A stretch of DNA of 64,000 bases, taken from Arthrobacter sp. MMS18-M83 (lineage in GTDB: Bacteria > Actinomycetota > Actinomycetes > Actinomycetales > Micrococcaceae). The stretch lies in the NCBI RefSeq assembly GCF_026683955.1, contig NZ_CP113343.1, positions 4,774,001-4,838,000 on the forward strand, written 5' to 3'. A model generated the notes under the pieces. It saw only the letters and a program-made list of their open reading frames with translations. It searched no databases and was not told the DNA's origin. A program made the translations under genes and the position numbers. This document shows, piece by piece, positions 1-64,000 of this stretch; positions within the stretch are counted from its first letter, which is position 1, and the number at the start of each line of letters is the position of its first letter.

Positions 1-861
1 CTGTGGCTGCACGCGCCGGAGGGCCTGGCTCATTGGCCGGCCGGCACCTGCCTGGCATCGCTGCACGGGGGCCACCCCCTTGGGGCCGTGACTTCCGTAC
101 GACGGCTGGCCAACGACGACGGCACCCCGGGCGACATCGCAGTCACGGACCGCTGGGGACGAACTGCCGAATACCCGGCGGTTATCGCCACCTGCCAGAG
201 CTGGCTGCTTTCGGCGCGCATCGGCGTCGACGAATCGCTCTTCAGCCACAAACTGTGGACCGCGATCGAACGCAGCCACTACATGCAGTCGTCCAAGACC
301 TTCGTGGTGGTGGACCGGCCCTTCTGGAAGGACATCGACCCCGAAACCGGACGCCAGATCATGAGCACCACGCTTACGGACAGGCTCACCCGCGGAACCT
401 ACCTCCTGGACAACGGCCCGGACCAGCCAGCCCTGGTCTGCCTGTCCTACACGTGGAACGACGACGCCCTCAAGTGGCTCCCCTTGGATGCCGACGAACG
501 GGTCCGGCTCATGCTGCACTCCCTCAAGCAGATCTACCCTACGGTGGACATTGCCTCGCACATCGTCGGCGATCCGATCACGGTCTCCTGGGAGGATGAT
601 CCCAACTTCATGGGCGCCTTCAGCGACAACCTCCCCGGCCACTACCGCTACCAGGAACGGCTCTACACCCACTTCATGCAAGAAGGTCACTTGCCGGAAC
701 ACCGCGGCATCTTCCTCGCAGGAGACGACATCTCCTGGACCGGAGGCTGGGCCGACGGAGCCGTGACCACGGGCCTCAACGCGGTGTGGGGAGTCATGAC
801 GCAGCTCGGCGGCGGCACCCCGGGGACAACCCCGGCCCTGGCGACCGCTTCGAAGAACTGA
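1..861 (+). CDS. Flavin monoamine oxidase, C-terminal part (cut by window start)
   Basis: FAD-dependent amine oxidase of the tryptophan 2-monooxygenase/monoamine oxidase type, expected to oxidise an amine or amino acid to an imine with release of hydrogen peroxide. The frame is open from base 1, so the N-terminal Rossmann domain with the GxGxxG motif lies outside the window. What is visible is the substrate-domain part and the C-terminal FAD-binding block GIFLAGDDISWTGGW followed by a helix starting DGAVTTGLNA, typical of the family. An internal ATG at 88 would give 257 aa, but homologous-looking sequence continues upstream of it. Substrate cannot be told from this fragment. Confidence 0.75.
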   Translation: MWLHAPEGLAHWPAGTCLASLHGGHPLGAVTSVRRLANDDGTPGDIAVTDRWGRTAEYPAVIATCQSWLLSARIGVDESLFSHKLWTAIERSHYMQSSKTFVVVDRPFWKDIDPETGRQIMSTTLTDRLTRGTYLLDNGPDQPALVCLSYTWNDDALKWLPLDADERVRLMLHSLKQIYPTVDIASHIVGDPITVSWEDDPNFMGAFSDNLPGHYRYQERLYTHFMQEGHLPEHRGIFLAGDDISWTGGWADGAVTTGLNAVWGVMTQLGGGTPGTTPALATASKN

Positions 862-1090
862 AACCCTTCCGCCTCCCCTAGGCAGTCCTGGCGGTAACCG
901 GACGGCTGAAACGATCGTGATCCTGGCGACGTTGCCGTTGCCGTTGCCGCGCCGCTGCTTATCTTGACGCTGGACGGATCCTTGGATGGCTGTACAACCA
1001 CTCTCCGGGCGCCGGTCGGTGTCCGCGAGAGGTGCGCACCGGCCGAAGCGGCGGCACTTAATTGTCGGTGCCTCCTGCGATGCTGTGGGT

Positions 1091-2801
1091 ATGGATGGAA
1101 GGACAGCCTGGACTGCGGACAGCAGGGCGGCCGTGGAGGCCATTGCCGCGTCCGTTGCTGTGCTTGCTGGCTTGAGCGGCGCCGGCGCGGTGCGCTCCGA
1201 GACGCCCGGCCTCGATTCCCCGCGGGACGCCGTTTTTCCCGCGGCACGCCGAGTCCCCGCCGGGCGCCTATCCGCTGCGGCGCCTGGCGGATGATTGCCT
1301 GGACGGCCTCGCCGAGGTGGCCCGGCTGGAAGCCAGGACCGCCGCGCTGAAAGCGACGCTCGCCGCGGACTACGTCCACGCGGCCAGGCTCCTGGCGGGG
1401 CCGGCGGCATCACCGCAGGAACGCACCGCCCAGGAGCTGGCCCTGCTCGCCGAGGTCGCCTGCGTCCTGACCGTCAGCGAACGAACCGCCGGCGCGCTCC
1501 TGTCCGAAAGCCAGGCACTGACCAAGGTGCTGCCGCGGACCCTGGCGGCCCTGCAGTCCGGGACGATCTCCTGGCAGCACGCCCGGATCATGGTCGAGGA
1601 AACCGGCGGCCTGGACCCCGCCGGGGCAGCCGCCCTGGAAGCGCACTTCCTGGACCCCGACGCACCCAACCCCGCCCGGGGGTGCCCGGCCGGGGACCTC
1701 GTCCCGTCCCGGTTCCGCACCAAGGCACGCACCTGGCGGGAACGCCACCACCCCGCCGGCCTCGAGGAACGCCACGCCGCACGAGCCCGGGACCGGCGCG
1801 TCGAATACCTCCCGGACCGTGACGGCATGGCATGGATCTCCGCCCACCTCCCGGCAGATACCGCCGCCGGGATCTGGGAACGGACCACCGCCGCCGCCCG
1901 CGCCCTCCAAGGCCCCCACGAGGCCCGCACCCTCGCCCAGCTCCGCGCCGACATCACCGCCACCTGGCTCCTCACCAACCACACCACCGGCGGGACAGTC
2001 ACCGGCAGGACGGTCACCGGCGGCACGCGAGCGGGCGGGGCCGGACCAGGGCGGCAGGGAACGGGCGGGGCGGGGTGCGTCCCGTCCCCGAGGGCGCAGG
2101 TCCTGGTCACCGTCCCGGTCCTGTCCCTCCTGGGCGCCACCGAGGAACCGGCCATGCTGGACGGGTACGGGCCGATCCCGCCCTCCATGGCACGCCGCCT
2201 GATCACCGACGGCGCCGACTCCTTCCACCGCGTCCTGACCGACCCCCGCGACGGCGCGCCGCTGGAAATCGGACGGACCAGCTACCGCCTCACCAAGGCC
2301 CAGCGCCAATGGCTGAGGCTCCGCGACGGCAAATGCCCCTTCCCCGGCTGCAACAACCACTCCCTGGACAACGACGCCGACCACCTCCTGGCCTGGGCCG
2401 AGGGAGGCACCACCGGCATCTCCAACCTGGGCCAGCCCTGCCCCAAACACCACCGCCTCAAACACCGGACCGCATGGACACCCACCACCGCCAGCAAGAA
2501 CCACCCGCCCGGGTGGACCTCACCCTCACAACGGCACTACCCCAGCGAACACCAGGACTGGGAACCACCCCGCTGGCCACACCATGTCCCGATCACGGAG
2601 ACGGACACGGACTCGGACACACGCCCGGACCAAGAAGTGCCCGCACATCCCGAACCGGAACTGCCCCCGGATCCCCTACCGGACTGGCACTCCTTCACAG
2701 CCGCACACCCATGGCCCCACGCCGACGCCCACGACACGGACGATCCCCGCCGGCCCGCGCCCCCGAACAACCCCTCAGGTGCCGTGTTCCAAGGCACCTG
2801 A
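1091..2801 (+). CDS. DUF222/HNH endonuclease domain protein, frameshifted
   Basis: Member of the large actinobacterial DUF222 plus HNH nuclease family; cellular role unknown. The C-terminal HNH module is intact: CPFPGCNNH, then DADHLLAWAEGG and CPKHHRLKH supply the Cys and His ligands. The long downstream frame begins at 1317, but family-like sequence extends upstream in that frame to about 1263, while the natural start (ATG 1091, MDGRTAWTADSR) lies in another frame. The two join if one base is removed from the T5C3 run at 1233-1240, giving 569 aa. Either a sequencing error or a recent inactivation. A second, intact family member lies at 27383-29071. Confidence 0.75.
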
Positions 2802-2879
2802 TCGCCAACACCTTCACCCCGCGGACACAGGTCCGCCGCCTCTGAATGCCCCCATGACGGCGCAGCGTCGCCACCCCTC

Positions 2880-3661
2880 CTAGCAGCCTGACAACGCCCG
2901 CTGGGGCCGTGCCTGCCGGTAGAGGTACCTGCCGTGCACTGCGAAGCCGGCGCCTCGTACAGAGCCTGGGCGCCGGTATTCGAGGCCATCACCAGTAGCC
3001 AGAACTCCGACACTCCTCGGCGACTGCCAGCCGTAAGAAGCGCGTCGACGATCTGCCGCCCGAAGCCACGGCGGCGGTGCTTAGCCGTGGTGGCCATGCA
3101 ATAGATACCACCCCTGCCTTCCACCAGGGCGAGGCGTCCGACGGCGGCCGTGGCGCCGTCGTCGTCCCTCACGAGAGCGTAGAGGGAGGGGCAGGACGAA
3201 AGGATGCTCCGCGCAATCTCCAGCCCGGTGTCTCCCCCGCGCCCGTCCACCGACCACCACAACCGGAACCACTCTTCGGACGGCTCGTCGGAGATCTCGA
3301 CGCCGGCAGCCGGGTGACCGTGTCGGGTCCCGGAAAGCTCGCCGCCCGGCCGGACCATGATGAGCGTTTCAGACTGGCGGGTGAATCGTTGCGCATCAAG
3401 CACCGCGTTCAGGCCGGTGCTGCGTTCGTCTTCGAAAATCTGGAAGATCAGCGGGAGGCGCCGGGAGCGATACCACTGGGTCGCCGCCCGGACTGCCGAT
3501 TCATGGTCATCGGCCTGCTCCCTCGGCCAGACCGAGTTTGCCCGCTGCGTGACGCCACCTGCGGCACGCATGACCCATCCGCCCGTGTCCTCACGATCCG
3601 GGGCCGGCCATGCCCGGTCCATCAGCTCCTCTATCAACCCAAGCGTCATCTCCTGGGCCAT
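2880..3661 (-). CDS. GNAT family N-acetyltransferase, frameshifted near its 3' end
   Basis: Probable acetyl-CoA-dependent N-acetyltransferase. The C-terminal GNAT fold is clear: acetyl-CoA loop RRRGFGRQIV and the strand FWLLVMASNTGAQALYE. After ALYEA the frame as given runs on for more than 300 bases into antisense of the DUF222 gene. Adding one base at about 2949-2953 (GGCGCC) gives AGFAVHGRYLYRQARP and a stop at 2880, a normal GNAT ending and a 260-residue protein. The start ATG at 3661 is followed by MAQEMTLGLIEEL. It is convergent with the DUF222 gene. Substrate unknown. Confidence 0.75.
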
Positions 3662-3696
3662 GTGTCCTCCTCAAGGTCAATCGCCGTCATGATACG

Positions 3697-3728
3697 CCTA
3701 AGGCCTCCGCAGCTGCGGAGGCCTTAGG
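3697..3728 (-). terminator. Perfect 32-bp palindrome downstream of aspS
   Basis: Two 16-base arms (3697-3712 and 3713-3728) are exactly complementary with no spacer, giving a strong hairpin 17 bases after the aspS stop codon. No T-run follows on the minus strand, so termination is inferred from position and stem strength only. Confidence 0.6.
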
Positions 3729-3745
3729 TCTACTACTACGGCTTG

Positions 3746-5527
3746 TTAGTCGGACTTGCCCTGCGGCTTGGCTTCAGGCTTGAAGTCGACTCCGGCTTCC
3801 TTGCGCTGCTGCGCCGTGATGGGCGCAGGAGCAGCGGTCAGGGGGTCGTAACCGCCGCCCGACTTCGGGAAAGCGATGACGTCGCGGATCGAGTCAACGC
3901 CGGCCAGCAGGGCCACGACGCGGTCCCAACCGAAGGCCATGCCGCCGTGCGGAGGCGCGCCGTACTTGAATCCCTCAAGAAGGAAGCCGAACTTGGTCTG
4001 CGCGTCTTCCTTGTCCAGGCCCATGAGCTCGAAAACGCGCTCCTGGACATCGGCCTCGTGGATACGGATGGATCCGCCGCCGATTTCGTTGCCGTTGCAC
4101 ACGATGTCGTAGGCGTAGGACAGGGCCGATTCCGGGTCCTTGTCGAACGAGTCCAGGTACTCGGGCTTCGGGGAAGTGAAGGCATGGTGCAGGGCCGTCC
4201 ACTGGCCGCCACCCACCGCGACGTCGCCGGAAGCGACTGCCGCAGCAGCAGGTTCGAACATCGGGGCGTCCACGATCCAGACGAAGGCCCAATCCTTGGG
4301 GTCGATCAGGCCGGTGCGGTGGCCGATCTCAACGCGGGCAGCACCAAGCAGGGCGCGGGACGGGGACTTCTCTCCGGCGGCGAAGAAGATGCAATCGCCG
4401 GGCTTTGCGCCCACGGCGTCGGCCAGCCCGGCACGTTCGGTGTCCGTCAGGTTCTTGGCAACGGGACCCGTGAGCTCGCCGTCTTCCTTGAACAGAACGT
4501 AGGCAAGCCCCTTGGCGCCACGCTGCTTGGCCCATTCCTGCCAGGCGTCCAGTGCGCGGCGGGCCTGCGAGGCACCACCGGGCATGACGACCGCGCCAAC
4601 GTAGGGAGCCTTGAAGACACCAAAGTTCGTGTCCTTGAAGAACTCCGTCAGTTCGGTGAGTTCCAGGCCGAAACGCAGGTCCGGCTTGTCTGAGCCGTAC
4701 TTCGCCATGGCCTCGTGGTACGTCATGCGGCGGATCGGCGTCGGGATCTCGACCTCGATCAACTTCCACAATGCTTTGACGATGCTTTCGCCGAGCTCAA
4801 TGATGTCGTCCTGGTCAACGAAGCTGGCTTCGATGTCGAGCTGGGTGAATTCCGGCTGGCGGTCCGCACGGAAGTCTTCGTCGCGGTAGCAACGGGCGAT
4901 CTGGTAGTACTTTTCGAAACCGCCAACCTGGAGCAGCTGCTTGAAAAGCTGCGGCGACTGCGGAAGCGCGTACCAGGAACCCGGCGCCAAGCGCGCAGGA
5001 ACAACGAAGTCACGGGCGCCTTCCGGCGTCGACCGCGTCAGGGTGGGGGTTTCGATCTCAACATAACCCTGCTTGTGAAGCAGTTCGCGGGCCACGCGGT
5101 TGGCCTCGGAACGCAGACGCAGGTTGTGGGCGGGGCCAGGGCGGCGCAGGTCGAGATAGCGGTGCTTGAGGCGCGCTTCCTCTCCGACCTCCACGTGCTC
5201 GTCGATCTGGAACGGCAACGGGTCCGAGGTGTTGAGGATCACCACTTTCTCGGCGATCACCTCGATCTCGCCAGTGGCGAGGTGCGGGTTCTCGTTGCCT
5301 TCGGGACGCTTGCTGACGGTGCCCACGATCTGCAGCACATATTCGTTGCGCAGGCCGTGGAAGACCTCTTCCTCGCGGACGACCACCTGGGCGACACCGG
5401 ACGCGTCACGCAGATCGACGAAGGCCACGCCACCGTGATCGCGGCGGCGGCCTACCCAGCCTGCCAGGGTAACGGTCTGTCCAATGTGCTCGGAACGCAA
5501 GGATCCGAGGTCATGTGTGCGCAGCAC
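3746..5527 (-). CDS. aspS: Aspartyl-tRNA synthetase
   Basis: Class II aminoacyl-tRNA synthetase charging tRNA-Asp in the cytoplasm. The 593 residues match the bacterial type with the GAD insertion. Visible in order: N-terminal OB-fold anticodon domain ([20 protein letters not shown]), motif 2 around [20 protein letters not shown], and C-terminal motif 3 with [13 protein letters not shown]. It is complete and in frame. hisS lies 145 bases upstream on the same strand, the usual hisS-aspS order, so cotranscription is likely. Whether the enzyme is discriminating, or also charges tRNA-Asn, was not decided. Confidence 0.97.
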
Positions 5528-5672
5528 AGCATTCCTTTCAACATGATTTTCAGCGGATCATGACAAAACGATCCCGTTCGAGTTTACCCGTATGGATGAA
5601 TCGCCGCCCCATCACGCGCTGCCCCGACCAGTTGCGGCCGGCCGGTTACCGTCCGCGGGCGCCGGTTCGGGC

Positions 5673-7024
5673 TTAGCGGGTGGTGATGCGGACGTGGAGA
5701 TCCTCGGCGGACGGCTCCCAGCTGGCGGGATCCGCATCCACCTGCTCTCCGGTGCGGATGTCCTTCACTTGGTGCTTGCCATCGTCGTCCGTGAACCAGA
5801 CAAAAGGAATGCCGCGGCGATCGGCGAACTTGATCTGCTTGCCGAACTTTTCGGCCTTGGCCGCAACCTCGGTCGCGATCCCCCGCCCGCGCAGCTGGGC
5901 CGCGACGTCCTGGGCAGCGGACCAACTATCGTCGTTGTTCAGTGCCACCAGCACTGCCGTAGGAACCGAGCGGGACGCAGTCGCGAATTCCTGGCTCAGG
6001 ATGCGGGATACGAGGCGGGTCACGCCGATCGAAAGCCCGACGCCGGGGAACTTGCGGTTGCCCTTGCTCGCGAGAGCGTCATAGCGGCCGCCGGAGCAAA
6101 TGGAACCGAGCTGCTCGTGGCCCACCAGGACGGTTTCGACGACGGTTCCGGTGTAGTAGTCCAGGCCCCGGGCGATGCTGAGGTCGGCAACAACCTTGCC
6201 GGGGGCGCGCTGCACGGCGGCTTCGATGACTTGTTCAAGTTCGCTAAGGCCTTCTTCGAGCAGTACGTCCGTCACACCGAGAGCGCGGACCTGCGCCACA
6301 AAGGAGGTGTCCTCAGTGCGGATGCTTGCAAGCTTCAGGGCAAGAGCCGCCTGCTCATCCGTGGCGCCAAGCTCGGTCTTGAGCAGTTCGGCGACTTTCG
6401 CGTCGCCGATCTTCTCGAGCTTGTCGATGCTGCGAAGCACCCCGGCGGTGTCGGTGAGGCCGATACCGCGATAGAAGCCTTCAGCCAACTTGCGGTTGTT
6501 GATGCGCAGGCGGAAGTCCGGAATGGGAAGAGCGCTCAGCGCTTCGGCGATCACTAGGGCGATCTCGACGTCATAGCGGAACGGCAGTTCGCCGTCGCCC
6601 ACAACATCAATGTCCGCCTGCGTGAACTCGCGGGCGCGACCTTCCTGGGGACGCTCCCCCGCCACACCTTCTGGATCTGGTAGCGGCGGAACGGAAAAGC
6701 GAGGTAGCCGGCATTTTCCACGACATAGCGGGCGAAAGGCACCGTCAGGTCGAAGTGGAGGGCCAAGGCATTGGGATCCGCCCTGTCCGTCTTTCCGCCC
6801 TCGCCGGCATCCTCATCTTCCTGCAGGCGACTCAGGCCGTATACCTCTTTGTCGATCTCGCCCTTGCGCAGGAGTTGGCCGACCGTCTCAACGGCACGGG
6901 TTTCGATGGAGGAGAAACCGTGAAGTTCGAAGGTCTTGCGCAAAGTGTCCAGCACATGCAATTCCACCAACCGCTCCTGGGGAAGCCACTCGGGGAATCC
7001 GGACAGGGAGGCAGTACGAGCCAT
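5673..7024 (-). CDS. hisS: Histidyl-tRNA synthetase, one-base frameshift in this sequence
   Basis: Class II synthetase charging tRNA-His. The N-terminal part (MARTASLSGFPEWLP) runs from ATG 7024 through the motif ending YQIQKVWRG; the catalytic and anticodon-binding rest continues in another frame from ERPQEGRAREFTQADID to the end. The frames meet at the C5 run 6656-6660. Adding one C there gives WRGERPQEGR, the expected HisRS motif 2, and 450 aa. The gene is essential and no second copy is in the window, so an assembly or sequencing error is more likely than a real break. The cyclophilin gene is divergent upstream. Confidence 0.93.
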
Positions 7025-7120
7025 GGTGGAATTTTCTCCTCAATGATTGCGTCGGCCGGACCTGCCTCAAAGAACCACGGGCCGATTCGGCTCAGGACGG
7101 GCTGGCGCCCAGCCAGTCAT

Positions 7121-7181
7121 GCATAAACTATGTGCGGCAGCCAGTTTATGCTTTCGGCGCCTGCACATCTAATGCAGGCGC
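7121..7181. promoter_or_regulatory. Two stacked inverted repeats in the hisS/cyclophilin divergent region
   Basis: Perfect 9-base arms GCATAAACT (7121-7129) and AGTTTATGC (7143-7151), 13 bases apart, are followed by a second perfect 9-base hairpin GCGCCTGCA (7157-7165)/TGCAGGCGC (7173-7181). They lie between the divergent starts of hisS (7024) and the cyclophilin gene (7233). The first looks like an operator or a pair of promoter elements; the second would fold in the cyclophilin 5' leader. Function not established. Confidence 0.45.
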
Positions 7182-7232
7182 TTGGCTTGGGTTGCCTGCG
7201 ATGGAAGCTCGTCCAGACAACCAGGAGGACTC

Positions 7233-8048
7233 TTGGCTATAAGGCCGCGGGACAACCGTGAAGCCAAACGGCGCATCAGGCAGATGGAAGCCAAGCGCGA
7301 GCTTCGGCGTGCCCAGGGCAAGCGGCGCCGTCGGGACAATGTGATCGCCGTCGGTGCGGCTGCCGCCGTACTGATCGCCGCCGTCGTACTTCAGCTCACC
7401 GTGTTCAACTCGAACCCGAGCGAGTCGGAGTTCGCAGCGGCGCAGGCCGGGCTCAGTTCGCCGTCGGCGTCGCCTTCCGCCACGGCCACAAACAGCGCGG
7501 GGACAAACAGTGCGGACATTCCCAAAGCGGATACCGCGGCAGGCAAAACTTTCACTGGCCAACTCAGCCTCAACGGCGGGATTGTCGGAGTCGAACTGTA
7601 CGGCACCACGGCTCCCCAGGCCGCTGCCGTCTACAAATCCCTCACCGATGCGGGTTACTACAGCGGCCTCAAGTGCCCGCGACTGACCACTGCCGACAAC
7701 TTCTCGGTGCTGCAGTGCGGTGCCAAGGGAGCGGACACCACTGACGACCCCAACTTCCACTGGGGACCGCTGGAGAACACGCCCGCCAACAACACCTATC
7801 CGGCCGGAACAATCGCCGTCGCGCGAACCGGAAACAACGCCTACGGCAACGGGCACCAATTCTTCATCGTGTACAAGGACACCGTCATTCCCCCGGATTC
7901 CGCCGGCGGCTACACGATCGTAGGCAAAGTGACGGGCGGCATGGACGTCGTGACGAAGATTGCCCAGGCGGGCATAAATCCGGGCAGCAGCGCCACGGAC
8001 GGCGCCCCTGTGGCACCTGTCACGATAGACTCGTTTTCTCTGAAGTAA
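7233..8048 (+). CDS. Membrane-anchored cyclophilin-type peptidyl-prolyl isomerase
   Basis: Proline isomerase acting on proteins outside the membrane. From the TTG start (AGGAGG at 7223-7228, next codons AIRPRDNRE) the protein is 271 aa: a basic cytoplasmic head with KRRRRDN, one membrane segment at about residues 37-56, a Ser/Ala/Thr linker, then a cyclophilin domain from about residue 105 (FTGQLSLNGGIVGVELYG, GHQFFIVYKD, GYTIVGKVTGGMDVV). The consensus catalytic Arg/Phe motif of cyclophilins is only partly conserved, so activity may be weak. Divergent from hisS, as in other actinobacteria. Confidence 0.85.
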   Translation: MAIRPRDNREAKRRIRQMEAKRELRRAQGKRRRRDNVIAVGAAAAVLIAAVVLQLTVFNSNPSESEFAAAQAGLSSPSASPSATATNSAGTNSADIPKADTAAGKTFTGQLSLNGGIVGVELYGTTAPQAAAVYKSLTDAGYYSGLKCPRLTTADNFSVLQCGAKGADTTDDPNFHWGPLENTPANNTYPAGTIAVARTGNNAYGNGHQFFIVYKDTVIPPDSAGGYTIVGKVTGGMDVVTKIAQAGINPGSSATDGAPVAPVTIDSFSLK

Positions 8049-8113
8049 ACAGCCCGGACAACGGTCCACGGCTTCTTACCTTAGTAATCCCTCCAAGCGA
8101 AAGACTTTTAGCG

Positions 8114-9763
8114 GTGACAGACAGTCAGAAATCCGACGAAACTGCAGTAGTGGCCAACGAAGAAGAAATCCAGGCACCGGCGGCGGCCGAGACCAGAGCT
8201 GAATCAGCTGCGCCGGTAGACGACGCAGCCGAGTCCTCGGCGGTAGCCGAGCAAGCCGGCGTCGAGCCCGCTGCTCCGGTAGCCGACGCGGCAGAGCCCG
8301 CTGCTCCGGTAGCCGACGCGGCAGAGCCCGCTGCCCCGGCAGCCGACGCGGCAGAGCCCGCTGCCCCGGTAGAGCCCGCTGCCAAGACTGCTTCTCCGAC
8401 ACCACGCCCGGCCCCCTCGCACGCACCATCTCCCGCAGCTTTTGCTGCCCGTCCGAAGGCCGCAGCGAGCGTGATTCCAGCCGCACCGGCTGCCCAGCCC
8501 ACAGCTGTGTCGCTCGCGGAGGCCGCCAAGTGGGGGCGCGCGGAGGGTGACGGTCATGTCTTCCTGACCATCGACGGCGAAGAGCAGCCGGTGGGACAGT
8601 ACCCAGGCGTGAGCACTGACGAGGCGTTGGCCTACTTCGCCCGGAAGTACGAGGACGTCGTCGCGCAGATCGTTTTGATGGAACACCGCGTGGAGTCCAA
8701 GGCCCCTGCCACGGACATGCAGAAGACGGTGGACCACCTGCGCGAGCAGCTCGCTGAGCGCAACATGGTGGGCGACATCCGCACCGCGGAAACCCGCTTG
8801 GACGCGTTGGCCGGACAGATTTCTGAACTGGAAAAGTCCGAGAAAGCCGCGCACGATGCCGCTCGCGCGGCCGAACTCGCTGCGCGCGAAGCGATCGTTG
8901 CAGAGGCCGAATCCATTGCGTCCCAGGATCCGTCCCAGGTCCAGTGGAAGACGTCCAGCGCCCGCATGAACGAACTCTTCGAAAGCTGGAAGACGGCTCA
9001 GAAGAACGGCATCCGGCTCGGGCGCAGCAACGAGGACGCCCTCTGGAAGCGGTTCCGCTCGGCCCGTACCGTGTTTGATCGCCACCGCCGCGCCTACTTC
9101 TCCCAGTTGGACAGCACCAACTCGGCCGCTAAGGTCGCGAAGGAACAGCTGATTGTCGAGGCCGAAGCCCTCTCCAGCTCGACGGACTGGGGATTTGCGG
9201 CCGGCGAATACCGCCGCCTCATGGACCAGTGGAAGGCTACGCCCCGCGCCAGCCGCAAGGACGATGACGCCCTCTGGTTGCGCTTCCGCGCCGCCCAGGA
9301 CGTCTTCTTCAGCAACCGCCAAGCCGCCAACGATGAGATTGACCAGCAGTACACGGTCAACCTTGCCGTCAAGGAAGATCTGATCGCTGAGGCCCAGGCA
9401 TTGCTGCCGATCACGGATCTGAACGCCGCGAAGAAGGCCCTTCAGTCCATCCGTGATCGTTGGGAAGAAGCCGGCAAGGTGCCGCGCGCCGACATGGGCA
9501 GGATTGAAGCCGGCCTGCGCAAGGTCGAGGACGCCGTCCGGGAAGCCGAAGACGACAAGTGGCGCCGGAGCAACCCGGAGACCAAAGCCCGCACCAACAG
9601 CGCCCTGTCGCAGCTTGAAGCTGCAATCGCCGGCCTGAGAGAAGATCTGGAGAAGGCTGAAAAGGCCGGAGACCAGCGCCGCATCAAGAACGCCCGTGAG
9701 GCCCTTGAGGCCCGCGAGGCTTGGCTTGACCAGATCCAGCGCTCGGCAAGCGACCTCGCCTAG
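8114..9763 (+). CDS. DUF349 domain protein with repetitive Ala/Pro N-terminus
   Basis: About 549 aa from a GTG start. Residues 1 to about 130 are low-complexity Ala/Glu/Pro sequence built in part from an exact 30-base tandem repeat (8264-8372). The remainder is helical and contains three DUF349 units, each with a W-x(5,9)-R type core (for example NELFESWKTAQKNGIRLGR, YRRLMDQWKATPRASRKDD, IRDRWEEAGKVPRADMGRI). DUF349 proteins are common beside relA/hisS in actinobacteria; their function is not firmly known. No signal peptide or membrane segment. A strong terminator follows. Confidence 0.85.
   Translation: MTDSQKSDETAVVANEEEIQAPAAAETRAESAAPVDDAAESSAVAEQAGVEPAAPVADAAEPAAPVADAAEPAAPAADAAEPAAPVEPAAKTASPTPRPAPSHAPSPAAFAARPKAAASVIPAAPAAQPTAVSLAEAAKWGRAEGDGHVFLTIDGEEQPVGQYPGVSTDEALAYFARKYEDVVAQIVLMEHRVESKAPATDMQKTVDHLREQLAERNMVGDIRTAETRLDALAGQISELEKSEKAAHDAARAAELAAREAIVAEAESIASQDPSQVQWKTSSARMNELFESWKTAQKNGIRLGRSNEDALWKRFRSARTVFDRHRRAYFSQLDSTNSAAKVAKEQLIVEAEALSSSTDWGFAAGEYRRLMDQWKATPRASRKDDDALWLRFRAAQDVFFSNRQAANDEIDQQYTVNLAVKEDLIAEAQALLPITDLNAAKKALQSIRDRWEEAGKVPRADMGRIEAGLRKVEDAVREAEDDKWRRSNPETKARTNSALSQLEAAIAGLREDLEKAEKAGDQRRIKNAREALEAREAWLDQIQRSASDLA
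8264..8372 (+). repeat. 30-bp in-frame tandem repeat
   Basis: Three full 30-base units start at 8264, 8294 and 8324, and a shortened fourth starts at 8354. Units 1 and 2 are identical and unit 3 differs at two positions. Each encodes the decapeptide EPAAPVADAA. Likely to vary in copy number between strains. Confidence 0.9.
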
Positions 9764-9777
9764 GGCTATCTGAGCTG

Positions 9778-9826
9778 ACAGGCCCTGTCCGGTTATCCAC
9801 ATAACAGGGACAGGGCCTGTTTTCGT
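9778..9826 (+). terminator. Rho-independent terminator after the DUF349 gene
   Basis: Perfect 13-base stem, ACAGGCCCTGTCC (9778-9790) with GGACAGGGCCTGT (9808-9820), followed by a short T stretch. It begins 15 bases after the DUF349 stop codon. Confidence 0.85.
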
Positions 9827-9852
9827 TTCCGCAGCCACGCGATGATTGCTTA

Positions 9853-10482
9853 ATGGCCTCTGGATTCCCTTCCCCGAAACAACAGGATTTCCTCGCCCAG
9901 GAATTATATGAGCCCAGCCCCCTGTTCACGTGGGCCGAGCTGCAATCAATGGCCGGCGACGGCGTGCTCACGCCGCTCTACGAGAAAAGCTTTACCCCTC
10001 CCGGACTCGCTGTCACGCCTCGGCTTCGCGCATGTGCAGCCGCCTCGGTGGTTCCGGATCGCATCCGCAGGAAAGTCATTGCGGGCCGGATGACTGCGGC
10101 CTGGATCTACGGTTGCGCCGATGCTCCAGAGAGGCTTTCGCTCCTGGTGGACGCGAAACACCGCATCTCGAGCGTGCGATCGGCCCGCGGCTGCATTTTG
10201 CACGAAGTCCGCTTGGGCCAACTGGATGTGGTCAGTATCGGCGGACTGCTGGTGACCAGTCCGCTCCGGACGGCCGTGGATGTGGCCATGCACGTCGAAG
10301 CCGACAGGGCCGTTCCTGCCCTGAGAATGCTGCTCTCCCGGGATGAACTCGGCGTCCGGTTGCGGCTCCTGACCCTCGCAGTGGAGGCCTCTCCGAGGGT
10401 CCCCCACAAGAAGGCTGCGTTGCGCAAGCTCGCTGCGCTATCGCTTCCGTCTGACGCATTCCCACCTGAGGCGGCCGCCTGA
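9853..10482 (+). CDS. AbiEi-like antitoxin/DUF559-neighbour family protein, no toxin partner
   Basis: A 209-residue cytoplasmic protein. The N-terminal part (QQDFLAQELYEPSPLFTWAEL) looks like a winged-helix region. The segment GGLLVTSPLRTAVDVAMH is typical of actinobacterial proteins annotated as type IV AbiEi-family antitoxins, several of which stand alone. No toxin gene (AbiEii nucleotidyltransferase) is adjacent: upstream is the DUF349 terminator, and downstream the convergent relA stop lies 11 bases away. The family assignment is from recalled motifs and is moderately sure; an antitoxin role is doubtful. Confidence 0.55.
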   Translation: MASGFPSPKQQDFLAQELYEPSPLFTWAELQSMAGDGVLTPLYEKSFTPPGLAVTPRLRACAAASVVPDRIRRKVIAGRMTAAWIYGCADAPERLSLLVDAKHRISSVRSARGCILHEVRLGQLDVVSIGGLLVTSPLRTAVDVAMHVEADRAVPALRMLLSRDELGVRLRLLTLAVEASPRVPHKKAALRKLAALSLPSDAFPPEAAA

Positions 10483-10493
10483 GTTCCTACAGT

Positions 10494-12902
10494 TCAGCTC
10501 CGCCGGCGATTTCCCGTGGTCCTGTAAACATCGAAGACGCCATCGATCTTGCGAACGGCACTGAGCACATGGTGCAAATACTTCGGATCTCCCATTTCGA
10601 AAGCGAAACGGGAGATGGCCACACGATCGCTGGAGGTGTGCACGGAAGCCGCCAGAATGTTGACGTGGTTCTCAGACAGCACGCGGGTGACATCCGAGAG
10701 CAACGACTTCCGGTCCAGTGCTTCCACCTGGATCTCAACCAGGAAGACGCTGGACTGGGTGGGAGCCCATTCAACTTCGACGATGCGGTCCGGTTGGTCA
10801 CGGAGGTCCGAGACGTTCGTACAGTCCGTGCGGTGCACCGACACGCCCGAGCCCCTGGTTACGAAGCCCAGGATCGGATCAGGCGGGACAGGCGTACAAC
10901 AGCGGGCGAGCTTGACCCAGACATCCCCGACTCCCCGGACGATGACTCCGGAGTCCGAGTACTTGGTCTTCTGAAGTTGCGAGGGGATGCTGACTTCGTC
11001 CAGGTCCTCGTCGGGTGTTTCATGGCCGCCAAGGTGCTCCATGAGCTTTTCCATGACGGACTGCGCCGAAGTGTGCCCATCACCAACGCCTGCGTAGAGA
11101 CCCGAAATATCTACGTAGTGGAATTCCTCTGCCACCGTGGACAGGGCGTCATGCGTCATGAGGCGTTGCAGGGGCAGGTTCTGCTTGCGCATGGCGCGGG
11201 TCAGCTGGTCTTTGCCGCGCTCGATGGCCTCTTCGCGGCGTTCCTTGCTGAACCACTGCCGAATCTTGTTGCGGGCCCGTGCGCTCTTGACGAAATGCTG
11301 CCAGTCCTGGCTCGGACCTGCGCCCTCGGCCTTGGATGTGAAAATCTCCACCCAGTCGCCATGATTGAGCTCGCTATTGAGCGGCACCAGCTTGCCGTTG
11401 ACACGCGCACCAATGGTCCGGTGACCCACCTCGGTATGGACTGCGTAAGCGAAGTCCACCGGCGTCGAGCCTGCGGGAAGGGCCATGACCTCGCCCTTTG
11501 GAGTAAAGACAAACACTTCGCGGGCATTAATCTCAAAACGCAGGGAATCCAGGAACTCGCCCGGATCCGACGTTTCCTGCTGCCAGTCGACCAATGAACG
11601 CAACCAGCCCATGTCGCCGTCCTTGGGGCTTCCGGGGCCTACAGCCGTCCGGTTGGGCTGGTCCTTGTACTTCCAGTGGGCCGCCACGCCATACTCGGCG
11701 CGTCGATGCATCTCATGCGTACGGATTTGGATCTCGACGGGCTTGCCGCCAGGCCCGATAACCGTGGTGTGCAAGGACTGGTACATGTTGAACTTCGGCA
11801 TCGCAATGTAGTCCTTGAACCGCCCCGGCAGGGGGTTCCAGCGCGAATGCAGAGTGCCAAGGGCTGCGTAACAATCGCGGACCGAGTCCACCAGGACCCG
11901 TACGCCCATGAGGTCGTTGATGTCGTCGAAGTCTTTGTCCCGGACGATCATCTTTTGGTAGATCGAGTAATAGTGCTTGGGCCGGCCCGTGATGGTGGCC
12001 TTGATCCGGGCAACCCGGAGGTCCTCGGCAATCTGGTTGCGGATGACGCTCAAGCTCTTCTCGCGCTCCGGTGTGCGGTCCCCCACCATCCGGACAATCT
12101 CCTCGTACACCTTCGGGTACAAGGCGGCGAAGGAAAGGTCCTCGAGCTCCCACTTAATGGTGTTCATGCCCAAGCGGTGGGCCAGAGGGGCAAAGATCTC
12201 AAGCGTTTCGCGCGCCTTGCGGGCGGAAGATTCGGCGGAAACGAATCGCCACGTGCGCGCGTTGTGCAGGCGGTCCGCGAGCTTGATCATCAGCACGCGG
12301 ATGTCCTTGGCCATGGCCACAACCATCTTGCGGACAGTCTCGGATTGCGCGGCCTCACCGAATTGAACCTTGTCCAATTTGGTGACACCGTCCACAAGCA
12401 TTGCGACCTCGGGGCCGAAGTCACGGGTCAAGTCAGCGAGAGTGTACGGAGTGTCCTCCACTGTGTCGTGCAAGAGTGCAGCGGCCAGGGTGGTGCCGGT
12501 GAGCCCGAGTTCGGCCAGGATCGTGGCTACGGCCACTGGGTGGGTGATGTACGGATCACCGCTTTTGCGCTTCTGTCCTTGATGGCTGCGCTCTGCTACC
12601 GTGAAGGCCCGCTGGATAAGGTCGAGGTCTTCCTTGGGGTTGTTCGCCCTGACTGTCCGCAGGAGCGGCTCAAGGATGGGCGAATAGGTGCTCGCGCCGC
12701 GCCCCGTCAGCTTCGCCAGCCTGGAGCGCGTCCGTTCGCGCCGTCCGGGAAACGTCGGACGCACGCCTGGACTGTCCACGGGAACACCACCCGAGGTGCT
12801 GCCCGTAGCTGCAGAAGCGGTGCCGGGCACGGGGCTCAGGCCGTCCTCCCCGCCCGCCGGTGGCGCCGACGTCGTACGTTCCTCCACAAAAGCACCTCTC
12901 AC
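10494..12902 (-). CDS. relA: Bifunctional (p)ppGpp synthetase/hydrolase RelA/SpoT
   Basis: Makes pppGpp/ppGpp from ATP and GTP or GDP during starvation and degrades it again. The 802 residues contain, in order: a variable N-terminus of about 80 aa, the HD hydrolase domain ([13 protein letters not shown], then [14 protein letters not shown]), the synthetase domain ([13 protein letters not shown], then [16 protein letters not shown]), a TGS domain ([21 protein letters not shown], written here from its start) and a C-terminal ACT domain. The hydrolase motif is intact, as expected for the single actinobacterial Rel. GTG starts at 12902 and 12887 are both possible. The gene follows secF in the conserved block. 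Confidence 0.95.
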
Positions 12903-12979
12903 GACTGACTTAATTCTCCCAGTCTATTCCGCCGGTGACCTGTCCAAGAACCGGTACCCACATGACGGAGGCAGGAACG

Positions 12980-13021
12980 GAAAGGGCCGGTCACCGCACT
13001 TGAGCGGTGACCGGCCCTTTC
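12980..13021 (-). terminator. Terminator between secF and relA
   Basis: A perfect stem of 17 bases (12980-12996 with 13005-13021) closes an 8-base loop. It lies 14 bases beyond the secF stop codon and ends with an A/T-flanked GC stem (AAAGGGCCGG). It separates the secDF transcript from relA, whose promoter must then lie in 12903-12979. Confidence 0.85.
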
Positions 13022-13034
13022 GAGGGAACGCGGC

Positions 13035-14048
13035 TTAGACGGAGGCAGTTTCCGAACTCGAGCTGGCGGCGGCCGCGCGTCGACTCGCCACCTTCTTGGC
13101 CTGCTTCTGGAGCTCCGGTTCGCTCTGGCGCAGCCACGCGTAGAGCGGTGCTGCGATGAAGATGGTGGCAGCGGTGCCGATCAGGATGCCGACGAACAGT
13201 GCCAAGGAGAGGTCACGCAGCGTTCCCGCTCCCAACAGTCCGGCACCGATGAAGAGAATCGCCGCGACCGGTAGTACCGCCACCATCATGGTGTTGATGG
13301 AGCGCACCAGGGTCTGGTTGACGGCGAGGTTCACCTCTTCGGCGAAAGTGCGCCGACTGGAGGTGGCGATGTCCGAGGTGTTTTCACGGATCTTGTCGAA
13401 AACCACCACGGTGTCGTAGAGGGAATAGCTGAGAACCGTCAAGAAGCCGATGATGGCCGACGGCGTCACCTCGAAATCGCTCAAGGAGTAGACGCCTGCC
13501 GTGGTGAACATCGTGACCAGCATGCCAGCAAGGGCGGAAACCGACATCTTCCAGGTTCGGAAGTACAAAGCCATCAGGAGAGCGGCCAAACCAACGAACA
13601 CCGCGAGGCCAATCAGGGCCTGCTTGGTGACGTCCTGGCCCCACGTGGGGCCAATGAAGGTTGAGGTGACCTCTTTGTCCGTGACGCCGTAGGCCTTTGC
13701 GAGGTCCGTCTTGATCTTGATGGTCTGGTCATCGCTGAGCTTGTCAGTCTGGATGCGCATGGTGCTGCCTGCGACGTTGGCGACGCGCGGAACTGCACCG
13801 GGGACGACGTCGTGGACTGCCTTTTCACCAGCGGCGGAATCGGTGGTCTTCACGTTGGAGACCGTGAACTCGGAACCGCCCCGGAAGTCGATTCCGAGGT
13901 TGTAGCCGCCCTTGACCACTGGCAGGAGGATGGAGATCGCCACCGCTACTGCGGCGATGATGAACCAGATCTTCTTGCTGGATACGAAGTTGTAAGAGCG
14001 CTTGCCCGTGTAGAGCTCGTTGCCGAACTTTGCGAAGCTCGTGGTCAT
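13035..14048 (-). CDS. secF: Protein translocase subunit SecF
   Basis: Membrane subunit of SecDF, which uses the proton gradient to pull exported proteins away from SecYEG. It has 337 aa and six expected membrane spans: an N-terminal one (IWFIIAAVAVAISILLPVV), a periplasmic loop beginning YNLGIDFRGGSEFTV with the SecF signature, then five spans from residue 150 on. The start codon (ATG 14048) overlaps the last base of the secD stop codon, so the two are translationally coupled. C-terminus ends in a basic Ala/Ser tail. Confidence 0.96.
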   Translation of the reverse strand: MTTSFAKFGNELYTGKRSYNFVSSKKIWFIIAAVAVAISILLPVVKGGYNLGIDFRGGSEFTVSNVKTTDSAAGEKAVHDVVPGAVPRVANVAGSTMRIQTDKLSDDQTIKIKTDLAKAYGVTDKEVTSTFIGPTWGQDVTKQALIGLAVFVGLAALLMALYFRTWKMSVSALAGMLVTMFTTAGVYSLSDFEVTPSAIIGFLTVLSYSLYDTVVVFDKIRENTSDIATSSRRTFAEEVNLAVNQTLVRSINTMMVAVLPVAAILFIGAGLLGAGTLRDLSLALFVGILIGTAATIFIAAPLYAWLRQSEPELQKQAKKVASRRAAAASSSSETASV

Positions 14049-15801
14049 TACTTCTCCTCCTTGGTTCCGTTGGAAGAACCAGCCAGCTGGGATTGCTTTT
14101 CCGCAAGCCGGCGCTCGGCGATGGTCATGCGACGCTCGGCTTCCGCAGCGGCACCCGTGTTGCGGGCGCGCACGACGGCGGGCTTCTCGGCTGGCGTGCG
14201 GAGCCTGCCCGCACCGCGGTACAGCGGTAGGGCGCCAAGGCGCTCAGGGTCCAGACCGGAGAAGCGGTGGCCTTCGCCGAAGAACTTGGTCCGGGCCAGC
14301 ATCTGAAGTGTCGGGTGCGTGAACATGAACACGACCAAGAGGTCTGCCAGCGCGGTGAGGCCGAGGGTGAAGGCAAAGCCGCGGACGTTTCCAACAGCGA
14401 CGAAATACAACACCAAGGCAGCGAGCAGGTTAACGGCCTTGGAGGCAAGGACGGTGCGCTTGGCGCGCTTCCAACCGTTCGCGACGGCGGACACGAGGCC
14501 TTTGCCCTCACGAAGTTCGTCACGGATGCGTTCGAAGTACACGATGAAGGAGTCGGCTGTCTGGCCAATGGCCACGATTAGACCTGCCACACCGGCCAGG
14601 GACAGCCGGTAGTTTTCAGTCCAGCCAAGAATCGCGATGGCAAGGTACGTGAGTCCGCCGGCCACCACTAGGGAGAGGATGGTAACGAAGCCCAAGGCTC
14701 GGTACTGGAAGAGCGAATAGACCACCACGAGCAGGAGGCCGATCACGCCGGCCATCAGGCCAAGACGCAGCTGCTCGCCGCCGAGGGTGGCGGAAATCTG
14801 CTCCTCGGACTGGATATCGAAGCTGATGGGCAAAGCGCCATAGCGAAGCTGGTCTGACAAGGCCTGCGCGGACGCTTGCGTGAAGTTACCGGTGATCTGC
14901 GGCTTGCCATCGGTGATGACGGCGAGGGCACGCGGCGCGGAAATGACTTGGTCATCCAGGACGATGGCGAACTGGGCCTTGGGGTCGTTCCCGCCCTGTG
15001 CCTGCGAAGCCACGTAGAACTGGTTGAGCCTCTGAGTAACGTCCTTGAAAGTCTTGGTGGCGTTGGCATCGAACGTGATGGTCACGCCCCAGGCATTGGT
15101 CACCGAGCCCTGTGCGCCCTGGACGGGATCGAAGGAGGACGAAACGATGTCCTGGCCCTTCACCTCGACCGGGCCAAGGATGTACTTGATGGCCGGAGTC
15201 TTAGGCGTTGCCGGCTCGCATGTCACCAGCGGCTTGGCGGGATCTGACCGCGGCTGCTTGTCCTGGGCCGGATTGGCACAGTCCAAGGCTTCGAAGGCCT
15301 TATAGACGTCCGCTGTCACCCAGTTGGTGTCGCTGGCGTTGGTCGGCGCAGCCGTGGGCTTAGGCAGGCTCGCGTCCGGCGTCCGCGATGCCACCGGAAC
15401 GGCCGCAGGGTCTCCCGCTGTGATAACGGGACGGAAGTTCATGTCCGCTGAGGCCTGGATCAGGGCACGGGTTTCCGAGCTGGGCGTGCCGGGAAGGCTG
15501 ACAACCACGTTGCGGCCGGACTGCGTGGTGATTTCCGCTTCGGCAACGCCTGAGCTGTCAACGCGTTGGCGAATGATCGCCACAGCCTGGTTCAACTGTT
15601 CCTCGTTGATGCCCGAGGAACCCTCGACCTTTGGCGCGAGGATCATCTGCGTGCCGCCTTCAAGGTCAAGCGCGAGCTTCGGTGCCCAGCTTGCATGACC
15701 GGTGACGACTCCCCCAGCGAGGACTGCTGTCAGTACAGCGAAAATTGCGACAAGCCAGATCAGCACCCTGCGGGCTGCGTTTTTTGGCCGGTTCGTGCCA
15801 T
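14048..15801 (-). CDS. secD: Protein translocase subunit SecD, start region frameshifted
   Basis: Partner of SecF. The downstream frame is intact: membrane span LIWLVAIFAVLTAVLAGG, then ASWAPKLALDLEGGTQMIL (the SecD signature), a large extracytoplasmic region, and five C-terminal spans with FVTILSLVVAGGLTY and IVAIGQTADSFIVYFERIR. That frame has no convincing start. An ATG at 15801 with AGGAAG seven bases upstream starts MARTGQK but falls out of frame at an A6 run (plus strand T6, 15780-15785). One more A gives MARTGQKNAARRVLIW and 584 aa. This is probably a sequencing deletion. Confidence 0.92.
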
Positions 15802-15910
15802 GTTCGATCTTCCTGTTGATGACGGAACAGCCGCCGGCGCGCACTTGTGAGCGCAAGCCGGCGGCAGTTCATTGCCGTAGGACTATTCCCGCTGGTGATG
15901 CGGGTACGGA

Positions 15911-16303
15911 CTAGCTGTCCTTCTTGCCCTCGTCATTGAGGCGTTTGAGGGTTTCCTCCGGGGTCTCAGCGGGTGCCGGCACGTCGGCGTCAGCGGCCGT
16001 CAGGGACGACGCGTCATCCGGAACGTCAACAGCCGCTTCCTCGGTGGGCTCAACAATCTTGGTAACGGCCTGGCGGTGCACCGTTGCGAGGTTGCCCGGA
16101 GACAGTTCAAGGACAACTTTGTTCTCAGCGTCGTCCATCGAGACGATTCGGCCGTACAGTCCGAAACTGGTCATGACGTCAACGCCAGGGGCGAACTGGG
16201 ACTGCAGCTTGGCCTGCTGTTGCTGCGTCTTCTTATTGCGGCGGAACATCATGAAGATGAAGACGCCAAGCATGGCAAACAGCAGGATTGTCATTGGATC
16301 CAC
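15911..16303 (-). CDS. yajC: Preprotein translocase subunit YajC
   Basis: Small accessory subunit of the Sec holotranslocase that associates with SecDF. From the GTG at 16303 (VDPMTILLFAMLG) it has 130 aa: one N-terminal membrane helix (ILLFAMLGVFIFMMF), a basic RRNKK patch, then the YajC core (PGVDVMTSFGLYGRIVSMDD). An acidic Ala/Pro/Glu tail follows. ATG 16294 is an alternative start. The frame is open to 16450 upstream, but that extension shows no family features. It precedes secD by 109 bases. Confidence 0.92.
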   Translation of the reverse strand: MDPMTILLFAMLGVFIFMMFRRNKKTQQQQAKLQSQFAPGVDVMTSFGLYGRIVSMDDAENKVVLELSPGNLATVHRQAVTKIVEPTEEAAVDVPDDASSLTAADADVPAPAETPEETLKRLNDEGKKDS

Positions 16304-16483
16304 AGGGAAGTTCCGTTCTTTACTTACGTTTTTGGTTTCACGGCCATGTCTGCCCGGTGGATCCGACGGCCGTGGAGCTTTCCCCACTTGGCCGCACAAT
16401 GCTCCGACGGGCGGGCACAGAACCAAGGACTCGAACGTGCCGAGTGTCATACCAGTCTAGAGGCTTAAGCTGAATGGATCGTG

Positions 16484-17560
16484 CTAACGGCCGGTGTCGA
16501 TGCTTTCTGCCTCATTTTCGCTGTCCTCGAACAACGCCAGCGGGTCCTGTCCGAACACACCCGCCGGCACGGCATATCCGAGGTGCGTCCATGCCGAGGC
16601 CATGGCAATCCTGCCGCGCGGCGTCCTCCCAAGAAGTCCCTCACGTACGAGGTACGGCTCAGCAACGGTCTCGACTGTCTCAGGCTCTTCGCCGACGGCG
16701 ATCGCGAGGGTGGAAAGCCCCACCGGACCCCCGTTGAACTTGGTGATCAACGCTTCCAGTACCGCGCGGTCCAAGCGGTCCAATCCACGCTGGTCCACTT
16801 CATACATGTCCAAAGCGGCGGAGGCAGCCCGGGCGTCGATCTGTTCGATGCCGTGGACCAACGCCCAGTCCCGCACGCGGCGCAGCAGCCGGTTGGCGAT
16901 ACGCGGTGTTCCACGGGAACGGCCGGCGATCTCGCTGAATCCGGCCGAATTGACCTTCAGGTCAAGGAGCCCGGCCGAGCGGCGCAGAACCAGCTCAAGC
17001 TCTGCCACCGAATAGAACTCCAGATGTCCGGTAAATCCGAAACGGTCACGTAGTGGTCCGGGCAGGAGTCCGGCCCGGGTCGTGGCGCCGACCAGGGTGA
17101 AGGGCGGCAGCTCCAGCGGAATAGCCGTTGCCCCTGCCCCCTTGCCCACCACGATGTCCACCCGGAAATCTTCCATGGCCATGTACAGCATTTCCTCGGC
17201 AGGCCGGGACATCCGGTGGATTTCGTCGAGGAAAAGAACCTCGCCTTCCGAGAGGGAAGACAGGATGGCTGCCAAGTCCCCGGCATGCTGGATGGCCGGA
17301 CCGCTGCTGATACGCAAGGGAGCGTTCATCTCGGCGGCGATGATCATGGAGAGCGTGGTCTTACCCAACCCCGGGGGGCCTGAAAGCAGGACGTGGTCCG
17401 CGCTGCGGCCGCGCATCCTTGACGCTTCCAGGACGAGTGAGAGCTGCTTGCGAACGCGATGCTGGCCGACGAAGTCGTGGAGGTTTTTCGGGCGTAGTGC
17501 AGCCTCGATGATGCGCTCTTCGGGTTCCTCTCCCCCGGTAACGAGGGACTCCTCAGCCAC
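16484..17560 (-). CDS. ruvB: Holliday junction branch migration helicase RuvB
   Basis: AAA+ ATPase motor that drives branch migration with RuvA. The 358 residues include Walker A ([11 protein letters not shown]), Walker B (LFLDEIHRM), sensor motif ([12 protein letters not shown]), the arginine-containing PLRDRFGF segment and the C-terminal winged helix ([13 protein letters not shown]). Its ATG overlaps the 3' end of ruvA by 8 bases. Part of the ruvC-ruvA-ruvB series. Confidence 0.97.
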
Positions 17561-18197
17561 GGCTGCCTACCCGGTTTCCCGCGCGGGCACCGTCCTGGCC
17601 GAGCCAGCGGAGGGTGGCCCGCAGGATGTGGGCGACATTGCCGGCGTCCGCAAGCTCAGGGGAATCCGCCATTGCCTTGTCGATGCTGCCGGCGGCGTCC
17701 TTCTCGGACCAGCCGAGACTCGTCATGGCGGCGACCACTTGCGGCTTCCAGACCGCTTCGGCCGCGATGGCGGGCGCAGCCCCCGGCGCGGTGCCATGCG
17801 GGACGAGCTTGCCGGCAAGTTCCAGGACGATCCTGCCGGCCACCTTGGGTCCAATGCCCGGAACCTTGGTGAATGACTTGGTGTCACCGGAATGGGCGGC
17901 CACTCGGATCGCTTCGGGCTCATGCACGGCCAACACTGCGAGGGCCAGGCGCGGCCCCACCCCGCTCACACTGAGCAGGACATCGAAAACTTCCCGCTCG
18001 TCGTCGTTCGAGAAGCCGAAAAGCGTCAGGGAGTCCTCCCGGACGATCAGCGAGGTGAACAGCTTTGCTTCCTGGCCGACATGCAGATGGCTGAGGGTCT
18101 GGGGCGTGGCGTAGACGCTCATTCCGGCACCGTTGAGATCGATGACGGCCGTGGACAGGCTGACGTGTGCCACGGTTCCGCGGAGAAAACTGATCAA
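17553..18197 (-). CDS. ruvA: Holliday junction DNA-binding protein RuvA
   Basis: Tetrameric protein that clamps the four-way junction and recruits RuvB. 214 aa: N-terminal OB fold ([12 protein letters not shown]), two helix-hairpin-helix motifs ([13 protein letters not shown] and [16 protein letters not shown]), and a C-terminal RuvB-contact domain ([11 protein letters not shown]). It ends inside the ruvB start region. A 90-base gap separates it from ruvC. Confidence 0.97.
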
Positions 18198-18287
18198 GAC
18201 CCGGCTCCTGAAGTACTGCCCGCGCGTTTGATCCGTGGCGGGCTATCCGAACATATCTACGAATACCCTAGCAAGGGCCACCGACAA

Positions 18288-18866
18288 TTAGCGGGCGCGG
18301 CGCGCTTTCGCTTCTGCTTCGGCCCAAGCCCTCTGGGCCGGCGTCAGCGCGCTGCTCCCTGGCCCGGTAGTGGCCACCGCGGCGCCGCTGCCTGCCCGCC
18401 AGGCGTGCGTGACGGCGAGGGCCAACGCATCCGCGGCGTCCGCAGGACGGGGAGGTGCGTCCAGGCGCAGGATCTTGGTGATGAGTTTTGTCACGGCTTC
18501 CTTGTTGGAGGTGCCGCTTCCAGTGACGGCGGCTTTGACCTCCGATGGCGTATGGAGTGCCACCGGAATGCCGCGCCGCGCAGCAGCGGCAATGACCACA
18601 CCGGACGCCTGGGCCACGCCCATGACCGTGCTGACGTTCAATTGGGAGAAGACCCGTTCCACCGCAAGGACGTCGGGTTTGTACAGGTCAAGCCATTCGT
18701 CGATGGCCTCAGCGATGACCAGCAACCGCTGGTCCAATGACTGCTCCGGGGAGGTTCCCACGACGCAGACGGCCACCATGGTGGCGCGCCGGTTCCGTTC
18801 GACGTCGACCACTCCGATTCCGCAACGGGTGAGGCCCGGATCGACTCCCAAGACGCGAAGAGTCAA
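18288..18866 (-). CDS. ruvC: Holliday junction resolvase RuvC
   Basis: Endonuclease that cuts the Holliday junction symmetrically. 192 aa with an RNase H-like fold: first acidic residue in [12 protein letters not shown] (Asp8), second in [11 protein letters not shown] (Glu), and the final pair near [11 protein letters not shown]-terminus is a basic Ala-rich tail (EAKARRAR). First gene of the ruvCAB series, 45 bases after yebC. Confidence 0.96.
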
Positions 18867-18911
18867 GTCCGGGCCTCCCTGTTTGATGTCACGCTGAGTT
18901 GCAAGAGGACG

Positions 18912-19667
18912 CTACTCGGATTCGAGCGCAGCCTGTACTTCCTCGCTCATGTCCGCGTTGGTGTAAACGTTCTGGACGTCGTCGAGATCTTCGAGGGCGT
19001 CCACGAGCTTCATGAACTTCTTGGCGCCGTCGAGGTCCAGCGGAACCTGCATGGACGGCACAAACTCGGCTTCGTCCGACTCGTAGTCGATGCCGGCTTC
19101 CTTGAGGGCATCCCGGATTGCCTGAAGATCGGTCGGCTCCGAATGGATTTCCCAGTTTTCTCCGCTGTCCTTGACTTCCTCGGCGCCGGCGTCGAGTACG
19201 GCCATGAGGATGTCGTCTTCGCTGAGCCCGTTCTTAGGCAGGTTGACGACGCCCTTGCGGGTGAAGAGGTAGCTCACGGAGCCGGGGTCGGCGATAGTGC
19301 CGCCGTTGCGGGAGATGGCGAGCCGGACCTCTGAGGCAGCACGGTTCTTGTTGTCCGTGAGGCACTCGATCAGAAGAGCGGATCCCTGCGGGCCGCGGGC
19401 TTCGTACATGATTTCCGTGTAGTCGACCACTTCACCGGTCAGGCCGGCACCTCGCTTGATGGCGCGGTCGATGTTGTCAGCGGGAACCGATGTCTTCTTG
19501 GCTTTGGTGACAGCCAGTTCAAGGCTCGGGTTGCCGGCGAGGTCCGGTCCGCCCATGCGGGCGGCGACTTCGATGTTCTTGATCAGCTTGGCGAACGACT
19601 TGGCCCGGCGGCTATCGAGGATGGCCTTCTTGTGCTTGGTCGTCGCCCATTTGGAGTGGCCTGACAT
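18912..19667 (-). CDS. yebC: YebC/PmpR family protein (TACO1-like)
   Basis: Conserved cytoplasmic protein of 251 aa. Known members act as DNA-binding regulators or, as shown more recently, relieve ribosome stalling. Start [15 protein letters not shown] and the block [18 protein letters not shown] are diagnostic, followed by [13 protein letters not shown]. It sits between pdxT (3-base gap) and ruvC, the standard actinobacterial position. Confidence 0.95.
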
Positions 19668-19670
19668 GCT

Positions 19671-20372
19671 TTAAACTTCCCCTCTGATCATTCGAATAAA
19701 CAGTTCATGCACGCGCTTCTCCCCAGTCACTTCCGGGTGGAAGGAGGTGGCCAGCAACCGACCTGAGCGCACTGCAACAATTCTAGCCAACCCATGCAAA
19801 GCGTCCGTGTGGGCGGCTTTGCCCGGTTCCACTTGGGCGAGGATTTCGACGCCGGGACCCACGCGTTCCACCCACGGTCCGCGGATGAACACTGCGTGGA
19901 CAGGATCAACTCCAGACTCCCCCGCGCTGAATTCAAGCCCCTTGAAGTCAAGGTCGGTTTCAAAGGACTCGCGCTGGCGGCCGAAAGCGTTGCGACGGAC
20001 CGTGATGTCCAATCCACCGAAAGTCTGCTGCGGATTACCGGCGAGGTCCGTGGCGGGATCGGCGATGTCGTCCGCCAGCAGGATCATGCCCGCACAGGAA
20101 CCGTAGACGGGCAGCCCTGACGCGATCTGCTTGCGAATAGGATCGGCGAGTTCAAAGATGCGGGCCAATTTGTCGATCGTGGTGGATTCGCCACCGGGAA
20201 TAATGAGGCCGTCAATGTCGTCGAGCTCCGCCGGACGCCGGATGCCGACGCCGGTGGCACCGGCTGCTTCGACGGCGCGAAGGTGCTCGCGGAAATCGCC
20301 TTGTAGGGCGAGGACGCCGATGCGCAAGCCGGAGCCCACGCGTGATGACGCCTCGGAAGGGGGGTTGGTCAT
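19671..20372 (-). CDS. pdxT: Pyridoxal 5'-phosphate synthase glutaminase subunit PdxT
   Basis: Class I-type glutaminase that feeds ammonia to PdxS for PLP synthesis. 233 aa from ATG 20372 ([10 protein letters not shown]). Signatures: [21 protein letters not shown], the nucleophile Cys in YGSCAGMIL, and the His-Glu pair in [10 protein letters not shown]. Its partner pdxS lies 5.8 kb away at 26164-27090, separated by murT, gatD, a CapA-like gene and a peptidase, instead of being adjacent as in many actinobacteria. Confidence 0.95.
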
Positions 20373-20460
20373 TCGACCATCATAATGCGCTCCCGATACC
20401 GGGCTCGCCTTGGCAACCCGATTGCAGGCCTGCGGCACATGGTTTATGCACCAACTGGGA

Positions 20461-20474
20461 TATATTACAGAGCA
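20461..20474 (+). promoter_or_regulatory. Candidate -10 box for a leaderless murT transcript
   Basis: TATATT at 20461-20466 ends seven bases before the murT ATG at 20474, the spacing expected when transcription starts at the ATG itself. No Shine-Dalgarno sequence is visible between them. No good -35 box was found, so this is tentative. Confidence 0.4.
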
Positions 20475-21769
20475 TGTTTTCGTTCACCGTTCCACTCGGC
20501 AAGCTGGTCCGCGCTGTGTCCAGGCTTCGCGGCGGAGGTTCGGCCCTGCCTGGCCTCGTCGTCGAGAAGATCGACCCGGGCTTCATGCAACGGACACTGT
20601 CCTCGCTCCCCCATGGCGTGGCTGTGGTGAGCGGGACCAATGGCAAGACGACCACCACCAAAATGGTGGTGGAACTGCTGGAAAGCCAAGGCCTGAAGGT
20701 CTTCACCAACCGCACAGGGAGCAACTTCACGCGCGGCGTGGCAGCAGCCCTCCTGGGTGAGGTGGACTGGCGCGGCAAGCTGGACGCCGACGTCGCCGTC
20801 TTGGAACTTGACGAGGCACACGCGGTGCACTTCGTGAACAAGGTACCGCCGCGCTACTGCCTCCTCCTGAACGTTCTTCGCGACCAACTGGATCGCTTCG
20901 GCGAAATCGACACGACCGCGTTGCTTCTTCAGAGGATTGCCGAAAGAACCACGGGAACCGTCGTTCTGAACCGCGAGGATCCGCGGGTCGCCCGGATCGC
21001 AGCGACCATTACTGGTCCCGAAGTGCTCTACTTCGGTTTGGACGAATCGCTCCGCAGCACCTTCCCGAACGACGACGACATGCGCACCGCGACGCCGGGA
21101 ACCGGCGCCCAAGGTGACGTTCCCGCCGTCGAAACGGCCGACGTCGTGCTCCGCCGGGTCGGTGCCGACGAAGCGGACTTCGAGTTCGACGGCGAACGGG
21201 TCACCACCCAGATGAAGCTCCGCGGCGTCTACAACATCTTCAACGCCGCCGCCGCGTTGGTGCTGGCCAGAAGCATTACCGGGGCAAGCGGGAAGCCAGG
21301 CGACGCCGCGAAGCTGGTCAAGGCCCTCTCCGAGGTCGCTCCGGCGTTCGGCCGCGGGGAAAGCCTCGTGGTGGACGGCCAGCCCCTTGAGTTGGTGCTG
21401 GTGAAGAATCCCAGCGGCTTCCGGCTCGGCCTGAAGTCGTTCCCGGCGAAGGGCTACGCGTCCATGATCGCCATCAATGACAACTATGCCGACGGCCGCG
21501 ACATGTCCTGGCTGTGGGACGTTGAATTCGAGTCCCTGCGCGAGGACGGCGTGGACGTCCTCACCGGCGTCCGGGCGTATGACATGGCCTTGCGACTTCA
21601 GTACGACGAGGTCCGTTTTGGCTCCGTGAACACAGACATCCCCGCGGCCTTGGCTGAATTCATCCGGGGTTCGGCGGGCAAGCCGAAGCGGGTTTTCTGC
21701 ACTTATACTGCGATGCTGGCCATTCGGCGTGAACTCTCCAAAATCACCACAGTGGAGGTGGTCTCATGA
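20474..21769 (+). CDS. murT: Lipid II isoglutaminyl synthase, Mur ligase-like subunit MurT
   Basis: ATP-dependent subunit that, with GatD, amidates D-glutamate of lipid II. 431 aa. Mur-ligase features: P-loop [15 protein letters not shown], the [11 protein letters not shown] block, [13 protein letters not shown], and the C-terminal DUF1727 domain ([19 protein letters not shown]). Staphylococcal MurT has a Cys4 zinc ribbon in the central domain; here only two Cys occur in the whole protein (RYCLLL and VFCTYT), so the ribbon is absent. Stop codon overlaps the gatD start (ATGA). Probably leaderless. Confidence 0.93.
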
Positions 21770-22518
21770 CCTCGGCCGAAGATACCGCACAACACGCAAG
21801 CAAGGGCACCATACGGGTACTGCAGTTGTATCCGCGTGCGATGAACATCTACGGGGACTGGGGCAACTCCCTCGTCCTGCGCCAGCGGCTGCTCTGGCAC
21901 GGCTACACGCCCGAGCTCCTCGAGTACAACGTGGGCGACGACTTCCCCGAGGATGTTGACATCATTGTGGGCGGCGGCGGACAGGACAGCGGCCAGATCG
22001 TCATCAAGGACGACCTCCAGGCACGCGGCGACCAACTCCGCGGGATGGCGGAGGACGGAACGCCCATGCTGGTCATTTGCGGGCTCTACCAGCTTTTCGG
22101 CAAATTCTTCAAGACGAAGGCCGGCCCGGTCATCCCGGGGATCGGCATCCTGGATGTCGAAACCATCGGCTCCGATGAGCGGCTCATCGGCAACGTCACG
22201 CTCACCTCACCTGAGTTCGGCGAAATCCTGGGCTACGAAAACCACAGCGGACAGACCTCTCTGGGCCCCGGCGTCGAACCCCTCGGCACCGTGTCCAAGG
22301 GCGCCGGCAACAACAGCAAAGACGGCCATGAAGGCGCCCGGCACCGCAACGTCGTTGCCAGTTACTTGCACGGATCCCTGTTGCCAAAGAATCCTGCCAT
22401 CGCCGATTTCCTGATCCGCACCGCCGTCGAACGCAAATACGGAAGCTTTGTCCCGGGGACGCCCGACGACGGCTTTGCCCGCCTGGCGCGCGAACACGCG
22501 GCGCGGCGTCCGCGCTAG
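21766..22518 (+). CDS. gatD: Lipid II isoglutaminyl synthase, glutamine amidotransferase subunit GatD
   Basis: Releases ammonia from glutamine for MurT. 250 aa, cobBQ-type amidotransferase: YPRAMNIYGDWGN near the N-terminus, nucleophile Cys105 in VICGLYQLFG and catalytic His202 in SYLHGSLLPKN. The start overlaps the murT stop by four bases, indicating translational coupling and a stoichiometric complex. Confidence 0.95.
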   Translation: MTSAEDTAQHASKGTIRVLQLYPRAMNIYGDWGNSLVLRQRLLWHGYTPELLEYNVGDDFPEDVDIIVGGGGQDSGQIVIKDDLQARGDQLRGMAEDGTPMLVICGLYQLFGKFFKTKAGPVIPGIGILDVETIGSDERLIGNVTLTSPEFGEILGYENHSGQTSLGPGVEPLGTVSKGAGNNSKDGHEGARHRNVVASYLHGSLLPKNPAIADFLIRTAVERKYGSFVPGTPDDGFARLAREHAARRPR

Positions 22519-22551
22519 CTGCACACCCGGCGACCCGGCCGGGCAGCTCAG

Positions 22552-23799
22552 CTATTTCTCCTTCGTGATGAGGAGTTCGTGTGCTCCGGCCGCTGCGGCG
22601 CCCATGGCCTCGACCACGGTCGTTGTGCGCGCCCGTGTTTCCGCATCGGCGGCGGGAGTGGCGCAAACGCCCTGTGGTGCGTCGCTGGCGACTGAGCACC
22701 ATCGGTAGGGATTTCGCACGATGACCGAAGGCGCCCATGCGAGGTCCGAGGCAGTCCATTTGCCAGCCTGATCCTGGCTGAACTGAGTTCTTACCAGCAA
22801 GCCCTCATTGTTGACGGCATACCAAGGCGACAGCTCCGTCACGCCATTGCCGAGCCCGTACACGATCCACGTTCCCTTATACTTTTCGATCGGCAGCACC
22901 GAATGGGTGTGGTGGCCGTAGATCATGGTGAATTGCCCGCTGTCCACGAGGGCGTGCGCCACGTCCTGCTGCTGGGCGTTGGCTTGGCTCGCATACTCGT
23001 CACCGGCATGCATGACGCCAAGGACGATGTCCGCACCCATCGAACGCGCCTTCTTGGCTTTCTCGATCATCACGGCAGGGTCGAGCATGTCCACTTGCCA
23101 GTCATATGCTGGAACCTGGCCGTTGAGCCCGTACGCCCCCGCAATCACGGCGACAGTGGCAGCATCAGTCTTCAGGAGCAGGATGCCTTGGGAATCCGCC
23201 TGCGTACGGTACGAACCCGTGTGCTTCAGGCCTGCCGCGTCCAGTGCATCGAGGGTCCGGACGACTCCGGCTGTTCCTTGATCGATGGTGTGGTTGCTGG
23301 CCGAGGTGCACGCCTTGTATCCGACCGCCTCGGATGCTGTGGTGATCTGCGGCGGGACGTTGAAGGAAGGGTAGGCCGAGAACGGGCCCTGCGGGACAGC
23401 AACCGGAGTTTCCATGTGGCAGATGGCCAGATCACTCTGCTTGATGTACTTCCGTTGGCCTTCAAGGAGAGGGCCAAAATCGTAGCCGGTCCCGCCCGCG
23501 GCGATGGCATCCTGCTTCGCTTGCTGCCAAAGCTGCGCGTGCACCAGCATGTCTCCGGTGACCAGAACGGAGGTGCAGCGGAGCGCGACGCACTCGGGCC
23601 CCTTGCCATGTGTCGGCGTCGGGGTGGGTGTAGGGGTGGAAGTGGGGGTCGCTGAGCGCACCGGCGCCTGAGCGGCACTGGATTTCTTGGAGTCGGCATC
23701 GGCTATGACGCCGCACCCCACTGCCACAGTGAGGAAGACGGCCGAGGCCGCAGCTGAGACTGCCAAACGTTTGCGGACGGATGCGGCCATGGCCCCCAT
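22552..23799 (-). CDS. CapA-family extracellular metallophosphatase-like lipoprotein
   Basis: About 415 aa. N-terminal signal with a lipobox-like end (LTVAVGC), then a Thr/Pro-repeat linker (PTSTPTPTPTPT), then a CapA/PgsA-type domain: TSVLVTGDMLVH, CHMETPV, SNHTIDQG, GVMHAGDEY and IYGHHTHSVLPIE, the last with the metal-binding histidines. CapA proteins are linked to capsule or poly-gamma-glutamate synthesis, but no capB/capC genes are near, so the substrate is unknown. Starts at 23799 or 23790 are both possible. It is convergent with gatD and divergent from the M3 peptidase. Confidence 0.82.
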   Translation of the reverse strand: MGAMAASVRKRLAVSAAASAVFLTVAVGCGVIADADSKKSSAAQAPVRSATPTSTPTPTPTPTHGKGPECVALRCTSVLVTGDMLVHAQLWQQAKQDAIAAGGTGYDFGPLLEGQRKYIKQSDLAICHMETPVAVPQGPFSAYPSFNVPPQITTASEAVGYKACTSASNHTIDQGTAGVVRTLDALDAAGLKHTGSYRTQADSQGILLLKTDAATVAVIAGAYGLNGQVPAYDWQVDMLDPAVMIEKAKKARSMGADIVLGVMHAGDEYASQANAQQQDVAHALVDSGQFTMIYGHHTHSVLPIEKYKGTWIVYGLGNGVTELSPWYAVNNEGLLVRTQFSQDQAGKWTASDLAWAPSVIVRNPYRWCSVASDAPQGVCATPAADAETRARTTTVVEAMGAAAAGAHELLITKEK

Positions 23800-23872
23800 G
23801 TTACGACGGCGGGCATCCGGAATCGCGCAGGACATCGTTGTGGACCGCGGCCCTGCATGAAAGGGTTGCTTG

Positions 23873-25886
23873 ATGACGAATCCTCTCCTGGAGCCGAGTA
23901 CCCTTCCCTTCGGATTGCCACCCTTTGCGGAGATCCAGGACAGCCACTACGCCGAAGCAGTGGATGCGGGTCTCGCTGAGCACCTGGCCGAGATCCAATC
24001 CATCGTGGACAATCCGGAACCCTCATCCTTCGAAAACACGGCGGTCGCGATGGAACGCTCTGGCCGCCTGCTGGATCGGGCAGCGGCATCCTTCTTCACA
24101 CTGGTTTCCGCCGATGCTTCGGAGGCCATCCGCGCACTCGAAACCGAGCTGTCTCCCCGATTCGCGAGCCATCAGGACGCGGTCTACCTCAATCGCGGAC
24201 TGTACGAGCGGTTCGCAGCCATAGACACTTCAGGGCTTGATGACGAATCCATCCGACTGGTCCAGGAATACCTCAGGGAATTCCGCCAGTCCGGGATCCA
24301 GCTTGAACCGGATGACCAGGAAAAGCTCGAGGGCCTCAATGCGGAGCTGTCTCGTTTTAGGCACGGAGTACGGCCAACGCGTCAAGGAAGCCATGAAGGC
24401 CGCGGCCCTCTTGGTGGATGACCCCACGGAACTTGCCGGCCTGCCAGCGGACGAAATCGCCGCCGCTGCCGAAGCAGCACGCGCTGCCGGACACGAGGGG
24501 AAATACCTCCTGACCCTCATACAACCGAGCAACCAGCCTGCCTTGGCTTCTTTGCAGAACCGCGAACTCCGCCGCCGTTTGTACGAGGCATCCATCGCGA
24601 GGGGCAGCGACGGCGGCAACTTGGACGTCCTGGAGCTGGCAAAGTCCATGGTGCGCTTGAGGGCTGAGAAGGCGGCACTTCTCGGGTTCGGGAACTACGC
24701 CGAACTGGTCATCGATCGGCAGACTGCACCCGATTTCGGGGCCGTGCAGGCCATGCTCAACAAGCTCGCTCCGGCCGCGATCCGCAACGCCGACGCCGAA
24801 GCCGCCGCACTGGCGCAGAGCGCCGGGCACCCGCTGGAAGCATGGGATTGGGCGTACTACTCCTCGAAGGTCCGGCGGGAGCGCTACGCGGTGGACGAGC
24901 AGCTCCTACGGCCCTATTTCGAATTGGACCGTGTCCTGGTGGATGGAGTGTTCTTCGCAGCCACAAGCCTCTTCGGTATTACCTTTCACGAGCGCAAAGA
25001 CCTTGAGGGGTACCACCCCGACGTCCGCGTCTGGGAGGTGCGAAACGAGGACGGCTCTGAGCTCGGCCTTTTCCTGGGCGACTACTACTCCCGGGACTCA
25101 AAGCGCGGCGGCGCCTGGATGAACTCGCTCGTCGAACAGTCAGCACTCCTGGGCACCAAGCCAGTGGTGATCAACAACCTGAACATCTCCAAACCGCCAG
25201 CCGGAGAACCGACCCTTCTGACCTTGGACGAAGTCCGGACCAGTTTCCACGAGTTCGGCCACGCCCTGCACGGGCTCTTTTCCAAGGTCACGTATCCACG
25301 GTTTTCCGGGACCTCAGTGCCCCGGGACTTCGTGGAGTATCCGTCACAGGTCAACGAGATGTGGATCATGTGGCCCGAGATTATCGGCAACTACGCCCGC
25401 CACTACGCCACCGGCGAACCGCTCCCCCATGACATCATTGACCGCCTCAACGAGTCCAGGCTCTGGGGCGAAGGTTTCGCCACGACGGAGTACCTCGGTG
25501 CGGCGCTTTTGGACCTGGCCTGGCACGTGTTGGACGTGGAAGGCGTTCCACAGGATGCGCAGGACTTCGAGGCCAAGGCGTTGGCCGCGGCCGGCGTGGC
25601 ACACTCCCTCATACCGCCCCGGTACCGCACGGGTTACTTCCAACACATCTTCGCCGGTGACTTCTACGCAGCCGGGTACTACTCCTACATCTGGAGTGAG
25701 GTGCTGGACGCGGAAACGGTGGACTGGTTCAACGAAAACGGTGGACTCTTGCGCAAGAACGGCGAACGATTCCGTGCAGAACTGCTCTCCCGGGGCAACA
25801 GCCGGGATCCGCTGGAATCCTTCCGCACACTCCGGGGACGAGATGCCGCCCTGGAGCCCCTCCTCAAGCGCCGCGGCCTGGAATAG
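23873..25886 (+). CDS. M3 family zinc metallopeptidase (oligopeptidase), frameshifted
   Basis: Thimet-type oligopeptidase/peptidyl-dipeptidase that cleaves short peptides in the cytoplasm. The zinc motif is intact (SFHEFGHALHGLF, with the third ligand Glu downstream). The start ATG 23873 has AAAGGG seven bases upstream. The first frame ends in LNAELSRF and breaks at the T4 run 24355-24358; the second resumes with GTEYGQRVKEAMKAAALL. Removing one T gives LSRLGTEYGQRV and 670 aa, the normal family length. This is probably a sequencing insertion. Confidence 0.9.
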
Positions 25887-25898
25887 CTGGTGGGCCGA

Positions 25899-25964
25899 CC
25901 CAACTAACTAGCAGTTGTTGTCGTTATCGAGCCTCGTAACGACATTAACTGCGAGTCAGTTGGG
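25899..25964. repeat. Long imperfect palindrome, REP-like candidate
   Basis: Two 28-base arms (25899-25926 and 25937-25964) are complementary at 23 of 28 positions, flanking a 10-base centre that can itself pair (CGAG/CTCG). The outer blocks are CCCAACT and AGTTGGG; the inner ones are GTCGTTA and TAACGAC. It follows the peptidase stop by 12 bases and precedes a separate terminator. The structure resembles intergenic repeat elements, but only one copy is in the window. Confidence 0.6.
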
Positions 25965-25971
25965 TTAACAG

Positions 25972-26015
25972 ACGACGCCGGCCGGTCACCGTAGAAGGTG
26001 ACCGACCGGCGTCGT
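25972..26015. terminator. Bidirectional-type terminator hairpin
   Basis: A 19-base stem with one mismatch (25972-25990 with 25997-26015) closes a 6-base loop. It lies between the convergent M3 peptidase and pdxS genes and could serve either. A second GC-rich hairpin region lies at about 26076-26117, nearer the pdxS stop. Confidence 0.75.
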
Positions 26016-26163
26016 ACTTAGTGGCAGCGCAGCGCGATGGACGGTGTGATCCGGCAGCGTGCGTAAAAGGGCCCCGCCCCTCGCCGCCGCAAAGCCGCGG
26101 CAGCGGGGCGCGGGGAATAGCGCGCAGAGGATCAGTTCCGTCCGGCGCCCCAAAAGGCGAGAA

Positions 26164-27090
26164 CTACCAGCCGCGCTCGGCGAGGCGGTGGGGTTCGGGG
26201 ATTTCCTCGACGTTGATTCCCACCATGGCCTCGCCCAGGCCGCGGGAGACCTTGGCGATGACGTCGGGGTCATCGAAGAAGGTGGTGGCCTTCACGACGG
26301 CGGCGGCACGCTGGGCCGGGTTGCCGGACTTGAAGATGCCCGAACCGACGAACACGCCGTCCGCACCGAGCTGCATCATCATGGCCGCGTCTGCGGGAGT
26401 AGCGATGCCGCCGGCGGTGAACAGAACCACGGGAAGCTTGCCGGAGGCGGCGACTTCCTTGACGAGCTCGTACGGGGCCTGCAGTTCCTTGGCCGCGACG
26501 TAGAGCTCGTCTTCGGGCAGGGTGGAGAGCCGGAGGATCTCGGCACGGATCTGGCGCATGTGGGTGGTGGCGTTGGAGACGTCGCCGGTGCCGGCTTCAC
26601 CCTTGGAGCGGATCATGGCCGCACCCTCGTTGATGCGGCGCAGCGCCTCGCCGAGGTTCGTGGCGCCACAGACGAAGGGAACGGTGAAGTTCCACTTGTC
26701 GATGTGGTGGGTGTAGTCGGCCGGGGTCAGGACCTCGGACTCGTCGATGTAGTCCACTCCGAGGGACTGCAGGACCTGAGCCTCGACGAAGTGCCCGATG
26801 CGGGCCTTGGCCATGACCGGGATGGACACGGCGGCGATGATCGCATCGATCATGTCCGGGTCCGACATGCGGGACACGCCACCCTGGGCGCGGATGTCCG
26901 CGGGAACGCGCTCGAGCGCCATCACGGCCACGGCACCGGCATCTTCGGCGATGCGGGCCTGCTCGACGTTGACGACGTCCATGATCACGCCGCCCTTGAG
27001 CATCTCGGCCATGCCGCGCTTGACGCGGCTGCTGCCCGTAACGCTGGCTGCGGACGAACCGGCTTCGTTGCTTACATCAGGTGTAGACAC
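26164..27090 (-). CDS. pdxS: Pyridoxal 5'-phosphate synthase lyase subunit PdxS
   Basis: Forms PLP from ribose 5-phosphate, glyceraldehyde 3-phosphate and ammonia supplied by PdxT. 308 aa from a GTG ([10 protein letters not shown]) with AGGGG upstream; the frame is open further upstream but lacks family sequence. TIM-barrel signatures: [16 protein letters not shown] with the first catalytic Lys, [29 protein letters not shown] with the second Lys, and [11 protein letters not shown]-terminal LAERGW is the usual ending. Confidence 0.96.
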
Positions 27091-27382
27091 AAAAACCCCT
27101 ATGGGTAGATAGAAGACCTTGGCCGGGGCGCAAGCGGACAGGTGGCCACGCACAGCACACACCGGATTTCCAGGTCACATTGACCAAGTAAGTTCAATAC
27201 TAGTCCCCTGCGCTGGGCCGGTCGTACTTGATTACCCGCCGCTGGCTGCACTGTTCCGCAAGTGACCGGAGGCGCCGCGCACCGGCTGATATGACTCCCG
27301 CGCCGCGATACTTCAGGTATCAGGGAACGGACCGCAACCTAACTGGGCTAAAAATGTCCGAGCCTCGTGACAGTGTTTGTTT

Positions 27383-29071
27383 ATGGAAGGCATCGGTCAA
27401 TTCGTGGCACGTCGGGCGGCCCCGCCCGATGGCGGGATTGCGTCGCTGGGACGCCTTTCCCGCCGCCTGAGGCCCGTCCCTGCCCTCCATGCCGAGCTTC
27501 AAAACCAGTCCGCCGCGCCGTCGCTGGCAAGTGGCCTTGATCAGGCCGCGGCGGCGATGGATGCGCTGCGCGCAACGGCTGTCTCCGAGGCCCGGCTGTT
27601 TGGTTTCCCCGAGGCCGCTGATTTCGCCGGCAGGGTCGAGGAGATCTCGCGGACGGTGGAGTTTTTGCAGATCGTGGCAGCCCAGGCCGTGGAGCGGACG
27701 CGGCGCGAAGCCCAAACGGCACGGCAGTCGTCCCCGGCGCCGGGGTGGAGGACGGGCTGGACCGGGCCCGCCGCAGCCGCAGCAGAACCGGCAACCGCAT
27801 CCGACCCCGAGGTTCCGGCGTCGGCACCCGCGGCCAGCCCTGCGGACGTGGCAGCCGTGGTTGACGACGGCTACCGGAACGCGGCCGAATTCCTGCGGGC
27901 CAGGCTGCGGATCGGCATCGGCGAGGCGCGTCGCCGGCTCGCGGTCGCCTCGGCCGTGCTCCCGCAGACCGGGATCGCCGGGCAGGAAATACCCGCACGG
28001 CACGGGGTACTCGCCGCGGCCCTGTCCTCGGCAGCCGTGCCGTCCCGCTCGGCCACGGTGATCAGCCTTGCCCTGGACCAGGTGCGGCACCTCGCCGACA
28101 CGGACACCGCCCAGCAGATGGAACAGGCACTGACCAGCACCGCGGTGCAGAGCGATCCCGATTTCGTGTCCCGGATGGCCAAGCGCTGGGTCGATGCCAT
28201 CGACCAGGACGGACCCGAGCCCAGCGAGGAAGAACTCCGCCACCGCCAAGGAGCGTTCATCCGCACACCCCGCCGCGGCCTGCATCACCTGGAAATCTTC
28301 GCCACCGCCGAACAATTCGAGGCCCTCGCCACCGTGATGAACACCGCCGCCAACCCGCGCCTCCGCCACGATACCGACGGATCACCGGATCCGGATCCAG
28401 GCAGCAACACCGGCGGCACCGGAGGGTTTTCGGAGCACGACGCCGCCGCCCGCCCGTCCCTGGATCGCCGCTCGCGGGCGCAGAAGCTCCTTGACGGGCT
28501 CGTCGGGGCCTGCGGAGCGGCCCTGTCCACCGGCGAGCTGCCCGCCGCGGGCGGTCTCCGGCCGCAGGTCATGGTGACCATCGACTACCGCGAGCTGCTC
28601 GAGCGCGTCGAACACCAAACCACCGCCGCAAATCCCCGGCTGAGCACCGGCGCGTCCACGTTCCAGGGCCCGATCCTCCCCTCGGTCATCCGCAAGATCG
28701 CCTGCGACGCCGACATCATCCCCGTCCTGCTCGGGGGCGACAGCCGCATCCTGGACATCGGCCGCACCACCAGGGTATTCCCGCCCCACATCCGCAAAGC
28801 CATCACCGCCCGCGACCAAGGCTGCGCCTTCCCCGATTGCGACATCCCCGCATCCTGGTGCGAAGCCCACCACATCACCTACTGGTCCCACGGCGGCACC
28901 ACCGGAACCGACAACGGCGTCCTGCTCTGCAGCCACCACCACCACGTCATCCACAAAGAACACTGGACCATCACTACGGACTCCGGCGCGGCATGGTTCA
29001 AACCCCCGCCCCACATCGATCCCCGCCAAACACCCAGACGCAACCACTACTTCAGACCCACCCGGACATGA
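27383..29071 (+). CDS. DUF222/HNH endonuclease domain protein, intact
   Basis: Intact 562-residue paralogue of the broken gene at 1091-2801. N-terminal DUF222 helical domain (RRLAVASAVLPQTG), then a C-terminal HNH domain with CAFPDCDIPASWCEAHHI, YWSHGGTTGTDNGVLLC and SHHHHVIHKEHW. The start is ATG 27383; a TTG two codons upstream is less likely. Function is unknown; the family is highly expanded in Arthrobacter-type genomes. It lies on the opposite strand between pdxS and a phosphatidyltransferase gene, where phosphatidylinositol-mannoside genes are often found in relatives. Confidence 0.85.
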   Translation: MEGIGQFVARRAAPPDGGIASLGRLSRRLRPVPALHAELQNQSAAPSLASGLDQAAAAMDALRATAVSEARLFGFPEAADFAGRVEEISRTVEFLQIVAAQAVERTRREAQTARQSSPAPGWRTGWTGPAAAAAEPATASDPEVPASAPAASPADVAAVVDDGYRNAAEFLRARLRIGIGEARRRLAVASAVLPQTGIAGQEIPARHGVLAAALSSAAVPSRSATVISLALDQVRHLADTDTAQQMEQALTSTAVQSDPDFVSRMAKRWVDAIDQDGPEPSEEELRHRQGAFIRTPRRGLHHLEIFATAEQFEALATVMNTAANPRLRHDTDGSPDPDPGSNTGGTGGFSEHDAAARPSLDRRSRAQKLLDGLVGACGAALSTGELPAAGGLRPQVMVTIDYRELLERVEHQTTAANPRLSTGASTFQGPILPSVIRKIACDADIIPVLLGGDSRILDIGRTTRVFPPHIRKAITARDQGCAFPDCDIPASWCEAHHITYWSHGGTTGTDNGVLLCSHHHHVIHKEHWTITTDSGAAWFKPPPHIDPRQTPRRNHYFRPTRT

Positions 29072-29178
29072 AGCCGCCCAGACACGAAACGCGCCCGCAC
29101 ACGACAGGAACGCGAGTGACACCAACGCGTATCTCCCAAGCGCCCGACAGGCTTCGGCGCACAAAATGATCCCACCGC

Positions 29179-29808
29179 TTAGGCGGGTGTCCCTCCGTCG
29201 ACGTCTGCCATTGCCTGTTCGCGGACAGCCGCCATCCTTTGGACGACGGTGATGCCCGTTGCGGCGGCGAGCATGACGAGGGTCACCAGCAAGACGACGG
29301 GGGGCAGCCCCAGGCCGGTCAGGCCCGTCACGAGCAGCACCGAGATGAGCCGCTCGGCACGCTCGGCGATTCCCACGTTGGCGTAGAAGCCCAGTGATTC
29401 AGCCTTGGCTCGCGCGTATGAAACAACCATCCCGAGTATCAGGCAGGCCACCGCCGCAATGGCAATGGCGCTGTTCCCCCCGCCCATGAAGAACCAGATG
29501 GCGACGCCGGCGAAAATGGCGCCGTCCGCCAACCGATCCAGCGTGGAGTCGAGAAAGTTTCCCCAAGGGCCGCTGCGGCCCTGCTCCCTGGCCATGATGC
29601 CGTCCACGACATCGGACAAGGCGAAGACCGCGATGAGCAGGGAGCCCCACCAGAGCTGGCCCATAGGGTAGAGAATCAGCGCGCCGAGCACTACCCCGGC
29701 GGTCCCGACGACGGTAACGGCGTCCGGCGAAACCCCCACCTTGAGCAGGAATCGGGCAAGGGGCGAGAACAACGCGGTGAAAAACCCGCGCGCATGGCGA
29801 TTAAGCAT
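29179..29808 (-). CDS. CDP-alcohol phosphatidyltransferase (phosphatidylinositol phosphate synthase-like)
   Basis: Membrane enzyme transferring a phosphatidyl group from CDP-diacylglycerol to an alcohol; in this operon position in actinobacteria it is usually the phosphatidylinositol-phosphate synthase. 209 aa from ATG 29808. The CDP-OH motif DGIMAREQGRSGPWGNFLD plus STLDRLAD supplies all the acidic ligands. About six membrane segments. The start overlaps the HIT gene stop by 8 bases. The exact acceptor is inferred from context only. Confidence 0.87.
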   Translation of the reverse strand: MLNRHARGFFTALFSPLARFLLKVGVSPDAVTVVGTAGVVLGALILYPMGQLWWGSLLIAVFALSDVVDGIMAREQGRSGPWGNFLDSTLDRLADGAIFAGVAIWFFMGGGNSAIAIAAVACLILGMVVSYARAKAESLGFYANVGIAERAERLISVLLVTGLTGLGLPPVVLLVTLVMLAAATGITVVQRMAAVREQAMADVDGGTPA

Positions 29809-30409
29809 CCGTCTCCCCGGGTGCGTCCGACTCGCCAGGCCACGCGTCCGCCACTTGCTGGCGGACCTCGTCAAGGGTCTGGGTGATGGCCTTCGTCTGC
29901 GCGATGATCGGGAAGAAGTTTCCGTCTCCACCCCAGCGCGGAACCACGTGCTGGTGTAGGTGAGCTGCGATTCCAGCCCCGCCGGCCACGCCCTGGTTCA
30001 TGCCCAGGTTGAAGCCGGCCGGGTTGGCCACCTTGCGCAGCACGCGCATCGAAGTCTGCGTGAGCTCCGACATCTCAGCTGTTTCCTCCACTGTGATGTC
30101 CGTGTAGTCCGGCACGTGCCGGTACGGGCACACAAGCAGGTGTCCGGGGTTGTACGGAAACAGGTTCAGCACCACGTAACAGGTCTTCCCACGGTGCACG
30201 ATGAGGGATTCCTCGTCCGTGCGGCTCGGGGCTACGCAGAATGGGCAGTCGTCCTGGTTTTTGAACTGGTTCTGCCCGCCCTTGATGTAGGCCATGCGGT
30301 GCGGAGTCCACAGGCGCTGGAAGGCGTCCGGAACACCTGCCAAGCCGAAGTCGTCGGTCACTTCGGCATCGCCCGGATAGTCAGCTGTCACGCCTGTGTT
30401 CTCCTGCAC
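29801..30409 (-). CDS. HIT family nucleotide hydrolase/phosphorylase
   Basis: 202 aa. Histidine-triad motif HLHQHVVPRW near residue 160 and a zinc-ligand-like segment DDCPFCVAPS near residue 53, as in the actinobacterial Ap4A phosphorylase-like group. Lies 27 bases after thrS and overlaps the phosphatidyltransferase start, forming the conserved thrS-HIT-pgsA series. Probably hydrolyses or phosphorolyses AMP-containing dinucleotides. Confidence 0.88.
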   Translation of the reverse strand: MQENTGVTADYPGDAEVTDDFGLAGVPDAFQRLWTPHRMAYIKGGQNQFKNQDDCPFCVAPSRTDEESLIVHRGKTCYVVLNLFPYNPGHLLVCPYRHVPDYTDITVEETAEMSELTQTSMRVLRKVANPAGFNLGMNQGVAGGAGIAAHLHQHVVPRWGGDGNFFPIIAQTKAITQTLDEVRQQVADAWPGESDAPGETDA

Positions 30410-30436
30410 TGTTTCCGCCTCGGCGTATCCGCCTCG

Positions 30437-32446
30437 TCAGCTCTCGCGGTTCTTGACGGCGTCCACGATTCTCCGGACGGCCTCGGCAACGGGCACGCCG
30501 TTGTCCTGGCTGCCATCACGGAAGCGGAACGACACCGCACCGGCTTCCGCGTCCTCTCCGCCGGCGATCAGGACGAAGGGAATCTTGTCCTTGCTCGCAG
30601 TGCGGATCTTCTTCGGGAAGCGGTCCGATGAAATGTCCGCCTCGGCACGGATCCCTGCGGCCTTGAGCTGGTCAACGACGTCGAACATGTAATCGTTGAA
30701 CGCTTCCGCCACCGGGATGCCAACCACCTGCACGGGCGAAAGCCACGCCGGGAAGGCTCCTGCGTAGTGTTCGGTGAGCACGCCCATGAAGCGCTCGACC
30801 GAGCCAAACAGGGCGCGGTGGATCATGACCGGACGCTGGCGGGTGCCGTCGGCAGCCTGGAACTCTAGCTCGAAACGCTCAGGCAGGTTGAAGTCCAGCT
30901 GAATGGTGGACATCTGCCAGGTGCGGCCCAGCGCGTCCTTGGCCTGTACAGAGATCTTCGGGCCATAGAACGCAGCTCCACCCGGGTCCGGGACCAGATC
31001 CAGCCCCGAGGCTTCTGCTACTTCGGCCAAGGTGCGGGTGGCTTCCTCCCAGGCAGCGTCATCACCAACGAACTTGTCCTCGTTCTTGGTGGACAGTTCA
31101 AGGTAGAAGTCGTCCAGTCCGTAGTCCTTAAGCAGGCCGAGGACGAAATTCAGGGTGGTGGTGAGCTCGTCCTTCATCTGCTCGCGGGTGCAGTAGATGT
31201 GGGCGTCGTCCTGTGTCATGCCGCGCACGCGGGTCAGTCCGTGGACAACGCCGGACTTCTCGTAGCGGTACACGGAGCCGAATTCGAAGAGGCGGAGGGG
31301 CAGTTCGCGGTAGGAGCGGCCGCGCGACCGGAAGATGAGGTTGTGCATGGGGCAGTTCATCGGCTTCAGGTAGTAGTCCTGGCCGGGCTTGCGCACGGTT
31401 CCGTCGTCGTTCAGTTCCGCGTCGATGTGCATCGCCGGGAACATGCCTTCCTTGTACCAGTCAAGGTGGCCGGAGACCTCGTAGAGGTGGCCCTTGGTGA
31501 TGTGCGGGGTGTAGACGAAGTCGTAACCGGCGTCCACGTGGCGCTGGCGGGAGTAGTCCTCCATGGCCTTGCGGATGATGCCGCCCTTGGGGTGGAACAC
31601 CGGCAGGCCGGAGCCCAGTTCGTCCGGGAAGGAGAACAGGTCCAGCTCCGCGCCGAGCTTGCGGTGGTCGCGGCGCTCGGCCTCGGCGATGCGCTCCTGG
31701 TAGGCCTTCAGTGCATCCTTGGTAGGCCAGGCGGTGCCGTAGATACGCTGCAGCTGCTGGTTGTTCTGGTTGCCCAGCCAGTAGGCCGCCGAGGAACGGG
31801 TCAGGGCGAAGGCGTTGGAGATCAGTTTGGTGTTGGGCAGGTGCGGTCCGCGGCAGAGATCGCACCAGACACTGTCACCGCTCTTGCGGTCCACGTTGTC
31901 GTAGATCGTGATGTCCCCAGCGCCGACCTCGACGTTGACACCTTCACCGGCGTCTGCGGCATCGTTCTTCTTGCCCAGCAGTTCGAGCTTGTAGGGCTCG
32001 TTCTTCATGGCCTCGCGGGCTTCGTCTTCGGTGACAACGCGGCGCACGAACTTCTGGTTCTGGTTGATGATCTTCTGCATCATCTTTTCGAGCTGGCGCA
32101 GATCTTCAGGAGTGAAGGGTTCGGCAACGTCGAAGTCGAAGTAGAAGCCGTCTGTGATGTACGGGCCGATTCCGAGCTTGGCGTCGGGACGCAGCTGCTG
32201 TACGGCCTGGGCCATGACGTGTGCGGTGGAGTGGCGCAGGACGTTAAGGCCGTCCGGCGAGTCAATGGTGATTCCTTCAACCTGCGCGCCTTCGGGCAGC
32301 GCCTGGTCAAGGTCCTTCAGTTCGCCGTCGACACGGGCCACTACGACGTCGCGGCGCTCAAAGAAGAGTTCCGCGCCGGTGGTCCCTTCCGTCACCTTGG
32401 TCTCTTCGCCATCGACGATGAGGGTGATCTGCTGGGCATCTGACAC
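30437..32446 (-). CDS. thrS: Threonyl-tRNA synthetase
   Basis: Charges tRNA-Thr and edits mischarged Ser. 669 aa from a GTG with AGGAG just upstream: TGS domain ([14 protein letters not shown]), editing domain ([14 protein letters not shown] and [11 protein letters not shown]), class II catalytic core ([13 protein letters not shown] with a zinc Cys, then [14 protein letters not shown]), motif 3 ([15 protein letters not shown]) and anticodon domain. Complete. Confidence 0.97.
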
Positions 32447-32515
32447 GGGTGTCTCCTATTCATTGATATGGCTTCATAGCTTGTGGCGTACGGGGACCAC
32501 AGCCAGCCATCGTCC

Positions 32516-32544
32516 ATCGTATCTGCTCCGGCGGAGGCCGCCAA
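32516..32544 (-). promoter_or_regulatory. Candidate thrS promoter
   Basis: On the minus strand TTGGCG (32544-32539) and TACGAT (32521-32516) are separated by 17 bases and lie about 70 bases upstream of the thrS GTG. No T-box leader was recognised in 32447-32715. The ECF sigma gene is divergent on the other side. Confidence 0.45.
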
Positions 32545-32715
32545 AGCAGGCTTTGGTTGAACTTGATGATCTTTTCTTGCTGGTGGGGGTCGTTATGACC
32601 GATCATTTCGTTACCGAAGCCAGCCAGTCGCGGAGGCGATCGATTCGGCGCTGCGTAGGTCGACTTCGGGCAGCGACAAGGTCCGGCGGGAACTTTTGTG
32701 CTTGACGAGACATGA

Positions 32716-33321
32716 ATGGGTATGGAGACCATGAGTTCGTCCATCTCAGACCAGGTGTTGTGGGACCGCAGCGTTGCAGGTGATACAGACGCCTTCCGTG
32801 ACCTGTTCATTCGACATCGCGACGCGGTCTACAACTACTGCTTCCGCCGAACGGCCTCGTGGGACGCCGCGGAGGACCTCACGTCGGCCGTGTTCTTGGA
32901 GGTCTGGCGGGGCCGACGACAGCTGGCTCTGGATAGAGAATCGGCGCTGCCATGGCTGATCGGAACCGCATCGAACCTGGTGCGAAGCCGGATGCGGTCC
33001 GCCGCACGACGTTTAGCTATCGAGCGGCGCGCGGCGCCGCTCGACGAGATCCGCGACCCCGCCGAAGCCGTCTCCGAGAATATCGATTCCGAGCGGCGGA
33101 TGGCCGCCGTCCTGGCTGCCATACGACGCCTGTCCCGAGGCGAGCAAGAAGTCCTGGCCGCGTGTGTGTTCGCCGAGCTTGACTACCAGGCGGCCGCGGC
33201 CGCCCTACGTGTGCCGATAGGCACGGTGCGCTCACGGCTGTCCCGCGCCCGGGCCCGCCTCCAAGAGGTCAACCGACCCGCAGAAGCCCGAGAGGGAATA
33301 GACGATGAACATCTTCGATGA
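32716..33321 (+). CDS. ECF-type RNA polymerase sigma factor (sigma-70 family)
   Basis: 201 aa. Region 2 at about residues 30-95 (FRDLFIRHRDAVYNYCFRR, EDLTSAVFLEVWR, ALPWLIGTASNLVRSR) and region 4 at 128-185 (LSRGEQEVLAACVFAELDY, VPIGTVRSRLSRARARL). Starts at 32716, 32722 and 32731 are all in frame; none has a strong ribosome site. Its 3' end overlaps the next gene by 17 bases, so the downstream membrane protein is a likely regulator or partner. Target promoters are unknown. Confidence 0.92.
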   Translation: MGMETMSSSISDQVLWDRSVAGDTDAFRDLFIRHRDAVYNYCFRRTASWDAAEDLTSAVFLEVWRGRRQLALDRESALPWLIGTASNLVRSRMRSAARRLAIERRAAPLDEIRDPAEAVSENIDSERRMAAVLAAIRRLSRGEQEVLAACVFAELDYQAAAAALRVPIGTVRSRLSRARARLQEVNRPAEAREGIDDEHLR

Positions 33322-34576
33322 ATTTCCGGCCACTCGACGCATGCCCGAAGACGCCGAGCGCCGTGCATGGGCGCGAATTAAAAAAGGCATACACGCCGGC
33401 GAGGAGAAAACAGCGCCCGGAAGGCCCAGCGCGAAGTGGCGCTTCGCAGTCTTGGCGGGAGCTGCTGCCGCTGCCATCGCCGCGGTGTTCCTGATCATCC
33501 AGCCTTGGGCGGGCGTCGGCGGTCCGCCCATATCGGCTCCCGTGCCCAGCAGCGCGCTGACCTCCCCACAACCTTCTCCGAGCCCTGGTTCGCTTCCGCC
33601 GTCGAGCCCTGCCGGTGTCCCGGGCGAACCGATCATGCTGGCCGGATCGCTAAATCCGGTTGGCGTGGCGCCGCTGTGGCCGGATGTCGTGTTTCCGGTG
33701 GTGCCGGGAGCGGGCCGTTCGATAGCCCAGGCTGGATCCGTCATCGTCGAGGCAGGGGTGCAGGGCAGCACCTTGGTCGTGGCCAACAGCTCCGATTCGG
33801 GCGCCACCTGGACGACCAACCGGGCGGCCCTGCCGTCCCCGGTCCCGTACGTCGACGTATCGCTGTCCGGTGACGGCACGCACTGGATCGTCGGCCCGCC
33901 ACACGAAGGAGGCTCGACGGTGTCGAGCTATGTGGGCGCCTACGTCTCGACGTCGGGCGGCGCCCTCCAGCGGGTCTCCCTGCCCGGCCCGGCATCGCAT
34001 GCCGCCTGGGCCGGATCGACACTGCTTGTGAGCGGCGGGGCGATCGACACCCATCTCTGGTCGAGCACCGACAACGGACAGTCCTTCACCGACATCAGCC
34101 CGAGGGTCCAAGGATCGATGCCTCCACCGGGGTATCAGGGCGCCCCGTCGATCTCGCTCCTGCAGCTGCGCGGCGGGGTGGCAGCCGTCGCACTTGCACA
34201 GAACGGAGCATCCAGCACCGCGACCGTCTACGTGACGAGGGACGGCGCCACGTTCGGCAAGGGCGCCTCGGCCGACCTGCCGAATATCGCTCCCGGGCCG
34301 CTCGGCGGCCTTGCCAGCACCTACGGTAGCGACGCCGCCATCGTGACCAGCGCCGTACATCTGCTCAAGGTCACAGCCGACGCCCAGTTCCAGCCGCTCG
34401 CGATGGCGGGCATCCCTCCAGGGGTGAACTCGCTCGGAATCCAATTCCGGGACGCCGCCAGAGGCATCGCCAACGCCACCAAGACCACGTGCGGGGCCGG
34501 GAAGACCGACTGCGCCACGCTCACCACCCGGTACACCACCGCCGACGGCGGGGCCACTTGGACCCCAGCACCCTAA
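33305..34576 (+). CDS. Single-pass membrane protein with extracellular Asp-box repeats; putative partner of the ECF sigma factor
   Basis: 423 aa: a charged cytoplasmic head (residues 1-44), one membrane helix (45-67), a Pro/Ser linker (72-108), then a large outside domain. Three Asp-box-like motifs are visible: SSDSGATW (162-169), STDNGQSF (254-261) and TADGGATW (412-419), with a weaker TRDGATF (311-317), suggesting a sialidase-like beta-propeller. No HxxxCxxC zinc anti-sigma motif is present. Overlap with the sigma gene and the topology suggest an anti-sigma sensor, but this is inference. Confidence 0.7.
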   Translation: MNIFDEFPATRRMPEDAERRAWARIKKGIHAGEEKTAPGRPSAKWRFAVLAGAAAAAIAAVFLIIQPWAGVGGPPISAPVPSSALTSPQPSPSPGSLPPSSPAGVPGEPIMLAGSLNPVGVAPLWPDVVFPVVPGAGRSIAQAGSVIVEAGVQGSTLVVANSSDSGATWTTNRAALPSPVPYVDVSLSGDGTHWIVGPPHEGGSTVSSYVGAYVSTSGGALQRVSLPGPASHAAWAGSTLLVSGGAIDTHLWSSTDNGQSFTDISPRVQGSMPPPGYQGAPSISLLQLRGGVAAVALAQNGASSTATVYVTRDGATFGKGASADLPNIAPGPLGGLASTYGSDAAIVTSAVHLLKVTADAQFQPLAMAGIPPGVNSLGIQFRDAARGIANATKTTCGAGKTDCATLTTRYTTADGGATWTPAP

Positions 34577-34717
34577 ACACAGCAAGCCCCAAAAAGGCCC
34601 ATGATGGCCAGTCCGATCAAGGAACCGGCCACCAGCCTTCTCCCTGGCAAGGCACTGTCGTCGCCGCACCGGACGGAAGGTGGCTGCGCCGCCCTGCCTT
34701 GGAGGGACCTTACCCTG

Positions 34718-34999
34718 TCAGCGGCTTGCGGCTTTCCTCAACTCGTGGGTCCGCCACGCTGGCTGATGAAGCAGATGCAGCCGGTGAACCTGCCTCTCAA
34801 GCGAAGGGGTCCACTTTCCGTGGCTCCGGTCCTTGATAAGGGCCGTTCCGGCGATCTCCCTGAGTGTTGATATCCCCCGGACAGCCAACTGCTTGGTGGC
34901 AAATGTTGTGGACATCGCCAGAATGTCGCCGTCGCCGTCGCGCAGTGCAATCCTGTACCCGTCATCGGGTGCGTCCACCAGCTCAAAGTACCCAGCCAT
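34718..34999 (-). CDS. YegP/DUF1508 family small protein, copy 1
   Basis: 93 aa from ATG 34999 with AGGAGG upstream. One DUF1508 unit: MAGYFELVDAPDDGYRIALR, then GDILAMSTTFATKQLAVRGI. The YegP family is poorly understood and often stress-associated. This copy is the most divergent of the three in the window (others at 45571 and 60955): it lacks their CAGMGL segment and has a different C-terminal tail. Confidence 0.75.
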   Translation of the reverse strand: MAGYFELVDAPDDGYRIALRDGDGDILAMSTTFATKQLAVRGISTLREIAGTALIKDRSHGKWTPSLERQVHRLHLLHQPAWRTHELRKAASR

Positions 35000-35114
35000 T
35001 GTGTAGCCTCCTGAATCCTGCGGTTAACAAGGACACAACCAGTTTACCGAGCCAAATCTCTTTGGGAGGCCTTTTTGGCGCTGTGGCAAGGGCGACCGTT
35101 CCAGGATGTCCCCT

Positions 35115-36713
35115 TCAGGGTTTAGCCTGCAGCAATGCAAGGAGAGCCTTACCGTCCGGGCTACCCAATCCTGTGCAGGGGTCCCAGCCGGTCCCGGCCC
35201 GGTAGCTTCCGTTGGAGCCTGTAGTGATGTCGTGGAAGCCTGCCGCCGGTTGAGTGCCGTTTTGGTAGAGCAGCGGCTGGATCAGCCCGAAGCGCCTGTT
35301 GGTTGCCTGCGCAAGGCGGGCGATCAGCGCCGCCCAGAGAGGTGCCACCGCGCTGGTTCCGCCGATCACCATGTCTTTCCCATCGACTCGAACCCGGTAG
35401 CCGGTCTGCGGGTCCGCGACCCCGCTGACGTCCGGCACGCCTCGCCCCGCCTTCTTGGGGGCGGGCCTGTGCTTCGCGTGTCCGGTGACGCCCGATTGCC
35501 AGGATGGAACCGGAAACACATCGCTGTATCCTCCGCCGGTTGCCGAGTTAGGACCGTCGTTCCAAACAGTTTCTGCGCTGATGACGCCCGTCGCGGGGTC
35601 TGCTTGAAGGCGGGTTCCGCCACAGGCCAACACATGAGGGCTCGACGCCGGGAAATCGGCGTGGTCCTTGCTGTCTGTTGCGCCGTCGGCACTGCCGTTG
35701 TCCCCGGCTGCGGCTGTCACCGTCACCCCGAGGGCCGCGGCGTCCGCCATGGCCTGGTCGAACGCCGTCCGGGCTTGGGCCGTCCATGCGTCCTCGCTCT
35801 GGCCCCAGCTGATGCTGATCGCGGCCGGCGCGGGATTCGCGTGCGACGCGGCGATAATCGAGTCCAGGAATCCGGCGTCGGTGTTGGGGGCAAAGTAGAC
35901 CAAAATATTGGCCTTCGGCGCCAAGGCGCCCACAACTTCAATGTCGAGCAAGACTTCCCCGTCGGCACCCGCCGGATCCTGCCCTGGCTGGTTAGCCCCG
36001 CCGTCGACTCCCACCGCAGTGATGGTCGGCGTGGGCATACCGAGGCCTTGAAAGTAGGCGTCCAGGTCCTGTTGGCCGTAGCCGCCACCGAGTTCGATGA
36101 TGGCCACGGTTTGGCCTGACCCGTCAGTTCCGTCGGGGAAATCATAGATTTTTCCCAACTGGGGCGGGGTATAGCTGGTACCTGTCGCGGCCAGCGGTAT
36201 GACGCGAAACTGAGCCCGGGCTTGGGGACGGTCATCAAGGCCCAGGACGGCAACAACGACGCCGTCGAGAGCCGCGGGCACCTGGAGGCCTCCGGTGCGG
36301 TGGCGGTGCGTAACCGCAGTGCCGTCTGGGCTACGACTCGTCAGCTCATCCAAGGACGTTCCAAAAATGCTACTTAGCTGCCCCACTGAGCCGGCCAGCC
36401 GAATCCTGCGGCTAGCCGCGTCCGATTCAACAACCTCAAGGCCCAAGTCGGTGAAGGTGTGCACGGCCAAATCAACGTCCGCCGCGGATGCGCCGTAACT
36501 CGAGGCCAGCTCCTCCCGCGACAGAGGAGTGGACGGTACTTCGGTCAATTCTTCCTGGCGCCGAAGAATGACCGTCGCCTCAATCCGACGGGACGGGTCG
36601 ACTGGACCGAGAAGGTCCCTGACCCCCGGAGCGGGGGCCCTTTCCGATCCCGGTAGCGGGACGCTGCGCGTCTCTTCCGACTGGCGCTCTTCCGGGGTGT
36701 GCTGCATCGACAT
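35115..36713 (-). CDS. S53 family peptidase (sedolisin/kumamolisin type)
   Basis: Serine-carboxyl protease active at low pH in characterised members. 532 aa: propeptide to about residue 170, then the catalytic domain with Glu253 and Asp257 (GEVLLDIEVVG), oxyanion Asp338 (AAAGDNGSADG) and nucleophile Ser454 (GGTSAVAPLWAALIARL). The calcium site is near DITTGSNGSYRAGTG at the C-terminus. No signal peptide is evident, so export route is unclear. AGGAGG precedes ATG 36713. Divergent from a glutamate decarboxylase gene across 173 bases. Confidence 0.92.
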   Translation of the reverse strand: MSMQHTPEERQSEETRSVPLPGSERAPAPGVRDLLGPVDPSRRIEATVILRRQEELTEVPSTPLSREELASSYGASAADVDLAVHTFTDLGLEVVESDAASRRIRLAGSVGQLSSIFGTSLDELTSRSPDGTAVTHRHRTGGLQVPAALDGVVVAVLGLDDRPQARAQFRVIPLAATGTSYTPPQLGKIYDFPDGTDGSGQTVAIIELGGGYGQQDLDAYFQGLGMPTPTITAVGVDGGANQPGQDPAGADGEVLLDIEVVGALAPKANILVYFAPNTDAGFLDSIIAASHANPAPAAISISWGQSEDAWTAQARTAFDQAMADAAALGVTVTAAAGDNGSADGATDSKDHADFPASSPHVLACGGTRLQADPATGVISAETVWNDGPNSATGGGYSDVFPVPSWQSGVTGHAKHRPAPKKAGRGVPDVSGVADPQTGYRVRVDGKDMVIGGTSAVAPLWAALIARLAQATNRRFGLIQPLLYQNGTQPAAGFHDITTGSNGSYRAGTGWDPCTGLGSPDGKALLALLQAKP

Positions 36714-36886
36714 TGGTGCCTCCTATTATCGCGGTGACAGAGCTCCGTCCCCTGCGATTATGTACCCGGAGCCTTTTTGGCACCATGCCTTGGGGCTTGG
36801 GTGAGGCGGCCTCCCACGGTAGCGTGGGCCCTGGCAAGCCGTGGCACCGCCACGGCGAGCGCCGTGGCGAGTCAAAGGAGCGAACC

Positions 36887-38287
36887 ATCAATAGGTCACA
36901 CCGGGCATCAGCCCATGAACCCGACACAGCGGTTGAGTTGAACCCGGTTTTCAGCCGTCCGGGAGAATCCAGCATCTTTCCACGTTTCACCCTCCCGGAC
37001 GGAGAGTCCCTCCCTTCGACGGCCTATCAGGTTGTCCACGACGAGGCCATGCTGGACGGGAACTCCCGCCTCAATCTCGCAACGTTTGTTGGAACGTGGA
37101 TGGAACCCGAAGCGTCGAAACTCTACGCCGAGACGTTTGACAAGAACATGATCGACAAGGACGAATACCCCCAGACCGCCTTGATCGAAACCCGCTGCTG
37201 GCGCATGCTCGCAGGCCTGTGGAACGCGCCCGATCCCGCCAAGTCCGTGGGGACGTCCACCATCGGCTCCTCAGAGGCATGCATGCTCGGCGGCCTCGCG
37301 TTGAAGCGCCGCTGGCAACATTCAAGGCGGGCGGCCGGCCTTTCGACGGACAAACCCAACCTTGTCCTCAGCTCGGCCGTGCAGGTGTGCTGGGAGAAAT
37401 TCTGCAACTACTGGGACGTGGAAGCCCGGTACGTTCCGGTGTCAAAGGAACATCCGGCGCTCGACGGCCACGGACTGGATCAGTATGTGGACGAGAACAC
37501 CATCGGCGTTGTGGCCATCATGGGCGTGACCTACACGGGATCCTATGAGCCTGTGGAAAGTATCTCTGCGGCGTTGGACGAGATACAGGCACGGCGAGGA
37601 CTCGATATTCCTATCCATGTTGACGGTGCCTCCGGAGCCATGATTGCGCCTTTCCTGCAACCGGAGACTGTCTGGGACTTCCGTTTGCCAAGGGTTGCCT
37701 CAATCAATACCTCAGGCCACAAGTATGGCTTGGTCTATCCCGGCCTTGGATGGGTCATCTGGCGGGATGAGCAAGCCCTGCCCGAGGACCTGATCTTCCA
37801 CGTCAGTTACCTGGGTGGGAACATGCCGACTTTCGCCCTGAACTTTTCCCGCCCCGGCGCCCAAGTGCTCTTGCAGTACTACTTGTTCCTCCGACTCGGA
37901 TACGAAGGATACAAATCCGTTCAGGCAACCTCCCGCGACGTGGCGCTTTTTCTCTCCAGTGAAATAGGGGTGATGGAGCCATTCACTTTGTGGAGCGACG
38001 GATCGGACATCCCGGTCTTTGCCTGGCAGCTCACTGACGGCTATACGGAGAATTGGAACCTTCACCACCTGTCCGAACGGCTTCGGATGAATGGGTGGCT
38101 CGTCCCGGCCTATCCAATGCCGGACGGTCTGAGCGACGTGACGGTGCAAAGGATCGTTGTCCGCAATGGCTTCACTCGCGACCTCGCATCCAGCTTCCTC
38201 GACGACCTCAAAAAGGAAGTTGCGTACTTGGACGGCCTCACCTCACCCATGCCCGCCGGCGGGCAAACCCAGGCGTTCCACCACTAG
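36887..38287 (+). CDS. gadB: Glutamate decarboxylase, possible AUC start
   Basis: PLP enzyme converting glutamate to GABA while consuming a proton; used in acid resistance. Family blocks: FSRPGESS, DEAMLDGNSRLNLATFVG, HVDGASGAMIAPF and SGHKYGLVYPGLGW with the PLP Lys (about residue 279); C-terminal AFHH. No ATG or GTG lies at the expected N-terminus. An ATC at 36887, in frame, sits six bases after AAAGGAG (36874-36880) and reads INRSHRASAHEP. This is either a rare AUC start or a miscalled ATG. An in-frame ATG at 36785 lacks a ribosome site. No GABA antiporter gene is adjacent. Confidence 0.93.
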   Translation: MNRSHRASAHEPDTAVELNPVFSRPGESSIFPRFTLPDGESLPSTAYQVVHDEAMLDGNSRLNLATFVGTWMEPEASKLYAETFDKNMIDKDEYPQTALIETRCWRMLAGLWNAPDPAKSVGTSTIGSSEACMLGGLALKRRWQHSRRAAGLSTDKPNLVLSSAVQVCWEKFCNYWDVEARYVPVSKEHPALDGHGLDQYVDENTIGVVAIMGVTYTGSYEPVESISAALDEIQARRGLDIPIHVDGASGAMIAPFLQPETVWDFRLPRVASINTSGHKYGLVYPGLGWVIWRDEQALPEDLIFHVSYLGGNMPTFALNFSRPGAQVLLQYYLFLRLGYEGYKSVQATSRDVALFLSSEIGVMEPFTLWSDGSDIPVFAWQLTDGYTENWNLHHLSERLRMNGWLVPAYPMPDGLSDVTVQRIVVRNGFTRDLASSFLDDLKKEVAYLDGLTSPMPAGGQTQAFHH

Positions 38288-38316
38288 TCAGCAGCGACTC
38301 ACAAGGAGAGATGCCC

Positions 38317-39183
38317 ATGTGCCGGTTGTTCGGCCTGCACGCCGGGTCCCAGCCCGTGCGTGCCACCTTTTGGCTCTTGGACGCGCCGGACAGCCTCGCT
38401 GACCAGAGCCGGCGCGAGCCCGACGGCGCCGGAATAGGCACCTTTGACGGTGACGGTAAGGCCCACGTCGCCAAACAGCCGCTCGCCGCATGGGAGGACC
38501 ACGCCTTTGCGCGCGAGGCGCGGATCCTGAAGAGCACGACGTTCCTGGCCCATGTTCGGTATGCCAGCACCGGCGCGCACACGATGGTCAACACGCACCC
38601 GTTCGAGCAGGACGGGAGGTTGTTCGCCCACAACGGCGCCTTCGGCGATCTTGAACGGCTCGATCAGCGACTGGCTGAGTTCGGAGTTGCGGATCTGGTG
38701 CACGGCCAGACCGACAGTGAGCGCCTCTTCGCCCTGATTACTGCAGAGAGCAGGCGAGCAGGCGGCGACGTCGGCGAAGGTATCACCCAAGCGATCAGCT
38801 GGATCGCCCATGAGCTTCCGGTCTTCAGCTTGAACCTCATTCTGACGACGGCGACCGACCTTTGGGCGGTTAGGTTCCCGAACACTCACGAACTGCACAT
38901 TCTGGAACGGCAGCCCGCCGGTCCCGGCGATGCGGTTCCGTTGGACGCGCGGAGCTCCCGTATCCGCGCCCACAGCAAGGAGCTCGCCCATTCCGGACAC
39001 GTCCTCATTGCCACCGAACCGATGGATGACACCCCGGCATGGAGGCCGTTGGCTGGCGGAGCGCTGGTCCACGTCGGTCCGGACCTGGGAGTGACTACAA
39101 GCTACCCCTTTCCCAAGGCGCCGGCACACCAGCTCACGCTCTCCGATCTCTCCCCCTCCGCGGCTGCATCCCAAAAACCCTGA
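38317..39183 (+). CDS. Class II glutamine amidotransferase
   Basis: 288 aa. Starts Met-Cys-Arg (MCRLFGLHAG), which places the N-terminal nucleophile Cys2, with AAGGAG upstream; an ATG two codons earlier would mask it. Ntn-type motifs: HVRYASTGAHTMVNTHPF and LFAHNGAFGDL, then HGQTDSERLFALI. This YafJ-like group resembles EgtC of ergothioneine synthesis, but no other egt genes are near. It follows gadB by 29 bases, so cotranscription is probable. Substrate unknown. Confidence 0.85.
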   Translation: MCRLFGLHAGSQPVRATFWLLDAPDSLADQSRREPDGAGIGTFDGDGKAHVAKQPLAAWEDHAFAREARILKSTTFLAHVRYASTGAHTMVNTHPFEQDGRLFAHNGAFGDLERLDQRLAEFGVADLVHGQTDSERLFALITAESRRAGGDVGEGITQAISWIAHELPVFSLNLILTTATDLWAVRFPNTHELHILERQPAGPGDAVPLDARSSRIRAHSKELAHSGHVLIATEPMDDTPAWRPLAGGALVHVGPDLGVTTSYPFPKAPAHQLTLSDLSPSAAASQKP

Positions 39184-39270
39184 GCGTCGAACGAAAAGCA
39201 GCCCCGGCGTCTTACTCCGGAGGCGCGTGTTCAGCGCGTCAGTGAACCCGGCCGCACATAAGATCGATCC

Positions 39271-39423
39271 ATGACCGCTGAAGTCGAATCCGAAACCGCC
39301 TTCGTCCCAGCCGTGCAACTGGACGGACAGATGAGCATCAACGACGTCCTGCTTGAGTTGGGCCGGGAACCTGTTGTGTACCCATCAGCGAACGCCGACG
39401 CCGGCGACTTCCAGATTTTCTAG
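39271..39423 (+). CDS. Small 50-residue ORF, unknown
   Basis: ATG 39271 to TAG 39423 encodes 50 aa beginning MTAEVESETAFVPAVQL and ending GDFQIF. It is acidic, with no membrane segment and no clear ribosome site. Codon use resembles the neighbours. It lies between the amidotransferase and a regulator gene. Could be a real small protein or a remnant of a longer gene; I do not recognise it. Confidence 0.35.
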   Translation: MTAEVESETAFVPAVQLDGQMSINDVLLELGREPVVYPSANADAGDFQIF

Positions 39424-39502
39424 CCCAAGGCCCGGGCCTCTGGCCATGGAGGTACTGGCAGGGACTCCCTCGCGTTGCCGAAAGGTCACTATCGTTGATC
39501 GC

Positions 39503-40392
39503 ATGGACAACCGCAATGACGTTCGCGATTTCTTGCCTCCCGGCGCGCGAAGCTAACGCCAGATCAGGCGGGGGTACCGGCGTCGGGCGGCAATCGGCGA
39601 GTGCCCGGACTTCGCCGCGGCGAAGTGGCGACCCTGGCCGGGGTAAGCGTTGAGTATTACACCCGGCTCGAGCGCGGAAACCTTGCAGGGGTGTCCGAAA
39701 GCGTCCTGGAAGCACTGGCCAGGGCGCTGCAACTTGACGAGGCAGAGCACTCACATTTGTTCGATCTGGCCCGCACCGCCGGAACAAGCAAGCGGCAGCG
39801 TCGAACCACACCACAACACGTCCGGCCGAGCGTCCAGTTTGTCCTTGACGCCATCACCGATGCGCCCGCGTTTGTTCGCAACGCACGCATGGACATCCTG
39901 GCGGCCAACAGGCTCGGCATTGCCTTGCACTCGGAAATGTATGTCAACCCGGTCCGTCCGGCCAACTATGCGCGTTTCATTTTCCTGGACGAAGAACGCG
40001 CCCGCCGGTTCTTCCCGGACTGGGAGCTCGCAGCCAACAACATGGTGGCCATCCTCCGCGCCGAGGCCGGTCGCGATCCGTTCGACCGCGGACTAAGCGA
40101 TCTCGTTGGTGAGCTATCCACCCGCAGTGACGAGTTCCGCACCCGCTGGGCAGCGCATAACGTGCGCCGCCACTACACCGGGTTCAAGCATTTCCACCAC
40201 CCCGTAGTGGGGGAACTCCGCCTGCTGTTCGAAGCGATGGAACTCTCGGCCGACACCGGGCTCTCGCTGTTCATCTACCCTGCAGAACCCGGTTCCCCCT
40301 CCGCGGATGCGCTTCGCCTCCTCGCGAGCTGGGCCGCCACCCAGGAGCTGGCAGAACAACCTCAAACCGCACCTGCCGAAGGTGGCGCGTGA
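39503..40392 (+). CDS. XRE family regulator with MmyB-like ligand domain, frameshifted near its start
   Basis: Transcription regulator of the actinobacterial helix-turn-helix plus MmyB-like C-terminal type. ATG 39503 starts MDNRNDVRDFL; the frame then breaks at 39535, and the continuation reads SRRAKLTPDQAG and PGLRRGEVATLAGVSVEYY. Adding one G after TTG gives DFLASRRAKLTPDQ and 296 aa. Motifs: EYYTRLERGNLAGVSESVL (HTH) and NPVRPANYARFIF, FHHPVVGELRL (MmyB-like domain). Members often sit next to an oxidoreductase they control; here a hydrolase is convergent. Confidence 0.85.
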
Positions 40393-40399
40393 CCGCTGA

Positions 40400-41299
40400 C
40401 TAGGGCATTGATCGGGCTGCGATCAGGCTAGCCCTCAACCAAGAGACGGCACGTCTTCTCTGCGCGGCCGGAAAAGCGTGCCCGCCTTGAAAAGGGACAA
40501 AATCGGCGACGCCTTCCCGGAAGGAACTGATGAGGCCTTGGACGTCCGAAAAGGGAAACAGCGGATCATTCCGTCCGGCGACGATCATGACACGCTGGTT
40601 TTCGATAGCTTGAGCCACCAGGTGGGTGTCACCGGCTTTGCGAAGATTCGGCACAAACCACGCTGGGTTATGCGAAATGGCCTCCCGTTCAAATGACTCA
40701 AGGGTCCCGATCCCGCAGCTGAGGACCCCGGCACGCAGCCTCAGATCGCAAGCTAGATTGAAGAGTCCGATCTGACCGCCCAGCGAATGACCTGCAATCC
40801 CTAGGGGTCCGCGAACTTCGGCGTCAAGCCATCCGGTGACCATGGCGATGTCCCCCGTGTGGAGGCCTTGCCACGTCGATCCGGACACCACCAGGTTCCA
40901 TGCCTCGCGGTGTTCCGCTTGCCAAGGGTCCGCCGTGTTGCGTTGCCGCTCCTCGAATCCAAGAAGGTCGGGGACCAGCGTCGGCATGCCTGCCTCTGCC
41001 AGTTCAAGGGCAAACGCCATTTGCGGGTCACCGTCAAGCCCGGCAAGCTCGCCCTTTCCCAAGGCATAGTTTCCGGCGTGCTGGTGGACGGCCACCACTG
41101 CCCCCGCCTGATGATCGTCGTCGATCGGCGTAAGGAAGAGACAAGGGACAACATGCCCATCGTCCGCCCAAATCTCAAGGCGCTCGCGAAGGACCTTCCC
41201 CTGTTGCACACGAGGACCACGAACAACTTTCGCAGCTTGATAAGAGCGAATGGGGTCCAACCCGAGAAGGGACAGAATCTCAGCCCGGGCGTCATCCAC
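40400..41299 (-). CDS. Alpha/beta hydrolase (dienelactone hydrolase-like)
   Basis: 299 aa, cytoplasmic. Nucleophile elbow GIAGHSLGGQIGLF with Ser in GHSLGG, acid residue in VAGRNDPLFPFSD and catalytic His in FQGGHAFPAAQ. The extended N-terminal cap (residues 1-60) resembles acetyl-xylan-esterase or DLH-type hydrolases. Convergent with the XRE regulator (7-base gap), so the regulator may control it, although such pairs are usually codirectional or divergent. Substrate unknown. Confidence 0.82.
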   Translation of the reverse strand: MDDARAEILSLLGLDPIRSYQAAKVVRGPRVQQGKVLRERLEIWADDGHVVPCLFLTPIDDDHQAGAVVAVHQHAGNYALGKGELAGLDGDPQMAFALELAEAGMPTLVPDLLGFEERQRNTADPWQAEHREAWNLVVSGSTWQGLHTGDIAMVTGWLDAEVRGPLGIAGHSLGGQIGLFNLACDLRLRAGVLSCGIGTLESFEREAISHNPAWFVPNLRKAGDTHLVAQAIENQRVMIVAGRNDPLFPFSDVQGLISSFREGVADFVPFQGGHAFPAAQRRRAVSWLRASLIAARSMP

Positions 41300-41428
41300 T
41301 ATGCGGGCTCCCCTCCATGTTCGGAATCTTCAATCATTCTTCCCTTCTACCGAGGGATGGTCCAGAGCGGCCTCCGGCCGATCCGGGGCTACGGCTGCCG
41401 ACGCTCTTGCTCGCCGCCGTCGGGCTTG

Positions 41429-42130
41429 CTACTCGACCGCCGGTGAGGGCGGACGAACGCCAAAGGCAAGTGAAGGTTCGTCCGGTGTGGAGAGTGTCAG
41501 CACGGCCTCCTCGACGGTCTCCTCGTCCTCAAGTTCGCGCTCAACGCGGCGCAGGGCCACGGCCACGTCGTGCTCCCGTAGGTCACCTTTGATGTCCACA
41601 GCCGCGACCAAATACAGATTCCGTGGCCCCACAAATTCCAAGTGCAGATAGGTCAGGCGCTCGATCTCCGTATGTTCCAAGACCCGGATCGCCATCGATT
41701 TCTCAAGCTCGGGGGTAACGCCCTGGCCTACCAGGAAGCGTCGGTTGCGATCTATCAGCACCACCGCGATAACCCCGAGAAGGATGCCCACAAGAATAGA
41801 CCCGAGAGCGTCCGGAACAGGCGAATCCGTAGTCTGGTGCAAGAAGATGCCGAAGAAGGCAATGATCAGGCCGATCAACGCGGCACTGTCCTCCGCGAAG
41901 ACGGCACGCATTGTGGGATCCGAACTCTTGAGCACTTGTTCCAAAGTGCGGCGTTCAAGTTCCCTGGCGGACTTGCGCGCCTGCCGGAACGCCTGGATGA
42001 ACGAGGCCCCTTCGAGCACAAAGGAAATCGCCAAGACAACATAGGCGACCTCGAAATCATCGGCTGGCTCCGGTGCGAAAAGCTGTTGGACGCCGTGCAT
42101 CACGGATACCACAGCGCCTGCGGTGAATAA
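41429..42130 (-). pseudogene. Cation diffusion facilitator transporter, 5'-truncated
   Basis: The C-terminal two-thirds of a CDF metal transporter: membrane segments FEVAYVVLAISFVLEGASF, AVFAEDSAALIGLIIAFFG (with the conserved Glu/Asp of TM5) and LGSILVGILLGVIAVVL, then the cytoplasmic domain. Roughly the first 90 residues of the family, TM1-TM2 with the metal-site Asp and the HPFGYGKER-type loop, are missing. Homology stops near 42130, where antisense of an SDR fragment begins. The frame stays open to 42211, so a non-functional fused protein could be read. Confidence 0.75.
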
Positions 42131-42443
42131 GCTGCCGGGCGACGGCCGTTGGAGGAGTTCGGCCCAGACCATGGTGGAACGCACTGTGACCGAATTCGGC
42201 CGGCTGGACACTCTGGTTCTGAACGCCGGATATCAAAAGAACCGGGAAGGACTCGAGACCTTGCCGACCGAGGAAATGGACCGGGTCTTCAAGACCAACC
42301 TGTACTCGTTGATGTGGACTGCCCGCGCGGCGATCCCCCACCTGAAGCCCGGGGCCTCGATCATCGTCACTGCCTCCATACAGGCGTTCAACCCTTCGCC
42401 GCAACTGATTGACTACGCCATGACCGGCGGAAAAGGCCTCTAG
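42131..42443 (+). pseudogene. Short-chain dehydrogenase remnant, both ends lost
   Basis: Central part of an SDR of the stress-type glucose/ribitol dehydrogenase group: TEFGRLDTLVLNAGYQKNRE, FKTNLYSLMWTARAAIPHL and the active-site region IIVTASIQAF with LIDYAMT. The Rossmann start with GxxxGIG is missing. After DYAMT the sequence skips to a few residues and a stop (TAG 42441), so the C-terminus is also gone; the active-site Tyr survives but the Lys context is damaged. Its 5' break coincides with the 5' break of the CDF gene at about 42130. Confidence 0.75.
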
Positions 42444-42497
42444 CAGCAGGGTCCTTGATTATCCATCATCAGGTTCAACCAGCACGGAAAGGCCACC

Positions 42498-42806
42498 ATG
42501 GACAAGCAACACGCAACCGCGGAAGAGGAAGCCGGAGGCTACGGAACCCCGACGCCTGAACAAGAAACAGCAGGACGCGAGGCCCGGCAGGCGAATCGGC
42601 ACAATGAAGAGGCCACTTCGACGTCGGAGGACGGGCGCAACGGATCGACCGCCGTCCCATCGGCCGATGCCGAACTGGACGACTCGAACTCGGAAGGGAC
42701 CGAGCCCGGCAGGTCTTTCTCGTCGGAACCGAAGGGCGAAGCAACAGGGCTGCCCAAGGAAGAGTCCCCGAAAGATGACGACGGCGAAACATTCGACGCT
42801 GGCTAG
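42498..42806 (+). CDS. Small acidic disordered protein
   Basis: 102 aa from ATG 42498, very rich in Glu, Asp, Ser and Gly, without Cys or hydrophobic runs; predicted to be disordered. The sequence ends DDDGETFDAG. Related hydrophilic proteins in Arthrobacter sit in similar stress clusters, but no function is known. It precedes the SRPBCC gene by 56 bases on the same strand. Confidence 0.6.
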   Translation: MDKQHATAEEEAGGYGTPTPEQETAGREARQANRHNEEATSTSEDGRNGSTAVPSADAELDDSNSEGTEPGRSFSSEPKGEATGLPKEESPKDDDGETFDAG

Positions 42807-42862
42807 ATCGCCTAAACGACCACCAACCTCCGCAGGAACAAACGCAAGCAAGGAGCATGAAC

Positions 42863-43606
42863 ATGGCTACCGTTAACCGAACAATCGACGTGGAAGTCCC
42901 CGTTTCAGTGGCTTACAACCAATGGACCCAGTTCGAATCTTTCCCGGAATTCATGAAGGGCGTGGAGGCGGTCCGACAGATCGACGAGACCGCGTTGCAT
43001 TTTTCCACCAACGTCGGCGGGGTCAAGCGCGACTTTAACGCCCGAATCCTGGAGCAAGTTCCAGATTCATTGGTCAGCTGGGCAAGTATCGACGGTCCGC
43101 GGAACGCGGGCTCGGTACGGTTCGAACCGCTCGGCCGGGATCGAACCCGCGTCAACGTGGAGATCGAGTGGGAGCCGGAGAGCTTCGTTGAGAAGGCCGG
43201 ATCGCTGGTCGGCATCGACGATATGCGGGTTTCGGCAGACTTGGACAAGTTCAAGGAATTCATCGAGGCACGCGGCCAGGAGACAGGTGCCTGGCGCGGC
43301 TCCGTGGCCGACGGCGATGTCGATGACGCAGGGGAGGCCTTCGGCGCCGCCACCACCTCGGAACTACCCGCCGTCGATCCTGACTTAACGGCGCCTGCGG
43401 CCACGAATGCGGCCGACGCCGAGGCCCAGCCTCACGTCGGGCAGTACACCGAGGGCGACTACGGCACGGAACGCATCCTCGATCTCCCCGCCGAACGAAT
43501 CCAAGGCGACTATACGGCTGAAGAAACGCTCGACGATCCGTCCGGGCTGCCCGGCTCTGAGCGTTTGCCAGGCACGGAGAGCAGGCCGCGTCCGACGGAC
43601 CACTGA
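42863..43606 (+). CDS. SRPBCC family (polyketide cyclase/dehydrase-like) protein
   Basis: 247 aa from ATG 42863, seven bases after GGAG; ATG 42857 is too close to the ribosome site. N-terminal 150 residues form the SRPBCC fold: RTIDVEVPVSVAYNQWTQFE, FPEFMKGVEAV, SWASIDGPRNAGSVRFEPL and VNVEIEWEPESFVEKAG. The last about 100 residues are acidic and low in complexity. Such proteins bind a hydrophobic ligand; the ligand here is unknown. Confidence 0.8.
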   Translation: MATVNRTIDVEVPVSVAYNQWTQFESFPEFMKGVEAVRQIDETALHFSTNVGGVKRDFNARILEQVPDSLVSWASIDGPRNAGSVRFEPLGRDRTRVNVEIEWEPESFVEKAGSLVGIDDMRVSADLDKFKEFIEARGQETGAWRGSVADGDVDDAGEAFGAATTSELPAVDPDLTAPAATNAADAEAQPHVGQYTEGDYGTERILDLPAERIQGDYTAEETLDDPSGLPGSERLPGTESRPRPTDH

Positions 43607-43611
43607 ACCCT

Positions 43612-43642
43612 GTAGGGCGGGCCACCAATAGGTGGGCCCTAC
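43612..43642 (+). terminator. Hairpin after the SRPBCC gene
   Basis: GTAGGG with GGCCACC at 43612-43626 pairs imperfectly with GGTGGGCCCTAC at 43631-43642, with a small bulge. It starts 5 bases after the stop codon. No T-run. Confidence 0.5.
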
Positions 43643-43683
43643 GGAAGTCCGGTATGAATCCACACACGATTCGAGGAGCAACA

Positions 43684-43953
43684 ATGAGCGAGTTCCCTCC
43701 CGACCCTACGCGCGATCCTGACCCTACCCGGGAGCCAGGACCAACACCGACGCCGGAGCCCGTGCCATTTCCGGAGCCAGGTGCGACGCCAGTCCCGACC
43801 CCGGGACCGGGACCCCAGCGCGGACCGCGCCCAAGAACTCCCGAACCAGTTCCCCTTCCCGAGCCGGGTCCTTCACCGGTCCCCGATCCAGACCCCGGCC
43901 TGCCCTTCCCGCCCACGCGCCCCTTCGGAGAGACTCCTGCCACGAACGGGTAG
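43684..43953 (+). CDS. Proline-rich repetitive small protein
   Basis: 89 aa from ATG 43684, with GAGGAG about ten bases upstream. Composed almost entirely of Pro, Glu, Asp, Gly, Thr and Arg in PEP-like repeats (PEPVPFPEPG, PEPVPLPEPG). No signal peptide or membrane helix. Base composition is extremely C-rich, but the frame is the only one with a natural start and stop. Function unknown. Confidence 0.6.
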   Translation: MSEFPPDPTRDPDPTREPGPTPTPEPVPFPEPGATPVPTPGPGPQRGPRPRTPEPVPLPEPGPSPVPDPDPGLPFPPTRPFGETPATNG

Positions 43954-44022
43954 GGCCCCTTCGGAATCGGTGAAATTCCGAGTACAAATTGATGGATTTC
44001 TTTTCAAGAAAGCGAGACTGTG

Positions 44023-44289
44023 ATGGGATTTTTTGGATTCCTTTTGCTTGGCCTCATCGCGGGTGCAATTGCCAAATTGATCATTCCCGGCAGGCAAGGC
44101 GGCGGCTGGCTGATCACCCTAGTCCTGGGCGTGGTTGGCGCCATACTGGGCGGGTGGATCGGTGGCCTCATTTTCGGGGGCGGCCTGCAGGAGTTCTTCT
44201 CGATACGCACCTGGCTGCTCGCCATCGGCGGATCGGTCGTAGTACTGCTGATCTACGGCGCGATCACAGGCAGGAAGAGCCGGACGTAG
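44023..44289 (+). CDS. GlsB/YeaQ/YmgE family membrane protein (transglycosylase-associated)
   Basis: 88 aa with three membrane helices: GFFGFLLLGLIAGAIAKLI, LITLVLGVVGAILGGWIGG and WLLAIGGSVVVLLIYGAI. The PGRQGGGW segment between helices 1 and 2 is typical. Members are general-stress envelope proteins of unknown mechanism. ATG 44023 is preferred over GTG 44020. Confidence 0.88.
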   Translation: MGFFGFLLLGLIAGAIAKLIIPGRQGGGWLITLVLGVVGAILGGWIGGLIFGGGLQEFFSIRTWLLAIGGSVVVLLIYGAITGRKSRT

Positions 44290-44465
44290 GCCGACCGCTT
44301 GGGCCATCGTGCCACCGGCGTCACAAACCATCAACACGAGGCCATATTCATGGTTCACGGCTCCCGATCCGTGGACAATCCGGTTGCCCTCATTACTATC
44401 GAGAGTGGATGCGGGTAATCCCGGACTCAGCCGGGACCTGCCAGGATGACTATTGGGGGCTGGCA

Positions 44466-44711
44466 ATGTCGGAACCTTTAGAGTCTTTTGACCCACTCGG
44501 AGGGCCGGAAGTGGCGTTGAATTCGGCGGTGGTCGGCAGTGACAACCTCGCGGCCCTACGCGAGCAGGCACAGGGCATCATCGACGAAGTCCTCAGCGGT
44601 ACCGAGCCCGACGGAGAGCACATTCGGGCCAAACTGAGGGCCGGCATTGCCCGCCATCCAGGCTTCCCGGAACTCGCCCTGCTTGAGCACTTGATGAATC
44701 GGAACCATTGA
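44466..44711 (+). CDS. Hypothetical small protein
   Basis: 81 aa from ATG 44466 (MSEPLESFDPLGG) with GGGGG about six bases upstream. Mostly helical and acidic: LAALREQAQGIIDEVLSG, then PGFPELALLEHLMNRNH. No recognised domain. Lies in the row of small stress-type genes. Confidence 0.5.
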   Translation: MSEPLESFDPLGGPEVALNSAVVGSDNLAALREQAQGIIDEVLSGTEPDGEHIRAKLRAGIARHPGFPELALLEHLMNRNH

Positions 44712-44805
44712 CGTCCGAGTTGCTGCTTTTGTCCGAACACCGGCCCGGTGAGCCGGCCAAGCAATTAGGTACGACGGGCTGTGCACACCGGAAGAGCCAT
44801 GGTTG

Positions 44806-45057
44806 CTAAGGGCCGATTGAGTCAAAGAAGCGGTAGGCAGGAGCCTCTTGGCGGGCTTTGGTCTGAATAAACTGCTTGTCCTCTTCGCTGAGCACGGTTC
44901 CGCCGTGCAGGTCTACATCGGCGTTTTCGCCGGTTTCTCCATTAATCGTGGCCGTAATTGTTCGCGGCACGATGACGCATCCTGGATTCTCCATGAACCA
45001 TTGCTGGGTCGCTGGATCTAGTCGGTTCCATTGTTCTTTGAGATGCATCTCAACCAT
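44806..45057 (-). CDS. Hypothetical small protein
   Basis: 83 aa from ATG 45057 with AAAGG upstream. Sequence such as EQWNRLDPATQQWFMENPG and LSEEDKQFIQTKARQE looks like a folded cytoplasmic domain. No family recognised. Convergent with the gene ending at 44711. Confidence 0.55.
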   Translation of the reverse strand: MVEMHLKEQWNRLDPATQQWFMENPGCVIVPRTITATINGETGENADVDLHGGTVLSEEDKQFIQTKARQEAPAYRFFDSIGP

Positions 45058-45570
45058 TGCTGCCTTTCAGGCGTCGGTTCGGGTCAAAAAGGGCATGATG
45101 GCCAGTTCAAAACCGGACCACGGCGCTCCCTGATCTTCACGGAGACGAATCTGTGCAGGCGATGCTGATCTAACGGGAGGTCCGGGAGGCTTGAGTGTTA
45201 ACGGCCTCGGCGGCGGCGCTGGACGTCGCCGTCGTCCTCCGACCACTCCAACCCTAGGCTCATTCACCCGGAAAGGACCGCCCGCAAAGATCTCGGTTTG
45301 CCTGTCAATCGGAGCACCCGCTCGGCACTGCGATTTGCCGGCATTGCCGGAGGACCATGTGTGCCGGAAGACTGAGGGTTCGATAGGTTTTACATAGGGT
45401 TTACCCGCCCGGTCTTGTGAGCCCAAACGCAGCTGGAACAGACTGAATGTGATGTGAGGGCGATGCGTTGGCGATCGTCCACCAAACCAGCGGTAAGGAA
45501 CGCAGCGATGCTCCGTCCCGCTCCGTAGTGAAGTCGCTGCGCAGCTGGATCCGCAGACCGGGAGGTAGCA
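45058..45570. other. 513-bp stretch without a supportable gene
   Basis: The open frames in both strands here lack ribosome sites, family motifs and plausible amino-acid composition (runs of Arg/Pro from GC-rich antisense). The DNA near 45380-45420 is AT-richer and may carry the promoter of the YegP-like gene at 45571. Nothing else was recognised. Confidence 0.5.
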
Positions 45571-45948
45571 GTGGCCGGCATGTTTGAAGTATTCGTTGAC
45601 GGGGATTCCCTTTTCAGGTTCCGCCTCAAATCACCTGACGGAATGGTCATTGCTGTTTCGACGCCGTTCGAGGACAAGTCCGGGGCGGTCGCCGGCATCG
45701 CCGCTGCGCGCGAGTGTGCAGGCATGGGGCTGGTCACAGACCTCTGCCCGGCTGCGGGCGCACGAGGACCGGCCAAGATAGCTCTTCCAAGCACGCTTCC
45801 GCAGAGCACGGTTCCGCAGAGCACGCTTCCCCAAAGCCCGGCTCCACAGGCGTGTGATGAGCAGCGCAAGGCGAGCGACGGATTTCGCACCCGCACCAAG
45901 GAACTCCGGCGGGCGGCAACCGCGCCCAGGTGGACCGGCGCGGCATAG
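45571..45948 (+). CDS. YegP/DUF1508 family protein with repeat tail, copy 2
   Basis: 125 aa from a GTG with GGGAGG upstream. DUF1508 unit MAGMFEVFVDGDSLFRFRLK, followed by VIAVSTPFEDKSGAVAGI and CAGMGLVTDLCP. The second half is low complexity: four 15-base repeats (45790-45849) encode S-T-(L/V)-P-Q units, then a basic tail. The CAGMGL..TDLCP segment is shared with copy 3 at 60955, so the two are close paralogues. Confidence 0.78.
   Translation: MAGMFEVFVDGDSLFRFRLKSPDGMVIAVSTPFEDKSGAVAGIAAARECAGMGLVTDLCPAAGARGPAKIALPSTLPQSTVPQSTLPQSPAPQACDEQRKASDGFRTRTKELRRAATAPRWTGAA
45790..45849 (+). repeat. 15-bp tandem repeat, four units
   Basis: Units start at 45790, 45805, 45820 and 45835; the core is AGCACGCTTCCGCAG. 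In frame within the YegP-like gene. Confidence 0.85.
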
Positions 45949-46102
45949 GAATTCGACAAGGTCAGGACCGACGGCGCACTGGGGGACTCACCTGGGTCTC
46001 AGCAGGCGAGATGCGCCGCCGGCCGTTTTGGTCCACCCACAATTCTTCCACCGTTTGTCCGTCATGCACAGCAGGGGTTGCCCCTCACCGAGCGCACACA
46101 GC

Positions 46103-47929
46103 TCATGGCGACGGTTTGAGAACCATCGCCGAGCCTCCCCCTCGCCTGACAGGCTCGGCGGCAGCGATCATGCGCCCGTCGGGTCTGAACTCGATCGCTG
46201 TTGCCGCACCGATCTCCGCGGCCGAGGTGAAGGCATCGCCTGATGGCGTGAACTGATGGCCATACGGCGTCAGTTGACTCCCGTATGCCGTGATGAAGTC
46301 CGGCTCGGCCGTGACCTTGGCGGTGTTCCGTTGCGAAGCACGCGGGGAAGCTATCGCGTCGGAAATGCTCATGCCCAGGTCAACCCTGTTCAGGATCGTC
46401 TGCAACACGGTGGTGATGATGGTCGATCCGCCGGGTGAGCCGAGGGCGAGGAACGGATCGCCGTCCTTGAGGATAATGGTCGGGGACATCGAGGAGCGCG
46501 GTCGCTTCCCCGGCTCGATCCGGTTCGGATCAGCCGCGTTGTAGACGGCCGAAAAATCGGTCAGCTCGTTGTTGAGCAGGAACCCGCGACCCGGCACCAC
46601 GATTCCGGATCCGCCGGTCTGCTCGATGGTAAGCGTGTACTCGACCACGTTTCCCCACTTGTCCGCGACCGTCATGTTGGTCGTGGAGATGTTTTCGGTG
46701 TCCTTCTCATCGGCGAGCGCCGCAGCGGAAGCCGGGCACACGCCGTCGTACCCGGATACGTCCCCCGGGGCGACGGGTTTCGTAGCCGCGTGCAGCGGAT
46801 CAATCTGGCAGGCGCGTTCCTTGCCGAAGAGCGGGTCGGTGAGCGCATCCGTAGGAACATCCACAAAGGCAGGGTCGCCAACGTACTTTCCACGGTCCGC
46901 GAACGCGAGCGCGCTCGCTTCGAGGTAGTGGTGCAGGGCGGCCGGCTTGGACATCTCGGAGAGATTTACGGTGTCCAGGATGTTGAGCGCCTCGCCCACG
47001 GTGGTGCCCCCGCTGCTTGACGGCGCCATGCCGTAGACATCAAGGCCGCGGTAGTCGACGTGGGTGGGCGCCTGGTCCAGGGGTTCGTACGCCGCCAGGT
47101 CTGCGGTGGTCATGTGCCCCACGGGAATCGGCAGCGTCGTGGTGGCAGTTTTCGGCGGCGCTTGGACGGTCGCCGCGATCTCGTCCGCGAGGGGGCCGCT
47201 GTAGAAGGCGCTGGTGCCTTGCTTCGCGAGGAGCCGATACGTCGCGGCGAGGTCGTGGTTCTGGAAGACGCTTCCGACGGCGGGTGCGTCGCCTCCCGGG
47301 AGGAACAGCTTGCTCGTGGAACTGAACGCCTCGAAGCGGAGCTTGTTGTCGAGTGTCTGCTGACGGAATGTCGGATCCACCACAAAGCCCCGGGTTGCGA
47401 CTTTGATGGCAGGCTGGAGGGCATCTCCAAGGCTCACCGTACCCCAGCGGTCCAGGGCGCGCTCCCAGGTTGCAGCTGTGCCGGGGACGCCTACGGAGAC
47501 GCCACTGGTGACAAGCTGTGGGGTGAAGTTATAGGGCTTGCCGGTCTTCGGGTCGATGAACGCGTCATGTGGCATCGCCGCCGGAGCGGTCTCGCGGCCG
47601 TCTATGGTGCCGATCTTTCCGGTCTTTGCGTCATAGAACACGAAGTATCCGCCACCGCCGATCCCGGCGCTGTACGGTTCGGTCACGCCAAGGGTTGCGG
47701 CCGCGGCGACGGCGGCGTCGGCTGCGTTGCCTCCCTCGCGGAGGACCTCGATCGCGGCGGCGGATGCCTCGGGGTCTACGGTGCTCACCGCGCCTCCATA
47801 TCCCGTGGCGGTGGCGGCCTTTTCAGTCTGGCGCGGATCGGCAAAGGCGGGACTGGCAACGGCACCGCTCGTCACGCTCAGGGCGAGAACTGCCGTCATG
47901 GTGGCCAGTCGAAGTCTTGGATGTGGCAT
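46103..47929 (-). CDS. ggt: Gamma-glutamyltransferase
   Basis: Secreted N-terminal-nucleophile enzyme that cleaves or transfers gamma-glutamyl groups, for example from glutathione-type peptides. 608 aa with a signal peptide (residues 1 to about 30, ending SPAFADP). Autocleavage and catalytic Thr416 lies in NISTTNMTVADKWGN, preceded by the large subunit (DPEASAAAIEVLREGGNAAD, GIGGGGYFVFYD) and followed by GGSGIVVPGRGFLLNNEL and RPRSSMSPTI. Complete. Divergent from the LacI gene; no sign that it belongs to that regulon. Actinobacteria use mycothiol, so the physiological donor may differ. Confidence 0.95.
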   Translation of the reverse strand: MPHPRLRLATMTAVLALSVTSGAVASPAFADPRQTEKAATATGYGGAVSTVDPEASAAAIEVLREGGNAADAAVAAAATLGVTEPYSAGIGGGGYFVFYDAKTGKIGTIDGRETAPAAMPHDAFIDPKTGKPYNFTPQLVTSGVSVGVPGTAATWERALDRWGTVSLGDALQPAIKVATRGFVVDPTFRQQTLDNKLRFEAFSSTSKLFLPGGDAPAVGSVFQNHDLAATYRLLAKQGTSAFYSGPLADEIAATVQAPPKTATTTLPIPVGHMTTADLAAYEPLDQAPTHVDYRGLDVYGMAPSSSGGTTVGEALNILDTVNLSEMSKPAALHHYLEASALAFADRGKYVGDPAFVDVPTDALTDPLFGKERACQIDPLHAATKPVAPGDVSGYDGVCPASAAALADEKDTENISTTNMTVADKWGNVVEYTLTIEQTGGSGIVVPGRGFLLNNELTDFSAVYNAADPNRIEPGKRPRSSMSPTIILKDGDPFLALGSPGGSTIITTVLQTILNRVDLGMSISDAIASPRASQRNTAKVTAEPDFITAYGSQLTPYGHQFTPSGDAFTSAAEIGAATAIEFRPDGRMIAAAEPVRRGGGSAMVLKPSP

Positions 47930-48048
47930 GGTGGCTCCCCCATCAAGGTTGTGCGAGTTGGCGGTGTGGCCACACTACTCCGCGGTGGTACGAGGCTCAA
48001 CGGGTTCAGGCTATTCCGGTGCAGGCGCCAACAACCTTCTGCAAACCA

Positions 48049-48078
48049 TTGACAAACTTGTACAAGGTTTTCCATACT
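48049..48078 (+). promoter_or_regulatory. Promoter of the sugar-acid operon with embedded LacI-type operator
   Basis: TTGACA (48049-48054) and CATACT (48073-48078) with an 18-base spacer, ending 37 bases before the LacI start. The spacer contains the perfect palindrome CTTGTACAAG (48057-48066), the even-symmetry form bound by LacI-family proteins. Position between the -35 and -10 boxes fits repression, including autoregulation. ACAAGGTTT recurs at 48085, just downstream. Confidence 0.65.
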
Positions 48079-48115
48079 TGCAGGACAAGGTTTCAACGAA
48101 GCAACTGGAGGACAG

Positions 48116-49105
48116 ATGTCGGCAAAACTCACGGATGTCGCAAAGCTGGCGGGAGTATCCCTGGCAACAGCGTCGCGCGCATTCGGAGATCCCGGACGCC
48201 TGGCCGCTGAGACGCGGCAGAAGGTCATGGCCGCGGCCGAGCAATTGGGTTACGACGTGCCCGGAGTGACTGGCAGCCGGACGTTCGGCGTCATCGTCCC
48301 AGACATCTCCAACGCAGTCTTCGCGGCCCTGATCAAGGCCATACAGGACCAGGCATGGCATGGCCGGCACCGGATGGTCTTGGCCGACACCGCGGAATCC
48401 TCCTCGCGGGAACGCGCCCACCTCGAGTCCTTCTCGACGGGGGTGGACGGCATCATCCTCTGCTCGCCCCGCTTGCCGTCAGAGCAGATCCACGAACTCG
48501 CCGGCAGCGCGCCGCTGGTGGTCATCAACGGCGAAGCCGAGCACGCGGCACGTGTGCTCATGGAAGCGGGCGAAGGAATCCGCCAGGCCATAGAACACCT
48601 CTACGCCCTTGGCCACCGCAAACTCGCCTACATCCCCGGACCGGCGTCGTCATGGGCAAACGGCCAGCGCAGCGCCGCAATCACCCGCTTCTGCGCTGAG
48701 TGGGGCATTGAACTCGTCACGGTCGGGAACCAGAACGCAACGGTCGACGGCGGACTGGCAGCAGCGGCGTCGGTAGTCGCCAGCGGTGCCACCGCAGTCA
48801 TCGCCTACAACGACCTCGTCGCCATCGGCATGCTCGCCGGGGCCCGGACCCTCGGCTACCACTGCCCGGAGGACATCAGCGTTGTCGGCATCGACGACCT
48901 TGACATCGCCGCCGCAGCCGAACCGGGACTCACCTCTGTCCGGGTACCCATTGACCGAAGCGGTGCCCTCAGCCTCGAACTCCTCCTTGAGCAGATGGCC
49001 GGAAAGCCGATCGCCACGGAAGCCGTCCACCTCAGCTCCCAACTCATCGTGCGTGGCTCCACGTTTGCCGCGCGCACCGCCGAGCAAGCCCTCCAGGGAA
49101 AGTAA
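48116..49105 (+). CDS. LacI family transcriptional regulator of the sugar-acid operon
   Basis: 329 aa: HTH MSAKLTDVAKLAGVSLATAS (1-20), hinge helix near residue 50 and a periplasmic-binding-like effector domain (RTFGVIVPDISNAVFAALI, AVIAYNDLVAIGMLAG, ISVVGIDDLDIAAAAEPG, LTSVRVPIDRSGALSLELL). First gene of the operon, two bases before the next ATG. Likely represses the operon until a pathway intermediate binds; which one is unknown. Confidence 0.92.
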   Translation: MSAKLTDVAKLAGVSLATASRAFGDPGRLAAETRQKVMAAAEQLGYDVPGVTGSRTFGVIVPDISNAVFAALIKAIQDQAWHGRHRMVLADTAESSSRERAHLESFSTGVDGIILCSPRLPSEQIHELAGSAPLVVINGEAEHAARVLMEAGEGIRQAIEHLYALGHRKLAYIPGPASSWANGQRSAAITRFCAEWGIELVTVGNQNATVDGGLAAAASVVASGATAVIAYNDLVAIGMLAGARTLGYHCPEDISVVGIDDLDIAAAAEPGLTSVRVPIDRSGALSLELLLEQMAGKPIATEAVHLSSQLIVRGSTFAARTAEQALQGK

Positions 49106-49107
49106 CC

Positions 49108-50088
49108 ATGAGAATAGTCATCGCAGACCCCAATCTGATGCCCCAGCGGTCCACCTTCGAGGCCGCCCTTCCAGAGGGATCCCTCACCTCCTGGCACGAT
49201 AGCTGGAACGAACACGCCGTCCTGACCGACCTCAAGGACGCCGACGTCTATGTGGGTCCACGCTTCACCGAGGCCATGGGCGCAGCCGCCGGCAACTTGC
49301 GCCTGGTCCACGTGGGAGGTGCCGGTTACGACGGCATCGACGCCGATGCTTTGCCCGCCGGGGCGGTCTGCGCCAACGCCTTCCACCACGAAAGCTCCAT
49401 CGCCGAACACGTCGCCGCGGTACTGGTAGCCCTGCGCCGCAACCTGATCGCCCAGGACGCGGCTCTCCGGAGCGGCGTCTGGTCTTCCTCCGTTTACTCC
49501 CCCGAGATCCGCCAGCCCGAAACCCTTCGCGGGGCCGTGGTGACATTCCTCGGGTTCGGACACATCGGCGGCGCGGCATGGGCGCTCCTCAAGGCTTTCG
49601 GCGCTGAAGGCATCGCTATTACCCGCAGCGGCAGCGTGGACGCCCAGGCCAACTCCCTGCGCTGGGCCGGCACTACCGAACGGCTTGGCGAGGCACTCAG
49701 TGAATCGGACATCCTGGTGGTCAGCATCCCGCTCTCTGAGCAGACCACCGGCATCATCAGCGCCGCTGAACTCGACGACCTTGGCCCGGACGGATTGCTC
49801 GTCAACATTGCCCGTGGACCTGTCGTTGATGAAAGCGCCCTCTACGAAGCCCTGAAAGACCGGCGGATCGCAGGGGCCGCAATCGACGTCTGGTACCAAT
49901 ACCCGGGGACCGACGGCCGCGGCGAACCGTCCGCCCTTCCGTTCGGCCGGCTGGACAACATCATCATGACCCCGCACTCCTCCGGCGTCACCGCGGAAAC
50001 CTTCCGCAGCCGCGCGCTCGAGATCGCCGAAAACATCACCCGCCTTTCCAAAAATGAACCACTGAAGAATGTAGTGATTTCCCGATGA
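49108..50088 (+). CDS. D-isomer-specific 2-hydroxyacid dehydrogenase
   Basis: NAD(P)-dependent reductase of 2-keto acids, 326 aa. Nucleotide motif [20 protein letters not shown], catalytic Arg in [17 protein letters not shown], and catalytic His in MTPHSSGVT. Resembles the GhrA/GhrB/ketoaldonate reductase side of the family more than phosphoglycerate dehydrogenase. In this operon a 2-ketoaldonate reductase is a sensible role (for example 2-keto-L-gulonate to L-idonate), but that is inference. Stop overlaps the next start (ATGA). Confidence 0.88.
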
Positions 50089-51302
50089 CCCGAAAAATCG
50101 TCGACGTCGACGTCCTGGTAACCAGCCCCAGCCGCAACTTTGTCACGCTCAAGATCACCACCGACGACGGCCTGGTCGGTTGGGGTGACGCCACCCTGAA
50201 CGGCCGCGAACTTTCTGTTGCGAGCTACCTCCGCGATCACCTCGGCCCGGCCCTGGTGGGCAGGGACGCGGACCGCATCGAAGACACCTGGCAATACTTT
50301 TACAAAGGGGCCTACTGGCGCCGCGGGCCTGTGACCATGGCCGCAATCGGCGCCATCGACCTCGCCCTCTGGGACATCAAAGGCAAGGCCCTCGGCGTTC
50401 CGGTCTACCAACTCCTTGGCGGCGCAGCCCGCGACAAGATCCTCACCTACACGCACGCCACCGGATGGGACCTGCCTGAGCTGTTGGACTCGATAGACCA
50501 GCGCCGCGAGCAAGGCTTCCGCGCCGTCCGGGCACAGTCGGGCGTCCCTGGCCTGTCGAAGGTCTACGGCGTCACGAAGGGCGCCGCGAGCTACGAACCC
50601 GCCGGACGCGGCGCCGGACCTGTCGAAGAAGACTGGGACACCTCGGCCTACCTGCGCCACGCACCAAAGATCCTCTCCGCAGTCCGTGAACACGTCGGCC
50701 CGGAGCTCAAATTGCTCCACGACGTCCACCACCGCCTCAACCCCACCGAGGCTGCCCGGTTGGCCCGCTCCTTGGAAGACGTGGACCTGTTCTGGCTGGA
50801 AGACGTCACCCCCGCCGAGAACCAGCGCCTGCTCCGTACGCTGCGCCAGCAGACCACGATCCCGCTGGCCATCGGCGAAGTCTTCAACACCGTCTGGGAC
50901 GCCGAGTTGCTCATCACTGAACGGCTCATCGACTACATCCGCACCGCCGTCGTGCACGCCGGAGGCATCTCCCACGTCCGCAAGATCCTGGCGCTGGCCG
51001 AGGTCTACCAGATCAAGGGCGCCCCGCACGGGCCTTCGGATGTCTCCCCCATCAACCTCTCGGCATCGCTGCACCTTGGCCTGGCCACGAGCAACTTCGC
51101 CATCCAGGAATACATGGGCTACGACCCCATGGTGTCCGAGGTCTTCCAGTCCAGTTTCCGCTTCGAAGACGGCTACCTGCACCCTGGCGACGAGCCTGGA
51201 CTGGGCGTCCACGTGGACGAAGAAGCCGCTGCCCGCTTCCCGTACGCGCAGGCCTACCTGCCCATCGCCCGGGAACTCGACGGCTCCATGAAGGACTGGT
51301 GA
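50085..51302 (+). CDS. manD: Enolase-superfamily dehydratase, ManD/RspA type (mannonate/gluconate dehydratase)
   Basis: Removes water from D-mannonate (or D-gluconate) to give 2-keto-3-deoxy-D-gluconate. 405 aa. Metal ligands Asp213, Glu239 and Glu265 ([23 protein letters not shown]), with Arg149, Tyr161 and His215 in the positions of the acid/base residues of the family. The loop HGPSD carries Pro where, as I recall, high-efficiency mannonate dehydratases have Ala; Pro is linked to low-efficiency members. Overlaps the gene before by four bases. Confidence 0.9.
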
Positions 51303-51305
51303 ACC

Positions 51306-52829
51306 ATGGCCACGTCAAGCCTCCCGCCGCTGGGCGCCGAAACACCTGGAATCGTGTGCCGAACGGAAGCTCCTGCCCCGGGGATCGTGCACCTCGGCCT
51401 GGGCAACTTCCACCGCGCCCATCAGGCGGTCTACACGGAAGCCGCCATGGCCGCCCATGGCGGCGACTGGGGAATCATCGGAATCTCCAGCCGCTCCAGC
51501 GCCATCACGGATGCGATGCACGCGCAGGACATGCTCTACACCGTCGTCGAGATCTCGCCCGACGGATCGACGTTCTCGACGCCACGCGTGCACACGGATG
51601 CCTTCGTTGCGGCACAGGAACCGCAGCGCGTTGTGGCGGCCATTGGCGCCGAGACCACGCGCATCGTATCGCTGACCGTCACCGAAAGCGGCTACACCTA
51701 CAGTCCCGCAACCGGGTCCCTCAACGTCGCCGATCCTGACGTCCAGCACGACCTCGCCAACGGCCCGGTCCCCCGCACCCCGATCGGGCAGATCGTCCGC
51801 GGCCTCCAGCAGCGCGCACGGACCCACGGCAAGCCGCTGACAGTCCTCAGCTGCGACAACCTCGAGGACAACGGACACCACACTCAACGGCTCGTCCGCG
51901 AATTCGTTTCATTGCTGCCTGCCTCTGAGGCCGCGGAAACGCTGCCATGGATCGACGCCAACGTAACGTTCCCTTCGTCCATGGTGGACAGGATCGTGCC
52001 CGCCACGACAAACCACTACCGCAGGCTCGTCGCCGAGCAGCTCGGCTATGCGGACCAGATCCCCGTGCCCGCCGAGCCATTCACCATGTGGATCCTCGAG
52101 GACAACTTTATAGCCGGCCGCCCTGCCTGGGAGGCCGGAGGCGCGATCTTCACGGACGACGTCGCGGCATACGAGCAACTCAAAGTCAGGCTCCTCAACG
52201 GCACCCATTCGCTCATCGCCTACCTGGGAGCGTTGTCGGGTGCAGCCACCATTCCCGACGCCACTGCCATGGACTACGTCGAGGCGGCAGCCCGCCGCGT
52301 CCTCCGCGATGAGTACCTGCCGAGTGTCACCGTGCCCGGCGCCGTCGACGTCGACGCCTACGTGGAGCAGCTCTTCTCGCGCTGGCGCAACTCGGCATTG
52401 GGGCACCGGAGCAGCCAAGTGGGCAGCGATGGTTCGGTCAAACTGCGCCAACGGATCCCGATTCCAGCATTGGAAATGCTCGACGCCGGCGCCATGCCCC
52501 ACTACCTCGCCCTCACCACGGCGGCGTACCTGTCATGCATCGCACCCCTGCAGGGTTTCGACCCCGGCAACCACGCCAACGAGATGCAAGACCCCGCCCG
52601 GGAAACACTCCAAAAACTCGCAGCAGCATCCACCTCCGGACGCGACCTTGCCGCCAAGGTGCTTGGCGAGCACCACCTCCTGGGTGACGAACTCGCGGTG
52701 CGTGAAGACTTCATCGACCGCACCGGCGAGCTGATCGACATCATTCACGGGCAGGGCCCCCTCGCAGCCGCCCAGGCGGCATCCGAGTCAACCTCGCTTC
52801 TCCCCGCACAGAACCGGAGCATTCGATGA
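51306..52829 (+). CDS. uxuB: Mannitol dehydrogenase family oxidoreductase (D-mannonate oxidoreductase-like)
   Basis: Long-chain polyol dehydrogenase family, 507 aa; likely interconverts D-fructuronate and D-mannonate. N-terminal Rossmann motif GIVHLGLGNFHRAHQAVY and active-site series KVRLLNGTHSLIAYLGAL, which holds the conserved Lys, Asn and His. The symbol is by function and context; family members also act on tagaturonate, mannitol or arabinitol. Starts three bases after the manD stop. Confidence 0.85.
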   Translation: MATSSLPPLGAETPGIVCRTEAPAPGIVHLGLGNFHRAHQAVYTEAAMAAHGGDWGIIGISSRSSAITDAMHAQDMLYTVVEISPDGSTFSTPRVHTDAFVAAQEPQRVVAAIGAETTRIVSLTVTESGYTYSPATGSLNVADPDVQHDLANGPVPRTPIGQIVRGLQQRARTHGKPLTVLSCDNLEDNGHHTQRLVREFVSLLPASEAAETLPWIDANVTFPSSMVDRIVPATTNHYRRLVAEQLGYADQIPVPAEPFTMWILEDNFIAGRPAWEAGGAIFTDDVAAYEQLKVRLLNGTHSLIAYLGALSGAATIPDATAMDYVEAAARRVLRDEYLPSVTVPGAVDVDAYVEQLFSRWRNSALGHRSSQVGSDGSVKLRQRIPIPALEMLDAGAMPHYLALTTAAYLSCIAPLQGFDPGNHANEMQDPARETLQKLAAASTSGRDLAAKVLGEHHLLGDELAVREDFIDRTGELIDIIHGQGPLAAAQAASESTSLLPAQNRSIR

Positions 52830-53878
52830 CCACACAAGCAGTCCGCCACGCCGAAAGACCTTCACTACCGCTCACCACGGAGGCAGCCGTCCTGCACGGT
52901 GCGGGCGACATCCGCATCGAACAGAAAACCGTGAAGGCCCTGGGACCGAACGATGTCCTCGTGGAAATGCGTTCGGGCGGAATCTGCGGCTCGGACATGC
53001 ACTACTTCGCTGACGGCCGCAACGGCACCAACATCCTCCGCCAGCCCACCGTCCTGGGCCACGAGGGAGCGGGCGTTGTCATCGCGGCCGGTGAGGCGGC
53101 CAGCATTGCCGCAGGGACCGCCGTCGTGATTGAACCCGCGTTGCCCTGCCGGAAGTGCCCCACGTGCCTCTCCGGACGATACAACCTGTGTCCTACGGGG
53201 ACGTGCTTCGGTTCCCCGCCCACAGACGGACTGTTCGCCCGCCACGTGGTGGTTCCCGAGACCGCCCTTCACGAACTTCCGGACAACATCCCGGCCGACA
53301 TCGGGGCAGCAATCGAGCCGCTCGCCGTCGCGGTCTGGGCGGTTGAACGGGCCCAGGTCGAGGCCGGGCACCGAGTACTGATCACGGGTGCCGGCCCGAT
53401 CGGGCTACTCGTCGCGCAAGTCGTGGCATCCCGCGGAGCGTCCGAGATCATCGTGACGGACGTCAACGACGATCGGCTGGCTGTTGCGGCGGCCTTCGGG
53501 GCGACGAAGACCATCAACACGGCCAACGAAGCCCTTGGCCTGAGGGACCTGGATCGCCTGATCGAATGCTCCGGCAACAGCAAGGCGCTGGCCGACGGCA
53601 TCCAGACCTTGGCCCCCGCAGCCCGGGCCACAGTGGTGGGCCAGGCCCGTCCCACCGTGGACGGCATCCCACTCGGATTCCTCCAACGCTACGAAATCGA
53701 CCTGGTGACCGCATTCCGCTACGCCAACGCATTCCCGACGGCGATCCAGCTCGCCTCATCGGGGGTTGTGGACCTCCGGTCCATCATCACCTCCACGTTT
53801 GACCTCACCAACGCCGCGGCCGCTCTCACGGCCCCAGTGACAGACCCCACCAACCTCAAAGTCCTCATCACCTACTGA
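52826..53878 (+). CDS. Zinc-dependent alcohol dehydrogenase, L-idonate/L-gulonate 5-dehydrogenase-like
   Basis: 350 aa medium-chain dehydrogenase. Catalytic zinc Cys in GGICGSDMHYF, GHEGAG with the zinc His, structural zinc cluster CRKCPTCLSGRYNLC, and NAD motif ITGAGPIGLLVAQ. The DMHYF segment and overall match put it with sorbitol/L-idonate dehydrogenases. In this setting it would oxidise L-gulonate to D-fructuronate or L-idonate to 5-keto-D-gluconate. Overlaps the preceding gene (ATGA). Confidence 0.88.
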   Translation: MTTQAVRHAERPSLPLTTEAAVLHGAGDIRIEQKTVKALGPNDVLVEMRSGGICGSDMHYFADGRNGTNILRQPTVLGHEGAGVVIAAGEAASIAAGTAVVIEPALPCRKCPTCLSGRYNLCPTGTCFGSPPTDGLFARHVVVPETALHELPDNIPADIGAAIEPLAVAVWAVERAQVEAGHRVLITGAGPIGLLVAQVVASRGASEIIVTDVNDDRLAVAAAFGATKTINTANEALGLRDLDRLIECSGNSKALADGIQTLAPAARATVVGQARPTVDGIPLGFLQRYEIDLVTAFRYANAFPTAIQLASSGVVDLRSIITSTFDLTNAAAALTAPVTDPTNLKVLITY

Positions 53879-53926
53879 CTCGGCCCACCTACAGGCCAGC
53901 GGGCATCCATTCAAAGGAGTATGGAA

Positions 53927-55303
53927 ATGACCACAGCAGCAAACCTCCCACCCACGCCGGTGGACCAAAGCAAGGTCCGGAAGGCCGCCGTCGCCGGACT
54001 TATCGGCACCACCCTGGAACTCTACGATTTCGTCATCTATGGAACGGCGTCGGCGCTGGTCTTCAGCAAGCTCTTCTTCCCCAACATCTCGCCCGCCGCG
54101 GCACTTCTCGCCAGCTTCACCACTTTCGCCGTCGGATTCCTGTTCCGGCCCCTCGGCGGGATTTTCTTCTCCCACTTCGGCGACCGGCTTGGCCGGAAAT
54201 GGGTCCTCGTCGTCACCCTGCTCCTGATGGGCGGGGCCACGCTGGCCATCGGGCTCCTTCCGACGTTCGGCCAGATCGGCATCTTTGCCCCGGTCCTGCT
54301 TTGTGTCTGCCGTGCAGCCCAGGGCTTCGGCGCCGGTGCCGAACAATCGGGCGGCGCAACCCTGCTCACAGAGTCCGCAGCCCCCGGAACCCGAGGCAAG
54401 CTGGCTTCCCTCATCATGGTTGGTGCAGCCGCCGGAACGGCGCTCGGCGCACTCGTGTGGATCGCAGCGCAGTCCCTGGCACCCAACGACATGCTCACGT
54501 GGGGCTGGAGGCTCGTCTTCCTCTCCAGCATCTTCGTTACCATCGCCGCGCTGGTCATCCGGCGCAAGCTCGACGAATCACCGGTCTTCGAGGAGATCAA
54601 GCAGGCCCGCACGGAACCCCCGGCACCCCTGAGGGAGGTTGCCAAGTATGGCAAGGCCAACGTCCTGCGCGTCATCCTCATGAACCTCGGCGTCAGCACC
54701 CAGTCCTACACCATCCAGGTGTTCATGGCCTCCTACCTCATCACCGTGATCGGAACGGACCCGAAGTTCATTCCTCCCGTGCTCCTCATCGGTTCACTTT
54801 GCGGCGGCATCGCGGCCGTTTCCTTCGGAATCCTGTCCGACAAGATCGGGCGCCGGCGCGTCGTCTCCCTCATCACCGGGGCGCTCATCCTCTTCCCCGC
54901 CCCCGCATTCCTCCTACTGACCACAGGGTCGCCGGTAGCCATCGTGTTGGTGATCGTGGTCGGCTTCGTCCTGGCCTGCCAAGGCGTGGTGGGCGTGCAC
55001 ATGAGCTACTTCCCTGAGATCTTCGGCAGCCGCTACCGGTACGCAGGAGTCACCTTGGGCCGCGAGTTCTCCTCCATCATTGGCGGAGGTATCGCCCCCA
55101 TGATCTGCGCTGCGCTGCTGGGCATGTTCAGCAACTCCTGGATTCCTGTAGCGATCTACATGTCCGCAACCATGCTCATCAGCTTCATCGCCACCCGGAT
55201 GTCCCCTGAGACCCTGAACCGCGACCTCACGGACCCCGAGGACGCCGCGCACAGCAAAAGCGGGGTTATCCCGGTGACCGCCGAAGCGCAGCACGTCCAG
55301 TAA
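53927..55303 (+). CDS. MFS transporter, metabolite:H+ symporter type
   Basis: Probable uptake system for the operon's substrate. 458 aa, 12 membrane segments. MFS signature between TM2 and TM3 (GDRLGRKWVLVVTLLLMGG) and its repeat (DKIGRRRVVSLITG). N-terminus KAAVAGLIGTTLELYDFVIY is typical of the shikimate/ProP-like subfamily. ATG 53927 lies seven bases after AAAGGAG; ATG 53921 is too close. Confidence 0.9.
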   Translation: MTTAANLPPTPVDQSKVRKAAVAGLIGTTLELYDFVIYGTASALVFSKLFFPNISPAAALLASFTTFAVGFLFRPLGGIFFSHFGDRLGRKWVLVVTLLLMGGATLAIGLLPTFGQIGIFAPVLLCVCRAAQGFGAGAEQSGGATLLTESAAPGTRGKLASLIMVGAAAGTALGALVWIAAQSLAPNDMLTWGWRLVFLSSIFVTIAALVIRRKLDESPVFEEIKQARTEPPAPLREVAKYGKANVLRVILMNLGVSTQSYTIQVFMASYLITVIGTDPKFIPPVLLIGSLCGGIAAVSFGILSDKIGRRRVVSLITGALILFPAPAFLLLTTGSPVAIVLVIVVGFVLACQGVVGVHMSYFPEIFGSRYRYAGVTLGREFSSIIGGGIAPMICAALLGMFSNSWIPVAIYMSATMLISFIATRMSPETLNRDLTDPEDAAHSKSGVIPVTAEAQHVQ

Positions 55304-55375
55304 CACCCGAAGGTCCGACGGCGGCACGCGCCGCCGTCGGAACCCCGCCAACCAAAAACCGCACGAAGGACTTCC

Positions 55376-56050
55376 ATGCCCCGCCTCGAAACCCCGGACA
55401 CCGTCTCCCGCCCGGCACCATCCGCCATCCTCCGCGACACCAGGGTCGTGGCGGTGCTGCGGGCCCGGCACGCGAAGGACTACACCCCCGTCATCGAGGC
55501 CCTCCGGGATGGCGGCGTGCTCAGTATCGAATTGACTCTGAGCACACCGGGAGTGTTCGACGAGCTTCCCCGACTGCAAGAGCGGTTCGGCAACTCCGTT
55601 GAACTCGGCGTCGGCACCGTGACCACTGCTGCCGAGGCCGAAACGGCACTCGACCTGGGTGCCGCCTACATCGTCACGCCCATCACTGAACCGGATGTCA
55701 TCACCGTGTGCACAATGCGCGGCGTGCCCGTCTTCCCGGGTGGGCTGACCCCCACCGAACTCCACGCCGGTTGGAAGCTTGGTGCCACCGCCGTCAAAGT
55801 CTTCCCAGCCTCGACGGTCGGTCCTGGCTACGTATCCCAGTTGCGCGGCCCCTTTCCGGACATCCAGGTGGTTCCGTCCGGCGGGGTCGACATCGAGGAC
55901 GTGCCGGCATGGATCCGCGCCGGCGCATTGGCAGTCAGCCTCGGAGGGCCACTTCTTGGCGACGCGTTCAAAGTCGGGAGCCTGACCGAGTTGACCGCAC
56001 GTGCGCGACGGGTCCGCAACCTCGTTGATGAGGCACGTGGCGAGCGATGA
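55376..56050 (+). CDS. eda: KDPG/KHG aldolase
   Basis: Splits 2-keto-3-deoxy-6-phosphogluconate to pyruvate and glyceraldehyde 3-phosphate. 224 aa TIM barrel with Schiff-base Lys141 in GATAVKVFPAS and catalytic Glu52 in LSIELTL; PSGGVDIEDVPAW near the C-terminus. GAAGGA precedes ATG 55376. Stop overlaps the kinase start (ATGA). Confidence 0.93.
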   Translation: MPRLETPDTVSRPAPSAILRDTRVVAVLRARHAKDYTPVIEALRDGGVLSIELTLSTPGVFDELPRLQERFGNSVELGVGTVTTAAEAETALDLGAAYIVTPITEPDVITVCTMRGVPVFPGGLTPTELHAGWKLGATAVKVFPASTVGPGYVSQLRGPFPDIQVVPSGGVDIEDVPAWIRAGALAVSLGGPLLGDAFKVGSLTELTARARRVRNLVDEARGER

Positions 56051-57000
56051 ACAGCAAGGCATACGTCGTGACCCTCGGCGAAACCATGGCGCTCATGTCA
56101 TCGGACAAGGCCGGCCCGTTGGCCCATGCCTCCACGATGAGCCTCGGCATCGGAGGGTCTGAGTCCAATGTCGCCATCGGCCTGCAACGCTTGGGCGTCC
56201 AAAGTGTCTGGTGCGGCCGCATCGGTGCGGATTCCCTCGGTCAGCTTGTGGAGCGGGAGATCCGCGCCGAGGGCGTCGACGTCCGCGTGACTGTTGACGA
56301 CGAGGCGCCGACCGGCCTGATGATCAAGGAACGCCGGACCCCCTCAGCCCAGAAGGTCGCCTACTACCGGTCCGGCAGCGCGGGCTCACGGATTGCCCCC
56401 GACGACGTCGACGAACGGCTGATCGCCGGGGCCGCCCTGCTCCACGTCAGCGGAATAACGCCGGCGCTCTCTTCCCAAGCTGCTTCCACGCTCCGGTACG
56501 CGATCGCAGCAGCCAAAGCATCGGGCGTTCCGGTCTCCTTCGACCTGAACTACCGCAGCAAGCTCTGGGCAGCCGAAACCGCCGGAAGCGCCTACCGCGA
56601 GATCATCCCGCGCGCGGACATCGTGTTCGCGGGACTTGAGGAAGCCCGGCTCGCCGTCGGACCCGCCGCCGACGCCGAAGAAGCCGCCAGGCGCATTGCC
56701 GCCATGGGCCCAAGCCAAGTGGTTATCAAGTTGGGCGCCGAAGGAGCCCTGGCTTGCATTGAAAGCCAGGTCTTCCGGCAGGAAGCACTGGCCATCGAAG
56801 CCCTCGACACCGTGGGCGCCGGCGACGCGTTCGTGGCCGGCTATTTGGCCGAATTTATCGAAGGACGCCAGCCCCGGGAGCGGCTTCAAACTGCCGTAAG
56901 CACAGGGGCATTTGTTTGCCTGGTACCCGGCGACTGGGAAGGGCTCCCGCGCCGCGAAGAATTGCGGCTCCTGGGCAACCATGAACCGGTCAGCCGATGA
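56047..57000 (+). CDS. kdgK: 2-keto-3-deoxygluconate kinase, PfkB family
   Basis: Phosphorylates KDG to KDPG with ATP. 317 aa. PfkB signatures: GGSESNVAIGLQRLG at the N-terminus and DTVGAGDAFVAGYL, with the catalytic Asp, at the C-terminus. SFDLNYRSKLW is typical of KDG kinases. Translationally coupled to eda upstream and to the DUF4862 gene downstream by ATGA overlaps. Confidence 0.93.
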   Translation: MNSKAYVVTLGETMALMSSDKAGPLAHASTMSLGIGGSESNVAIGLQRLGVQSVWCGRIGADSLGQLVEREIRAEGVDVRVTVDDEAPTGLMIKERRTPSAQKVAYYRSGSAGSRIAPDDVDERLIAGAALLHVSGITPALSSQAASTLRYAIAAAKASGVPVSFDLNYRSKLWAAETAGSAYREIIPRADIVFAGLEEARLAVGPAADAEEAARRIAAMGPSQVVIKLGAEGALACIESQVFRQEALAIEALDTVGAGDAFVAGYLAEFIEGRQPRERLQTAVSTGAFVCLVPGDWEGLPRREELRLLGNHEPVSR

Positions 57001-58028
57001 CCGGGTTTTTCGTGGGAGCGTATGCCGCCGCTCCAAGCCTGACCGGTTGGAACCCATCGACTGAAGGAAGATTCCTGAAATCCGTTGTGGAACTGGAAGG
57101 CGTTGCCGGCCTCGAAGTCCCGTTCACGGGAGCGCTGCACAAAGACGACGAAGCCTGGTTCCTGCAGCAATTGCCTGACAAAGCGGACTTTGTGGTGACG
57201 ACCATTCCCGGGACCATGGCCAGGCTCGGTTCAGACCCGTGCTTCGGGTTGGCCTCAACCTCCACAGCCGGGCGCCGGGCAGCGATCGACTTCATTCGCG
57301 ATGCGCTGAAGGCCGTCGGAAGGCTCAACGAGCGCGTAGGCCGGCCCGCGGTTGCTGCGCTTGAGATCCACTCAGCCCCGTGGGCAGATGGGCAACGTGC
57401 CTCCACGGCCGCCCTGTCCGAGTCGTTGGCCGAAATTTCGCAGTGGGAGTGGAACGGTGCACGGCTTGCGCTCGAACACTGTGACGCATTTGTCCATGGC
57501 CAGGCACCGGCCAAGGGGTTCCTTGCCCTCGAGGATGAGGCCGAGACCGTGAACCGTGTGGTCGAGTCAACCGGCCGGCCCATGGGAATTGCCATCAATT
57601 GGGGGCGTTCAGTCCTTGAGCAACGCAGACCGGATGCAGCCCTGGAGCACATCAATTTCCTTCGCGAGGGTGACCTGCTCGGAGGTTTCGTGCTCTCGGG
57701 CTGCGCGGGCGTTGATACCCGCTACGGCGCGGCCTGGGCCGACGTGCATGTCCCGCCCGCGCCCGCCGCGGCAAGCGATGCGAATCCAACCGAACCGGCT
57801 TTGGCTACCGGCCTCGACGTCCTCGAGGTCGCGTCCCTCCTGACCGTGGAACGCATGGAGGAATGCCTGCGCGCCGCAGGCCCCGGGGCCGGCAACGACT
57901 TTCGAGGAATCAAGGTGGCCGCCCCTCCGCACGCAACCGTGGAGCAGCGCGTGTCCGTCATTTCAAAGACCCTCGATCTGGCCCGGCAAGCGAGCGGGCA
58001 GGACCTACGGAGCGGGACAGCCCCGTAG
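56997..58028 (+). CDS. DUF4862 family protein, unknown function
   Basis: 343 aa, cytoplasmic, no signal peptide. Sequence features: FVGAYAAAPSL at the N-terminus, GLEVPFTGALHKDDEAWF, IHSAPWADGQRAS, GARLALEHCDAFV and PMGIAINWGRSV. The strand/helix pattern and the EVPF, ALEHCD and INWGRS segments suggest a TIM barrel like sugar-phosphate isomerases. Its coupling to kdgK implies a role in the same sugar-acid route, perhaps an isomerase or epimerase for a non-canonical substrate. That role is inference. Confidence 0.82.
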   Translation: MTGFFVGAYAAAPSLTGWNPSTEGRFLKSVVELEGVAGLEVPFTGALHKDDEAWFLQQLPDKADFVVTTIPGTMARLGSDPCFGLASTSTAGRRAAIDFIRDALKAVGRLNERVGRPAVAALEIHSAPWADGQRASTAALSESLAEISQWEWNGARLALEHCDAFVHGQAPAKGFLALEDEAETVNRVVESTGRPMGIAINWGRSVLEQRRPDAALEHINFLREGDLLGGFVLSGCAGVDTRYGAAWADVHVPPAPAAASDANPTEPALATGLDVLEVASLLTVERMEECLRAAGPGAGNDFRGIKVAAPPHATVEQRVSVISKTLDLARQASGQDLRSGTAP

Positions 58029-58059
58029 CGGGAGGGCCGAAAGACCCTCCCGCTACGGG
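58022..58059 (+). terminator. Perfect terminator hairpin closing the sugar-acid operon
   Basis: 15-base perfect stem (58022-58036 with 58045-58059) and an 8-base loop. It overlaps the DUF4862 stop codon, so it probably folds as transcription leaves the gene. Confidence 0.85.
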
Positions 58060-58092
58060 CTGCGCATAAGCCAGTCTTCTGGCTGGGAACCC

Positions 58093-58599
58093 CTAGCGCT
58101 TGCCGGCGTCCGAGTTGCCCTCGGCATGGGCGCGGTCCGGCTTGTGCTGGCCTTTACCCTTCGACTCGTGGTCCGCCGTGCGGTCGCCAGCGTCTCCGTC
58201 CTTGACCTCCGTCATTCCGTCGTCGTCACGATCAGCGGGGTCAACCGCCGAGGCGTTGGACGAAGGTGACGCGTGGGTTGGAGCTGGAGCTGGTGGGCTC
58301 GGAGTCCGGGTGGACGCCGGGCCGCTGGTCTCCTCCTCAGCTGGCGCCTCAGTTGCGGGAGCCGACTCCGAGTGGCCCGAGGGCTCCGTCTCGGGAGCCT
58401 TCTCAAGGGGTACCGCCGTCGTCGGAGGCACCAAAGGCGCCGACGGCGACGGGCTGGCCGATGCGGTGGACGCAGGAGCCGGCGCTTCTGTGGTGCTGAT
58501 GCTGGTAAAGGCGGCGGCGCCGCCTCCTGCTGCAATGGCCCCAGCAGTGATCATGGTGATCACTGCTTTACTGGCTGCAAGACTAGTCAGAATAGGCAT
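58093..58599 (-). CDS. Secreted or membrane-anchored Ala/Ser/Pro/Glu-rich protein
   Basis: 168 aa. N-terminal hydrophobic segment AVITMITAGAIAAGGGAAAF (residues about 12-31) acts as a signal or anchor. The rest is low complexity (Ser/Pro/Glu/Ala) ending in a charged tail rich in Lys, Asp and His. No catalytic motif. It is divergent from the protein kinase gene and shares its style of disordered tail. Function unknown. Confidence 0.65.
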   Translation of the reverse strand: MPILTSLAASKAVITMITAGAIAAGGGAAAFTSISTTEAPAPASTASASPSPSAPLVPPTTAVPLEKAPETEPSGHSESAPATEAPAEEETSGPASTRTPSPPAPAPTHASPSSNASAVDPADRDDDGMTEVKDGDAGDRTADHESKGKGQHKPDRAHAEGNSDAGKR

Positions 58600-58892
58600 G
58601 AAGACCTCCGGAATTCTCTTCTTGATTGCTCATTGGATATTTCACGGACTGGGTTGCGGTTGCCTCACCGCGCGCTCCGGTATCGGAACTCCCGCACCAA
58701 CGTAGGCACAGAAGCCGCTGAATATCACCCCGCGGACGGGCGCTCGGGCCTTTGTTCACCCGCCATTCATCTTGTCAGGGGACTTTCGGCCGAACCGTAA
58801 CTTTCTGGGCGCTCGGGACGATTACCCTAGAGGGGCGTGTGTCTCGCAAGCTGCATTGCAGTTTCCGCAGGTTCAAGAAAGCGAGGGGAGCT

Positions 58893-60191
58893 GTGCCGGA
58901 TGGCTCTATCACCGGAGAGAACGATGCTCTTGTAGCAGGTCGATACAGGCTGGGAAGCCTGATCGGCCGCGGAGCGACGGCGTCCGTGTACCAGGCACAG
59001 GATGAGAGACTGGGCCGCGACGTGGCGCTGAAACTCTTTGCTCCGCTATTGGGAGGCCCGGACGAGCTCGCCCGGCACGAAAACGAAATGCGGCTCTTGG
59101 CGACATTCAATCATCCCTCGCTCGTCACTCTCTTGGACGCGGGTACCGACCATCGGGACCCGGAGCATGCCCGGACATTCCTCACCATGGAACTGATTCA
59201 CGGTCCGGACCTGTATGCCAAGTTGCGGGACCGACCGCTGACGACACAGGATGTAGCCAACATAGGAGCGGATCTGGCTTCGGCCCTGGAATACGTCCAT
59301 GGGCGCGGGATCATCCACCGCGATATCAAACCCGCGAATGTCCTCCTGCCTGACGCCCCCGTAGGATCCCCCATCCGGGCCAAGCTCACCGACTTCGGAA
59401 TCGCGCGCATCATCGAGGGGACGCGCTTGACCGCAACAGGCACCATGGTGGGAACCGCCGCCTACCTGAGCCCGGAACAGGCCACCGGCTCTGCCCTCGG
59501 ACCGGCTAGCGATATCTACTCCCTCGGACTTCTCCTCCTCGAATGCCTGACCGGAAAGCTCGAATACCCGGGAACCAGCGTGGAGTCGGCCGTTGCGAGG
59601 CTCCATCGCCCACCCCGTGTGCCGGAGGCCCTGGGGACACGGTGGGTTGACCTCCTCACCGCCATGACATCGACTGAGCCTTCCACACGGCCCGGCGCAC
59701 TAGAGGTTGAGCAAGCACTTCGGAGCGCCGTCAGTTCCGGCGTCCCTGCGGCGACGCCCGTTGGCGCCAGCGGAGCCACGCAGACCCTTCCCCGTATGCC
59801 CGACCGTCCGCCCCGGACAGCCAAGGCAACCATCCAGATGCGGGTGCGGCCCGCGGCAACGGCGGGCGAAATCGCGGGCGGGGGCGACGTCGTCGGGCCG
59901 GCCTTAAGAAACGGGCGCCAATGGCGAGGGAAGCCGGTAAGCCGCGCGCGCAGACCGGCGTGGGCTGTGGGCGCCGCACTTCTTACCGCCGCCCTGGTGA
60001 TCGTTGGTGTGAGCGCCTTCCAGCCCCCTGCTCCCGCCGCCCCGGACCGGTCCGTTTCGGCAACGCCGACGCCCAGCACCCCTACGCCAACGCCCTCACC
60101 GAGCGTTGAGGCCTCGACGCCGGTTGCGCCTGTTCCGGTGGCACCGGCCCCGGGGCGGCACAAGGGCAACGGCAAGGGAAATGGCGGTTAG
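58893..60191 (+). CDS. Membrane Ser/Thr protein kinase without PASTA repeats
   Basis: 432 aa from GTG 58893 with GAGGGGAG upstream; the open frame upstream has no ribosome site. Hanks kinase domain 18-280: G-loop IGRGATASVY, Lys47 (ALKLF), catalytic loop HRDIKPANVLL (Asp144), DFG 167-169, activation segment GTMVGTAAYLSPEQATG. One membrane helix at 356-377, then only a short Pro/Thr/Ser tail outside, without sensor repeats. Substrates unknown. Confidence 0.93.
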   Translation: MPDGSITGENDALVAGRYRLGSLIGRGATASVYQAQDERLGRDVALKLFAPLLGGPDELARHENEMRLLATFNHPSLVTLLDAGTDHRDPEHARTFLTMELIHGPDLYAKLRDRPLTTQDVANIGADLASALEYVHGRGIIHRDIKPANVLLPDAPVGSPIRAKLTDFGIARIIEGTRLTATGTMVGTAAYLSPEQATGSALGPASDIYSLGLLLLECLTGKLEYPGTSVESAVARLHRPPRVPEALGTRWVDLLTAMTSTEPSTRPGALEVEQALRSAVSSGVPAATPVGASGATQTLPRMPDRPPRTAKATIQMRVRPAATAGEIAGGGDVVGPALRNGRQWRGKPVSRARRPAWAVGAALLTAALVIVGVSAFQPPAPAAPDRSVSATPTPSTPTPTPSPSVEASTPVAPVPVAPAPGRHKGNGKGNGG

Positions 60192-60214
60192 GAACCGGCG
60201 CCTGCGCTGACGAA

Positions 60215-60432
60215 CGATAGCTCTGGGGGTCGTACATGAACTCGCGGAGCTCCTGCGGGCAACGGCAGGCCACCGCGATCTTCCGTACCCACTCGACCGC
60301 GTCCCCGCGCGTCGGCAGTTCCAACACGGCGAACCCACCGGTGAGTTCGGAGCCCGGATAGATATCGGTGCTCACCGAGCCGTCGGCGGAAACCAGTACG
60401 GGATCGGTTTCCTCGTCGAATCCGCATCGAAA
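60215..60432 (-). pseudogene. YCII-related domain fragment
   Basis: Minus-strand sequence DPVLVSADGSVSTDIYPG, LTGGFAVLELPTRGDAVEWV and CRCPQELREFMYDP matches the C-terminal half of YCII-type proteins that often accompany ECF sigma factors. The first about 50 residues are missing: upstream the reading runs into a terminator hairpin with no start codon. No stop follows at the expected place and the frame continues into antisense of the kinase gene. Probably a remnant. Confidence 0.5.
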
Positions 60433-60463
60433 AGGGGAGGTTCGGCACGCCGACCCTCCCCTT
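60432..60463 (-). terminator. Hairpin downstream of the DUF6458 gene
   Basis: AAGGGGAGG (60432-60440) pairs with CCTCCCCTT (60455-60463), with an inner TCGG/CCGA stem. It lies 14 bases beyond the stop of the gene at 60478-60735. Confidence 0.75.
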
Positions 60464-60477
60464 CGTTCCTACTGTTG

Positions 60478-60735
60478 CTAGATTCCGCCGTCGCGGGTGT
60501 CCCGGGTCACGATGCGGTCCCCCGTGACCGGGTCTACTGTGGCGCGGCTTTCGCTGATTCGGCGGGTCCGGCGCGGGCCGAACACGAAAACGGAAACGAT
60601 CAAGCCGATGACGCCGACAACCATGAGGATGTAGCCGACCATATGGAGGTCAATGAAAGACACGACATCTCCGGGGATGGCGAAGGCCAGGATGGCGCCT
60701 ATCGCGATAAGGAAAATGGATGATCCGATACCCAC
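60478..60735 (-). CDS. DUF6458 family small membrane protein
   Basis: 85 aa from GTG 60735, with AGGAGG seven bases upstream; the open frame continues to 60804 but lacks a ribosome site. Two membrane helices: SIFLIAIGAILAFAIPGDVV and MVGYILMVVGVIGLIVSVF, followed by an Arg-rich cytoplasmic tail (RRTRRISESRA). Common in Micrococcales, function unknown. Confidence 0.8.
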   Translation of the reverse strand: MGIGSSIFLIAIGAILAFAIPGDVVSFIDLHMVGYILMVVGVIGLIVSVFVFGPRRTRRISESRATVDPVTGDRIVTRDTRDGGI

Positions 60736-60954
60736 TGCTGTACCTCCTGCTGAACCGCGGACCCGGCGGTGGCGGGTATTACTAAGGTTACTTTGCATCG
60801 CCAAAGCTACACGTCAGCACCTCATCCGGCAACCACGCCCGGAGTATCCGGAATCCGGGCGGTACAACCTGAGAAAACTAAGGGTGCTTTGCTTTAAGGT
60901 GACCGCCGGGTACGGTCGATAGAAGGACGATATGTCTCTATTGGGGAGGTCAGC

Positions 60955-61296
60955 GTGGCAGGAAAGTTTGAACTGTTTGTCGATGCGCGGGAACGCTACA
61001 GGTTCCGGCTTAAGGCAGCGGACGGGACTGTCATGGCGGTCTCGAAGGATTTTGAGACAAAACGCGCCGCAGTGGTGGGAATCCGCGAAGTGCGGGCATG
61101 CGCGGGAATGGGACTGATCACGGACCTGTGCCCGGGCCAGCCGGCAGCACCCGGACCAACACCGGGAATCTCCGCGCCTGCCCTGCCCGAAGCGAGGCCG
61201 CCCCGGGGCCGGAATTGGCTGGGCCGAACCTCCATCACTCGCAGGCGCGGCCACAAAGCACTGACGTCCAAGAGATGGCTCGACCGGGTCAAATAG
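60955..61296 (+). CDS. YegP/DUF1508 family protein, copy 3
   Basis: 113 aa from GTG 60955 with GGGGAGG upstream. DUF1508 unit MAGKFELFVDARERYRFRLK, TVMAVSKDFETKRAAVVGI and CAGMGLITDLCP, then a Pro/Ala linker and a strongly basic end (ITRRRGHKALTSKRWLDRVK). Closest to copy 2 at 45571. A perfect hairpin follows. Confidence 0.8.
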   Translation: MAGKFELFVDARERYRFRLKAADGTVMAVSKDFETKRAAVVGIREVRACAGMGLITDLCPGQPAAPGPTPGISAPALPEARPPRGRNWLGRTSITRRRGHKALTSKRWLDRVK

Positions 61297-61312
61297 CAGT
61301 CGAACTGCAGAA

Positions 61313-61341
61313 CTGGCCGGGACTCAATGAGTCCCGGCCAG
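61313..61341. terminator. Perfect palindrome between convergent genes
   Basis: 14-base arms (61313-61326 and 61328-61341) around a single base. It lies between the convergent YegP-like and cytidine deaminase-like genes and probably terminates both. Confidence 0.85.
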
Positions 61342-61352
61342 TCCCATTGCGC

Positions 61353-61805
61353 TTAGTACGTCCTCATGGCTTCCGGCGGTTGGGTGGTCCATTCGGTCTC
61401 GGTGGCGCGCATCCAGGGATACGGCAGGAGTTCCTCCAAGCCGACACTTCCAACCTCTCCCCCGGCATCAACCAGGACAGTTGCCTCGGCCGCAAAGTTC
61501 CGCAGCAGCTCCCGGCAAACCCCGCAAGGGTTGGTGACCTGGGGTTCGCCGTGTTCGTCCATGCTCACTGCGACGGACGACCGGATGGAGGCTTCCTGCG
61601 CGATGCGGGCATTGGCGAGGGCGCTGGATTCGGCACACACGTTGATTCGTTTCGAGCCGATGTGAAGGCCCAGGTAGATCGCCCCTGACTCGCCTCGCAT
61701 CGCCGCGGCCACCCGGTGGTTCTCGCCGTGGTGGGCGGTGAGAAGCAGCTGACGGGCCGCAGTGTAGAGCTCCACATCGGACTGGCTGAGGTCAAACGAG
61801 ATCAC
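61353..61805 (-). CDS. Cytidine deaminase-like (CDA fold) zinc hydrolase
   Basis: 150 aa from GTG 61805, with GGAAGG upstream. Zinc-deaminase motifs: Cys57 and the proton-shuttle Glu59 in NVCAESSALANA, and Cys94/Cys97 in TNPCGVCRELL. Length and the CAES/PCGVC pair place it with cytidine or blasticidin-S deaminases rather than with deoxycytidylate or tRNA deaminases. It starts 4 bases after the stop of the MFS gene and is likely cotranscribed with it. Confidence 0.85.
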   Translation of the reverse strand: MISFDLSQSDVELYTAARQLLLTAHHGENHRVAAAMRGESGAIYLGLHIGSKRINVCAESSALANARIAQEASIRSSVAVSMDEHGEPQVTNPCGVCRELLRNFAAEATVLVDAGGEVGSVGLEELLPYPWMRATETEWTTQPPEAMRTY

Positions 61806-61809
61806 ATTC

Positions 61810-63117
61810 CTACCTTCCAATGAAGATGCCGTTCTTCCGCCGCGCCAGCACGTAGAACACGATGCTCAGTGCGGACAGGACGGCCACATAGACCGGGAAG
61901 ATCCACGATGCATTCACGGACTGAAGCCAGACCAGCAGGTAAGAAGCCGTGCCGCCGAAGAGGGCGACGCCGATTCCGTAGCCGAGTGCAGTTCCGGCGC
62001 CACGGCAGGACTTCGGCATCAGGGAACTTGTGACGACGTTGTAGAGGGTCATGTTCAGGACCAGGACCACCGAGCCGCCCAGGAGGACCGCAGCGAATCC
62101 GCCGATGCCTGGACGGACGTACATCAGCATCAAGAAGACCGAAGGAATGGACAGCGCACGAGTGATCAGGAACCACTTCGAAATCGACCGACCATCGGCG
62201 AGTTTGCCGATCACCAGGCTGCCGACAACCAGCACCACACCAAGAATGGTGGTGAGGGCGAAGACGGCGGTCGCGTCTTCCTTGAAGCCGCTGCGGGCCG
62301 CAGTGGGAAGTCCTGTGTTCCAGGCGTAGTTGTAGGCTTGGGCCGCTCCAACAACGAACGTAATCGCCAACACGCTTAGCCAATGCTTGCCCACCCCACC
62401 CCAGACCGCCTTCGACGAGGAGTTTTGGGCAAGCTCTTCCGGCTTCATGGTCTCCGGAAGGGTCCGGCGCAGGTAGACCACGACGAAACCAAACAGTGCA
62501 CCCACGATGAAGGGGACACGCCAACCCCAGTCAGCCATGACGGCACCACTCAGCATCAGGCTGCACAAATAGCTGACCAGCGAAGCAAGCAGGATGCCCG
62601 AGTTGACGAAGAAGGAGATGATGCCTGCGACGAACCCTTCGCGCCCCTCCGGCACCAGCTCGACGGCGTGGGCGGTGGAAAGGGGTGCCTCAACACCCGT
62701 GGAGATGCCCTGCACAACGCGGCAGACCAGGAGGATGACGCCGGCAGCGCCGCCGATCTGCTGGTACGTAGGGCACAAAGCGATGATCAGCGTAGTGATC
62801 GCCATCATCATGATGGACCAAAGCATCACTTTTCGACGGCCGATTCTATCCGCGAAGGTACCGAGCAGGACGCCGCCAAGCGGGCGGAACGCGAAGCCGA
62901 CGGCGAAGACCGCCAGGGCGTTGAGGGTTGCGGCGGTGGGGTCCTGCGAGGGGAAGAACTTTGGCCCGATGAATGCCGACAGGAGTCCGAAGACCATCCA
63001 GTCATACCACTCAAGGGTGTTCCCGAGTCCGAGGCCCAGCAGCCCACGTCGGATTTCCGGAGAGAGCCGGGATTTCCGGGCGCTCTCCGGGCCAGTCTTG
63101 ACGACAGTGTCAGTCAT
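61810..63117 (-). CDS. MFS transporter, metabolite:H+ symporter type
   Basis: 435 aa from ATG 63117 with GGAGG upstream. Twelve membrane segments; NTLEWYDWMVFGLLSAFIG at the N-terminus and the loop ADRIGRRKVMLWSIMMM mark the ProP/shikimate-type subfamily. Followed closely by the deaminase gene and divergent from an XRE regulator, which suggests uptake of a nucleoside-like or amino-pyrimidine compound. The substrate is not evident from sequence. Confidence 0.88.
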   Translation of the reverse strand: MTDTVVKTGPESARKSRLSPEIRRGLLGLGLGNTLEWYDWMVFGLLSAFIGPKFFPSQDPTAATLNALAVFAVGFAFRPLGGVLLGTFADRIGRRKVMLWSIMMMAITTLIIALCPTYQQIGGAAGVILLVCRVVQGISTGVEAPLSTAHAVELVPEGREGFVAGIISFFVNSGILLASLVSYLCSLMLSGAVMADWGWRVPFIVGALFGFVVVYLRRTLPETMKPEELAQNSSSKAVWGGVGKHWLSVLAITFVVGAAQAYNYAWNTGLPTAARSGFKEDATAVFALTTILGVVLVVGSLVIGKLADGRSISKWFLITRALSIPSVFLMLMYVRPGIGGFAAVLLGGSVVLVLNMTLYNVVTSSLMPKSCRGAGTALGYGIGVALFGGTASYLLVWLQSVNASWIFPVYVAVLSALSIVFYVLARRKNGIFIGR

Positions 63118-63475
63118 GATTCTTTCCTTCCTCCACACCTTCGCGGTGCGTGAGGGTACGGATCACCATTGCCGCCCGGAGGGTGGCAAGTGATCGAAAC
63201 TATCATTTTGGCTTGGTTCGGCAGGGCCGCACCAGCTCACCTCATGGGAGGAGAGTCAGCCCAGATAGCTACGCGTGCCTCTTCGTAGCGCTTGAATGCA
63301 AACGACGACATCCAGCCCGGCGACAAGGAGCTTGGACGGTGCGCTTGGATATCGCAGCATCAGCATGGAGAACACGAAGATGGACGTAGGGCGGGCTGGA
63401 CCTTCCGCCAGAAGGATGAAAGCGCCCACGTTTCCGATCGTGCAGCAAACTTCCCCACGTGATGCGACTCACATA

Positions 63476-63503
63476 ACTATATTGAAGATTTTCACCAGGT
63501 CAA
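63476..63503 (-). promoter_or_regulatory. Promoter of the MFS/deaminase operon
   Basis: On the minus strand TTGACC (63503-63498) and TATAGT (63481-63476) are separated by exactly 16 bases. Mirror image of the regulator promoter. Confidence 0.7.
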
Positions 63504-63547
63504 TGCTTTTTGAGAAATACCCCTCAGAAAGAATCTTCACCAAACCA

Positions 63548-63575
63548 TTGATTCGCTAAAATTTTTCACTATAGT
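63548..63575 (+). promoter_or_regulatory. Promoter of the XRE regulator
   Basis: TTGATT (63548-63553) and TATAGT (63570-63575) with a 16-base spacer; the ATG lies 34 bases beyond the -10 box. Confidence 0.7.
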
Positions 63576-63609
63576 TATGTGAGTCAGCTCACCGAGAGAA
63601 AGCTGGATC

Positions 63610-64000
63610 ATGACCAACGAGATCATTGCGGCATCCTCACCGGCCGGCACGAGCGCACTTCTTGCAACTGTCGGCAACAAGGTCCGCACCATGCGTAAGG
63701 ACAAAGGGATGACCTTGTCCAAACTCTCGGAGATCACTGGCCTCAGCCCGGCGATCGTTAGCCAGATCGAGCGTGGACTGGCCAATCCGTCATTCACCAC
63801 CTTGGCGCAACTGGCTCACGGCTTGGACATCCCTGTGGGGAAATTCTTCCTCGGGCAGGAAGAGACCAGGTCGCCCGTTGTCCGTAAGTCCGAGCGGCGA
63901 AACCTCAAAGGCGTTACCAAGAAGTCCGTGGGAGAGGCAGTCTATGAGCTGCTCACCCCGGATCTCAATGGCGCGTTGGAGGCCCAATGGATCGTGAGCC
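63610..64000 (+). CDS. XRE family regulator, probably with C-terminal cupin (cut by window end)
   Basis: Open from ATG 63610 to the end, 130 codons seen. HTH at about residues 22-77: KVRTMRKDKGMTLSKLSEI, GLSPAIVSQIERGLANPS, FTTLAQLAHGLDIPVGKFF. The following part (VVRKSERRNLKGVTKKSVG, YELLTPDLNGALEAQWI) is the usual entry into a cupin effector domain. Divergent from the MFS transporter and deaminase genes; mirrored promoters and the shared inverted repeat suggest it controls them and itself. Confidence 0.88.
   Translation, partial: MTNEIIAASSPAGTSALLATVGNKVRTMRKDKGMTLSKLSEITGLSPAIVSQIERGLANPSFTTLAQLAHGLDIPVGKFFLGQEETRSPVVRKSERRNLKGVTKKSVGEAVYELLTPDLNGALEAQWIVS

What the first reader, a model, noticed from the sequence alone, without database searches (positions are those of the whole stretch)
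48049..58059. Nine-gene LacI-controlled hexonate operon without a uronate isomerase
The genes give a full path to KDG, KDPG and pyruvate plus glyceraldehyde 3-phosphate: ManD dehydratase, mannonate oxidoreductase, KDG kinase, KDPG aldolase. There is no UxaC-type isomerase and no canonical UxuA, but there is a Zn L-idonate/L-gulonate dehydrogenase-like enzyme and a 2-hydroxyacid dehydrogenase. This fits L-gulonate (via fructuronate and mannonate), L-idonate, or a ketoaldonate as substrate. Known L-gulonate and L-idonate pathways use similar enzymes, but this gene set with DUF4862 may be a distinct version.
Basis: partly seen in the sequence, partly recalled or inferred. Interest (0 to 1): 0.75.

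Follow-up and report, generated by a model that had tools for sequence, protein, structure and literature searches.

The report
Arthrobacter hexonate operon with DUF4862
A soil bacterium carries a self-contained set of genes that most likely turns L-gulonate or a close relative into pyruvate by a known kind of pathway, plus an uncharacterised protein (DUF4862) that recurs beside pyruvate-releasing sugar-acid enzymes and may act on their substrates.

Summary
The nine-gene LacI-led operon is real (48116-58028). ManD passes its curated cut-off; the dehydrogenases, kinase and aldolase fit D-fructuronate -> D-mannonate -> KDG -> KDPG -> pyruvate + G3P, but their exact substrates cannot be read from sequence. 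The genome has no uxuA and one uxaC, about 0.95 Mb away, with its own LacI, reductase and second ManD and a different candidate operator (CAACCGGTTG versus TTGTACAA). So glucuronate has its own locus; here a Zn-dehydrogenase stands where the isomerase would be. That is the logic of the Haemophilus L-gulonate pathway (GulD-UxuB-UxuA-KdgK-KdgA), with ManD for UxuA: a new variant of a known kind. The eight-gene core occurs in 17 of 150 sampled genomes of the genus. DUF4862 is optional: present in 7 of the 17, absent in 10, two of which keep fragments. It is predicted to be a xylose-isomerase-like barrel. A pyruvate-releasing enzyme gene (KDPG-type aldolase, NanA-type lyase, FAA hydrolase) lies within 6 kb of DUF4862 in 44 of 113 loci (10 of them this operon), including sialidase clusters. 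Most novel reading, unproven: an anomerase/ring-opening enzyme for 2-keto-3-deoxy sugar acids.

The parts
48049..48078 (+). promoter: TTGACA (-35, 48049-48054), 18-base spacer, CATACT (-10, 48073-48078)
   Evidence: read; TTGACA...TTGTACAA...CATACT kept upstream of LacI in 6 of 6 upstream regions compared
48054..48070 (.). candidate LacI operator, imperfect palindrome AAACTTGTACAAGGTTT inside the promoter spacer; core TTGTACAA 48058-48065
   Evidence: one site, matched on both strands; chance expectation 0.03; core kept in 6 of 6, but a palindrome of 16 bases or more is not kept in 3 of 6
48116..49105 (+). LacI-family repressor, first gene of the operon
   Evidence: Pfam LacI + Peripla_BP_3
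49108..50088 (+). D-isomer-specific 2-hydroxyacid dehydrogenase; substrate unknown, perhaps a 2-ketoaldonate reductase (inference)
   Evidence: Pfam 2-Hacid_dh_C/2-Hacid_dh; no NCBIfam cut-off reached; best solved relative a glyoxylate reductase
50085..51302 (+). D-mannonate dehydratase ManD, RspA-like (HGPSD motif)
   Evidence: NCBIfam NF043051 655 bits vs cut-off 550; PDB 4e4f, 4il2 best; 57% to E. coli K-12 RspA
51306..52829 (+). D-fructuronate/D-mannonate 5-oxidoreductase-like enzyme (UxuB/YdfI type)
   Evidence: Pfam Mannitol_dh; PDB 4im7 YdfI best, E 2e-85; fructuronate reductase model 310 bits, below its cut-off 603
52826..53878 (+). Zn-dependent medium-chain dehydrogenase, probable L-gulonate (or L-idonate) 5-dehydrogenase
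   Evidence: Pfam ADH_N + ADH_zinc_N; zinc-site motifs present; best NCBIfam L-idonate 5-dehydrogenase 212 bits, below cut-off 469; closest PDB ketose reductase/sorbitol dehydrogenase
53921..55303 (+). MFS transporter of the metabolite/H+ symporter (MHS) kind, probable importer of the sugar acid
   Evidence: NCBIfam TIGR00883 363.6 bits, below cut-off 443
55376..56050 (+). KDPG aldolase
   Evidence: Pfam Aldolase 115.9 bits vs 27.8; TIGR01182 150.8 vs cut-off 156.05
56047..57000 (+). PfkB-family kinase, probable KDG kinase
   Evidence: best NCBIfam models KDG/KDGal kinases, below cut-off
56997..58028 (+). DUF4862 protein, predicted xylose-isomerase-like TIM barrel; optional last gene
   Evidence: Pfam PF16154 305 bits; AlphaFold2 pLDDT 90.6; structure comparison; absent in 10 of 17 operons

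Best explanation
A LacI-repressed operon for taking up and degrading L-gulonate (or a close C5-epimeric hexonate) without an isomerase. Proposed steps: the MHS transporter imports the acid; the Zn-dehydrogenase oxidises C5 of L-gulonate to D-fructuronate; the UxuB/YdfI-like enzyme reduces D-fructuronate to D-mannonate; ManD dehydrates it to KDG; the PfkB kinase and KDPG aldolase give pyruvate and glyceraldehyde 3-phosphate. The 2-hydroxyacid dehydrogenase probably feeds in a 2-ketoaldonate (inference). DUF4862 is an optional helper, perhaps speeding a ring-opening or anomer change of KDG or KDPG (inference). Shown here: gene content, conservation, promoter/operator footprint, a separate uxaC locus, no uxuA found. 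Inferred: every substrate and the order of steps.
For: ManD over its curated cut-off; UxuB-like protein closest to solved YdfI, ManD closest to 4e4f and RspA 4il2; Zn-dehydrogenase with zinc motifs and L-idonate 5-dehydrogenase as best family model. The genome has a separate LacI-uxaC-UxuB-ManD locus for glucuronate with different palindromes, so this second set is not needed for it. No uxuA found. Core conserved in 17 of 150 genus genomes. The same step order was shown experimentally in H. influenzae (PMC5788505, passages read).
Against: The Zn-dehydrogenase is only about 30% identical to RspB and its nearest solved relatives are polyol/ketose dehydrogenases; it scores far under the L-idonate 5-dehydrogenase cut-off. 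UxuB-like, kinase and transporter are also below their specific cut-offs, the aldolase slightly. The 2-hydroxyacid dehydrogenase has no role in the Haemophilus pathway. No inducer or activity is known.
Confidence: 0.5

Rival explanations
1. The substrate is L-idonate or 2-keto-L-gulonate: the 2-hydroxyacid dehydrogenase reduces the 2-keto acid to L-idonate, the Zn-dehydrogenase makes 5-keto-D-gluconate, the UxuB-like enzyme reduces it to D-gluconate, and the RspA-type ManD acts as a gluconate dehydratase giving KDG.
For: Explains the 2-hydroxyacid dehydrogenase; best NCBIfam model of the Zn-dehydrogenase is L-idonate 5-dehydrogenase; the window ManD has the Pro motif HGPSD of RspA instead of the HGATD seen in three other ManDs printed (that the Pro type is the low-efficiency, gluconate-tolerant class is recalled, not from a call).
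Against: No short-chain 5-ketogluconate reductase in the operon; the L-idonate model is far under cut-off; ManD matches the D-mannonate equivalog; the second ManD, in the uxaC locus, also has the Pro motif, so the motif does not single out gluconate.
Confidence: 0.25
2. The operon serves D-mannonate or D-fructuronate itself, or is a second glucuronate branch using the distant uxaC.
For: ManD and a fructuronate-reductase-like enzyme are present; a uxaC exists in the genome.
Against: The uxaC locus has its own reductase and ManD, and no TTGTACAA in the 19.5 kb read around it; the Zn-dehydrogenase would be idle.
Confidence: 0.1
3. The Zn-dehydrogenase acts on a polyol or another sugar acid, giving a different pathway that also ends in KDG.
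For: Closest solved relatives are a ketose reductase and sorbitol dehydrogenases; the UxuB-like protein also scores with D-arabinitol 4-dehydrogenase, below cut-off.
Against: The ManD/kinase/KDPG aldolase part points to C6 sugar acids as intermediates.
Confidence: 0.1
4. DUF4862 is an aldose-ketose isomerase that replaces UxaC in this operon, so the substrate is a uronate after all.
For: Predicted xylose-isomerase-like barrel; it lies in an operon lacking UxaC.
Against: Absent from 10 of 17 conserved operons, with fragments in two; elsewhere it also sits in clusters with sialidase/NanA-type lyase, DGOK-type kinase and aldolase, or FAA hydrolase, where such an isomerase has no evident place.
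Confidence: 0.05

Closest known systems
L-gulonate pathway of Haemophilus influenzae (GulPQM-GulD-UxuB-UxuA-KdgK-KdgA; PMC5788505, passages read)
   Same: isomerase-free logic: C5 dehydrogenase, fructuronate reductase, mannonate dehydratase, KDG kinase, KDPG aldolase
   Different: here ManD (enolase superfamily) in place of UxuA, an MFS in place of the TRAP transporter, a LacI regulator first in the operon, an added 2-hydroxyacid dehydrogenase and DUF4862
RspA/RspB/YdfI (solved as 4il2, 4ilk, 4im7; that these are E. coli proteins studied for L-gulonate/L-idonate pathways by Wichelecki et al. 2014 is recalled, paper not held)
   Same: the same three enzyme families: ManD, Zn-dehydrogenase, YdfI-type reductase
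   Different: Zn-dehydrogenase only about 30% identical to K-12 RspB; here in one operon with kinase, aldolase, transporter and LacI
UxaC-UxuB-ManD locus of the same genome (L006)
   Same: paralogous reductase (37%) and ManD (59%)
   Different: has UxaC and other palindromes; no Zn-dehydrogenase seen by eye among the ORFs of 220 aa or more listed there
Sialic-acid mutarotase NanM and YhcH/NanQ (NanM as Neu5Ac mutarotase: PMC7315737, passages; YhcH/NanQ as anomerase recalled)
   Same: proposed chemistry only: anomer change of a 2-keto-3-deoxy sugar acid before a pyruvate-releasing lyase
   Different: unrelated folds (recalled); no activity of DUF4862 is known

Membership tests
L-gulonate degradation pathway (GulD-UxuB-dehydratase-KdgK-KdgA) | D-mannonate dehydratase | tested here: met
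   NCBIfam NF043051, 655 vs 550 bits
L-gulonate degradation pathway (GulD-UxuB-dehydratase-KdgK-KdgA) | Zn-dependent L-gulonate 5-dehydrogenase | tested here: inconclusive
   right superfamily and zinc motifs; no specific family cut-off reached
L-gulonate degradation pathway (GulD-UxuB-dehydratase-KdgK-KdgA) | D-fructuronate reductase | tested here: inconclusive
   Mannitol_dh family, best PDB YdfI; 310 vs cut-off 603 bits
L-gulonate degradation pathway (GulD-UxuB-dehydratase-KdgK-KdgA) | KDG kinase and KDPG aldolase | tested here: inconclusive
   Pfam aldolase and PfkB over cut-off; NCBIfam aldolase model just below, KDG kinase models well below cut-off
L-gulonate degradation pathway (GulD-UxuB-dehydratase-KdgK-KdgA) | growth on and induction by L-gulonate | not testable with these tools
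   needs culture and assays
D-glucuronate isomerase (UxaC) pathway | uxaC in the operon or under its operator | tested here: not met
   uxaC in another locus, no TTGTACAA in the 19.5 kb read around it
E. coli-type L-idonate (IdnD/IdnO) pathway (gene set recalled) | IdnD equivalog and short-chain 5-ketogluconate reductase in the operon | tested here: not met
   IdnD model 212 vs 469 bits; no short-chain dehydrogenase family among the nine genes
ManD subgroup of the enolase superfamily | equivalog score | tested here: met
   near full-length alignment to solved ManDs
DUF4862 (PF16154) | score over Pfam gathering cut-off | tested here: met
   305 vs 25 bits
xylose-isomerase-like TIM barrels | fold over most of the length | tested here: met
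xylose-isomerase-like TIM barrels | metal site and isomerase activity | not tested
   model coordinates not inspected; profile search of solved sequences gave only chance-level hits, E 1.3 and 1.6

The most novel reading that the evidence does not exclude
DUF4862 is a new family of anomerases/ring-opening enzymes (a xylose-isomerase-like barrel) for 2-keto-3-deoxy sugar acids such as KDG, KDPG, KDGal and sialic acid, readying the substrate for pyruvate-releasing lyases. Being a helper for a reaction that also runs by itself, it is easily lost, as seen in close relatives of this operon.
Probability: 0.2. Interest if true: 0.65.

Novelty: new variant of a known kind. Interest (0 to 1): 0.42.

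Why it matters
It shows a soil-type actinobacterium with two parallel ManD-based sugar-acid loci, one with UxaC and one with a dehydrogenase entry, in which ManD would stand in for the missing UxuA. It also gives a testable hypothesis for DUF4862: no paper in the held library contains 'DUF4862' or 'PF16154'. If DUF4862 proves to act on 2-keto-3-deoxy sugar acids, it would fill a gap in sialic-acid and Entner-Doudoroff-type sugar-acid pathways.

Tried and rejected
Rejected: DUF4862 as an essential part of the pathway (absent in 10 of 17 operons). Rejected: the operon as part of the uxaC regulon. The exact string ACTTGTACAAG occurs at two other sites in the genome: one starts 28 bases upstream of the ATG of an ORF that looks like release factor prfA (by eye and recall; L003), the other (C1:197798) was not examined. 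The reversed-pattern control gave the same counts (3 forward, 1 reverse), so copy number says nothing about a regulon. DUF4862 as the missing uronate isomerase was dropped after the neighbourhood survey. ManD was searched in viral contigs and not found. Two look-ups by recalled DOI for the Wichelecki 2014 papers found nothing held. A search for gulonate + Arthrobacter + mannonate found no paper. The E. coli DUF4862 gene that rings in the control was not located.

Limits of the DUF4862 neighbourhood count: the partner families were picked after seeing neighbourhoods, their profiles were built from genes of these same loci, the 6-kb limit was also chosen afterwards (at 2 kb it is 27 of 113), some loci are cut by contig ends, and the background density comes from one genome with Pfam models. 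69 of 113 loci show no such partner within 6 kb, including the whole Rheinheimera/Alishewanella/Arsukibacterium group (neighbours read at L014 are HI0933-like, subtilase, TrkH and sensor-kinase genes). Three pairs of the 113 look like the same genomes (L008/L117, L010/L120, L011/L121, by equal contig lengths). YhcH (PF04074) is found in none of the 150 genus genomes, while 2 of 14 control genomes rang: compatible with DUF4862 doing that job in sialic-acid clusters, no proof.
Full report
What is there. The region holds nine + strand genes: four neighbouring pairs overlap by 4 bases, the other gaps are 2, 3, 42 and 72 bases. They are LacI, D-2-hydroxyacid dehydrogenase, ManD, mannitol-dehydrogenase-family reductase, Zn-dependent dehydrogenase, MHS-type MFS transporter, KDPG aldolase, PfkB kinase and DUF4862 (families, finer models). 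ManD alone passes a function-specific equivalog cut-off (655 vs 550 bits). The aldolase is just under its NCBIfam subfamily cut-off (150.8 vs 156.05). The reductase (310 vs 603), Zn-dehydrogenase (212 vs 469 for L-idonate 5-dehydrogenase), transporter (363.6 vs 443.45) and kinase (229 vs 440) fall below theirs, so their substrates are not fixed by sequence.

Regulation. A TTGACA / 18-base spacer / CATACT promoter holds the palindrome AAACTTGTACAAGGTTT in its spacer. TTGACA, TTGTACAA and CATACT are kept upstream of LacI in all six upstream regions compared (window, L008, L009, L010, L011, L119). The wider palindrome is weaker: a near-perfect one of 16 bases or more was found in only three of the six (window, L010, L119). 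LacI is the first gene, so the operon is probably autoregulated (inference).

The rest of the genome. UxuA (PF03786) is not found, while the same search rang in 5 of 14 control genomes. One UxaC is found. Its neighbourhood (L006) contains LacI, UxaC (glucuronate isomerase model 558.8 vs 387 bits), a second UxuB-like reductase (below its cut-offs) and a second ManD (689 vs 550 bits). That locus has CAACCGGTTG palindromes upstream of uxaC (around 9801) and upstream of ManD (around 12786), another strong palindrome upstream of uxaC (9763), and no TTGTACAA. The window set therefore looks like a parallel route, not the glucuronate route.

Pathway. An isomerase-free route in which a C5 dehydrogenase turns L-gulonate into D-fructuronate, then reductase, dehydratase, KDG kinase and KDPG aldolase, was shown with enzymology, knockouts, expression and labelling in Haemophilus influenzae (PMC5788505, passages read). 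The window has candidates for the same five steps with ManD for UxuA. Relations to solved proteins agree: ManD with 4e4f and RspA 4il2 (57% to K-12 RspA) and the reductase with YdfI 4im7. The Zn-dehydrogenase is the weak point: about 30% to K-12 RspB, and nearer to ketose reductase/sorbitol dehydrogenases among solved structures. L-idonate or 2-keto-L-gulonate stays a live rival, partly because of the unexplained 2-hydroxyacid dehydrogenase.

ManD motif. The window ManD and its paralogue have HGPSD and HGPTD, and RspA has HGPSD, whereas three solved ManDs printed (3thu, 4fi4, 4gme) have HGATD. From recall only, the Pro type is the low-efficiency class; both ManDs of this genome have it, so it does not decide the substrate.

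Conservation. Of 150 genomes drawn from the genus, 17 (own included) encode a Zn-dehydrogenase at 81% identity or more. In the other 16 the neighbours from LacI to the kinase are in the same order: 6 loci (in L122 LacI lies beyond the stretch taken, in four it is cut by the edge) and 10 (in L185, and for single genes in L178 and L182, only partial matches). DUF4862 occurs in 31 of the 150, but in only 7 of the 17, in this operon in each of them; the other 10 have none in the genome search. Of those 10, L176 keeps a 25-residue start fragment and L177 two short pieces; in L185 something like its first residues is seen by eye only. So DUF4862 was lost at least in the closest relatives and is dispensable for keeping the core.

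DUF4862. No paper in the held library names it. The AlphaFold2 model is confident (pLDDT 90.6, pTM 0.90) and is closest to xylose/rhamnose-isomerase-like TIM barrels. Across 20 diverse members, 36 columns are invariant, among them E40, E160-H161-C162-D163, N201, R204, S205, S234, D249 and H251; by the predicted secondary structure several of these lie at the C-terminal ends of barrel strands, where active sites of such barrels lie (inference; coordinates not inspected).

DUF4862 neighbourhoods. In 44 of 113 loci (80, 33; three pairs probably identical) a gene for a KDPG-type aldolase, DHDPS/NanA-family lyase or FAA hydrolase lies within 6 kb; leaving out the 10 loci of this operon, 34 of 103. 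This genome's 19 such genes in 5.11 Mb would give about 0.05 per locus; the choice of families and limit was made afterwards (see Tried and rejected). The 44 are: window-type operon 10; genus clusters with ROK kinase, NanA-family lyase and SBP_bac_5 ABC transporter 17, of which 16 also have the sialidase-family cluster next to DUF4862 (families and PDB relatives read only in L123, where the lyase is closest to 5c54 'Dihydrodipicolinate synthase/N-acetylneuraminate lyase' and the BNR protein to solved sialidases; other DUF4862 paralogues in the genus, such as L132 and L139, lack these genes); FAA hydrolase neighbours 7 (families read in L145, and L013); marine Microbulbifer/Pseudomaricurvus clusters with MLE dehydratase, DGOK-type kinase and aldolase 5 (families read in L037); Colwellia/Shewanella clusters 4 (families read in the related locus L034, itself at 8.7 kb and not counted: NagA over its cut-off, the NanA model below); Subtercola 1. 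These are about six kinds of setting, not 44 independent events. 69 of 113 show no such partner. The shared theme is release of pyruvate from 2-keto acids, which suggests, without proving, action on the 2-keto acid itself. A preference of sialate lyase for the alpha-anomer is stated in PMC7315737 (passages), so an anomerase role would make sense. YhcH (PF04074) was found in none of the 150 genus genomes.

Verdict. A known kind of sugar-acid operon in an unusual composition, with a good but unproven L-gulonate reading, and a worthwhile lead on DUF4862.

Noticed in passing
window 46103-47929 (-): A long minus-strand ORF (608 aa) just upstream of the operon that looks like a gamma-glutamyltranspeptidase (by eye; no family search run on it).
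   Followed up: no
window 58752-60191 (+): A serine/threonine protein kinase-like ORF downstream of the operon (by eye); a close relative of it follows the sugar kinase gene within about 200 bases in two DUF4862-less operons (L177, L185).
   Followed up: no
window 61810-63138 (-): A second MFS transporter-like ORF near the operon (by eye).
   Followed up: no
L006:4466-8604: Next to the uxaC locus lie genes that look like IolE/Gfo-Idh-type sugar or inositol catabolism (by eye), with a transposase-like ORF at 2564-4174.
   Followed up: no
L123 (and 16 similar genus loci): A DUF4862 paralogue lies divergent from a sialic-acid-type cluster (NanA-family lyase, ROK kinase, ABC transporter; sialidase-like gene in 16 of 17); no YhcH-family gene was found in the 150 genus genomes sampled.
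   Followed up: partly
L145, L143, L141, L144, L147: A DUF4862 gene ends a conserved cluster with GntR regulator, amidase, amino-acid-type ABC transporter and FAA hydrolase (order, families read in L145); pathway unknown.
   Followed up: no
L182 near 10388: The sugar kinase gene of this operon is interrupted by what looks like a sequencing-adapter string (motif recalled), so this assembly has an artefact there.
   Followed up: no
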